A stretch of 45,210 nucleotides of DNA from Caldilineaceae bacterium (GTDB taxonomy: Bacteria > Chloroflexota > Anaerolineae > Caldilineales > Caldilineaceae), in assembly GCA_026989655.1 (NCBI GenBank), contig JALSIX010000127.1, forward strand, positions 1 through 45,210. The letters run 5' to 3'. The notes under the pieces are model-generated. The model ran no database searches and had not been told where the DNA came from. It was given only the letters and a program-made list of their open reading frames with translations. A program made the translations under genes and the position numbers. Positions within the stretch are counted from its first letter, which is position 1, and each line of letters starts with the position of its first letter. Of the stretch, positions 1-45,210 are shown piece after piece.

Positions 1-182
1 AGGGCCAGGGCCTGTCCTCGGGCCTGGGCCTGGCGCTGCAACAGGCGAAGACGTGCGAACTGCCTCAGCTCCCCCCACCCCTCGGGGAGAACCACGGCCA
101 CCGCTCCGCTCTCCAGGCAGGCCAAGCGGCGTCGCACGGCCTCGGACGTGGCCTCGGGCTCGACGTACAGGATGCGTGCCAC
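1..182 (-). CDS. Unknown protein, N-terminus only (gene runs off the window)
   Basis: Only the first 60 or so residues are present. Translation starts at a GTG two bases after the alaS stop, and the reading frame stays open to the window edge. The visible part begins MARILYVEPEATSEAV and continues with a segment of the form AVVLPEGWGEL..FARLRLLQRQAQARGQALA. That pattern (a hydrophobic strand, then a basic helix and a second strand) resembles the N-terminal module of long Chloroflexota proteins often labelled baseplate-J-like, but this match is from memory and the fragment is short. The tight spacing to alaS suggests the two are co-transcribed and perhaps translationally coupled. No function can be assigned from this fragment. 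Confidence 0.6.
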   Translation of the reverse strand, partial: MARILYVEPEATSEAVRRRLACLESGAVAVVLPEGWGELRQFARLRLLQRQAQARGQALA

Positions 183-183
183 G

Positions 184-2907
<2,724 letters not shown>

Positions 2908-2960
2908 CGGACGCCTCGCTCGTGGAACACCCTGCATCCTGATCCATGGTGCATTCCTCC

Positions 2961-2989
2961 ATTTTAAGGACTGGCGCGAGAGCTGTCAA
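2961..2989 (-). promoter_or_regulatory. alaS promoter, sigma-70 type
   Basis: On the minus strand TTGACA (2989-2984) is followed after exactly 17 bases by TAAAAT (2966-2961). Predicted transcription start is near 2954, giving a leader of about 47 bases. A GGAGG at 2960-2956 falls before the predicted start and so probably does not serve as a ribosome binding site. No T-box features were seen in the short leader. Confidence 0.75.
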
Positions 2990-3119
2990 AAGCCACGGGC
3001 ACGTTCCAGGCTGTGGGAAGCTCCGTGGGCCTCAGAGGCCTCCCCCGGCCCACGACCAGGAGAGACCCACCAGGGCCCCACGCCCAGGGGCGTGTCCAGG
3101 AGCCCGGCGGCCTCCGCGC

Positions 3120-3148
3120 TTGCCTTTTCGCGGGGGATTCGCTACACT
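3120..3148 (+). promoter_or_regulatory. Promoter for the ABC exporter gene
   Basis: TTGCCT (3120-3125) and TACACT (3143-3148) are separated by 17 bases. Transcription would begin near 3155, leaving a leader of about 210 bases before the GTG start at 3366. That leader contains the 17-base tandem repeat at 3227-3274. Apart from this promoter, the repeat and the alaS promoter, nothing else was recognised in the 2908-3365 intergenic region. Confidence 0.6.
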
Positions 3149-3226
3149 GGGCGGCAAAGTTCCCTGAACCGGTTCACCCCCGGCGCATCCGGGCATGTGG
3201 GCACACACGGCGCACCTCCACTTCCA

Positions 3227-3274
3227 CCCATGCCGCACCGTATCCCATGCCGCACCGTATCCCATGCCGCACCG
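3227..3274 (+). repeat. 17-bp tandem repeat, about three copies
   Basis: The unit CCCATGCCGCACCGTAT occurs at 3227-3243 and 3244-3260 exactly, and a third copy is conserved through CCCATGCCGCACCG (3261-3274). Because 17 is not a multiple of three, the repeat does not encode a repeated peptide. It lies in the untranslated leader of the ABC exporter gene. Confidence 0.9.
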
Positions 3275-3365
3275 ATATGATGTCAGCGCCTCCGGATGAG
3301 GCGGGTGTGGATGACATGCAGGGGGATGACGCCGTGGAAGTCCCATCCACGAGGAGGCGTGTCCT

Positions 3366-5210
3366 GTGGGCATCCTGCGGGCCGGCCTGGAGGCCGAGGC
3401 CTACGATCGGGAATACTCCAACCGCGAGCTGATCCGCCGCCTGGTGGACTACTTTCGGCCCTGGTGGCGACGTTTCGCGGCCATCCTGGCCGCGGTGAGC
3501 GGGCTCTCCCTGGCCCAGGTGGGGATGCCCCTGCTGGCGGCCTGGGCCGTGGACCTGATGGCCCGCCCGATGGAGGGATCTCCGGGAGAGGCCCTCTGGA
3601 TCCCGATCCTCTCCGGGACGTTGATGGTCCTGGGCATCGCGGTCTGGGCCATCAACTGGCTGCGCCGGGTGCTCACCAGCCAGCTCATCGGCGACGTGGT
3701 GCTGGCCCTGCGCAAGGACGCCTTCCGCGCGGCCATGGACCACGACCTGGGCTTCTACGATCGCTTCCAGTCGGGCCGGATCGTCAGCCGGATCACCAGC
3801 GACACGGACGAGTTCGGCCGGGTGGCCGTCCTCCTCACGGATGTAGGCAGCCAGTTGACCACCTCGGTGGTGCTCTTCGTGGTCCTGGCCCGCCTGGAGT
3901 GGCGGCTGGCCCTGATGGTCCTGTTGCTGGCCCCCACGGCCTTCCTCATCGCGGACCGCTTCCGTTCCCTGGCCCGGCGGATCACCCAGCAGAGCCAGCG
4001 GGCCCTGGCCGAGGTGAACGTGGCCATCCAGGACGCGGTCACAGGCATCATGGTGGCCAAGAACTTCCGCAGAGAACAGGACATCTACCAGGAGTTCCTG
4101 CGGGTGAACGAGCAGAGCTACCGGGTCATGGTGTGGCGGGGCGTGGTCCTGGCCCTGATCTTCCCCACCCTGAACCTGGCCAGCGGCCTGGCCACCGGGC
4201 TGATCCTCTACGTGGGCGGGCTCAGCGCGGCCCAGGCGATCATCAGCGTGGGGGCCTGGTACCTCTTCATGAACAGCCTGGACCGTTTCTGGTTCCCCAT
4301 GATCCAGTTGGCCTCCTTCTGGAGCCAGTTCCAGGCCGGCCTGAGCGCGACAGAGCGGATCTTCGCGCTGATGGACGCGGAGCCCGCGGTCCGCCAGATC
4401 GACCGGAGACCCGTCCCGGCCCTCCGGGGCGAGATCCAGTTCATCCATGTGAGCTTCCGCTACAGCGAGAAGGAACAGGTGTTGGAGGATTTCAACCTCC
4501 ACATCCGGGCCGGGGAGAGCATCGCCCTGGTGGGCCATACCGGCGCGGGCAAGTCCAGCATTGCCCGGCTGGTGGCCCGCTTCTACGAGTTCCAGGAGGG
4601 CCAGATCCTGGTGGATGGCCAGGACATCCGCACCCTGGATCTCCAGAGCTACCGCCGCCACCTGGGCTACGTGGGCCAGACCCCCTTCCTCTTCAGCGGC
4701 ACGGTGGCGGACAACATCCGCTACGGGCGGCCCGGGATGAGCGACGCGGAGGTGGAGCGGATCGCCCGCCAGATCGCGGACGGCGAGTGGCTGGAGACCC
4801 TGCCGGAGGGTCTCCAGACCGACGTGGGCGAGCGAGGCAGCCGCCTCTCCATGGGCCAGCGCCAACTGGTGGTCCTGGCCCGGATGATGGCCCAGGACCC
4901 GGCCATCTTCATCCTGGACGAGGCCACGGCCAGCGTGGATCCCTTCACCGAGTTCCAGATCCAGCGTACCCTGGACCTCCTCTTCCGGGAACGGACCTCC
5001 ATCGTCATCGCTCACCGCCTGTCCACCGTGAAGGCCGCGGATCGCATCCTGGTCCTGCGCCGGGGGCAGATCATCGAGGAGGGGAGCCACGGGCAGCTCC
5101 TGGCCGCCGGCGGCCACTACGCGGAGCTCTACAACACCTACTTCCGCCACCAGTCCCTGGAGTACGTGGAGGCCCAAGGACGACAACGGCCCCAGCCCAG
5201 GGAGGTGTAG
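3366..5210 (+). CDS. ABC exporter half-transporter (MsbA/multidrug type)
   Basis: This 614-residue inner-membrane protein combines an N-terminal six-helix exporter domain with a C-terminal nucleotide-binding domain. It most likely acts as a homodimer, or pairs with a partner encoded elsewhere, to export a lipid or drug-like substrate. The ATPase motifs are complete: Walker A GHTGAGKSS near residue 390, Q-loop YVGQTPFLFSGTV, signature LSMGQRQ near 494 (Met instead of the usual Gly), Walker B IFILDEATASVD near 515, and H-loop IVIAHRLSTVK. The start is a GTG with GAGGAGG about ten bases upstream. Such genes often come in adjacent pairs; here there is only one. The substrate cannot be inferred. 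Confidence 0.93.
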   Translation: MGILRAGLEAEAYDREYSNRELIRRLVDYFRPWWRRFAAILAAVSGLSLAQVGMPLLAAWAVDLMARPMEGSPGEALWIPILSGTLMVLGIAVWAINWLRRVLTSQLIGDVVLALRKDAFRAAMDHDLGFYDRFQSGRIVSRITSDTDEFGRVAVLLTDVGSQLTTSVVLFVVLARLEWRLALMVLLLAPTAFLIADRFRSLARRITQQSQRALAEVNVAIQDAVTGIMVAKNFRREQDIYQEFLRVNEQSYRVMVWRGVVLALIFPTLNLASGLATGLILYVGGLSAAQAIISVGAWYLFMNSLDRFWFPMIQLASFWSQFQAGLSATERIFALMDAEPAVRQIDRRPVPALRGEIQFIHVSFRYSEKEQVLEDFNLHIRAGESIALVGHTGAGKSSIARLVARFYEFQEGQILVDGQDIRTLDLQSYRRHLGYVGQTPFLFSGTVADNIRYGRPGMSDAEVERIARQIADGEWLETLPEGLQTDVGERGSRLSMGQRQLVVLARMMAQDPAIFILDEATASVDPFTEFQIQRTLDLLFRERTSIVIAHRLSTVKAADRILVLRRGQIIEEGSHGQLLAAGGHYAELYNTYFRHQSLEYVEAQGRQRPQPREV

Positions 5211-5267
5211 CCCCGCCCGGCTGGACCCATGCCCCTGAAAAGATACCCGGGGATCGAGAAGGCCGGT

Positions 5268-5296
5268 TTGACAGGGGGTGACACCTCCACTATACT
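5268..5296 (+). promoter_or_regulatory. Promoter of the peptide-type ABC importer operon
   Basis: TTGACA (5268-5273), a 17-base spacer and TATACT (5291-5296) form a near-perfect sigma-70-type promoter. Transcription would start near 5303, leaving a leader of about 110 bases before the start codon at 5415. No operator-like inverted repeat was noticed next to it. Confidence 0.8.
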
Positions 5297-5414
5297 GGCC
5301 CCTGGAAAGCCCACACGGCTCCGGGATCTGTCCCCCGATCCCATCCATCACCGCGTGCCGATTCTGGTATCCACGACCCCATCATCTATCCATCCACCAG
5401 AGGAGGAGGTCTCC

Positions 5415-7085
5415 ATGGCGCGTCAACCCCTACGCAGACGACCGATGGCTCTGAGCCGACGGCAGTTCCTGCGCATGGTGGCTCTGGGCGGTCCCACCGC
5501 CGCGTTCCTGGCCGCGTGCGCCGCACCCGCGCCCCCCACGGCCGGGGAGGGTGCCGCAGCCCCAGGGGAGGCCCCCGCGGCCCAGCCCGCGGCCGGGCCC
5601 AAGTACGGGGGCAAGATGGTGTGGATGGGCCACCAGGAGGTGGCCGGCCTGGGCCCCGACGACACCGGCCCCACCGTCCAGTGGGTGATGGTCGTCAACA
5701 TCCACAACCCCCTGGTGACGGTGAACGAGTTCAACGAGCTGGAGAACGTGCTGGCCAAGGAGGTCCAGGTCTCGGACGACGGCCTCACCTACACCTTCAA
5801 GCTCCACGAGGGGGTCAAGTTCCACGACGGCACGGAGTTCACCGCAGAGGACGTGAAGTACACCTACGACTACTACCGCAACCCGGACAACGGGGCCTCC
5901 ATCGCCGGCGACTTCACCGGCGTGGGTTCCGTGGAGGTGGTGGACAAGTACACGGTGGTGGTCCGGATGGATGAGGTGAACGCGGCCTCCCTGGTGAGCT
6001 GGGCCACCACTCCCATCGTCCACTCCAGATACCACGCGGAGGTGGGGGAGGAGAAGTACCGGACCGCGCCCATCGGCACCGGCCCCTACAAGCTCAAGGA
6101 GTGGCGCCCTGCGGAGTTCACCGAGCTGGAGGCCTTCGACGACCACTTCCGGGGGCGCCCCTACATCGACATCCTGCGCCAGGACGTGGTGCCCGAGCCC
6201 TCGGTCCGCTACATCGCCCTCCAGTCGGGCCAGGCGGACTCCGCGGTGTGGCCCCTGCTGGTGGAGGACAGCATCGCGCTGGAGCAGGACCCCAACTTCA
6301 TCGTCTACCGGACCCTGGCCAACTCCATCAAGCACTTCCCCCTGAACAACTCCCTGCCCCAGCTCGCGGAGAAGGAGGTGCGCCAGGCCATGATGTACGC
6401 GCTGGACCGGCAGCGCATCATCGACGACCTGTGGAACGGCGCGGCCCAGGTCTCCCACTCCAACCTGACCCCGGCCAGCCCCTACCACCGGGCCGACCTG
6501 AAGCGCTACGAGTACGACCCGGAGAAGGCCAAGGCCATGCTGGACGCGGCCGGCTGGGTGGTGGGCGACGACGGCATCCGGGAGAAGGACGGCTTGAAGC
6601 TCTCCTTCACCTGCACCACCATCACCGGCGACCAGGCCCGCCGGCCCATCGCGGAGCTGGCCCAACAGCTCCTCAAGGAGGTGGGCATCGACATGCAGCT
6701 GGCCGAGGCGCCGGTGGCCTCCATCCTCCAGGGGATGCGGGAAGGCACCATGGACTGCTCCCTGTTCAACTGGACCTACGGCAGCGCGGTGGAGCCGGAT
6801 CCCTTCAGCACCCTCCACTCCGAGGGCGGCAACAACTTCGCCCAGTACCGCAACCCCCGGATGGACGAGCTCATCGAGGAGGGGTTGAAGCGGGTGAAGT
6901 TCGAGGACCGCAAGCCCATCTACGACGAGATCCAGGAGATCTTCGTGGAGGACGTGCCGGTCCTCTACCTGCAGTTCGACGAGTGGATGAACGTCTTCAA
7001 CAGCCGCATCAAGGGGCTGCCCGAGAACCCCAAGAACGGCAGCGCGATCTACCAGCAGGCCTACAAGTGGTGGATCGAGGAGTGA
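5415..7085 (+). CDS. ABC transporter substrate-binding lipoprotein, family 5 (peptide/nickel type)
   Basis: This 556-residue protein captures the substrate outside the membrane and hands it to the two permeases that follow. The N-terminus has a twin-arginine motif (SRRQFLRMVALGG), a hydrophobic stretch and a lipobox LAAC. It is therefore probably exported folded by the Tat system and anchored by lipid on the Cys, with an Ala/Pro-rich linker after it. The body has the family-5 landmarks: LVTVNEFNELENVLAKE, TYTFKLHEGVKFHDGTEF.AEDVKYT, and GTGPYKLKEW near the middle. The start is the ATG preceded by AGGAGGAGG at 5401-5409; the frame is open further upstream, but that part contains the promoter. 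The family transports peptides, nickel and oligosaccharides, so the substrate is open. The hyuAB genes next door hint at a cyclic amide or peptide. Confidence 0.93.
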   Translation: MARQPLRRRPMALSRRQFLRMVALGGPTAAFLAACAAPAPPTAGEGAAAPGEAPAAQPAAGPKYGGKMVWMGHQEVAGLGPDDTGPTVQWVMVVNIHNPLVTVNEFNELENVLAKEVQVSDDGLTYTFKLHEGVKFHDGTEFTAEDVKYTYDYYRNPDNGASIAGDFTGVGSVEVVDKYTVVVRMDEVNAASLVSWATTPIVHSRYHAEVGEEKYRTAPIGTGPYKLKEWRPAEFTELEAFDDHFRGRPYIDILRQDVVPEPSVRYIALQSGQADSAVWPLLVEDSIALEQDPNFIVYRTLANSIKHFPLNNSLPQLAEKEVRQAMMYALDRQRIIDDLWNGAAQVSHSNLTPASPYHRADLKRYEYDPEKAKAMLDAAGWVVGDDGIREKDGLKLSFTCTTITGDQARRPIAELAQQLLKEVGIDMQLAEAPVASILQGMREGTMDCSLFNWTYGSAVEPDPFSTLHSEGGNNFAQYRNPRMDELIEEGLKRVKFEDRKPIYDEIQEIFVEDVPVLYLQFDEWMNVFNSRIKGLPENPKNGSAIYQQAYKWWIEE

Positions 7086-7144
7086 CCCCCCTGGGCCCCG
7101 GGCATCTCGACGCGACATCGACAACCAGGACACCGGCCTAGACG

Positions 7145-8107
7145 ATGATCCCCTATCTGACACGGCGGACCCTGCAGGGCATCCTGGTCATCTGGCTGAT
7201 CAGCGTGGCCACCTTCGTGATGATGCGCCTGATGCCCGGGGACCCGGTCTATCTGCTCCTGGGGGAGGGCGAGATCCGCATCACCCAGGAGCAGATAGAC
7301 GCCATCCGACGCCGCTGGGGGCTGGACCGCCCCTACCACGAACAGTACCTGATCTGGGCCTGGAACCTCCTACGGGGAGACTTCGGCGACTCCCTGATCC
7401 GGGTCGGGGTCCCGGTACGGGACATGATCTTCGAGGCCGTCCCGGTGACGGCCAAGCTGAACCTGATCGCCCTGGCCATCGCCCTGGTGGTGGCCATCCC
7501 CTCCGGGATCCTGGCCGCGGTGCGGCGGAACTCCTTCTTCGACTACCTCACCGCGGTGGGGGCCACCCTGGGGGTGGCCCTGCCCAACTTCTGGCTGGCC
7601 CTGATGCTCATCGTGCTCTTCGTCCTCTACGTGCCCCGCTGGATCGGGGAGCTCCCCCTGGTGGGGCGCATCCCCCCCTTCGGCCTGCCCGGCTGGCAGG
7701 GCTACATCCTGCCCGTGCTGGTCCTCTCCACAGAGCAGATGGCCGTCCTGGCCCGGGTCATGCGGGCCTCCACCATCGAGGCCCTGGGCACGGACTACGT
7801 GCGCACGGCCTATGCCAAGGGGCTGCCCCGGCTGACGGTGATCCTGCGCCACGCGGTCCGCAACGCGCTCCTGCCCGTGGTCACGGTCATCGGCTACCGC
7901 ATTGCCTTCATCCTCAGCGGCACCATCGTGGTGGAGACGGTCTTCGCACTCCCGGGCATCGGCCGCCTCTTCACCGACTCGGTCATGCGGCTGGACTACC
8001 AGGTGGTCCAGTCCTTGGTGGTGCTGTTGGCCGTGTTGGTGGTGGCGGCCAACCTGCTGACGGATCTGGCCTACGCCTTCGTGGATCCCCGCATCCGCAT
8101 CGAGTGA
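7145..8107 (+). CDS. ABC transporter permease, DppB/OppB type
   Basis: This 320-residue integral membrane protein is one half of the transmembrane channel for the preceding binding protein. It starts MIPYLTRRTLQGILVIWLIS, the typical first helix of DppB-like permeases, followed by MMRLMPGDPV. Several further hydrophobic helices follow. The cytoplasmic coupling (EAA) loop is DYVRTAYAKGLPRLTVILRH, which contacts the ATPase. The C-terminus ends DLAYAFVDPRIRIE, as is usual. It lies 59 bases after the binding protein and 13 bases before the second permease. No strong ribosome binding site was seen. Confidence 0.95.
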   Translation: MIPYLTRRTLQGILVIWLISVATFVMMRLMPGDPVYLLLGEGEIRITQEQIDAIRRRWGLDRPYHEQYLIWAWNLLRGDFGDSLIRVGVPVRDMIFEAVPVTAKLNLIALAIALVVAIPSGILAAVRRNSFFDYLTAVGATLGVALPNFWLALMLIVLFVLYVPRWIGELPLVGRIPPFGLPGWQGYILPVLVLSTEQMAVLARVMRASTIEALGTDYVRTAYAKGLPRLTVILRHAVRNALLPVVTVIGYRIAFILSGTIVVETVFALPGIGRLFTDSVMRLDYQVVQSLVVLLAVLVVAANLLTDLAYAFVDPRIRIE

Positions 8108-8120
8108 GGACCGACATCCC

Positions 8121-9020
8121 ATGGCCGTGGCAACCGCGACCAAACCCCAGGCGCTGACCGAGGATCTGGGCCGCCATCGCTCCGAGTGGCGGATGGCCTG
8201 GCGGCGTTTCCGGGCCAACCGCCTGGCCGTCATCGGCCTGATGGTCATCGGCCTGCTGGTGTTGATGGCCCTCTTCGCGCCCTTCCTGACCGCCCAGGAC
8301 CCGAACTTCCAGTACCAGGGCATGCGGGGCGTGGCCCCCAGCCTGGAACACCCCTTCGGCTTCGACTACAACGGCCGAGACCTCTTCGCCCGGGTCATCT
8401 ACGGCTCGCGGGTGGCCCTGACCGTGGGCCTGTTGGCCACCGGGATCGCGGTGGTCATCGGCATCGTGGTGGGCGCGCTGGCCGGCTATTTCGGGGGGTG
8501 GGTGGACACCCTGCTCTCCCGGATGGTGGACACCCTGATGGCCTTCCCCATCCTGGCCCTGCTCATCGTCCTCTCCGCGGTCATCGGCCCCAGCCTGTGG
8601 ACCACGGTGGTGGTCATCGGCGCGACCGGCTGGGCCCGCTTCGCCCGGGTGGTCCGCGCGGACGTGATGAGCCTGAAACAGCAGGACTTCGTGGTCGCGG
8701 CCCGGGCCGTGGGGGTGCGGGACTGGCGGATCATCTGGCGGCACCTGCTGCCCAATGTGCTGGGCCCGGTCATCGTCCTGGCCTCCCTGGGCATCGGCGG
8801 CATCATCATCCTGGAGGCCGCGCTCTCCTTCCTGGGGCTGGGCGTGCCCCCGCCCACCCCTTCCTGGGGCCGGATCCTGGCCGACGGCCGGCCCCACCTG
8901 CTGCGCTACCCCCACATCGCGTTCTTCCCCGGCCTGATGATCGTGATCACCGTGCTGGTCTTCAACTTCGTGGGCGACGGCCTGCGGGACGCGCTGGATC
9001 CCCGCCAACGGGCCGACTGA
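8121..9020 (+). CDS. ABC transporter permease, DppC/OppC type
   Basis: This 299-residue membrane protein is the partner of the preceding permease. The N-terminal segment WRMAWRRFRANRLAVIGLMV is the typical DppC opening. The periplasmic part includes HPFGFDYNGRDLFARVIYGSR, characteristic of the family. The EAA loop is DFVVAARAVGVRDWRIIWRH, and the end is GDGLRDALDPRQRAD. A GAGGA lies 5' of the ATG. It is the last gene of the cluster. The two ATPase subunits that usually follow (DppD, DppF) are absent, so they must be supplied from elsewhere. The next gene, hyuB, converges from the other side only 24 bases away. Confidence 0.95.
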   Translation: MAVATATKPQALTEDLGRHRSEWRMAWRRFRANRLAVIGLMVIGLLVLMALFAPFLTAQDPNFQYQGMRGVAPSLEHPFGFDYNGRDLFARVIYGSRVALTVGLLATGIAVVIGIVVGALAGYFGGWVDTLLSRMVDTLMAFPILALLIVLSAVIGPSLWTTVVVIGATGWARFARVVRADVMSLKQQDFVVAARAVGVRDWRIIWRHLLPNVLGPVIVLASLGIGGIIILEAALSFLGLGVPPPTPSWGRILADGRPHLLRYPHIAFFPGLMIVITVLVFNFVGDGLRDALDPRQRAD

Positions 9021-9044
9021 TCCGAGGCCCCGCCCCCCAAGGGG

Positions 9045-10658
9045 TCACCCGCCCTCCGGGCCCCACCCCCCACCCCCTGGGGTCTCGATGCGCAGCCGGT
9101 CGCCGGGGAACAGGCGCCGGGTGAACTTGGAGGGCAGCTCCTCCCGGGTGCCGTCCGCGCGCAGGAGGAGGTTGCGCCCCGGTTGGGCCTCCCGGCCCCC
9201 GGCCAATCCCCAGGGAGCCACCGCCCGCCGTTCGCTGAGCACGGTCACCGTGGCCGGGGCCAGGACCTCGTACTCCCGGACCACCCCATCTCCACCGGGA
9301 TGGCGCCCCCGTCCACCGCTGCCCGGCCGCAGGCTGTAGCGGACCAACCGCAGGGGGAAGGCCCGCTCCAGGGCCTCTACCGGGGTGTTGAGGGTGTTGG
9401 TCATGTGGACGTGGACCCCGCTCAGCCCTGGGCCCTGGGGCCCAGCCCCCATGCCCCCCGCGAGGGTCTCGTAGTAGGCGTAGGGGGTCCCGTCGTCCCG
9501 CTGCCCCCCGATGGTGACGTTGTTCATGGTCCCCTGGCTGGCCGCAGGCACGTGGTGGGGCAGGGCCTGGGCCAAGGCCCCCAGGACCACATCCACAATG
9601 CGCTGGGAGGTCTCCACATTGCCGCCGGCCACCGCGGCCGGCGGCGTGGCATGGACCAGACAGCCCTCCGGCGCGCGGACGCGAAGGGGCGCGAAGGTGC
9701 CGTGGTTCGTGGGGGGGGCCTCGCCCGGGGCCAGCTCCTCCAACAGACAGCGGACCACGTAGTAGCACGCGGATTGGGTGATGGCCATCACCGCGTTCAG
9801 GGAACCGTGGATCACCGGCCCGGTCCCCGCGAAGTCGAACTCCATCTCGTCGCCCCGGATGGTCACCGCCACCCGGATGGGCACCAGGGAGATCCGGTCC
9901 GCCTCCACCAGCTCGATGACATCCTGGAAGGTGTAGGTGCCGTCGGGCCACTGGGCGATGGCCGCCCGGGTCACCCGCTCGCTGTAGGCCTGGAGGTGGC
10001 CCGCATAGGCCAAGACCTGTTCCCCTCCATGGCGGGCCATCAGCTCGTGGAGACGACGTTCGCCTGTGGCGTGGGCCGCCCGCTGCGCGGCCAGGTCTCC
10101 CCGACGCTCGTCCGGAGTCCGGACGTTGCGGAGGATCACCCGCAACAGGTCCTGGTTCAGCTCCCCCCGCCGGTAGAGCTTCACCGGGGGCACGATGATC
10201 CCCTCCTGGTAGATCTCGGTGGAGAGGGGCAGGGAGCCCGGGGTCATGCCGCCCACGTCCGCGTGGTGGGCCCGGCTGGCCACGAAGAACACCGGTCCGG
10301 CCGCTGCCTGGATGGGCTCCGGGGGGAAGACCGGGGAGATCATGGTGATGTCCGGCAGATGGTTGCCCCCCTGGAAGGGGTCGTTGACCACGGCCACGTC
10401 GCCGGGCTCCCAGGGCTCCAACAGGGGCAGGACCGTGGCCACGCTGGCCGGCATGGCCCCCAGGTGGGCCGGGATGTGCGCGGCCTGGGCCACCATCCGT
10501 CCCTGGCCGTCGAAGACCGCGCAGGAGAAGTCCAGCCGCTCCTTGATGTTGGGCGAATACCCGGTGCGGCGCAGGGTGACGCCCATCTCCTCGGCCACGC
10601 TGGCGAACCGGTGCCGATAGAGCTCCAGGGTGATGGGGTCGGGGATGGGGGGCTTCAT
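9045..10658 (-). CDS. hyuB: Hydantoinase/oxoprolinase subunit B (HyuB)
   Basis: This 537-residue protein is the B subunit of the ATP-dependent hydantoinase/5-oxoprolinase family, which opens cyclic amides such as N-methylhydantoin or 5-oxoproline. It begins [20 protein letters not shown] and has the family motifs CAVFDGQGRMVAQA.HIPAHLGAMP, NDPFQGGNHLPDITMISPVF, and GGNVETSQRIVDVVLGAL. It ends in the typical C-terminal stretch KFTRRLFPGDRLRIETPGGGGWG. The ATG overlaps the TGA of hyuA in ATGA, indicating translational coupling and a 1:1 complex. The reading frame stays open upstream through hyuA in a different frame, which is a high-GC artefact. The exact substrate cannot be told from sequence. 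Confidence 0.94.
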   Translation of the reverse strand: MKPPIPDPITLELYRHRFASVAEEMGVTLRRTGYSPNIKERLDFSCAVFDGQGRMVAQAAHIPAHLGAMPASVATVLPLLEPWEPGDVAVVNDPFQGGNHLPDITMISPVFPPEPIQAAAGPVFFVASRAHHADVGGMTPGSLPLSTEIYQEGIIVPPVKLYRRGELNQDLLRVILRNVRTPDERRGDLAAQRAAHATGERRLHELMARHGGEQVLAYAGHLQAYSERVTRAAIAQWPDGTYTFQDVIELVEADRISLVPIRVAVTIRGDEMEFDFAGTGPVIHGSLNAVMAITQSACYYVVRCLLEELAPGEAPPTNHGTFAPLRVRAPEGCLVHATPPAAVAGGNVETSQRIVDVVLGALAQALPHHVPAASQGTMNNVTIGGQRDDGTPYAYYETLAGGMGAGPQGPGLSGVHVHMTNTLNTPVEALERAFPLRLVRYSLRPGSGGRGRHPGGDGVVREYEVLAPATVTVLSERRAVAPWGLAGGREAQPGRNLLLRADGTREELPSKFTRRLFPGDRLRIETPGGGGWGPEGG

Positions 10659-12703
10659 GCGCGTTCCAACCACAGGTTCCTCCAGGCGTCCACGTGGGCG
10701 TTCCACCCCGGTGTCACCAGGACGGTGGTGTCGAACTGGAAGACAACGGCCGGGCCCGGGAACCGATTGCCCGGCTGCAGGGCCTCCCGGCGGTAGCCCG
10801 GGGTGTCCGTGGGGCCATCGGGGTGGAACCAGACGGGTCGGGTGGCCAGGACGGCCTCGGCCGGCGGGGTGGGGGCTCCCAGGGGCTCCGGCCGAAGCCG
10901 GGGGCGGGCGCCCGGGCCCACGCCCCGAACCCGGAGGGTGACGATCTCCACAGGCTCCTGGGGCATGGCGTATCCATAGCGGCGAGCATGGGTGGAATGG
11001 AAGTCGGCCACCGCGGTGGCCAGGCCCGGCCTGGTCAGGGGGAGGGCCACCGGCACGGTCAGCTCGTAGCTCTGGCCCCGATAGCGCATGTCCAGGGAGG
11101 CCTCCAGCCGGGGCTCGGAAACGCCCTCCTGGGCCAACACGGCCCGCACTCCGGCCACCAACCGGTCGGCCAGCTCCTGCAGGGGGCGAGGCTCCTCGAC
11201 GAGTGTCGGGGCCGGGGCCAACACCGCGTGGGAGATCTCGTGGACCACATCGGCCATGAGCAGGCCCAGGGCGCTGAGCACGCCAGGATGGGGGGGAACC
11301 AGGATGCGGCGGACCTGCAACGCGTCGGCCAGCTCGCAGCCGTGGAGAGGGCCGGCGCCGCCGAAGGGGACCAGGATGAACTCCCGGGGATCGTGGCCCC
11401 GTTCCACAGAGACCCGACGCAGGGCCCGCTCCATGGTCGCGTTGGCCACCCGGACCACGCCCAGCGCGGCCTCCTCGGGGGAGAGGCCGCCGAGCTCCTG
11501 CCCCAGGGACGCAAGCGCGGCCCGGGCCGCGCCTGGATCCAGGGAGATGTGCCCCCGGCCCCCCAGGAACTGGTCGGGCGCCAGACGGCCCAACACCAGG
11601 TTCGCGTCGGTGACCGTGGGCTGGGTCCCGCCTCGTCCGTAACAGGCCGGGCCCGGCACCGCGCCAGCGCTCTGGGGCCCCACCCGCAGGCTCCCGCCGG
11701 GGTCCACATAGGCCAGGCTGCCGCCGCCCGCGCCCACGGTGTGGATGTCGATGATGGGCAGCCGCAGGGGCAGGCCCGCGATCTCGCTCTCGGCCGTCCG
11801 CTCCACGGCCCCGGGGCAGAGGGCCACGTCCGTGCTGGTGCCGCCCATGTCCAGGGTGATGACGTGGGGGGTGTCCAGGCCGGTGGCCTGCTGGGCCAGG
11901 GCGAACGCGCCCACCACACCGCCGGCCGGTCCGCTCAGAACCAGCCGGGCAGCCTGGCGTCCGGCCTGGTCCACGCCGATGACCCCGCCGTTGGACTGCA
12001 TGACCCGCACTCGGCTGTGGGGCAGGGCCCCGGTGAGCCGGGCCAGGTACCGGGCCACCAGGGGCTGCACATAGGCATTGATCACCGTGGTGGCGGTCCG
12101 CTCGTATTCCCGGTACTCCGGGAGGATCTCGCTGCTCAGGGAGATGAAACGGTCTGGAAGGTGCTCCCGGAGGATGGCCCCCACCCGCTGTTCGTGCGCC
12201 GGGTTGAGGAAGGAGAAGAGGAGGACCACCGCGAGGCTCTCCGGGCACTCCGGATCCTGGGCCAGCCGCCGGGCCAGGGTTCGGACCGCGTCCTCGTCCA
12301 GGGGCAGGAGCACGGAGCCGTCCGCGCCCACCCGCTCGGGCACCTCCAGCCGCCAGGGATCGGCCACCAGCCCCGGGGGACGCGCCTGGTGCAGGCGGTA
12401 CAGGGCAGGGCGGTTCTGGCGGCCGATGACCAGGACATCGGCAAAGCCCTGGGTGGTCAGCAGGGCAGTGGAGGCCCCTCGGCGCTCCAACAGGGCGTTG
12501 GTGGCCACGGTGGTGCCGTGGACGATCTCCGCCCGGGAGACCTCCAGCTCCTCCAGCCCGACCACGATGGCCCGGCTCTGGTCCTGGGGGGTGGTGGCCC
12601 GCTTGTGCACCCGGAGGCGACCATCCTGGAGCACCACGAAATCCGTGAAGGTGCCCCCCACGTCCACACCCACCAGGATCCGGGAAGAGGAAGACGTGGC
12701 CAT
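10655..12703 (-). CDS. hyuA: Hydantoinase/oxoprolinase subunit A (HyuA)
   Basis: This 682-residue subunit binds ATP and activates the cyclic amide for opening, together with HyuB. The N-terminal domain has [20 protein letters not shown], the first phosphate loop of the actin-like ATPase fold, then [17 protein letters not shown]. The central domain has [38 protein letters not shown] and [20 protein letters not shown], all family hallmarks. [16 protein letters not shown] follows towards the C-terminal part. A GGAAGGG precedes the ATG by about ten bases. A perfect 14-base palindrome about 48 bases upstream may be an operator. The divergent functions in this family (hydantoin, oxoproline, acetone) mean the substrate is unassigned. 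Confidence 0.94.
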
Positions 12704-12750
12704 GGTTCACACATCCCTTCCGAAGCGGTTCAGACCGTTGGGAGGGTGGA

Positions 12751-12764
12751 CCCGACCGGTCGGG
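12751..12764. promoter_or_regulatory. Perfect 14-bp palindrome upstream of hyuA
   Basis: CCCGACCGGTCGGG reads the same on both strands and sits 48 bases upstream of the hyuA start, in the spacer between hyuA and the RodZ-like gene. This is a plausible binding site for a dimeric repressor or activator. It could instead form a short hairpin in the transcript coming from the RodZ-like gene. Confidence 0.4.
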
Positions 12765-12872
12765 GAGGTCCCGCAGACCCCACCCGGCACCGGCATTCCC
12801 GAGGCCCAGGGCCGACCGCGAGGGAGATGCCCCCCGGACAGCCTGCCTGCACCGCCCAGACCCTGGCTGGCC

Positions 12873-14126
12873 TCAGTTCTGAACGGTGACCGTCACCTGG
12901 CATGGCGGTGGGAAGTTGCCCGAGAGGTCCACCACGGTGAGACGGATGGTGTAGACGCCGTTGGGGACGGCCGGACTGTTGAAGGTGCCCAACAGGCCGT
13001 TCTCCACGGGGACGGAGCCGCCATCGAAGTACGCGAACCCCTCCTGGGCCTCTGGGCCCGGGGCGAACTCCAGCTTGTAGAACTGGAAGCTCTCGTGGAC
13101 CGCACGCCCGGTGATGGGGACCTGGCCGCCGACCACCTGGTTCACCCCAGGGGCGGTGATGACGGCCCGGGGATCGGGGCAGGCAGGGGCCACCACCGGG
13201 GGTGGCTCGGGGGTGGGCGGCTGCTCCACCACGGGCACCGGCGTGGGCGTAGGCAGAGGGGGCAGGGTGGGGGTCCACGTGGGGGTGGGCGGCACAGGGG
13301 TGGGCGTGGGCGGTTCCGGCGTGGGGGTGGGCGGCAGGGGCGTTGGGGTGGGGGGCTCCGGGGTGGGGGTGTCCGTGGAGACGACCACCACCGGCTCCGC
13401 GGCGCTCTGGGACGGGCCGGGGTTGCCGGCCGGGGCGGCTCCACCGATCCCGGCCCGGGGCGTCGCCTGCTCCGACACCCTGGAAGGGCCCTCCGGAGCG
13501 GCGGAGGAGGTATCGGCCAGAGAGGCGACCCGCCCCTGCAGTTCCTCCACCACCACGAGCAGACGGCCTCCCAGCTCCCGTCCTCCCCAGAGCAGGAGCA
13601 GGACCACCAGCCCCAGGAGAAGCACGGTGACGATGGGGGCGAACCAGTCCCGCAGGGTAGTGGTGACCCCGGAGAGCCGCTCGGACCAGGGGATGTCCAC
13701 CAGGTCCATGTCCTTGGGACGATAGTCCACCGGTCGCGGCGGGGGCAGGGTGGCCTCCAGGCTGGTGTTGGCCAGGGCCCGGGCCAGGTTGGTGTCCACC
13801 ATGGAGCGGCGCTGTTGGATCAGGGGATCCGGATCCAGGCCCAGGAAGGTGGCGTAGTTGCGGAGGAACCCTCGGCCCACCACCTCTCCGGGCAACAGGT
13901 GCCATTCGTCCGACTCCAGGGCCAACAGATAGCGCTGGCGGATGCGGGTGGCCTTCTCCACGTCGGCCAGGGTGATGCCGGCCCGTTCCCGGCGCTCCCG
14001 GAGGATGGCGCCGATGGTCTGGACCGCGGTCTCGGCCTGGAGGTCGGGCGGGCGTCGGGAGCCTCGGGAAGGGGGCACGGCCCGACGGGAGGGGGTGCCC
14101 CGTTCGGATCGGTCGCTCTGGGTCAT
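12873..14126 (-). CDS. RodZ-like membrane protein with HTH domain and Pro/Thr-rich linker
   Basis: This 417-residue protein has an N-terminal helix-turn-helix of the RodZ type (about residues 35-100, with [20 protein letters not shown] and [20 protein letters not shown]). One membrane helix follows (about 162-180, [20 protein letters not shown]), so the C-terminus faces outward. Residues 250-311 are a low-complexity Pro/Thr linker. A small beta-rich domain at about 317-417 ([20 protein letters not shown] to the end) looks Ig-like. In RodZ the HTH domain binds MreB and the protein helps set cell shape. The C-terminal domain here does not look like the usual RodZ DUF4115 domain, so the external role may differ. 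The ATG at 14126 has only a weak GAAGA upstream. Confidence 0.8.
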
Positions 14127-14143
14127 GGTCGTCTTCGTCTTGG

Positions 14144-14155
14144 CGAACGCGTTCG
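14144..14155. repeat. 12-bp perfect palindrome in the RodZ-like gene leader
   Basis: CGAACGCGTTCG is self-complementary and lies about 18 bases upstream of the RodZ-like start codon, between the predicted promoter and the gene. It could be an operator site or chance in GC-rich DNA. Confidence 0.3.
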
Positions 14156-14244
14156 TCCGGATAGCCCCGGGCAAGGGAACGGACCTGGAACCGCCCCCCC
14201 GGGATGCCATGCGGCACCGTCCGGCCGCGGTGCTCTGCCGGACC

Positions 14245-14253
14245 ATTGTAGCA
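14245..14253 (-). promoter_or_regulatory. Extended -10 promoter of the RodZ-like gene
   Basis: On the minus strand TGC-TACAAT forms an extended -10 element. No good -35 box is present at the right distance, as expected for this promoter class. Transcription would start near 14238, giving a leader of about 110 bases. Confidence 0.5.
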
Positions 14254-14336
14254 CAGGTGAACCGCGGGGACGAAAGCGTCGACAGATCCCGGGGAGGCCC
14301 ACGTTCGAAAACGGATCGAAGCACAAAAGAAAGTGC

Positions 14337-14365
14337 TTGACACAGATTTACCGACCATATATAAT
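14337..14365 (+). promoter_or_regulatory. Rhamnose operon promoter (consensus sigma-70 type)
   Basis: TTGACA (14337-14342), a 17-base spacer and TATAAT (14360-14365) match the sigma-70 consensus at all twelve positions. Transcription would begin near 14372, about 90 bases before the DeoR-family gene. A promoter this strong needs repression, which fits the inverted repeat overlapping it. Confidence 0.88.
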
Positions 14366-14378
14366 GCAAATGTGCATT
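14363..14378. promoter_or_regulatory. Candidate operator: perfect inverted repeat over -10 and start site
   Basis: AATGCA (14363-14368) and TGCATT (14373-14378) are exact inverted copies separated by AATG. The repeat shares three bases with the -10 box and covers the predicted transcription start. A repressor bound here would block RNA polymerase. The first gene of the operon encodes a DeoR-family repressor, the obvious candidate binder. Confidence 0.6.
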
Positions 14379-14460
14379 CCCCCAGCACCTGGCCTGCTCC
14401 CGGTCCCCCGAACTGCGGGCCAGCGTTTGGTCCTCCCCGCCCCAGCGGATCGGTCCACCC

Positions 14461-15252
14461 ATGCGCACTCGGGAGCGCCAGGAGCGCATCGTCCGCTACA
14501 TCTTCGACAAGGGCCAGGCCTCGGTGGCGGAGCTGAGCCAGGTCTTCCGGGTCTCTCCGGTGACCATCCGCCACGACCTGAACCGGTTGGCCGAGCTGGG
14601 CCGGGTGGTCCGGGTCCACGGCGGGGCCCGGATCGCGGACGAACGCACCCGGCAGGAGCTGACCTTCGCCACCCGGCGCCGGTTGAACGCGGCTGCGAAG
14701 CAGCGCATCGGCGAGCTGGCCGCCACCCTGATCCGGCCGGTGGACTCCATCCTGCTGGATGCCAGCACCACGGCCGTGGCGGTGGCCCAGGCCATCAAGC
14801 GCAACCCCGATCTGCGGGACATCACCGTGGTGACCACTGGGATCTGGACGGCTCTGGAGCTCCTGGGCACCCGAGATGTCCACGTGGTGCTGACCGGCGG
14901 CTACGTGCGCAACACCACCGGCTCCATCACCGGGGTCGTGACCCAGCAGGTGCTGGAGAGCTTTCACATCCAGAAGGCCTTTCTGGGGGCGTGGGGCCTT
15001 TCCCTGGACGAGGGGCTCACGGACACCCACCTGGCCGAGGTGGAGCTGAAGCAGGCCGTCCTCGGCCGGGCCCAGGAGGTGGTGGCCGTCCTGGACGGCA
15101 CCAAGTTCGGCCGTCTGGGCCTGGCCTCCTTTGCCACCCTGGACCAGATCGACTGTCTGGTGACCGACGGCTCTGCGCCCGGGGAGATGGTGGAGGCCCT
15201 GCGGGCCCGGGGCATCCAGGTCCTGGTGGCGGATGGCGGAGGGGAACCATGA
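14461..15252 (+). CDS. DeoR-family transcriptional regulator, probable rhamnose repressor
   Basis: This 263-residue regulator has an N-terminal DeoR winged helix-turn-helix (about residues 5-55: [20 protein letters not shown], then [17 protein letters not shown] and VHGGARI). The C-terminal domain has the sugar-phosphate isomerase-like fold that senses phosphorylated sugars ([61 protein letters not shown]). It heads the rhamnose operon and is probably autoregulated through the inverted repeat at 14363-14378. By context the effector would be a rhamnose pathway intermediate such as rhamnulose 1-phosphate, but this is inference. There is no clear ribosome binding site. Its TGA overlaps the ATG of the next gene. 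DeoR-type rhamnose regulators are known from other bacteria (RhaR of Rhizobium). Confidence 0.9.
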
Positions 15253-16745
15253 CCGGAGGCAGCGGGCCGGTGCTGCAGGTGCGGGGCGTCCACAAGGCCT
15301 TCGGCGGCGTCCAGGCGCTCCAGGGGGTGGACCTGGACCTCTACGCCGGGGAGGTCCACGCCCTGCTGGGGGAGAACGGCGCGGGCAAGTCCACCCTCAT
15401 CCGGATCATCACCGGGGTCCACCCGCCCGACACCGGCACCATCCTCCTGGACGGCCGGCCGGTGGCCATCCGCAGTCCCCTGGAGGCCCAGGCCTACGGC
15501 ATTGCGGCCATCTACCAGGAACCCCTGGTCTTCCCGGACCTGAACGTGGCCGAGAACATCTTCCTCGCGCACCGGGGCCAGGGGCCGGTGGTGCGCTGGC
15601 GGGCTCTCTACCGCCAGGCCGAGGCCATCCTGGCCCAGCTCGGCGTCCACCTGGACGTGCGCAGCCCGGCCCGGGGGCTGACCCTGGCCGCGCAGCAGGC
15701 GGTGGAGATCGCGAAGGCCCTCTCCCTGCAGGTCCGGGTGCTGATCATGGACGAGCCCACGGCCTCCCTCTCGGCCCATGAGGTGGAGCAGCTCTTTCGG
15801 CTGGTGGGGCGGCTGCGGGAGCAGGGTGTCGCGATCCTCTTCATCAGCCACCGGATGGAGGAGGTCTTCCGCATCGCGGATCGGATCACCGTCCTGCGGG
15901 ACGGCCACCGGATCTCCTCCCGGCCCCGGGATCGGGTCACCCCGGAGCAGGCCATCCAGGAGATGGTGGGGCGGGAACTGGGGGAGTACTACGCCCGCGA
16001 ACCGACCCAACTGGGCGAGGTGCTCCTGGCCGTGGAGGGGCTGGGCCGAGAGGGTGCCTTCTCCGACATCCACTTCCAGGTCCGGGCCGGGGAGGTCCTG
16101 GGCCTGGCCGGCCTGGTGGGCTCCCGGCGCACGGACGTGGGGCTGGCCCTCTTCGGCATCGAGCCCGCGGACCGAGGGACGGTGCGTTTCCGGGGCCGTT
16201 CCGTGGCCATCCGATCGCCCCGTCAGGCCATGGAGCTGGGCATCGCCTACATGACCGAGGACCGACGACAGCTCGGCCTGATCATGTCCATGTCGGTGGC
16301 CGCGAACATCACCCTGCCCACCCTGCACCAGTATGTGAGCCGGCTGGGCCTCATCCGTCGGGAACAGGAGGTGGCCACCGCGGAGCGGTTCCGCCGGCGG
16401 TTGGCCATCCGCACCCCCGCGGTGTCCGAGGCGGTGGGACGGCTCTCGGGCGGGAACCAGCAGAAGGTCATGCTGAGCAAGTGGCTCAACGTCCAGCCCC
16501 GGCTCCTCATCCTGGACGAGCCCACCCGGGGTATCGACGTGGGGGCCAAGGCCGAGGTCCACCGCATCATCGGCGAGCTGGCCGCGGCCGGCCTGGGCAT
16601 CCTCCTCATCTCGTCGGAGATGCCCGAGGTCCTGGCCATGAGCGACCGGATCCTGGTCATGCGGGAAGGACGGCAGATGGGGATCTTCTCCCGGGAGGAG
16701 GCCACCCAGGAACGGATCCTGGCCGCGGCCATGGGCCAGGGCTAG
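15249..16745 (+). CDS. Sugar ABC transporter ATPase, double-domain (probable rhamnose importer)
   Basis: This 498-residue cytoplasmic protein carries two nucleotide-binding domains in tandem, the RbsA/MglA layout. The first has Walker [13 protein letters not shown], an [15 protein letters not shown] signature region and [11 protein letters not shown]. The second has a degenerate Walker A region ([12 protein letters not shown]), as is normal for this class, but an intact signature [15 protein letters not shown] and [16 protein letters not shown]. It powers the two permeases that follow. The start is the ATG at 15249, which overlaps the regulator's stop (ATGA). The frame is open far upstream, but only in the shadow of other genes. 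In Rhizobium the equivalent subunit of the rhamnose importer is RhaT. Confidence 0.93.
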
Positions 16746-16848
16746 CGGGGACACCGGGGGCGGTGTGGAGGCCGCGAGCGCCCCTCTCCCCTGGGCCTTC
16801 GATCTGCGCGAACGCGGCCCTTGCTCTTCCCCCACCTTTCGATCGCCT

Positions 16849-17862
16849 ATGACCTGGATACGCCGTCGATTCCGGCCCGAACAGATCCGAGAGCTGAGCC
16901 TGCTGGTCCTCATCCTGGCGGCCGTGCTCTTCTTCGGCACCCAGGTGGAGAACTACTACTCGCCCCGTACCTTCGTCCGCATCACCACCAGCGTGGCCAT
17001 CCTGGTGGTGATGGCCGTGGGGCAGACCCTGGTGGTGTTGACCCGGAACATCGACCTCTCGGTGGGCTCCATCGTGGGGTTCACGGCCTACTTCGTGGGC
17101 ACCATGTTGGCCCGGAACAACGAGATGTCCCCTGCGGCTGCGGTGCTCCTGGCGGTAGGGGTGGGGACGGCCATGGGTGCGGTGAACGGGGCCATCATCG
17201 CCTACGGTCGGGTGCCGGCCATCATCACCACCCTGGGCACCCTGGCCATCTACCGGACCCTGTTGGTGGAGTTCGCGAACGCCCAGACGGTCATCACGGC
17301 CTCGCTGCCCGGGTGGGTGATCGATCTGCCGCGGGTGAACCTGCTCTCGGTGGGGGGGCTGGATGTGCGGCTGATGGTGGGGGTGGCCCTTCTGGTGGTC
17401 TTCCTGTTCCAGCTCCTGCTCTCCTACCTCCGCTACGGCCGGCTGCTCTACGCCATCGGCTCCAATCCGGACGCGGCCCAGTTCGTGGGCCTCTCGGTGC
17501 AGCGGACGGTCTTCCTGGCCTACCTCCTGTGCGGCGCGCTGACGGGCCTGGCCGGGTTCATGTTCCTGGCCCGTTTCGGCAACATCACCGTGGTGGCGGG
17601 CCAGGGCATGGAGCTCCAGGTGGTGGCCGCGGTGGTGGTGGGGGGCGTGAACATCTTCGGCGGCTCGGGCAGCATGCTGGGCGCGCTGCTGGGCACCGTG
17701 CTCATCGCCACCCTGGAGCAGAGCCTGTTGCGCTGGGCCCAGATCAGCGAGTTCTGGCGAGACGCCATCCTGGGGTTGCTCATCCTGTTGGCCATCGCCG
17801 CGGACGCGGTGATCCTGGAGCGACTGCGGGCCCTGTGGGCCCGGGCCCACCAGGCCGGGTGA
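16849..17862 (+). CDS. Sugar ABC transporter permease 1 (RbsC/RhaP type)
   Basis: This membrane protein (337 residues from the chosen start) belongs to the RbsC-type permeases of monosaccharide importers. It contains [20 protein letters not shown], the conserved loop of this family, [20 protein letters not shown], and [19 protein letters not shown]. Many hydrophobic helices cover most of its length. The start is uncertain: the ATG at 16849 (MTWIRRRF) fits the family length, but no clear ribosome binding site precedes it, and an in-frame GTG at 16765 would add 28 residues. The gap of about 100 bases after the ATPase gene holds nothing recognisable. Confidence 0.92.
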
Positions 17863-17912
17863 GGGGCTGTGGGGCCCCAGGGGCCGAGCTCCGCGGGGGA
17901 GGGGAGGCCAGG

Positions 17913-18944
17913 ATGTCGAGAACCTCCAGAGCACTGCGACGCCCCATGGCGGTTGAGGGAATCATGCGCGACATCGGAAGCTATCTTCGCAGTTGGGAGG
18001 GCCTGCTGTTGGTCCTGGTGTTGGCGGTGATGGGCTTCAACGCGCTGCAGACGCCCTACTACCTGCGCCTCGCCAACCAGATCAACCTGTTCACCCTTTC
18101 CATCGAGAAGGTGATGGTGGCCCTGGTCATGGCCCTCATCATCATCAACGCGGAGATCGACCTCTCCGTGGCCTCCATCATGGGGCTGGCCGCCTGTGTC
18201 CTGGCCTATCTCCACAGCCAGGGGGTCTCCGTGGCCGTGGGGATCCTGGCCGGGCTGGCCGTGGGCCTGTTGGCCGGCGCGTTCAACGGCTTCTGGATCG
18301 CCTACGTGGGTCTGCCCTCCCTGGCCGTCACCCTGGCCGGGCTCATCGGCTACCGGGGCGCGGCCCGCATCCTCCTGGAGGACCGGTCCATCACCGATTT
18401 TCCGGAGTGGTTCAACCGCCTGGGACAGGAGGGCCTCGTCGGGCCGGTGCCCCTCTCCCTGCTTCTCTTCCTCCTGCTGGTGGGGCTCACAGTGATCGGG
18501 CTCCAGCGCTCGGCCTTCGGCCGCTACGTCTACGCGATCGGCAACAACCGGGACGCGGCCCGCTACTCCGGGGTGGACGTCCGGTGGATCAAGATGCAGC
18601 TCTTCATGGCCTCGGGGCTGGTCTCCGCGCTGGCCGGGCTCCTCCTGGCCGCCCGCCTGGGTGCGGTCCGGGGCAACACGGCCGAGGGCTTCGAGCTGGA
18701 CATCATCACCATGGTGCTCCTGGGCGGCGTGAGCATCTTCGGCGGCTCCGGCAGCATGGTGGGAGTGGTGTTGGCCATCCTCCTGGTCCTGAACCTGCGC
18801 AACGGCATGTCCCTGCTCAACATCACCGGCAACACCCAGACCGGTGTCATCGGCGTGCTGCTCATCCTCTCCGTGCTGGCGCCCAACGGGGTCCAGATGG
18901 TGCGGGAGCGGTGGCGCCGCCGGCCGACCACCCAGCAGGGATGA
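17913..18944 (+). CDS. Sugar ABC transporter permease 2 (RbsC/RhaQ type)
   Basis: This 343-residue permease pairs with the previous one; a heterodimeric channel is typical of the rhizobial-type rhamnose importer. It has [40 protein letters not shown] and [19 protein letters not shown], matching the equivalent positions of permease 1. The ATG at 17913 has GGGGAGG five bases away, so it was preferred over the later in-frame ATGs at MAVEG and MRDIG. It ends with a basic tail ([13 protein letters not shown]) in the cytoplasm. The binding-protein gene follows after about 170 bases in which no promoter was seen. Confidence 0.92.
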
Positions 18945-19113
18945 GCGCACGGAAGCGGTCTGGCCCCCTCCCCCAGGGACAGGCACTTCCGTCCAGAGAG
19001 CATCCCAGCCTGTCGTTTCATCTTGTCCGTGCAGCCCGTGTCCGTGTGCGTTCCCAGCTCTGCTTTCCAGCGCTGTCCCATCCACTCTACACCTCGAGGA
19101 AAGGAGGCACCCG

Positions 19114-20229
19114 ATGAAGCGTCTGTGGACATCCCTCGCAGCCCTGCTGATCCTGGCCCTGGTGATCGGGGCCTGTGCCGCGCCCGCGCCCCCGGCCGCG
19201 GCGCCGGCCGAGGAACCGGCCCCCGCCGAGGAGGCCGAGCCGGCCCAGGAAGAGGCCCCGGCCGCGGAGGGGGCCCCGGCCGTGGACATGGTGTTGCTGC
19301 CCAAGTTCCTGGGCATCCTGGTCTTCGACCAGGCCTACCAGGGCGCGCAGGAGGCCCACCAGGAGATCGGCAACCCGGGCAAGCTGGAGTTCCTGGGCCC
19401 CACCCCGGAGAACAGCGTCCAGGGGCAGATCGAGATCGTCACCACCGCGGCCACCCAGGGCATGGACGCCATCATGATCTCCAACAACGCGGGGGATCAG
19501 ATCGTGCCCGCGGCCAAGGCGGCCAAGGAGGCCGGCATGACCGTGGTCACCTGGGATTCGCCCATCCCCTCCGCGGAGGGCGAGGACCTCTTCGTGGCCC
19601 AGGTGGACTTCGACGAGACGGGCAAGGTCATGGCCGAGATGGCCCTGAGCATCCTGGGCGAGGACGGCGGCAAGCTGGCCATCCTCTCCGCCTCCCCGGA
19701 CGCGGCCAACCAGAACGCCTGGAACGCGGCCTTCCAGGAGGTCCTGGAGACCGACCCCAAGTACGCGAACCTGGAGCTGGTGGACCTGGTCTACGGCAAC
19801 GACCAGTCCGAGGACAGCTACAACCAGGCCCTGGCCCTGGTGGACAAGTACCCGGATCTGGAGCTGATCATGGCCCCCACCACCGTGGGCATCGCGGCCG
19901 CGGCCAAGGCCATGCAGGACGAGGGGCTCTGCGACAAGGTCAAGGTGAGCGGCCTGGGCCTGCCCGCGGAGATGGTCAGCTACACCCTGAACGGCTGCGC
20001 GCCGGAGTTCGCCCTCTGGAGCTTCAAGGACCTGGGCTACCTGACCTACTACGTCACCTACCTGCTGGCCACAGGCCAGATCGAGGCCCAGGAGGGCGTG
20101 ACCTTCGAGGCCGGCCGCATGGGCTCCTACACCATCGAGAAGGACCCCACCCGGGACCGGGGCCTGCGGGTGCTCATGGGCCCCTTCACCATCTACACCG
20201 CGGAGAACGTGGAGGAAGCGGCGAAGTAG
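19114..20229 (+). CDS. Sugar-binding lipoprotein of the ABC importer (RhaS-like)
   Basis: This 371-residue protein has a classical lipoprotein signal ([21 protein letters not shown], lipid on the Cys of VIGAC), then a flexible Ala/Glu/Pro tether of about 40 residues. The mature part is a periplasmic-binding-protein type I fold: [49 protein letters not shown] and [19 protein letters not shown]. This pattern is typical of the rhamnose/AI-2 (RhaS/LsrB) branch of sugar-binding proteins. AAGGAGG stands seven bases before the ATG. Location between the permeases and the rhamnose enzymes supports rhamnose or a rhamnosyl sugar as substrate. Confidence 0.92.
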
Positions 20230-20245
20230 GAGGGCGAAGGGATAA

Positions 20246-20340
20246 GTAAGGAGTAAAGGGTGAGGAGCAAGGAGTGAGGAGTGAGGGGTAGGCCGGTGCT
20301 TTGGCTGTCACACTCCTTACTCTTTACTCCTTTTGCTCCT
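20246..20340. repeat. Imperfect inverted repeat of AAGGAGTAAAG-type sequence
   Basis: The left arm (20246-20278) is built from GGAGTAAAGGG and GGAGTGAGG units. The right arm (20310-20340) holds the reverse complement, CACTCCTTACTCTTTACTCC and onward. The arms could fold into a long imperfect hairpin between the binding-protein gene and the DUF4037 gene. An 18-base core, CCTTACTCTTTACTCCTT (20315-20332), recurs with one mismatch at 33303-33320. The base composition is much more AT-rich than the surroundings. It may attenuate transcription within the operon or be a dispersed genomic repeat. Confidence 0.7.
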
Positions 20341-20382
20341 CTGGTTTCCCACATTCGGGTCTCCCCGTTCTAGGAGGCGCCC

Positions 20383-21450
20383 ATGCCCGATCCGTCCGGG
20401 TCCATCTCCATCATCCATGTCAGCCGGGACTTCTTCTTCCAGGTGGTCAAACCCATCCTGGAGGAACACTTCCCAGAGGTGATGGACCAGACCGCGTTCG
20501 GCGTCTTCGGCTACGGCTCCGACGCCCTGGGGCTGGACGACGAGCTCTCCCGGGACCACCACTGGGGCCTGCGCATCGACGCGCTCATGCCCGAGGAGCT
20601 CTTCCGGGAGAAGCGGGACGCCATCCTGGAGAAGGTCCAGGCCCATCTGCCCGACACCTACCGGGGATTCTCCCTCCGCAAGGGCCATGTGGCCGGGCCC
20701 GGCCTGGCCCCGGACAGCCTGCCGGGCTTCCTGCGCCGGACCATCGGCCTGGAGCGGCCACCCCGCACCCACCAGGAGTGGCTGAGCATCCCGGAGGAGG
20801 ACATCATCCACGTGATCAACGGCGAGGTCTGGCACGATCCCCGGGGCGAGTTCACCGCCATCCGGGAACACCTGCAGGGCTACTACCCAGAGCCGGTGCG
20901 CCTGCGCCGCATCGCCCACTGGTGCCGCTACTACTCGGGCATGGGCACCTACGCGCTGAAGCGGGCCCTCTTACGCCAGGACGAGCTCTACGCCACCACC
21001 CGCTTCAGCAACGCCATCCGCCTGGGCATCCAGTTGGCCTTTCTCCTGGACCGGCGCTACTTCCCCTACGACAAGTGGCTCATGGCCTTCTTCCGCCGCC
21101 TGCCCCGCATGTACGACCGGCTGGCCCCCCTGGTGGAGGAGGCCCTGCCCCTGTCCACCCCCTGGGAGCGGAAGCTGGAGCTCCTGGACCGCATGTCTGA
21201 CATCCTGGACCAGACCCTGGTGGAGGACGGCATCATCGATCCCCACCCCCGCTTCCAAGGCTCGCCCACCTCGGGCTACCGGCTGCTGGAGCACGCCTAC
21301 GCGGTGATCCTGCGCAAGCTGCCAGAGGCGCTCCGCACGGTGGTACCCGTCTGGGATCAGATCTACCTGGAACGCTTCCACAGCGGCTACGTGGCCGAAC
21401 TGGATCTGGAGGAGTGGGACCGGCTCCTGAACCTGACACCGGTGGCGTGA
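20383..21450 (+). CDS. DUF4037 nucleotidyltransferase-like protein
   Basis: This 355-residue cytoplasmic protein resembles DUF4037 proteins. The key region, residues 40-62, reads GVFGYGSDALGLDDELSRDH followed by HWG. That is a nucleotidyltransferase-like GS...D signature of the form found in that family. The middle holds GFLRRTIG and IPEEDIIHVINGEVWHDPRG. The C-terminal half is helical (YYSGMGTYALKRALLRQDEL, FSNAIRLGIQLAFLLDRRYF, DKWLMAFFRRLP). TAGGAGG precedes the ATG. No reaction is established for this family, and its presence inside a rhamnose operon is unexplained. It could modify a small molecule or be a toxin/antitoxin-like nucleotidyltransferase; the sequence does not decide. Confidence 0.75.
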   Translation: MPDPSGSISIIHVSRDFFFQVVKPILEEHFPEVMDQTAFGVFGYGSDALGLDDELSRDHHWGLRIDALMPEELFREKRDAILEKVQAHLPDTYRGFSLRKGHVAGPGLAPDSLPGFLRRTIGLERPPRTHQEWLSIPEEDIIHVINGEVWHDPRGEFTAIREHLQGYYPEPVRLRRIAHWCRYYSGMGTYALKRALLRQDELYATTRFSNAIRLGIQLAFLLDRRYFPYDKWLMAFFRRLPRMYDRLAPLVEEALPLSTPWERKLELLDRMSDILDQTLVEDGIIDPHPRFQGSPTSGYRLLEHAYAVILRKLPEALRTVVPVWDQIYLERFHSGYVAELDLEEWDRLLNLTPVA

Positions 21451-21594
21451 GCGGAGGAAGGGGGAGCGGAGGACCACGGCATCGACGATGATCCGGGCGA
21501 CAGGGTGAATGGCCGGACAGGGAGAGCCAAGGACAGGCGAGCCCCTCTCCCCGGCCCCAGGCCCGTGGCCCGGTCGCCCTGAAAGGAGCCCCCG

Positions 21595-22608
21595 TTGAAC
21601 GCCAGAGAGCGGGTACGCGCGACCCTGGAACGACGGCCCACGGACCGCACCCCCGTGGACTGCTGGCTCTACGAACGGCGCTTCCTGGATCGGCTGGAGG
21701 CGGAGTACGGCCCCCGGGAGCAGTTCCTGGACGAGTTCGGCATCGATATCTTCGTGGGCTTCGTGCCCTACCCCAACCAGCTGGGCCGTCACGTGGACGT
21801 GACCGAGCTGGCCGCGCTGCCCCTGGAAGATCCCCGCGACCCCAAGTGGCTCACCTTCACCGCCTGGGACGAGATCTTCGGTGGCGTCAACGTGGCCCAG
21901 GCCCTGGAACAGCAGGGGCACAAACGCTGGATCATCGCCCACCTGTGGGGCATCGTGGAGGGGACCAGCACCTTCCTGGGCATCGAGAACTGCTGGCTCA
22001 ACCTGGGCCTGAACCCGGCGCTCATGGCCGCCTGGTTCGACCGCTACGCGGACTGGCTCTGCGGCCTGGTGGAGAGCGTGGCCGACGCCGGAGTGGACAT
22101 GGTCACCCTCTCCGACGACTGGGGGAGCAACCGCACCATGCTCTTCTCCCCTCGCATGTGGCGGCGCCTGATCGCGCCCTACACCCGCCGGGTGGTGCAA
22201 CACGCCCGCTCCCTGGGCCTCTACGTGAACCTGCACAGCGACGGCTACATCCTGGACGTGCTGCCCGACATCATCGAGACCGGCTACCACAGCATGCACC
22301 CGGTCCAGGAGAGCGCGGGCATGGATCCCCGCACCATCAAGGCCGAGTACGGGGACCGGATCGTGATCTACGGCTCCTTGGATGTGGTGGATGGCCTCCT
22401 GGCCCACGACGGCGAAGCCCTGGACCGCTACATCACCGAGCGCTTCCAGATCTACGCGCCCGGGGGCGGCTTCATCTTCAACACCGGCCACTTCGTCCAA
22501 CCGGATGTCCCGCCGTCCCGGCTGGTCCAGGCCTACCGCCGGGTCCGGGAGCTGGCCGCCCTGGACTGGAACGCCAGCCCCTCCCCATCGGAGATGGACC
22601 GGCCATGA
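21595..22608 (+). CDS. URO-D superfamily protein (uroporphyrinogen decarboxylase/methyltransferase-like)
   Basis: This 337-residue protein has the URO-D/MtaA barrel pattern: an N-terminal NARERVRATLERRPTDRTPV, DAGVDMVTLSDDWGSNRTML in the centre, SPRMWRRLIAPYTRRVVQHA, and LPDIIETGYHSMHPVQ near residues 223-238. The RQAGRY-like region of true HemE is absent. The HxC zinc motif of corrinoid methyltransferases (H-x-C-G) is replaced by H214-S-D-G217, so neither classical activity is likely. Relatives of this kind are common in sugar-utilisation loci of Chloroflexota and Planctomycetota with no known function. The start is TTG with AAGGAG eight bases before it. The stop overlaps the next start (ATGA), tying its translation to the rhamnosidase. 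Confidence 0.85.
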   Translation: MNARERVRATLERRPTDRTPVDCWLYERRFLDRLEAEYGPREQFLDEFGIDIFVGFVPYPNQLGRHVDVTELAALPLEDPRDPKWLTFTAWDEIFGGVNVAQALEQQGHKRWIIAHLWGIVEGTSTFLGIENCWLNLGLNPALMAAWFDRYADWLCGLVESVADAGVDMVTLSDDWGSNRTMLFSPRMWRRLIAPYTRRVVQHARSLGLYVNLHSDGYILDVLPDIIETGYHSMHPVQESAGMDPRTIKAEYGDRIVIYGSLDVVDGLLAHDGEALDRYITERFQIYAPGGGFIFNTGHFVQPDVPPSRLVQAYRRVRELAALDWNASPSPSEMDRP

Positions 22609-24758
22609 GCGCGCGGCCCATGCCTTTCCAGCAGGGGTTCTGGATCGGCTCGGACCACCCTTTCGACCTCCACGAGGCCTACCTCTGCTTCCGCTCCCCA
22701 TCCTGCTGGACCCTGCCGGATCGCCCTTCTTCGGCCCGGCTCTGGCTCACCGCGGACAGCCGCTATCGGCTCTGGATCAACGGCCAGCCCGTGGGACGGG
22801 GGCCCGCCCGCTCCTGGCCCCACGCCCAACAGGTGGATGTCCTGGAGGTCCAGCACCTGCTCCGGCCCGGCGAGAACACCCTGGCCGTCCAGGTCTACCA
22901 GCCCGGATACTCCCACTTCGCCTACGTGCACCGGGGAACGGCCGGCCTGCTGGCCGCGCTGGAGGTCGACGGCCAGGTGGTCCTGGCCACGGGGCCCACC
23001 TGGCGGGTGCGACGGGACCCCTCCTTTCGGGCCCTGGTGCCGCGGATCTCCATCTACGGCAGCGGGGTGGAGGACCGGGACCTGGCCCTGGCCGAGGGCT
23101 GGACCGAGCCCTGCTTCGACGACCGAAACTGGTCCCCAGCCCGGATCGTGGCCCCGGCCGAGGGGCCCCTCTGGTCTGGCCTCCGACCCCGACAGACCCC
23201 TCTCCTGGAGGAGCGAACCCTGCCGGTGGCGGGCCCGGACAGCCCCTTTCGCCGGGTGGAATGTCGTCGGGGTCCCGCCCCCGCGGAGAGGGCCGACCCC
23301 CACCAGGCGCTCCGCAGGCTGTGGCACACCGCCCGCCCCACCGTCCTGCCCGATGCCGTGGACGGCTGGTATCGGGTCCGTCTATCTCCTGGGGAAGGTG
23401 TGGCCTGGCTCGTGGACCTGGGCCGGACCCACACCTGCCAGGCATGGGCCCAGGTCCAAGGAGCTCGAGGCGGCGAGCAGCTCCTGGTGAGCTATGCGGA
23501 CAAGGTGGTGGAGGGCCAGGTGGTCCTCTCGGATCCCCGGACCTACTGCCGGATGCGGGTGACGGATCGTTTCCGGCTGCGGCCCGGCGCCCAGGTGGCC
23601 CAGGGCTTCGGCATGCGGGGAGGGCGGTTCCTGATCTTCGCCCTGGTGGGGGCCGAGCCGGCCGAGCTGGCCGTACGGCTCCTGGTGACCACAGCCACCT
23701 ACCCCCTGGCGGAAACCCGAACCCTGCACACCGGCGATCCCCTGTTGGACGGCGTGGTCTCCCTGTGCGAGAACACGGTCCGGGCCTGCCTCCAGGACAC
23801 CCTGGTGGACTGTGTGTGGCGAGAGGCCGGCCAGTGGCTCGGGGACGCCCTGCCCCAGGCCCTGGCCCTGGCCGCCATGAGCGACGACCTGCGCCCCCTG
23901 CAGGTGGCCATCCAGATGGCCGCGGAGGGGGCCTACGCCGACGGCATCCTGCCCTCGGTGCTGCCCAGCGAGGCCCACGCCTACACGGTGCTGGACTACA
24001 ACTTCACCTGGGTGGAGCTCCTGCACCTCCACCATCGACTCCGCCGCGATGGGGCCTTCCTGGCCCAGATGTGGCCCGTCCTGGTCCGGATGCTGGCCCG
24101 TTTCCGGGCGGATCGGGGCCCGGATGGCCTGCTGCGCAGCCAGCCCGGCCGACGCCTCTTCCTGGACTGGGCCCCCCTCTCCCGCAACGAGCCCAGCGCG
24201 GTCTACAACCTCCGCTATCTCCGGGCCCTGCAGCTGGCCGCCCAGGAGTGGGAGGGAGTGGATCCCGAGTGGGGCGCTTCCGTCGCGGGGCAGCGCCAGG
24301 CCTGGCAGGAGGAGGCCCAGTCCCTGGCCCAGGCCATCCGGGCGACTTTCTGGGAAGGGGGCGTCTGGTGGGACGACCGGGAACGCACCACGTCTTCCCA
24401 GTTGGCCGCGGCCCTGGCCCTGCTCACCGGCCTGGTGCGCCCGGAGGAAGCGGACGCGGTCCTGGACGCGCTGGCGGCCCGCTCCCTGGACCCACGGGAC
24501 GAGCACCGGCCGGGGGAGATGGTCCTGGCCAGCCCCTTCATGCACCACTACGTGTTGGAGGCCCTGTACCAGGCCGACCGCCACCAGGAGGTCCGGGCCA
24601 TCATCCGAGAACGATGGGGGCGTTGGGTCCAGGCCGGCTATCCCACGGCCTGGGAGAACTGGAATGTGGATTTCCCCGACGGTTCCCAGTGCCACGCCTT
24701 CGCCGCGCACCCCCGATACCACCTCGCGCGGCTGGCCGCGGCCGAACCCAGCCCGTAA
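22605..24758 (+). CDS. Alpha-L-rhamnosidase, GH78-like, cytoplasmic
   Basis: This 717-residue enzyme would release L-rhamnose from rhamnosides. The N-terminal part is beta-rich (LWLTADSRYRLWINGQPVGR and LLRPGENTLAVQVYQPGYSH). An (alpha/alpha)6-barrel follows. The family active-site motif appears as DCVWREAGQWLGD, with D402 and E407 corresponding to the DCPQRE..GW.GD of GH78; the PQ positions are changed to VW. The second conserved region is PTAWENWNVDFPDGSQCHAF, with the likely general base E684. No signal peptide is present, so the enzyme works inside the cell on imported rhamnosyl compounds. The start overlaps the preceding stop (ATGA). It precedes rhaA by 12 bases. Confidence 0.88.
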   Translation: MSARPMPFQQGFWIGSDHPFDLHEAYLCFRSPSCWTLPDRPSSARLWLTADSRYRLWINGQPVGRGPARSWPHAQQVDVLEVQHLLRPGENTLAVQVYQPGYSHFAYVHRGTAGLLAALEVDGQVVLATGPTWRVRRDPSFRALVPRISIYGSGVEDRDLALAEGWTEPCFDDRNWSPARIVAPAEGPLWSGLRPRQTPLLEERTLPVAGPDSPFRRVECRRGPAPAERADPHQALRRLWHTARPTVLPDAVDGWYRVRLSPGEGVAWLVDLGRTHTCQAWAQVQGARGGEQLLVSYADKVVEGQVVLSDPRTYCRMRVTDRFRLRPGAQVAQGFGMRGGRFLIFALVGAEPAELAVRLLVTTATYPLAETRTLHTGDPLLDGVVSLCENTVRACLQDTLVDCVWREAGQWLGDALPQALALAAMSDDLRPLQVAIQMAAEGAYADGILPSVLPSEAHAYTVLDYNFTWVELLHLHHRLRRDGAFLAQMWPVLVRMLARFRADRGPDGLLRSQPGRRLFLDWAPLSRNEPSAVYNLRYLRALQLAAQEWEGVDPEWGASVAGQRQAWQEEAQSLAQAIRATFWEGGVWWDDRERTTSSQLAAALALLTGLVRPEEADAVLDALAARSLDPRDEHRPGEMVLASPFMHHYVLEALYQADRHQEVRAIIRERWGRWVQAGYPTAWENWNVDFPDGSQCHAFAAHPRYHLARLAAAEPSP

Positions 24759-24770
24759 CAGGAGACATCC

Positions 24771-26048
24771 ATGGCTGAACGACCGACCACCACCCAGATC
24801 GAACAGGCCTACGCCCTGGCCCGGGAGCGCTACGCGGCCCTGGGTGTGGACACGGACGCGGCCCTGGAGCGGCTGCGCCGGATCGCCATCAGCCTCCACT
24901 GCTGGCAGGGGGACGACGTCCTGGGCTTCGAGGACCCGGAACGAGGCCTCAGCGGGGGCATCCTGGCTACCGGAAACTACCCGGGTAGGGCCCGGACCCC
25001 GGACGAGCTCCGCCAGGACCTGGAGATGGTCTACCGGCTGTTGCCGGGCCGACATCGGCTGAACCTCCACGCCATCTACCTGGAGAGCGGAGGTCGCAGG
25101 GTGGAGCGGAACGAGATCGGCCCGGAGCACTTCCAGAGCTGGGTGGACTGGGCCCAGGAACAGGGCTTGGGCCTGGACTTCAACCCCACCTGCTTCTCTC
25201 ACCCCCTGGCCGACGACGGCTTCACCCTGGCCCACCCGGATGAGGGCGTCCGCCGTTTCTGGATCGAGCACTGCCGGGCCTGTCGCCGCATCGGCGAGCA
25301 CTTCGGCCGGGAGCTGGGCACCCCCTGCATCACGAACATCTGGATCCCCGACGGCTTCAAGGACACCCCCGCGGACCGCCGGGCGCCCCGGGAACGGCTG
25401 CGGGACTCCCTGGACCGGATATTCGCCGAGCCCGTGGACGTGCGCTACAATCGAGACGCGGTGGAGTCCAAGCTCTTCGGCATCGGTTCCGAGAGCTACG
25501 TGGTGGGCTCCCACGAGTTCTACCTGGGCTACGTGGCCACCCGCCACAAGATCCTCTGCCTGGACATGGGCCATTTCCACCCCACCGAACAGATCGCGGA
25601 CAAGGTCAGCGCGGTGATGCTCTACGTGGACGAGCTCCTCCTCCACGTGAGCCGGGGGGTCCGCTGGGACAGCGACCACGTGGTCACCCTGGCCGACGAG
25701 GTCCTGGCCCTCATGCAGGAGATCGTCCGGGGTGGCTACCTGGACCGGGTCCACATCGGGCTGGACTTCTTCGACGCGAGCATCCAGCGGGTGGCCGCCT
25801 GGGTCATCGGCAGCCGGAACGTGCTCAAGGCCCTGCTGGTGGCCCTGTTGGAGCCCGTGGAGACCCTGCAGGCCCTGGAACAGGCCGGCGATCTCACCGG
25901 CCGCCTGGCCCTGATGGAGGAGATGAAGGCCATGCCCTGGCAGGCCGTCTGGGACTACCACTGCCTGCAACAGGACGTGCCCGTGGGCATGGCCTGGCTG
26001 GACCAGGTCCGGGCCTACGAGAAGGACGTGCTGGCCGAGCGGGGGTAG
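24771..26048 (+). CDS. rhaA: L-rhamnose isomerase
   Basis: This 425-residue metal-dependent enzyme converts L-rhamnose to L-rhamnulose, the first step of the pathway. It matches the E. coli RhaA type closely from memory: [127 protein letters not shown] and [20 protein letters not shown]. The Glu, Asp and His residues of the metal site lie in the [16 protein letters not shown] and [10 protein letters not shown] segments. The length is normal. AGGAGA precedes the ATG. It is followed after 25 bases by the kinase. Confidence 0.97.
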
Positions 26049-26073
26049 GTGGAGGCACAGGGAGGAACCGACC

Positions 26074-27540
26074 ATGGCCGCTTCGACCACGAGCCGTACC
26101 GTGCTGGCCATCGACCTGGGCGCGGAGTCGGGCCGGGTCATGGCCGTGGCCTGGGATGGCGAACACCTGGCAGTGGAGGAACTCCACCGCTTCCCGAACG
26201 GACCGGTGGAGGTGCGGGGTACCCTCTTCTGGGACTTCCTGTACCTCTGGCAGGAGATCCAGCGGGGCATCGAGAAGGGCCGAGCCCTCGGGCCGGCCAG
26301 CCTGGGCGTGGACACCTGGGGGGTGGACTTCGCCCTGCTGGACGCCACCGGCCACCTGGTGGGCAACCCGGTCCACTACCGGGACGCCCGCACCCAGGGG
26401 GTCATGGAGCGGGTGCTGGAACGGATCCCCCGGGAGACGATCTTCGCCCAGACCGGGGTCCAGTTCCTCCCCATCAACACCCTCTACCAGCTCATGAGCC
26501 TGGTGGAGGCCGACGCCCCCCCTCTGGCCATCGCGGAGACCTTTCTCATGGCCCCCGACCTGATCCACGGCTGGCTCACCGGGGCCCGGGTCTGCGAGTT
26601 CACCAACGCCACCACCACCCAGCTCTTCAACCCCCAACGGGGCACCTGGGCCGTGGAGCTCATGGAGTCCCTGGGGATCCCCACCCGGATCTTCCCCGAG
26701 ATCGTCCCCCCGGGCACCCGCCTGGGAGAGTACCAGGGCATCCCGGTCATCGCGCCGGCCACCCACGACACGGCCAGCGCGGTGGCCGCGGTGCCGGCCC
26801 GGGGGCCGGGCTTCGCCTACATCAGCTCGGGGACGTGGAGCCTGGCGGGGCTGGAGGTGTCCGAGCCCATCCTGGGCCCCGAGGCCTTGGCCGTCAACGC
26901 GACCAACGAGGGGGGCGTGGAAGGCACCTACCGTTTCCTGCGCAACCTCATGGGCCTGTGGATCGTGCAGCAATGCCGACGGGCCTGGGCTGAGGAGGGA
27001 TACAGCTACACCTACGCAGAGCTCACGGAGATGGCCGCGGCCGCGCCGCCCTTCCGCTGCGTCATCGACCCGGACGATGGCCGCTTCCTCCCGCCGGGCG
27101 ACCATCCCCGGCTGATCCAGGAGATGGCCTGGGAGACCGGCCAGCCCGTCCCCGAGACCCCAGGCCAGGTGATCCGCTGCGTCCTGGAGAGCCTGGCCCT
27201 GAGCTACCGGGAGACCCTGACCCGGCTGGCCGAGGTGGCGGACCAGCCCATCCACACGGTCCACATCGTGGGGGGCGGCTCCCGCAACGAGCTGCTCAAC
27301 CAGATGACCGCGGACGCCACGGGCTGGCCCGTGGTGGCCGGCCCGGCCGAGGCCACGGTCATCGGCAACGCCCTGGTCCAGCTCAAGGCCCTGGGCGAAC
27401 TGAGCTCCGTTGCCGAGGGACGCGGCCGGGTGGCCACCCTCCCCGAGCTGCGTACCTACGAACCCCGGCCCTCGTCTGCCTGGGAGGAGCTGTACGCGCG
27501 GTACAAGGCCCTGCCCACCCGCACACCGCCCTCCACCTAG
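26074..27540 (+). CDS. rhaB: Rhamnulokinase
   Basis: This 488-residue FGGY-family sugar kinase phosphorylates L-rhamnulose to L-rhamnulose 1-phosphate with ATP. The first phosphate loop is VLAIDLGAESGRVMAVAWDG, and the rhamnulokinase-type sequences SLGVDTWGVDFALLDATGHL, HYRDARTQGVME, TGVQFLPINTLYQLMSL and FTNATTTQLFNPQRG follow. ISSGTWSLAGLE, NATNEGGVEGTYRFLRN and HIVGGGSRNELLNQMTADAT complete the C-terminal ATP domain. GGAGGAA precedes the ATG. The neighbouring isomerase and aldolase leave little doubt about the substrate. Confidence 0.96.
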   Translation: MAASTTSRTVLAIDLGAESGRVMAVAWDGEHLAVEELHRFPNGPVEVRGTLFWDFLYLWQEIQRGIEKGRALGPASLGVDTWGVDFALLDATGHLVGNPVHYRDARTQGVMERVLERIPRETIFAQTGVQFLPINTLYQLMSLVEADAPPLAIAETFLMAPDLIHGWLTGARVCEFTNATTTQLFNPQRGTWAVELMESLGIPTRIFPEIVPPGTRLGEYQGIPVIAPATHDTASAVAAVPARGPGFAYISSGTWSLAGLEVSEPILGPEALAVNATNEGGVEGTYRFLRNLMGLWIVQQCRRAWAEEGYSYTYAELTEMAAAAPPFRCVIDPDDGRFLPPGDHPRLIQEMAWETGQPVPETPGQVIRCVLESLALSYRETLTRLAEVADQPIHTVHIVGGGSRNELLNQMTADATGWPVVAGPAEATVIGNALVQLKALGELSSVAEGRGRVATLPELRTYEPRPSSAWEELYARYKALPTRTPPST

Positions 27541-27622
27541 GCAGGCCGCCCCGCGACGGCCCTGGAAGGCCTGGGATGGGCCATCTTCACACGGCTTCGG
27601 CCAGGAACGAGGAGGAGGCACC

Positions 27623-29815
27623 ATGCACTATCGACCGGAAGAGTTCCGCCATGTCCGCTACCTGTGGGACGACGACGCGGTGCAGGGCATGGATCCCGTG
27701 GACCGGCTGGTCTACCGCTCCAACCTGCTGGGCGCGGACCTGCGCATCACCAACACCGGTGGCGGGAACACCTCGTCCAAGGTGACCATGCCCGATCCCC
27801 TCACCGGCGCGCCCATGGAGGTCCTGTGGGTGAAGGGCTCCGGCGGCGATCTGCGGACCTCGAACCGGACCCACTTCGCCTCCCTCTCCATGGAACGGCT
27901 GCGGCAGCTCCGGGAGCTCTACCGGGCAGACGCCGGCCGGGGCCCCAAGACCCCGGTGGAGGACCGGATGGTCTCCCTCTACCCCCACGCGGTGTACAAC
28001 CTGAACCCCCGGGCCAGCTCCATCGACACGCCCCTCCACGCCTTCATCCCCTACCGCCACGTGGATCACACCCACCCCCACGCGATCATCGCCCTGGCCG
28101 CGGCGGAGAACGGCCAGGCCCTGACCCAGGCCATCTTCGGCGACGCGGTGGGCTGGATCCCCTGGCAGCGTCCGGGCTTCGACCTGGGGCTCCGGCTGGA
28201 GGCCTTCTGCCGGGAACATCCCCAGGCCATCGGCGCGGTGTTGGGGGGCCATGGGCTCATCAACTGGGCCGACGACGACAAGGAGTGCTATGAACGCACC
28301 CTGGCCATCATCGAGACCGCAGCCCGCTACATCCAGGCCCAAGCCCAGGGCCAGGATCCCTTCGGCGGCCCCCGCTACCCGGCCCTGGACCCGGAGGCCC
28401 GACGGCGGATCCTGGTGGCCCTGCTCCCCTGGCTCCGAGGACGGGTGAGCCAGGAACACCGCTTCGTGGCCACCGTGGACACGGACGAGGCGGTGCTGAC
28501 CTTTGTCAACAGCCAGGACGCGCCCCGCCTGGCCGAGCTGGGGACCTCCTGTCCGGATCACTTCCTGCGCACGAAGATCAAGCCCCTCTACGTGGACTGG
28601 AACCCGGTCCAGGAGGACCTGGCCACCCTCCAGAGCCGGCTGCAGGAAGGGTTGGAGCGCTACCGCCAGGACTACCGGGCCTACTACCAACGATATCGTC
28701 GCCCCGACTCGCCCCCCATGCGGGATCCCAACCCCACGGTGATCCTGGTGCCTGGGGTGGGCCTCATCGCCTGGGGCAAGAACAAGAGCGAGAGCCGGGT
28801 CACCGCGGAGTTCTACAAGGCCGCGGTGGAGGTGATGCGGGGCGCCGAGGCCCTGGACCGCTACACCGCCCTGCCCCTCCAGGAGGCCTTCGACATCGAG
28901 TACTGGGCCCTGGAGGAGGCCAAGCTGCGCCGCATGCCCCCGGAGAAGGGGTTGGCCCGCCAGATCGCGGTGGTCATCGGCGGCGGGAGCGGCATCGGCC
29001 GGGCCGTGGCCCAGCGGATGATCCAGGAGGACGCCCACGTGGTGGTGGCAGACCTGGACGCGGAGGCCGCCCAGGAGACAGCCGAGGGGCTGGTGGCCCA
29101 GGCCGGCATGGGCATCGGCCTGGCCGGCACCGGCATCTCCCGCTGTGGCCCGGCCATCTCCCTGGAGGTGGACATCACCGACCGGACCTCGGTGCGCCGC
29201 CTGTTGGAGACCACCGTCCTGGCCTACGGGGGGGTGGACCATATCGTGGTCACCGCAGGGCTGTTCGTCCCCCCGGACGCGACCGGCCACATCCCCGATC
29301 CAAGCTGGGCAGACACCTTTGCCGTGAACGTCACCGGCCCCTACCTGGTCGCGGATGAGGCCCGGCCCATCTGGGCAGCCCAGGAGCTGCCCGGCAGCCT
29401 GGTGATCGCGACCAGCGTCAACGGGGTGGTGCCCAAGCGGGGCTCGGAGGCCTACGACGCGAGCAAGGCCGCGGCCAACCACCTGATCCGCGAGCTGGCC
29501 CTGGCCCTGGCCCCCCTCGTCCGGGTCAACGGCCTGGCGCCCGCGGCCGTGGTCCAGGGCAGCGCCATGTTCCCCCGGGAGCGGATCATCGCCTCCCTGC
29601 TCAAGTACGGCCTGGACTTCGACGAGAGCGAGGACACGGAGACCCTGCGGGAACGGCTGGCCGCCTTCTATGCCCGACGGACCCTGCTGGGCGTCCCTGT
29701 CTTGCCCGAGGACCAGGCCGAGGTCGTCTACCTCCTCTGCACCCGGGCCTTCGGCAAGACCACCGGCCAGATCTTCACCGTGGACGGCGGCCTGCCCGAG
29801 GCCTTCCTCCGCTGA
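27623..29815 (+). CDS. rhaEW: Bifunctional rhamnulose-1-phosphate aldolase / L-lactaldehyde dehydrogenase
   Basis: This 730-residue fusion carries out the last two dedicated steps. The N-terminal half (about 1-430) is a class II aldolase: TNTGGGNTSSKV, LWVKGSGGDLRT, the metal-binding DHTHPHAIIAL (H149, H151) and GGHGLINW (H210). It splits rhamnulose 1-phosphate into dihydroxyacetone phosphate and L-lactaldehyde. The C-terminal half (about 445-730) is a short-chain dehydrogenase with the Rossmann motif VVIGGGSGIGRAVAQ, a catalytic YDASK (Y611, K615) and a C-terminal TVDGGLPEAF; it would oxidise lactaldehyde to lactate. Such RhaEW fusions are described from Chloroflexus and Bacillus. GAGGAGG precedes the ATG. 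It is the last gene of the operon. Confidence 0.95.
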   Translation: MHYRPEEFRHVRYLWDDDAVQGMDPVDRLVYRSNLLGADLRITNTGGGNTSSKVTMPDPLTGAPMEVLWVKGSGGDLRTSNRTHFASLSMERLRQLRELYRADAGRGPKTPVEDRMVSLYPHAVYNLNPRASSIDTPLHAFIPYRHVDHTHPHAIIALAAAENGQALTQAIFGDAVGWIPWQRPGFDLGLRLEAFCREHPQAIGAVLGGHGLINWADDDKECYERTLAIIETAARYIQAQAQGQDPFGGPRYPALDPEARRRILVALLPWLRGRVSQEHRFVATVDTDEAVLTFVNSQDAPRLAELGTSCPDHFLRTKIKPLYVDWNPVQEDLATLQSRLQEGLERYRQDYRAYYQRYRRPDSPPMRDPNPTVILVPGVGLIAWGKNKSESRVTAEFYKAAVEVMRGAEALDRYTALPLQEAFDIEYWALEEAKLRRMPPEKGLARQIAVVIGGGSGIGRAVAQRMIQEDAHVVVADLDAEAAQETAEGLVAQAGMGIGLAGTGISRCGPAISLEVDITDRTSVRRLLETTVLAYGGVDHIVVTAGLFVPPDATGHIPDPSWADTFAVNVTGPYLVADEARPIWAAQELPGSLVIATSVNGVVPKRGSEAYDASKAAANHLIRELALALAPLVRVNGLAPAAVVQGSAMFPRERIIASLLKYGLDFDESEDTETLRERLAAFYARRTLLGVPVLPEDQAEVVYLLCTRAFGKTTGQIFTVDGGLPEAFLR

Positions 29816-29838
29816 CCCCCGTCCGGCCGGGCCGGCGT

Positions 29839-29858
29839 GGCCGGGCTACGGCCCGGCC
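29839..29858 (+). terminator. Probable rhamnose operon terminator hairpin with UACG loop
   Basis: GGCCGGGC (29839-29846) and GCCCGGCC (29851-29858) form a perfect 8-bp GC stem closed over TACG, which in RNA is a very stable C(UACG)G tetraloop. It begins 23 bases after the rhaEW stop. No run of T follows, so it may slow rather than release polymerase or protect the 3' end. It overlaps the last codons of the converging peptidase gene. Confidence 0.4.
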
Positions 29859-32215
29859 TCCTCCACCGTGAGGGTGAAGGTGCCCTGGCCCAGATCTCCC
29901 AGGCTGCCGATCTCGATGGTCAACGTCAGATCCCGGGGGATCTCCAGTTCCAGAAAACCGGCCCCCTGGGTCTCGGGCTCCAGGCTGTCGCTCTGGGCCA
30001 CCAGCCGATCGCCCAGATAGAGGTAGACCACCGGCTCCAGGCCCTGGCCCCGGGCGCGGATGTCCACCACCGTGTCGCCCTCCAGGTCGATCCGATAGCG
30101 GACCCGAAGGCCCGGCTGCAGCTCCCCCTCCACCGTGTCGCCCAGGGTCAGCTCCCCGGCCTCCTCCACCTGGGGCCGGGTGACCTCGTCCAGCCAGGCC
30201 ACGGCCGCGTCCAGGACCGGATCCCCCTCCGCGAGCAAGGTCTCCTCGGTGACCGGAACCCGGACCGTGGGCGCCACCCCTTTGCCCTCGATGTGGATCT
30301 CCCCGTTCGGGTCCACGGCCCGGCCTGCGGTGAACTGGAAGAACTCCTCGTCGGGCATCTTGAGGAGCTTGGTGCTGCCTCCCAGGCCCGCGGTGGGGTA
30401 CATGCCCACGATCGCGGCCCGTTCCTCGATGGTCATGTCGTAGGTGAAGAACTCACAGGCGCTGTTGCAGTTGGGGCCGATGAGCACCGCGATCCGGCCC
30501 CGGTAGCGCAGATCCTCCGGAGGCAGGTAGAAACGGTCCGCGTACACGGGATCGAAGTAGAACTGGCCCCGCCCCTTGTCGTAGTAGCCGGTGTTGCCCA
30601 GCACGTGGGGTTCGTCGAAGAAGTACGCGGCCATCTGGTCGGCCAGGAAGCCCCGGCCGCCGCTGTTCTGGCGCATGTCAATGACCAGCCCAGCCACGCC
30701 CTCTTCGTTCAGAGCACGGATCATCCGTTCCCAGAGCTGGACCGTGAGCAGGGTGTTGTCCGCGAAGCTGTAGATCTTCACATAGCCGTACTCCGTGCCC
30801 TCCAGTTGCCGGAACTCCACCGGCAGCTCGAACCCGGTCAGCCCCACGTTGAAGGAGGTGGCCAGAAAGCTCTCCCGTTCGGGGATCACCTCCAGCACCT
30901 CGGTGACCTCCTGGCCCTCATCGTCCACGAAGGTCACCGCGACCGAGGCCGTGCCCCGGGGAAAGCGGGTGGCGTAGCGGGCCTTCTGCAGGCGCTCCAC
31001 GTGAGGGGTGCTGAAAGGCGCAGACCAGGCCACCGCGTTCTCGATGACCTCCTGGATGGGCACGTCGTCCAGGGCCCGGATCTCCGTGCCCGGCCGGATC
31101 CCGGCCCGGTCGGCCGGGCTGTCCTCCAGCACGAAGACCGCGATGGCCCGACCGTCGTCCAGCTCCTGGATGGCCAGCCCCACACCGCCCCAGGTCGCGT
31201 CCAGGAACTCCTCCACCAAGAAGGGCGGGCTCAGGTGGCCATCCGGGATGGACCACACGAAGTCCCGGAAGGCCTTGAGATAGGTCTGCCGGGCCCGTTC
31301 CACCTCTCCCCGGGCCTTCAGGTTGTCGGCCGCCTGGAAGCGGGGGCGGAACGCCCGGCGCTTGCGCTCCCAGTCGATCCCCTTGTACTCGGTGAACGCG
31401 TACTCCTTGCTCAACAGGTCGATGAGCGCGTCGAAGGCCTCCGCGTAGCCCAGCGCCGAGAAGTCCACCAAGGCCGCGCTCTCCGGCTCGATCAGGTCGA
31501 TGACCGGGTAGCGGGAGCGGTCGAAGGTGAAGGGCGACGTGTCCATGTCCACCACGGTGTACCCCTGGGGCAGGGTCACGATGGGTTCGTCGCCGGTGAA
31601 GAGCAGGCCGTCTGGGCCGAAGTCGCTGGGGAAGCCCTGGCGGTCGTCCGGCGCGTAGACGATGAACTTGCCGCCGATGATCTCCCGCTCCTTGTCTGCC
31701 TCCTCGCTGACCCGGGTGGACGCGTAGGCCGTGGACCATCCCCCGCCGAAGAGATCCCGCTCTTCCAGGAAGGGATCGCCGAAGGTGTTGTTCCAATAGG
31801 CCACCGCGAAGATCTGGACGCCTCGGTCCTCCTGGTCGTCGTTGTCCACGTCCCGGTAGGCGCCCTTGGGCTCGATGGGCAGGGCCAGGGAATAGGTGAA
31901 GGGCGAGGTGTAGAAGTCCGAGGTGATCTGGCCGATGGTCTGGGACTCTACGGGCATGATGTAGCGCTCGTTTCGGTCCACGAAACCGGCCTGGTCCTCC
32001 AGGATGATCAGGGGTTCGGCCACCCCCAGGGTGAACCGGGGGTTCGTGTAGGTCACCTGGCCGGTGATGCTCACCGGGCCGCCCTCGTCGTTGACGATGG
32101 GGGCCGGCGGTGGATCCTCCTGGGCCCACACCGGCCCTGGCCATGCCAAAGCGAACAGGATCCCCACCAGGCACAGGACGGCCGTGTGGGCCGTGTAGAG
32201 AGGTCTGTTGCGCAT
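29846..32215 (-). CDS. Secreted S41 (C-terminal processing) peptidase with PDZ domain
   Basis: This 789-residue protein has an N-terminal signal peptide (RNRPLYTAHTAVLCLVGILF, cleavage probably after VWA). A large N-terminal region of unknown fold follows. A PDZ-like domain then shows GGVGLAIQELDDGRAIAVFV, DSPADRAGIRPGTEIRALDD. The S41 catalytic domain has YGYVKIYSF, GLVIDMRQNSGGRGFLADQM, and NCNSACEFF with the probable nucleophile S585. The C-terminal 100 residues (GDTVEGELQPGLRVRYRIDL and onward) look like a bacterial pre-peptidase (PPC-like) beta-sandwich. AAGGAG sits eight bases before the ATG, so this start was preferred over one eight codons upstream. It is the third gene of a leftward group and converges on the rhamnose operon. 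Confidence 0.88.
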   Translation of the reverse strand: MRNRPLYTAHTAVLCLVGILFALAWPGPVWAQEDPPPAPIVNDEGGPVSITGQVTYTNPRFTLGVAEPLIILEDQAGFVDRNERYIMPVESQTIGQITSDFYTSPFTYSLALPIEPKGAYRDVDNDDQEDRGVQIFAVAYWNNTFGDPFLEERDLFGGGWSTAYASTRVSEEADKEREIIGGKFIVYAPDDRQGFPSDFGPDGLLFTGDEPIVTLPQGYTVVDMDTSPFTFDRSRYPVIDLIEPESAALVDFSALGYAEAFDALIDLLSKEYAFTEYKGIDWERKRRAFRPRFQAADNLKARGEVERARQTYLKAFRDFVWSIPDGHLSPPFLVEEFLDATWGGVGLAIQELDDGRAIAVFVLEDSPADRAGIRPGTEIRALDDVPIQEVIENAVAWSAPFSTPHVERLQKARYATRFPRGTASVAVTFVDDEGQEVTEVLEVIPERESFLATSFNVGLTGFELPVEFRQLEGTEYGYVKIYSFADNTLLTVQLWERMIRALNEEGVAGLVIDMRQNSGGRGFLADQMAAYFFDEPHVLGNTGYYDKGRGQFYFDPVYADRFYLPPEDLRYRGRIAVLIGPNCNSACEFFTYDMTIEERAAIVGMYPTAGLGGSTKLLKMPDEEFFQFTAGRAVDPNGEIHIEGKGVAPTVRVPVTEETLLAEGDPVLDAAVAWLDEVTRPQVEEAGELTLGDTVEGELQPGLRVRYRIDLEGDTVVDIRARGQGLEPVVYLYLGDRLVAQSDSLEPETQGAGFLELEIPRDLTLTIEIGSLGDLGQGTFTLTVEEAGP

Positions 32216-32293
32216 GGGTGTCTCTCCTTGTCGGTCCATTGGATGCTCAGACGTGGCCGGGGGCAGCCGACCGGGGGCGCCGGAGTGCCGGAC

Positions 32294-33286
32294 TCATCCG
32301 CCTCCCTCTTCCTCCGTGCCCAGCCGCTCCCGTTCGTACGCGAGGACGTCATCCAGGATCTGGTCCAGGGAGCAGGTGGGCTGCCAACCGATGGCAGCCC
32401 GGATCTTGGCGATGTCCGGAACCCGGCGACGCATGTCCTCGAAGCCCGGCGCATAGGCCTGGCTGTAGGGGATGTGGTGGATGGGTGAGTCGGACCCGGT
32501 CCGCTGGACGACCCGACGGGCGAGCTCGTTGATGGTCACCTCCTGGTCGCTGCCGATGTTGTAGATCTCCCCCGAGGTGACCTCCGGACGGTCCAGCAGG
32601 GCCACCAGGGCCCGGACCACGTCCAGCACGTGGCAGAAGCATCGGCTCTGCTCGCCGTCGCCGTAGACGGTGAGGGGCTCTCCCCGGAGGGCCTGGCGCA
32701 CGAACCGGGGAACCACCATGCCGTAGCGCCCCGTCTGGCGGGGGCCCACTGTGTTGAAGAAGCGCACGATGGTCACCGGCAGCTCGTACTCCCGGTAGGC
32801 AGCCAGTCCCAGGAACTCGTCCAACAGCTTGCTGGCCGCATATCCCCAACGGCTGCGGCTCGACGGCCCCAGGACCAGGTCGCCGTCCTCCCGGAAGGGC
32901 AGGTCCTCGCTCTTGCCATAGACCTCGCTGGTGCTGGCGATGAGGGTCCGACAACGATAGCGCCGGGCCGCGGCCAGGACCTGGTGGGTGCCCAGGACAT
33001 TGGTCTCGATGGTCTCCGTGGGGCGCTCCACCACCAGTTGGACCCCCACCGCCGCGGCCAGGTGGACGATGGCGTCCGCCTGGCTGGCCAGCCGATCCAG
33101 CACCAGGCTGTTGTGGACCGAGTCGATGGCGAAGTGAAATCGCGGGTGTTGGACCAGATGGGCGATGTTGTGGAAGGCCCCGGTGCTCAGGTCGTCGAGG
33201 ATGGCCACGGCATCGCCTCGGGCCAGGAGGGCCTCGGCCAGATGGCTGCCGATGAACCCTGCGCCACCGGTGATCAGCACCTGCAT
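32294..33286 (-). CDS. NAD-dependent nucleotide-sugar epimerase/dehydratase (extended SDR)
   Basis: This 330-residue cytoplasmic enzyme has the extended short-chain dehydrogenase fold: an N-terminal NAD-binding VLITGGAGFIGSHLAEALL, AILDDLSTG, VHLAAAVGVQLVVERP, the active-site STSEVYG, and WGYAASK with the catalytic Tyr and Lys. RFFNTVGPRQTGRYGMVVPR and YGDGEQSRCFCHVLDVV complete the substrate part. The sequence fits UDP-glucose 4-epimerase or UDP-glucuronate decarboxylase relatives, and the exact sugar cannot be assigned. AAGGAGG precedes the ATG, contributed by the edge of the CCTTAC-type repeat. It probably supplies a precursor for a surface polysaccharide. Confidence 0.9.
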   Translation of the reverse strand: MQVLITGGAGFIGSHLAEALLARGDAVAILDDLSTGAFHNIAHLVQHPRFHFAIDSVHNSLVLDRLASQADAIVHLAAAVGVQLVVERPTETIETNVLGTHQVLAAARRYRCRTLIASTSEVYGKSEDLPFREDGDLVLGPSSRSRWGYAASKLLDEFLGLAAYREYELPVTIVRFFNTVGPRQTGRYGMVVPRFVRQALRGEPLTVYGDGEQSRCFCHVLDVVRALVALLDRPEVTSGEIYNIGSDQEVTINELARRVVQRTGSDSPIHHIPYSQAYAPGFEDMRRRVPDIAKIRAAIGWQPTCSLDQILDDVLAYERERLGTEEEGGG

Positions 33287-33292
33287 GCCGTT

Positions 33293-33328
33293 CCTCCTTA
33301 CCCCTTACCCTTTACTCCTTATTCCTTC
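33293..33328. repeat. Second copy of the CCTTACYCTTTACTCCTT repeat
   Basis: CCTTACCCTTTACTCCTT at 33303-33320 matches 17 of 18 bases of the repeat core at 20315-20332. It is flanked by related CCTTA and TCCTT units. On the minus strand its edge supplies the AAGGAGG ribosome binding site of the epimerase gene. It fills much of the 98-base gap between the epimerase gene and the membrane-protein gene upstream. Confidence 0.7.
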
Positions 33329-33384
33329 CCCCCACCTTCTCCCCGGTGCCGATGATAGATGGGCAGCGGAGGGTGGCCATCCCC

Positions 33385-34728
33385 CTACTCGTACCGCCGG
33401 GCGATCCGAAACCCGGGCGGCGTGGCCGCCACATCGTAGAAGAGGGGCAGCGCGGGGGGCACACCCAGGCGCTCCAGCTCGGCCTGGGCCCCCTCCAGCC
33501 GGGTGGCCAGCTCTCCCAGCGGGGCCTGGGGGTAGAAGCCCAACTCGGCCTGGTAGGCCAGCCAGGCCAGGGCCTCGCTCCGGGCCACGGCTCGGTGGCG
33601 AGGGTCCTCGGGCAGGGCCGCCAGCCGTTCCAACACGGGCAACAGGGCCTCCGTGGCCCGGGTCAGCTCCGTCCACATCTCCGGGATCTGCGCCTCCCAG
33701 GCGGGCACCAACGAGAGGCCAAAACCCCGGTAGGCCACCCGCAGCTTCCACAGGAGCCAGCGCCGCCTCTCCTGGAGGTACAGGAACCGGGCCCCCGGCT
33801 CCACCAGCCGGGCGTCCAGGCGGCGGCTCCATGCCGCCCGAGCCTGGTCCTCGGCCACCAGGGCCTGGGCCAGCGCCCGGCGTTCCGGCTCGAAGTCCAC
33901 GCCACCGGTCCGCTCCAGGCGCTCCACCAGACGTCGGGCCGCCCGGCGACGGAGGTCCTCGGCCTGGGCCATCCCCTCGTCCTGGAAGGGGGACACGGGC
34001 GGGGGCCGGTAGAGCCCGGGCAACAGAGGCGACAGCAGCACCCGTCCCAGCTCCAGCTCGGGCCCTCGGCGCAGGGCCCGCCAACGCTCTCGCTGCTCTG
34101 GGGTCCCGAACCTCTCCAACACCGGGCCGATCTCCTCCAGGATACGCAGTCGTTGGGCCGGGAGCAGGTCCGGGGTCTGCACGGCCAGATGTTGGGCCTG
34201 GAGCGCGGCGCCCCGCGCGGCGTCTGGAACCCCTAGAAGCTCGTAGCCCTGGGCGACCTGGGCCAGGATGGTCCCGCGCTCCAGAGGGGGGATGCTCCGA
34301 TCGAAGACGGCCACAGCCTGAGCCATGCCCAGGGCCGCGGCGGCGGGGAGATCCTGTTCCTGGCGGGCGAGGGCGAAGCCGACCCGGATGGCCTCGGTGG
34401 CCCGAGCCGGGCCGGAGATGTCCAGGTTGAAGGCCAGGATGGCGTAGGCCAGCTCGATCTGGCCGGCCTCCACGGCCTGGTGGAGGAGGGGCTCCGGGTG
34501 GGCATCGGCCAACTCCAACAGGGCCCAACGGGACGGAACGGCCTGGGACACCCACGCGTCCGCCGGACGTGGGGGCACCTGGAGGAGCACGGATGGGGCC
34601 CGGCGGGCCTGCACGTATCCGAGCAGGGCCAGGGCAGCAACGGCCAGGCTGGCCCCTATTCCCAGCAGGAGGAGGCCCCCCAGCCAACCGGGCCCTCTGG
34701 AGCGTTCGGGCACCAACGAATAGGTCAT
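33385..34728 (-). CDS. Unknown protein with one N-terminal membrane helix
   Basis: This 447-residue protein is not recognised. Residues 1-12 are a short cytoplasmic tail, about 13-38 a single membrane helix (GWLGGLLLLGIGASLAVAAL), and the rest lies outside the membrane. The external part is almost entirely helical with many Ala, Leu, Arg and Glu residues, and short repeating helices around 75-210 look TPR-like. The start is ambiguous: an ATG at 34740 (MGHTM) overlaps the -10 box, so the ATG at 34728 is chosen; with a start of transcription near 34732, its message would be nearly leaderless. It is the first gene of a leftward group with the epimerase and peptidase. Confidence 0.75.
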   Translation of the reverse strand: MTYSLVPERSRGPGWLGGLLLLGIGASLAVAALALLGYVQARRAPSVLLQVPPRPADAWVSQAVPSRWALLELADAHPEPLLHQAVEAGQIELAYAILAFNLDISGPARATEAIRVGFALARQEQDLPAAAALGMAQAVAVFDRSIPPLERGTILAQVAQGYELLGVPDAARGAALQAQHLAVQTPDLLPAQRLRILEEIGPVLERFGTPEQRERWRALRRGPELELGRVLLSPLLPGLYRPPPVSPFQDEGMAQAEDLRRRAARRLVERLERTGGVDFEPERRALAQALVAEDQARAAWSRRLDARLVEPGARFLYLQERRRWLLWKLRVAYRGFGLSLVPAWEAQIPEMWTELTRATEALLPVLERLAALPEDPRHRAVARSEALAWLAYQAELGFYPQAPLGELATRLEGAQAELERLGVPPALPLFYDVAATPPGFRIARRYE

Positions 34729-34738
34729 GGTGTGGCCC

Positions 34739-34747
34739 ATTATAGCA
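34739..34747 (-). promoter_or_regulatory. Extended -10 promoter of the leftward group
   Basis: On the minus strand TGC-TATAAT is a perfect extended -10 element. No TTGACA-like box is present upstream. The predicted transcription start (about 34732) is only a few bases before the ATG at 34728, so the transcript would have almost no leader and no ribosome binding site. Confidence 0.6.
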
Positions 34748-34793
34748 CAGGCACGGGCCGAGACAGCGTAGAGAAAACGTGGGTTTTGGCGCG

Positions 34794-34823
34794 TTGACGT
34801 CCCTCCGGCGGTGGCTCTACAAT
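34794..34823 (+). promoter_or_regulatory. murA promoter
   Basis: TTGACG (34794-34799) and TACAAT (34818-34823) are 18 bases apart. Transcription would start near 34830, about 80 bases before the murA ATG. It diverges from the leftward promoter at 34739-34747. Confidence 0.65.
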
Positions 34824-34911
34824 GCAGGGAAGAGCCCGGGCCGGCCGGGGGAGAGGGCTGTTGCCCTGGCCGGCCCCCGGACCCGTCCACGAGACCCGCG
34901 GAGGACGCTCC

Positions 34912-36249
34912 ATGGAACAGTTCATCATCGAGGGGGGGCACCCCATCCAGGGCACGGTGGTGCCCAGCGGCAACAAGAACGCGGCGTTGCCCCTGCTCGC
35001 GGCCTGTCTTCTGACGGACGAGCCCGTGACCCTGCACAACGTCCCGGAGATCGGCGATGTCCACACCATGCTCCAGATCCTGGAAGGGCTGGGTGTCCAG
35101 GTGGCCCGGCGGGGCGGCACCGTCACCCTGTGGGCCCAGGCGGTGGAACAGGGGACGCCAGACCCGGCGCTCTTCTCCCGCATCCGGGGCTCCCTGACCC
35201 TCATGGGGCCCCTGCTGGCCCGCTGTGGCCACTTCGTGGTGGATCGGGGCGCGGGGGGCGACGACATCGGCCGACGCCGGATCGACACCCACCTCCAGGC
35301 CCTGGGTGCGCTGGGGGCACGGCTCCTCCACAACGGCCGCTTCGAGCTCTCCGCGCCCGCAGGGCTCCGGGGCGCGGACATCCTCCTGGACGAGGCCTCG
35401 GTCACCGCGACGGAGAACGCGCTCATGGCCGCGGCCCTGGCTCGGGGGACCACGGTCCTGCGCAATGCGGCCAGCGAGCCCCACGTCCAGGAGCTGTGCC
35501 ACCTGTTGGCCCAGATGGGCTGCTCCATCCAGGGCATCGGTAGCAACACCCTGATCGTCCATGGGGTGGACCGGCTCCGGGGGGCCCAGGCCACCGTGGG
35601 GCCGGACTTCGTGGAGATCGGCAGCTACATTGGCCTGGGCGCCATCACTCCTGGCGAGCTGCGCATCGCCGGCGTGGTGCCCGACCACCTGCGGATGATC
35701 CGCATGGTCTTCGGCCAGCGGCTGGGGGTCCGCATGCACCTGGAACAGGATCCTGGGGCCCCCAACGGTACCGGGTGGACCCTGGTGGTCGCGGACGAAC
35801 AGGAGCTGCGGGTACAGCCGGACTTCGGTGGGGCCGTCCCCAAGATCGACGACGCGCCCTGGCCGGCCTTTCCTCCCGACCTGATGAGCATCGCCCTGGT
35901 GGTGGCCACCCAGGCCCAGGGCACGGTCATCGTCCACGAGAAGATGTACGAGAGCCGCCTCTTCTTCGTGGACAAGCTGGTGGCCATGGGCGCCCAGATC
36001 ATCCTGTGCGATCCCCATCGGGCCGTGGTGGTGGGGCCCAGCCGACTGGTGGGCCAGGAGGTCTCCAGCCCGGACATCCGGGCAGGCATGGCCCTGGTCC
36101 TGGCCGCCCTGGCCGCGGAGGGCACCACGGTCATCGGCAACATCCACCAGATCGACCGGGGATACCAACGCCTGGAGGAGAAACTGCGCCCCCTGGGGGC
36201 CCGTATCCAGCGGGTGCCCAGCGGGGTCTCGCTGCCAGAGCCCCGGTGA
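34912..36249 (+). CDS. murA: UDP-N-acetylglucosamine 1-carboxyvinyltransferase (MurA), Asp variant
   Basis: This 445-residue cytoplasmic enzyme adds enolpyruvate from PEP to UDP-GlcNAc, the first committed step of peptidoglycan synthesis. It has the two-lobed EPT fold: [20 protein letters not shown] with K22, a central [28 protein letters not shown] and [20 protein letters not shown] with the conserved Arg. The active-site loop, normally GGCAIGARPVD, reads [11 protein letters not shown], so Asp117 stands where the catalytic and fosfomycin-reactive Cys usually is. Asp at that site is known in naturally fosfomycin-resistant MurA enzymes. The ATG has GGAGGA upstream; the frame is open 30 codons further, but the family starts here. 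A paralogue with another role is possible. Confidence 0.9.
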
Positions 36250-36367
36250 CCCCTCCCCGGCCGGGAACCTCCAAGCCCGAGCCACCGTCTGACAGATGCA
36301 TCGACCCCGTGCCGGGCCTGGTCTTCCAGCGCCCCACCCGAAGGCCCATCCGAAGGAGAGAGCCACC

Positions 36368-38503
36368 ATGTGGAATCGCCCAGCGCCCCCGGAGACCCCC
36401 TCCCGGCCTCTCCGGCTCCCCGGTCGAGGGCTTGTCCTGGCCGGACTCCTCGCGGTCGGCTGGCTGCTCGGCGCGTGCCTCGCCTTCGCGCCCAACCCGA
36501 CGCCCACCCGGCCGCCCGGGGCCGAGGTCGCCCCATCCGGCCCGCCCACCATCCAGGTGGATCCGGCCGAGGGCTACGCGGGGGTGTTCGTCCAGGTGGT
36601 GGGCAGCGGCTGGCCCGCAGACGCCCTGGTGCTGGTCGCGCTCACCGACGACATGGGCCGCAGCGGCATCCTGGCCGCCAGCACCGCGGATCCCCAGGGC
36701 CGCATCACCACCGGCTTTCTCTACCCCATCAGTCCCCGCTGGTTGACGCCAGGCCCCCACACGGTGGTGGCCTACACCGCAGACGGCAACCTGCAGGCCA
36801 CGGCCACCTTCACCGTGGTGCCGCCGGCAGGACAGACACCGTCGCCCACCCCCACCGCCACACCCACCCAGACCCCAACCCCCACTCCCCCGGGGACCAC
36901 GCCGACCGGCCCCCCGGCCACCCCCACCGCCACACCCACCTGGACGCCATCCCCCACGCCGACCCCCCTGGTGATCCGCAACTGGCGAGGGGAGTACTGG
37001 GCCAACGAATCCCTCCAAGGCGCACCGGTGGTCATCCGGGACGACGCCGCCATCTACTTCGACTGGGGCTTCCAGGCCCCGGCCCCGGGCGTCCCCCCGG
37101 ATCGGTTCAGCGCCCGCTGGACCCGGACCTTGGACTTCGATCCCGGGCTCTATCGCTTCTACGTGGAGGTGGACGACGGAGCCCGGCTCTACGTGGACGA
37201 CAAACTGGTGCTGGACGAGTGGCGCCTGGGCGCGGCCCGCACGGTCTCGGCGGAGCTGGAGTTGAGCCAAGGAGCCCACACCCTGCGCCTGGACTACTTC
37301 GAGCGCTTCGAACGGGCCTTGGTCCGTCTCTGGTGGGAACGGGCAGAGCGCTTCACCGGCTGGCGGGGCGAGTACTTCGCCAACCGAGACCTGGCCGGCA
37401 CCCCGGTGCTGGTCCGGGACGATCCGGCCATCCGCTTCAACTGGGGCCCAGACAGCCCCGCGCCCAGCCTGCCGGCGGACAACTTCTCCGTCCGCTGGGA
37501 GCGTACGGTGACCTTGGACGGGGGGCGCTATCGCTTCTTCGCCCGGGTGGACGACGGGGTCCGGGTCTGGCTGGACGGCCAGCTCATCATCGACGACTGG
37601 CGGGACGGCGCGGATCGGATCCTGGTCTTCGACCAGACGGTGGCCCCGGGCGAACACACCCTCCGGGTGGAGTACTACGAACACACCGGTGGGGCCCTGA
37701 TGGAGTTCGGCTGGGAGCTCCTGCCGGAGCCCACCCCTACCTGGACCCCTACCTGGACGCCCACGCCCACCCCCACCCAGCCGCCCACCCCCACGTGGAC
37801 CCCGACCCCCACGTGGACGCCGTCGCCCACCGCCACGAGCACCCCGAGCCCCACGGCCACCCGGATCCTGACCGGCACGGCCACGGTGACAGCCACCCTC
37901 ACCGCCACCGCGACGCCCACCGGCACCGTGGCGCTCCAGGGCACCCCCTCGCCCTGGGGTGAACCCGTGAGCTACGCGCGGCTGGAGCTCCCACTGCTGC
38001 AACGCCCCCCGAAACGGGTGTTCGCGGTCTACACGGACGGGACAGAGTGGCGCGACTTTCTGGACTCCTTGGCGCTGTTGGAGCGTGCCCCCGGACGCCG
38101 ACGGCCCACGGCCACCCCAGCCCGCCTTCCGAGCCGGGCCACCCCCACCCTCCCGGCTCGGAACGGAGACGGCCTCCCCGTCCGCACAGAGGTGGACTTC
38201 GCCCGGGAGATGGTGCTCTTTGCCGGGCTGTCCAGCCGAGAGCGGCGGCTGTCGGTGGCCTTCGACGCGCTGTTCCTGGACCGGGAGAAGCGGGTGCTCC
38301 ACGCCTTCGTCACCATCGGGCCGTCGCTGCAGCGGGGCACACCGCCCCAGGGCGCGGCCGCCGTGCTGGTGGACCGCTCCCTGGTGCCCCCGGGCTCGGA
38401 TCCGCTGCTGGTGGTGTTCCGGGACACGAAACTGCGCCTTCTCGCCCGGGTGGAGGTGGAGCTGGACACCTCCCCGGAGACCGGGAGCCGCTCCTCCCAG
38501 TGA
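36368..38503 (+). CDS. Lipoprotein with two PA14 domains and Pro/Thr linkers
   Basis: This 711-residue surface protein has a lipoprotein signal ending LLGAC (Cys37). A beta domain at about 50-150 ([20 protein letters not shown]) resembles an IPT/TIG-like fold. A Pro/Thr linker follows, then two PA14 domains of about 125 residues each ([20 protein letters not shown] and [37 protein letters not shown] and [17 protein letters not shown]). A second long Pro/Thr linker comes next. The C-terminal 150 residues, with [15 protein letters not shown], may be PrcB-like. PA14 domains usually bind carbohydrate, so a role in cell-surface or extracellular sugar binding is likely. The ATG has GGAGAG upstream. 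It follows murA by 118 bases and no separate promoter was seen. Confidence 0.82.
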
Positions 38504-38546
38504 GCCCGTCCCGTCCGGCCTCCGGCCCCCAGGGCCTGACAGGGAA

Positions 38547-38592
38547 ACGGGGGACACCCGAGTGGCAGGAAAGCGCCTTGGGTGTCCCCCGT
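38547..38592. terminator. Hairpin between convergent genes
   Basis: ACGGGGGACACCC (38547-38559) and GGGTGTCCCCCGT (38580-38592) are perfect inverted copies, giving a 13-bp stem with a 20-base loop. It lies between the PA14 lipoprotein and the xanthine dehydrogenase-type gene, which face each other. For the leftward transcript it is followed by TTCCC. There is no strong T-run on either side, so termination efficiency is uncertain. Confidence 0.65.
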
Positions 38593-38641
38593 GGGCTCCA
38601 CAGAGTTCCCGGGGAGCGGCTCAGGGTGTGGGGGCGGGGGC

Positions 38642-41635
<2,994 letters not shown>

Positions 41636-41741
41636 GGGGGTCTCCTTTCGGGCTACAGGCAACCGGTGCGTGGAGGATGGCCTGGAATCTGGTCACAGGA
41701 GCCCCCCTCCAGGCCCTGGGCAGGTCCCAGAGGGGCGGGCC

Positions 41742-42665
41742 TCATGTCGGCCCTCCAAGGGGCACCGCGGTCCGGATCCGATCCACGGTCCGGCGGAGCA
41801 GGCGACGCAGGAGCACGGCCACCATCTCGTGGCGATAGGCCGCGGAGGCCCGGTGTCGGCTGGTGCGCAGGCGGGCCTCCGCCTGCGCGGCCTGGATGAC
41901 CTGTTCCACCGCCCGGAGATCCGTGGGATCCGCGCCCCGGAGGGCCTGCTCTGCGGCCGTGGCTCGGAAGGGAACCGGACCCGCCGGCCCCAGGGCAATG
42001 GTGGCATGGGCCACGGTGCCCCGCTCCGGATCCAACCCCAGGCGCACCGCCGCCCCCAGGATGGGCAGGGCCACCCCCTGGGGGCGCATGATGCGATCGA
42101 ACGCGCTGGCCTCCCCCGGCCCTGGAGGGCGGAATCGGAACGCGGTGAGCATCTGGCCGGGCTGCAGGGTGTTGCGCCCTGGCCCAGCAAAGACCGCAGG
42201 CAGAGGATGCCAGGTGTAGTCCACCTGGCCCTCCCGCCAGGTCGCGATCTGGACCTGGGCATCCAAGGCCAGGAGGCCGACGGTGCCGTCCGCAGCCGGC
42301 AGGGCATGGGCCACGTTGCCCCCCAGGGTGGCCACATTGCGTACCTGGGGGCCTCCCACCACGCTGCAGGCCTCCACCAGACAGGTGGCTACCCGGCGCA
42401 GGGTGGGGTCCCGCTCGATCCGACCGTGGGTCACCGCGGCGCCGATCTGGATCCAGGGTTCCCGGTCGTCCTCCTGGATCTGGGTCAACTGGGGGATGTG
42501 GGTGATGTCCACCAGCATCTCCACCGGGGATTCGTGGCCCAGCTCCAGATCGAGCAGGAGATCGGTGCCCCCGGCCACGATCCGAGCCCGTTCGGGATGC
42601 TGGGCCAGGAGGGCCAGGGCCTCCTCCACGGTGGAAGGGGTGTGGTAGGATCGCCAACGGGTCAT
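41742..42665 (-). CDS. FAD-binding subunit of the molybdenum hydroxylase
   Basis: This 307-residue protein is the flavin subunit (CoxM/XdhB family) that passes electrons from the iron-sulfur clusters to an acceptor. FAD-binding motifs are ARIVAGGTDLLLDLELG near the N-terminus and NVATLGGNVAHALPAADGTV in the middle; the CO-dehydrogenase C-terminal flavoprotein domain follows. The ATG at 42665 has GGAGAG upstream, while the open frame extends 48 codons further without family similarity. It is the first gene of the leftward pair, 106 bases ahead of the large subunit. No maturation genes (XdhC-like) are present in the window. Confidence 0.92.
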   Translation of the reverse strand: MTRWRSYHTPSTVEEALALLAQHPERARIVAGGTDLLLDLELGHESPVEMLVDITHIPQLTQIQEDDREPWIQIGAAVTHGRIERDPTLRRVATCLVEACSVVGGPQVRNVATLGGNVAHALPAADGTVGLLALDAQVQIATWREGQVDYTWHPLPAVFAGPGRNTLQPGQMLTAFRFRPPGPGEASAFDRIMRPQGVALPILGAAVRLGLDPERGTVAHATIALGPAGPVPFRATAAEQALRGADPTDLRAVEQVIQAAQAEARLRTSRHRASAAYRHEMVAVLLRRLLRRTVDRIRTAVPLGGPT

Positions 42666-42726
42666 GGCTCTCTCCAGCGGGTGAGCGCGGTGGCAACCGG
42701 AAACACCTGGATGGACACGGACCTCA

Positions 42727-42758
42727 ATGGATGCCAACGGTGATGGATGCCAACGGTA
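42727..42758. repeat. 16-bp direct repeat in the leader of the hydroxylase genes
   Basis: ATGGATGCCAACGGTG (42727-42742) is followed directly by ATGGATGCCAACGGTA (42743-42758). The pair lies in the roughly 220-base leader of the leftward transcript and about 60 bases upstream of the FAD-subunit start. A regulator binding site is possible. Confidence 0.6.
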
Positions 42759-42808
42759 TCGGGTATCCACGGCGACGACACGGGGGCAGGGCCTCGAGGC
42801 ACTTTTCA

Positions 42809-42826
42809 CCGGGCGGGGCGGCCCGG
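42809..42826 (-). other. GC-rich hairpin in the hydroxylase leader
   Basis: CCGGGC (42809-42814) and GCCCGG (42821-42826) form a perfect 6-bp stem with a 6-base loop, inside the long leader of the leftward transcript. A cis-acting RNA element is possible, but no known riboswitch consensus was recognised. The remainder of the 42666-42999 gap holds the two promoters and the 16-bp direct repeat. Confidence 0.3.
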
Positions 42827-42889
42827 CGCCGCCGAGCTCGATCCGACAGGTGGCGAACTCGACGACCTCGATGCCGAAGTGTGGACCCT

Positions 42890-42918
42890 AGTATAGCAGA
42901 GAGCCGGTGCCAGGTAAA
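42890..42918 (-). promoter_or_regulatory. Promoter of the molybdenum hydroxylase genes
   Basis: On the minus strand TTTACC (42918-42913), 17 bases, and TGC-extended TATACT (42895-42890) form a good promoter. Transcription would begin near 42883 and run about 218 bases before the FAD-subunit ATG. Its -35 box is one base from the -35 box of the rightward HAD gene promoter, so the two are back to back. Confidence 0.65.
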
Positions 42919-42919
42919 G

Positions 42920-42949
42920 TTGAACGGAGGACGGCCCCCGTGGTAGAGT
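42920..42949 (+). promoter_or_regulatory. Promoter of the HAD/Nudix gene pair
   Basis: TTGAAC (42920-42925) and TAGAGT (42944-42949) lie 18 bases apart. The -10 box is only a partial match. Transcription would start near 42956, about 44 bases before the ATG at 43000. Confidence 0.45.
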
Positions 42950-42999
42950 AGACAGGTCCACCCCACCGAGCCCGTGGATCCGAGCCCTCTGGAGCGCGT

Positions 43000-44016
43000 A
43001 TGAGCGAGCAAGGCGAGGTGCCCTGCCCCGACCCCGACGACGAAACCCCCGGGCCCATGGAGCCCCTGACCCCAGAGGAGATGGAGGCCTTCCTGGCCCG
43101 GGTGCGGGCCCGCGCGGCCAACTTTCGCCCCGAGGATCTGGAAGGCCTGGGGCGGGAACCCGGGCCCGAGGAGGAGATGCCCGAGGTGGCCCTGGCCCCC
43201 CATGCCCTGGAGCGCCTCCAGGCGAACTTCTTCCCCGAACTGCCGGTGCGCCTGCGCCCTCGACGGCTGGTCCAGGGCATCTTCTTCGACTTCGACCACA
43301 CCCTGGCCCGGCTGAAACGGCCCCATGCCGAGCTGATGGAGGAAGGGGCCCGGGCGGCCCTGGCCTACATGCACGCGGTGGGCATGGCCGACCTGCCCGA
43401 GGACTTCTGGGAGAGCATCGTCGAGGCCCGCCTCTTCGCCCAGAAGAAGTCCGACGACGAGCAGGAGGAGCACATCGCCACGGACACCCTGAGCTTCCTC
43501 CTCCAGTTCTTCGGCTATCCGGCCTCGGAGATGGACCCGGACGTCCTGGAGCGGGCGGTGGACCTCTTCTACGCGCCGGAGATGGTGGCCTGGGAGCCCC
43601 TGCCCGGCGCCCACCAGGTCCTCCAAGAGCTGGTGGACCAAGGCTATCGCCTGGCCCTCATCGCCAACTTCCCCCACGACCGGGCCTTCCAACGGATGGT
43701 GGACTACACGGGGCTGCGGCCCTACTTCGACGTCTGCCTGAGCAGCGCGGCGGTGGAGTGGCGCAAGCCGGCCCGGGACATCTACGATCCGATCCTGAAG
43801 CGCTGGGATGTGGAGCCCTACGAGGTGGTGTGCGTGGGGGACAGCCTCCAGCACGACATCGCCGGAGGGCTGGAGCTGGGCGCGCGCACCGTCCACTGCC
43901 GGATGATCCCCCTGGCCGAGGACCGACGCATCGTGGCCCGGATCCGGCCCGACGCGGTGATCCACCACCTGCAGGAGCTGCCCGCCCTGATCCAGGTCTG
44001 GAGCGAGGAGCCGTGA
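43000..44016 (+). CDS. HAD-superfamily hydrolase with an acidic N-terminal extension
   Basis: This 338-residue protein is a haloacid dehalogenase-type phosphatase. Residues 1-90 are an acidic, Pro/Glu-rich extension not usual in the family. Motif I is FFDFDHTL with the nucleophile D97 and acid/base D99. Motif II is ALIANF, where the usual Ser/Thr is Ala. Motif III supplies the Lys of [11 protein letters not shown], and motif IV is [14 protein letters not shown] helical cap lies between motifs I and II. Its substrate is unknown, most likely a small phosphate ester. GGAG stands five bases before the ATG. The stop overlaps the Nudix gene start (GTGA), so the two are translated together and may act in one pathway. 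Confidence 0.88.
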
Positions 44017-44510
44017 CCGCACCGCCCGCCGAGGCCCCGGATCCCATCCCCCGAGAGTACCCACCGGTACCCCGGGTAGGGGTGGCCGCGGTGGTCTTCG
44101 ACCCCCAAGGGCGGGCCCTGTTGGTGCTGCGGAGCCGCTCCCCCAGCCCAGGAATGTGGGGGCTCCCCGGGGGGCTGCTGCGCCTGGGCGAGAGCCTGCG
44201 GGACGGGGTCTGCCGGGAGGTGCGGGAGGAGTGCGGCGTCGCGATCCAGGTGGAGGGGTTGGCCGGGGTCTTTGAGCCCATCGAATGGGACGAACAGGGC
44301 CGGGTGCGCTATCACTATGTGGTGGTGGACTTCTGGGCCCGCTATCTCCAGGGGGAACCTCGGGCCGGGGACGACGCGGCCGCGGTCCAGTGGGTCGCCC
44401 TGGAGGATCTGGAGCACCTCCCCATGCACCCCGAGACCCGGCAGGTGATCCGCCTGGCCCATGCCCAGTGGCGGGCCACCCAGCGGGATCCACCGTCCCC
44501 GAACGTGTAG
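44013..44510 (+). CDS. Nudix hydrolase
   Basis: This 165-residue protein has a complete Nudix box, [20 protein letters not shown] then CGV, matching Gx5Ex7REUxEExGU. It hydrolyses a nucleoside diphosphate linked to some other group, with Mg bound by the box glutamates. The segments [20 protein letters not shown] and [10 protein letters not shown] are typical of the ADP-ribose or MutT-like branches. The start is GTG, overlapping the HAD gene stop in GTGA. The substrate is not determined by sequence. Confidence 0.92.
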
Positions 44511-44552
44511 GGGGCCAACCCCCTGCCATGGCCTTCGAGCCGTTCCGCTCCA

Positions 44553-44650
44553 TCCGTCTCCCGACTGGCGGGCCGGGTTCCGGCCAGGTGGAAGAGACCA
44601 CCGGGGAGAGAGACGGACACAGAGCGCGTCCCCAAGTCGTCCGCCTGGGC
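44553..44650 (+). ncRNA. ZTP riboswitch (pfl motif) upstream of purH
   Basis: The P1 stem pairs TCCGTCTC (44553-44560) with GAGACGGA (44610-44617). Next comes the conserved GACTGGCG (44563-44570), a GGCCGG/CCGGCC hairpin, and GGTGG (44587-44591) paired with CCACC (44598-44602) in the conserved CCACCGGGGAG. The 3' part is the signature CCGCCTGGGC (44641-44650), whose CGCC can pair with GGCG of the 5' part as the known pseudoknot. This element senses ZTP/ZMP, which builds up when 10-formyl-tetrahydrofolate is short, and controls purine and folate genes. PurH uses ZMP (AICAR) directly, so the context fits exactly. Confidence 0.9.
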
Positions 44651-44651
44651 T

Positions 44652-44697
44652 GGGGCAGCGAGATCGTGCCGTTCAACCGCTCTCGCTGCCCCTTTGT
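44652..44697 (+). terminator. Riboswitch-linked intrinsic terminator
   Basis: GGGGCAGCGAGA (44652-44663) and TCTCGCTGCCCC (44681-44692) form a perfect 12-bp stem with a 17-base loop, followed by TTTGT. It starts directly after the riboswitch's CCGCCTGGGC, so ligand binding can decide whether this hairpin forms. This indicates control by transcription termination. About 250 bases remain before the purH start at 44947, with nothing else recognised. Confidence 0.85.
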
Positions 44698-44946
44698 CGT
44701 GGGGGGCCGGAGAGGGCTCCATCTCCGTCTTTCGTCGGGTGCCGGGGCGGCCGCGCGAAACCCAGAACCCGGAAACCCCGTAGTGGTAGGTGTCGTGCGC
44801 CCATACAACCCTGAGCCCAACTGGATATCCCGAACCGGATCCCCGTTTGCGTGGACCCAGGCGTTCCCATCCATCCCAGACCGCGGAGTTCCCAGGCTCC
44901 GAGCCCACGCCCCGATTCCCAGATCGTCCACGCCCGGAGGTCATCC

Positions 44947-45210
44947 ATGCAGTCCGCACGCCATGCACTTCTCTCCGTCTCCGACAAGTCCGGCCTGGTG
45001 GACTTCGCCCGCCGGCTCCACGAGCAGGGATTCCGCCTCATCGCCAGCGGCGGCACCGGAAAGGTCCTGGCCCATGCGGGCCTGCCCGTCACCCCGGTGG
45101 AGGCGCTCACCGGCTTTCCCGAACTCCTGGGAGGCCGGGTCAAGACCCTGCATCCGGCCATCCACGGCGGGATCCTGGCCCGCCGCACCCCCGACCATCT
45201 GGAGGAGCTG
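44947..45210 (+). CDS. purH: Bifunctional AICAR formyltransferase/IMP cyclohydrolase, N-terminus only
   Basis: The first 88 residues are visible before the window ends. They begin the IMP cyclohydrolase (MGS-like) domain: [54 protein letters not shown] and [13 protein letters not shown]. These are the hallmarks of PurH, which catalyses the last two steps of purine synthesis in the cytoplasm. GGAGG lies seven bases before the ATG. Control by the ZTP riboswitch upstream follows from the arrangement. Confidence 0.95.

Follow-up and report, generated by a model that had tools for sequence, protein, structure and literature searches.

A UroD-superfamily protein with a putative His-Asp-His site in an L-rhamnose operon of a Caldilineaceae bacterium, and its possible part in methylated-rhamnose metabolism

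The window, i.e., the whole stretch of DNA analysed here (45,210 nucleotides; contig JALSIX010000127.1 of the Caldilineaceae bacterium assembly GCA_026989655.1), contains an L-rhamnose operon with genes for a DeoR regulator, a sugar ABC transporter, a DUF4037 protein, a UroD-like protein, a rhamnosidase, the isomerase RhaA, a kinase, and an aldolase-dehydrogenase fusion. The genes are arranged as follows.

14461..15252, plus strand: DeoR-family regulator (Pfam).
15255..16745 (start approximate), plus strand: sugar ABC transporter ATPase (Pfam ABC_tran, two stretches).
16765..17862 (start approximate), plus strand: sugar ABC transporter permease (Pfam PF02653).
17880..18944 (start approximate), plus strand: second sugar ABC transporter permease (Pfam PF02653).
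19117..20229 (start approximate), plus strand: periplasmic sugar-binding protein (Pfam PF13407).
20383..21450, plus strand: DUF4037 protein of 355 aa with a predicted kanamycin-nucleotidyltransferase/HEPN fold (Pfam PF13228, 100.7 bits).
21595..22608, plus strand: UroD-superfamily protein of 337 aa with a TTG start; His214-Asp216-His299 at the positions of the MtaA His-Cys-Cys zinc site.
22605..24758, plus strand: GH78-type alpha-L-rhamnosidase of 717 aa (Pfam PF17389 and PF08531).
24771..26048, plus strand: L-rhamnose isomerase RhaA (NCBIfam PRK01076, 717.9 bits, exceeding the cut-off of 572).
26074..27540, plus strand: rhamnulokinase-like FGGY kinase (TIGR02627, 500.8 bits, slightly below the cut-off of 527.95).
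27590..29815, plus strand: class II aldolase and short-chain dehydrogenase fusion (Pfam PF00596 and adh_short; start chosen within the open reading frame 27410-29815).

Residues D402, E407, D414, and E684 of the rhamnosidase, which we take to be the GH78 catalytic residues, are invariant in 18 sequences, and the terminal fusion is built like a rhamnulose-1-P aldolase/dehydrogenase. On the minus strand, an S41/PDZ tricorn-like peptidase gene (29846-32239) lies directly past the operon end, and a gene with a RodZ-like look by eye (12873-14489; helix-turn-helix and a Pro/Thr-rich linker) adjoins the DeoR gene.

The UroD-like reading frame is real. It is open from the TTG at 21595 to the TGA ending at 22608 and encodes 337 aa; AGGAG stands at 21584-21588, six bases 5' of the TTG, and the orthologue alignment starts at the same residue as the TTG-started protein. 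An earlier note, made from the sequence, had described (i) an ATGA overlap with the rhamnosidase gene, (ii) H214-S-D-G in place of the HxCG of corrinoid methyltransferases, (iii) the absence of the HemE N-terminal signature, and (iv) a well-kept barrel core. All four observations were confirmed: the rhamnosidase ATG (22605) and the UroD-like TGA (22606-22608) share the ATGA; the translation reads VNLHSDGYI (H214-S215-D216-G217) where HxCG would stand; and the remaining two are taken up below.

By profile, the protein belongs to the UroD superfamily: the Pfam URO-D model (PF01208) matches residues 135-319 at 71.7 bits, where the cut-off is 23.9. It falls far short of the HemE model (TIGR01464, 32.4 of the 302.95 bits needed), the MtaA/CmuA model (TIGR01463, 31.6 of 235.4), and PRK06252 (43.8 of 244); its top NCBIfam matches are methylcobalamin:CoM methyltransferase models, every one under its cut-off. 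The MRQAGRY stretch of HemE aligns to LYERRF, placing Leu25 at the first Arg and Arg29 at the second, a position that is Gln in the family consensus, such that the second HemE Arg is not kept across the family. The HemE substrate Asp, which together with the Arg residues of the N-terminal RQAGRY marks the HemE signature, stands opposite a gap. The same genome encodes a separate HemE on another contig (C38, 440.5 bits).

The predicted structure (pLDDT 95.3, pTM 0.92) is that of a UroD-type TIM barrel. It matches 23 HemE and MtaA entries with Z 26.7-29.2 over 293-302 residues, the best being HemE entries (Z up to 29.2), with MtaA at Z 26.9 and the next, MetE-type, entry at Z 18.9. Run on the model, this comparison bears out the well-kept barrel core (Z 29 to HemE, 27 to MtaA). 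When the protein is aligned by profile with MtaA, the His and Cys of LHICG correspond to H214 and D216, and the Cys of PGCGI to H299. The His is thus kept and both Cys are replaced at the site itself; the HxCG Cys was not lost along with the site. As judged from this alignment, the MtaA metal site thus appears reshaped to His-Asp-His rather than erased, and His214-Asp216-His299 would form a putative metal-binding site. His299 is also common to the GHG of HemE.

All four residues of HSDG (214-217) are invariant in 33 near-full-length family sequences, the window's own among them, and the motif is therefore not a chance feature; D174, D175, K249, D263, and H299 are likewise invariant in this set, in which 95 positions are invariant or deviate in one sequence only. 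The pocket residues D174, D175, H214, K249, D263, and H299 are also kept in most of 16 distant, non-orthologous homologues, hand-picked from the sequences at hand (27 such ORFs present) and not exhaustive, of which 10 have HxDG and six HxCG, with His at position 299 in 15. A reading of HxDG as a rare loss was accordingly rejected. The statement that the protein lacks both decarboxylase and methyltransferase signatures is thus literally true, but the condition is a common one with which methyl transfer remains compatible.

According to PMC10418091, S-methyltransferases of the UroD superfamily have His-Cys-Cys, whereas O-methyltransferases carry Asp/Glu or non-ligands in place of one or both Cys, and HxDG is therefore no argument against methyl transfer. 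CdmB, a substrate methyltransferase (MTI) of the superfamily, shows no zinc according to PMC13222342, such that a metal site is not required for an MTI role; this counts against the demethylase reading given below. H214/D216/H299 fits the pattern of UroD-type O-demethylase MTI proteins (His plus a carboxylate, or no Cys), a pattern that is unspecific, HxDG being common.

A scan of GTDB genome contigs yielded orthologues at 37 loci (52-89% identity); as such a scan picks up close relatives only, the homologue sets are lower bounds. By record title, Chloroflexota make up most of the loci; three are proteobacterial (L010, L013, L018), a single one comes from Marinimicrobia (L032), and L012 bears only the title 'bacterium'. 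Among 150 genomes of relatives, 13 carry an orthologue, with best matches of at least 66% identity; the next homologues reach at most 41% over part of the chain, among the matches listed. On this gap in identity, the protein and its orthologues form a discrete family, distinct within the UroD superfamily. URO-D-like genes as such are plentiful in the relatives, with as many as 82 candidates at first look in a single genome (14 of these scored), and a plasmid search gave four records with a match, the best at 30.5% identity. The orthologue of Kouleothrix aurantiaca (L036:1711-2705) lies in two frames, possibly through a draft error.

From the gene overlap, the earlier note had proposed a role linked to the rhamnosidase, perhaps in the processing of a modified sugar or aglycone. 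The link to L-rhamnose holds, with at least one rhamnose gene at 24 of the 37 loci (rhaM at 11, RhaA at five, RhaB at six, the aldolase-dehydrogenase at four) and a binding protein of at least 50% identity to the window's at 16. The rhamnosidase, however, is not the steadiest partner: it lies downstream of the orthologue in 18 of 33 eligible loci, whereas 28 of the 34 loci with sufficient sequence have a DUF4037 gene upstream, and in at least eight loci the two genes share a four-base overlap. Processing of a modified sugar by the UroD-like protein is plausible, nothing having come to light for or against an aglycone, and the recurrent sugar context affords a short list of candidate substrates. 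DUF4037 is missing at L007, L021, L022, L025, L031, and L032. At L021, L022, and L025, the orthologue adjoins a LacI regulator, a MalEFG-type transporter, an AXE1 esterase, and a GH2 enzyme, together with a six-hairpin rhamnosidase-type hydrolase unlike the window's rhamnosidase.

The DUF4037 neighbour is predicted to be kanamycin-nucleotidyltransferase/HEPN-like by fold. Its model (pLDDT 88.6) best matches kanamycin nucleotidyltransferase 1kny (Z 12.1; 238 residues aligned at rmsd 5.9), and its top structural rows are mostly aminoglycoside and lincosamide nucleotidyltransferases; in PMC3710099, DUF4037 is listed together with C-termini of aminoglycoside nucleotidyltransferases. The nucleotidyltransferase-like motif of the window's protein (20383-21450) reads GS...DD..SRDHHWG, i.e., D-H-H. 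A search of the relatives matched the motif pattern at seven of 20 DUF4037 loci, with D-H-H in five and D-H-D in two, and the idea that D-H-H was a loss special to this operon was rejected, as other DUF4037 proteins also have it.

Corrinoid proteins are encoded at three of the 37 orthologue loci: two at L014, one at L032, and one at L034, the last a B12-binding/UroD fusion. The other 34, several of them on short contigs, have no visible corrinoid gene, and none was found in the window operon. The most informative of the three is the Marinimicrobia draft contig L032, where a corrinoid protein and an HTCG-type UroD protein come after an orthologue of 52% identity, the activase RACo being encoded on the opposite strand, all within 9.3 kb; this region (L032:1000-9142) also holds a phosphodiesterase and a 387-aa HTCG protein for which NCBIfam and Pfam gave no match, its HTCG motif having been spotted by eye. 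RACo occurs in one of the 41 genomes of the L032 order, on a single draft contig, in the sole genome there with an orthologue; 17 of the other 40 have distant UroD homologues only. At L014 (L014:5622-19804, Anaerolineales), an apparent operon comprises five UroD-like genes, one of them the orthologue, along with two corrinoid proteins, DUF4037, a rhamnosidase, and rhaM; the corrinoid, rhaM, rhamnosidase, and DUF4037 genes share one orientation. In control regions round distant UroD genes, some cut by contig ends, a corrinoid protein was present in four of 20 (one of eight for the HSDG type), and corrinoid proximity is thus no commoner in this family than in the class as a whole. In three genomes (G005, G027, G034), the contig of the orthologue also carries a corrinoid protein 13-16 kb away. 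In G005 and G034, it belongs to an aminotransferase/corrinoid/RsmI-like neighbourhood (RsmI-like gene recognised by eye) that sits on another contig in the window genome, and this proximity was therefore not counted as linkage.

At the level of whole genomes, 31 of the 33 distinct ones with an orthologue also have RACo (duplicates merged by identical coordinates, the genome of L010 left out), the exceptions being that of K. aurantiaca (G168), with its orthologue in two frames, and a 1.3-Mb bin (G161). Among the 150 relatives, 13/13 carriers have RACo vs 106/137 non-carriers (one-sided P 0.043), and within the taxonomic family 11/11 vs 26/35 (P 0.064). As proof of a corrinoid role this co-occurrence is weak, with RACo in 119 of the 150. 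PF02607 matches, found in all 32 carrier genomes searched, included frames long enough for MetH and were thus not used as a test. The window genome itself encodes, all on other contigs, a single corrinoid protein (C61), one RACo (C93), and one methyl-THF:corrinoid methyltransferase, which at 346.6 bits passes its cut-off of 259. MtgC is the best-scoring model for the corrinoid protein (224 of 370 bits), and the genome has two MttB-family enzymes, such that this machinery may well serve other customers.

We tentatively prefer the reading in which the UroD-like protein is the MTI of a corrinoid O-demethylase for O-methyl-L-rhamnose or a rhamnoside, since fold, site, and corrinoid-bearing loci agree. 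Building on the family membership, the residues, the operon, and the partner genes present in the genome, the scheme would run as follows. The neighbouring ABC transporter would import O-methylated L-rhamnose or a rhamnoside, from which the rhamnosidase would free the sugar, and the UroD barrel would position its ether oxygen on a metal ligated by His214-Asp216-His299. The methyl group would pass to a shared corrinoid protein encoded in another part of the genome, kept reduced by the activase, and onward via the methyl-THF:corrinoid methyltransferase. The demethylated rhamnose would then be available to RhaA, the kinase, and the aldolase-dehydrogenase in turn. The chief doubts are that a corrinoid gene is missing at most loci and that DUF4037, closely kept, has no place in the scheme.

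Both doubts feed a close rival, itself a real possibility: a corrinoid-independent UroD-fold metalloenzyme that works with DUF4037 on a rhamnoside or a rhamnose-derived intermediate, through isomerisation, elimination, or retro-aldol-type chemistry at His-Asp-His. This would account for DUF4037 as the most constant partner, for the gene overlaps, and for the 34 loci without corrinoid genes; it is also in keeping with a DUF4037 fold that matches nucleotidyltransferases acting on aminoglycoside sugar hydroxyls and with sugar epimerases at Foldseek ranks 31 and 40 for the UroD-like model. However, the rival leaves the corrinoid genes and activase of L032, and the corrinoid genes of L014 and L034, unexplained, and the loci that lack DUF4037 tell against it. 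That no enzyme of the UroD fold is known to us to carry out chemistry of this kind also counts against it.

A role on the acceptor side, as a methyltransferase (MTII) through which a carrier or thiol receives methyl groups from the corrinoid protein, is decidedly unlikely. The sub-cut-off methylcobalamin:CoM methyltransferase matches and the fold likeness to MtaA would suit it; both Cys of the His-Cys-Cys that PMC10418091 describes for S-methyltransferases are nevertheless replaced here, the genome has its separate methyl-THF:corrinoid methyltransferase, and a sugar locus better suits a substrate-specific component. We consider it highly improbable that the barrel binds a sugar as a non-catalytic sensor or scaffold: no activity is known for the family, and a DeoR regulator and transporter share the operon, but the pocket residues are conserved, in the family and in most of its distant homologues, as expected of an enzyme. 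A HemE-type decarboxylase or second HemE is scarcely credible and was rejected, the top Z of 29.2 to HemE structures and the shared His299 being set against the low model score, Leu25 for the signature Arg, the unkept Arg29, the gap opposite the HemE Asp, and the genome's own HemE.

For the family as a whole, a further proposal, which we hold to be less likely than not, is that of a dedicated methylated-rhamnose enzyme with a His-Asp-His site, tied to a kanamycin-nucleotidyltransferase-like protein, i.e., an ether-cleaving demethylase, corrinoid-dependent or corrinoid-free, that would feed shared C1 machinery in Chloroflexota. Methylated sugars occur in capsules, lipopolysaccharides, and plant walls, and if the protein does demethylate rhamnose, it would link them to corrinoid C1 metabolism, provide a first function for an HxDG subfamily, and give context to its DUF4037 partner. 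A literature search, with most subscription papers outside it, found no earlier case of an ether-cleaving demethylase for a sugar and no URO-D-like gene tied to rhamnose.

The closest known systems compare as follows. Kanamycin nucleotidyltransferase-like proteins concern the DUF4037 neighbour only, whose model aligns best with the 1kny, ANT(4'), and LinB entries, and not the UroD-like protein. HemE (PDB 4wsh, 1uro) shares the fold (Z 27.5-29.2) and the His299 equivalent; the UroD-like protein differs in lacking the HemE Arg/Asp signature and in its 32.4 of 302.95 bits. MtaA/CmuA (TIGR01463, PDB 4ay7/4ay8) has the same barrel (Z 26.9), with the HxCG His kept as H214, whereas the protein described here has Asp216 and His299 for both Cys ligands and sits in a rhamnose operon. 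The corrinoid O-demethylases and dehalogenases MtvB, OdmB, VdmB, MtoB, and CdmB, likened here by description, belong to the same superfamily according to PMC13222342 and PMC10418091. They act there on methoxylated aromatics and chloromethane, not sugars, and the window's gene differs further in having no adjoining corrinoid gene; the likeness lies in the carboxylate or non-ligand that replaces Cys in the O-methyltransferases described there, and in the layout of MTI, corrinoid protein, and activase at L032.

Follow-up and report, generated by a model that had tools for sequence, protein, structure and literature searches.

A ZTP riboswitch upstream of purH in a Caldilineaceae bacterium, with a terminator that abuts the aptamer

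Among the commonest target genes of the ZTP riboswitch class are purH and glyA (PMC2864571). In the ZTP switches studied so far, an invading strand on the 3' side pairs with the 3' strand of P3 and migrates through the pseudoknot strand, a passage that the ligand blocks (PMC10085676, PMC7337938). For TPP riboswitches with terminators, a covariation model lets the aptamer and the expression platform share only two nucleotides (PMC13273304).

The locus described here lies in a 45,210-nucleotide contig of a Caldilineaceae bacterium of the phylum Chloroflexota (JALSIX010000127.1, the whole of which is called the window). With the published pfl motif (RF01750; Weinberg 2010, PMC2864571) it has in common the aptamer fold, the conserved bases, the pseudoknot, the purH target and a terminator near the 3' end; it differs by a terminator that abuts P3 without overlapping it, by a short U tract and by a leader of 254 nt. 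It belongs to the same aptamer class as the C. beijerinckii pfl and T. carboxydivorans ZTP switches, and transcriptional ON control is likewise predicted, but it lacks the complementarity through which an invading 3' arm makes their terminators from P3 and the pseudoknot strand (PMC10085676, PMC7337938). In its near-zero overlap of aptamer and terminator it resembles the TPP switches, whose aptamer and ligand are unrelated (PMC13273304).

Positions 44551-44657 of the forward strand, on which all the elements below also lie, match RF01750 (ZMP-ZTP) over the complete model (1-86 of 86) in cmscan, with a score of 51.7 bits (gathering score 39) and an E-value of 5.6e-07 for a 2.2-kb stretch or 1.1e-05 for the window. 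In the alignment, the P1-J1/2-P2 part carries GACUGGCG, P3 carries CCGCCUGGGC, and a pseudoknot links the two. P1 is formed by 44553-44562 and 44608-44617 with one C-A mismatch, and P2 spans approximately 44588-44601. The P3 hairpin (44635-44651) pairs AGUC at 44635-44638 with GGCU at 44648-44651 and presents in its loop the pseudoknot strand CCGCC (44641-44645), the complement of GGCGG in the J1/2 junction (44567-44571). The initial annotation had called a ZTP riboswitch here, with all its conserved parts and its pseudoknot, and had proposed an Infernal search with RF01750 as the check; both the score and the readable elements bear it out. Besides RF01750, no Rfam family exceeded its cut-off in the window, and the CRISPR-DR24 and mir-650 matches, both below theirs, were set aside as chance. 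The 4.09-Mb genome holds a single copy of RF01750. Judged from sequence and fold, a genuine ZTP riboswitch is present, typical of its known class and placed before a known target gene, and it is predicted to bind the ligand of the class.

The target is a purine gene, and elements of this class lie before purine or one-carbon genes. An open reading frame preceded by a GGAGG ribosome-binding site starts at 44947 and gives the first 88 codons of purH (44947-45210) before the contig ends. The last 358 bases of the window (44853-45210) recur, with 3 mismatches, as the beginning of another contig of the same genome (G000:C49), and because of this overlap the two contigs probably join within purH. 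The complete gene on that contig has 508 codons and matches TIGR00355 with 636 bits against a cut-off of 528, so that the earlier assignment of purH downstream of the aptamer holds. The 3 differences in the overlap point to strain variation within the assembly. Past purH, the second contig carries an apparent ABC-transporter ATPase gene.

Immediately 3' of P3, twelve perfect pairs (44652-44663 with 44681-44692) close a 17-nt loop and form a terminator hairpin at 44652-44692. The stem alone amounts to -26.5 kcal/mol, the stable GC-rich hairpin expected of an intrinsic terminator. Among 2000 dinucleotide shuffles of 44648-44720, none gave a 12-bp stem at the end of P3 and one gave such a stem anywhere. 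The stem starts directly after P3 and shares with it at most the P3 closing base (44652), and the perfect 12-bp hairpin that had been placed about one base past the 3' motif is found much as described. Its description as an overlapping terminator has to be abandoned, as the hairpin abuts P3 and uses neither P3 nor the pseudoknot strand. Overall, the riboswitch, pseudoknot, 12-bp hairpin and purH of the initial annotation stand, and the overlap does not.

The U tract that follows is weak (UUUGUCGU, 44693-44700): the bases after the stem, TTTGTCGT, hold 5 T in 8 with a longest run of 3, which places the window among the poorer loci; in most relatives 6-7 of the 8 are T. From the terminator stem to the start of purH, the leader (44693-44946) measures 254 nt, the longest among the 32 purH loci compared, where the other terminator-bearing loci have 25-192 nt, and the GC content of 0.70 is the richest of the loci with GC values reported. 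Weak termination, and hence a small dynamic range, is possible in the window copy. A second small terminator-like hairpin of 6 pairs (44708-44727), with the tail TCTTTCGTCG, lies 15 nt 3' of the main one.

The arrangement recurs in related genomes. RF01750 is present in 25 of the 37 genomes searched in the window's family (its own genome counted), and a wider sample extends it to the families f4, f15 and f45 of the same class and to further families of the phylum. All 31 related f1 and f15 loci compared have purH 3' of the aptamer, as the window does, and the two loci examined in f4 and f45 have the SHMT gene (glyA). We scanned 69 loci for the best hairpin with a T-rich tail between -9 and +120 nt around the start of the P3 3' strand. 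In an abutting register, the terminator begins at +3 to +7, counted from that strand's first base, approximately at the last base of P3 or just beyond. This register was found in 27 of 28 loci of the window's family, in 4/4 of f15, 8/8 of f4, single loci of f45, f106 and f110 (1/1 each) and two loci of f76. An overlapping register, in which the 5' arm begins 7 or 8 nt before the P3 3' strand (ACCGCCUGGGC/GCUCAGGCGGU), characterizes all 7 loci of f66 (L049, L050, L051, L057, L061, L064 and L070). Two terminator registers thus coexist within one phylum: one family has the overlapping register and seven have the abutting one. Aptamer and terminator are common to the window and the f66 leaders, and it is the 5' arm ACCGCCUGGGC that sets the latter apart. 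Within the stems, 25 of 28 distinct arm pairs (the 28 including two from f66 loci) keep 8/8 pairs with their own partner, against a mean of 2.8 when partners are re-dealt; the abutting stems are thus true helices whose arms covary. If the distance to P3 matters, the terminator position should be kept while the stem sequence varies, as observed here. The remaining scanned loci, including L012 of the window's own family and several of f76 and f81, lack a convincing terminator and perhaps work at the level of translation.

The terminator arms of the abutting loci show no more complementarity to the aptamer than chance would give (mean z -0.16 for the 5' arm and +0.25 for the 3' arm, n = 26), and the window's 3' arm, with z 0.17, does no better than shuffled arms. 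The invader arms of f66, taken as positive controls, reached z -4.6 to -5.9 with the same method. A search of the window for an overlapping register returned, as the best helix between the pseudoknot and P3 strands and the downstream RNA, 7 pairs whose downstream side starts at 44735 and which have no terminator character. Antiterminator pairing of either terminator arm with the aptamer was rejected, none being above chance. Because its arms lack above-chance complementarity to the aptamer, the window cannot use strand displacement through P3, and the textbook switching mechanism therefore cannot apply unchanged. Moreover, in a nearest-neighbour model the complete terminator and the locked aptamer (P1, P2, P3 and pseudoknot bases held) are compatible, at -60.9 kcal/mol. 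Because the terminator forms beside the locked aptamer, a switch, if there is one, cannot depend on mutual exclusion of base pairs.

In constrained folding of the window, CCCC at 44630-44633 could extend P3 by pairing with GGGG at 44652-44655, the base of the terminator 5' arm, with A 44634 bulged. The extension amounts to -14.0 kcal/mol against a null of -7.5, and keeping it costs 3.1 kcal/mol relative to the full terminator. Relatives do not conserve it (40 compared, mean z -0.07), and among them one extension as strong as the window's is expected by chance; the pairing is possibly a chance feature, and was discarded as a general antiterminator. In unconstrained folding, the post-terminator bases 44697-44710 pair with the P1 5' strand (44553-44565). 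Such a pairing would disrupt the aptamer after read-through, and may be due to chance.

The feature conserved among the abutting loci is a terminator joined to P3 with no spacer. For intrinsic termination the terminator base must close adjacent to the RNA-DNA hybrid, and RNA lying 5' of the terminator has to exit past it. From this polymerase geometry a steric and kinetic argument can be built for the window, which we regard as probably, though far from certainly, a transcriptional ZTP ON switch where the ligand-locked P3, flush with the terminator, hinders closure of its base. Accumulation of ZMP or ZTP, the substrate of PurH and its triphosphate, would switch purH on. The ligand would lock P3 and the pseudoknot into a rigid fold pressed on the terminator base, which has to close beside the hybrid inside the polymerase; completion of the hairpin would be delayed and read-through would follow. 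Without ligand, the short P3 would open easily and the 12-bp hairpin would close. In the window alone, the 4-pair CCCC/GGGG extension of P3 could additionally retain the first four bases of the terminator. The initial annotation had taken the ON direction to follow from the arrangement; the drawn structure does not predict it, given energies that permit the terminator together with a locked aptamer. Because the hairpin abuts P3 and its 3' arm is not complementary to the aptamer, the ON logic is borrowed from the class (Weinberg 2010, PMC2864571; PMC10085676), and it also makes sense to induce an enzyme that consumes the ligand. Against gating by abutment stand the lack of simple mutual exclusion, the unconserved P3 extension, the weak U tract and the unusually long leader. 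We would extend this reading to a large group of ZTP switches, the window among them, only tentatively: that the whole group gates its terminators by position alone, with neither an invading strand nor an alternative pairing, is rather doubtful.

The sensor and its target are ordinary; the abutting expression platform is a lineage-wide and underdescribed feature. No earlier description of an abutting ZTP platform was found in a partial literature search. The element itself was to be expected; its contribution lies in a natural collection of ZTP switches from a single phylum that show two clean terminator positions. Because the accepted strand-displacement account cannot cover the abutting switches, this collection can be used to test directly how an aptamer can control a terminator when the two have at most about one base in common.

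The alternative that survives best holds that aptamer and terminator are uncoupled, the hairpin being either a ligand-insensitive attenuator or part of a decayed switch, with purH read mainly from elsewhere. The energy model, by allowing the locked aptamer alongside the terminator, is in its favour, as are the poor U tract and the length of the leader. However, every part of the aptamer is intact, and the flush position has been kept across seven families despite changes in the stem sequence, a constancy needless for an uncoupled hairpin. Furthermore, no sigma-70-like promoter was found between 43900 and 45210, the leader included. Altogether we consider uncoupling unlikely.

Control could also be exerted chiefly on translation, or by Rho acting on the long leader, with the hairpin in a minor role. 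Several f76 and f81 loci without a convincing terminator agree with this, as does L012, in which an aptamer before purH is followed directly by the ribosome-binding site. In the window, however, the hairpin is strong and approximately 285 nt separate P3 from the ribosome-binding site, which makes such control very unlikely here. The L012 locus, in the window's own family and without a terminator-like hairpin, suggests in its own right a shift from transcriptional to translational control.

A reversed logic, in which a stabilised P3 withholds its strand, favours the terminator and lets ZTP turn purH off, appears more improbable again. It was raised because in f1 and f15 the 5' arm of the terminator is often similar to the 5' strand of P3 (both with CAGUC), so that either could, in principle, be a partner for the P3 3' strand. 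The likeness is nevertheless lost without compensation in L007, L020, L035 and the family f4, and we rejected it as a functional feature of f1 and f15 for want of compensating changes. The terminator 5' arms, moreover, are complementary to the aptamer at chance level only, and it would be odd for a ligand to switch off the enzyme that consumes it.

Finally, the canonical mechanism has P3 and the pseudoknot strand invaded by the 3' arm of the terminator unless ligand blocks this. It is published for the class (PMC10085676, PMC7337938) and occurs within the phylum itself, in f66, with ACCGCCUGGGC as 5' arm and an invader z of about -5, but it can hardly operate in the window, where the 5' arm starts at 44652, past P3, the 3' arm scores at chance like its abutting counterparts, and the best competing helix is the 7-pair one without terminator character.

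As for the surroundings of the abutting switch, genes for a HAD hydrolase and a Nudix hydrolase precede the aptamer on the same strand, the Nudix stop codon lying approximately 40 nt before it. Further upstream in the window, on the reverse strand (38642-42809), the open reading frames resemble genes for a xanthine dehydrogenase-like molybdenum hydroxylase. One of them, of 1006 aa, begins like an iron-sulphur subunit and goes on like a molybdopterin subunit, and adjoins a likely FAD subunit.
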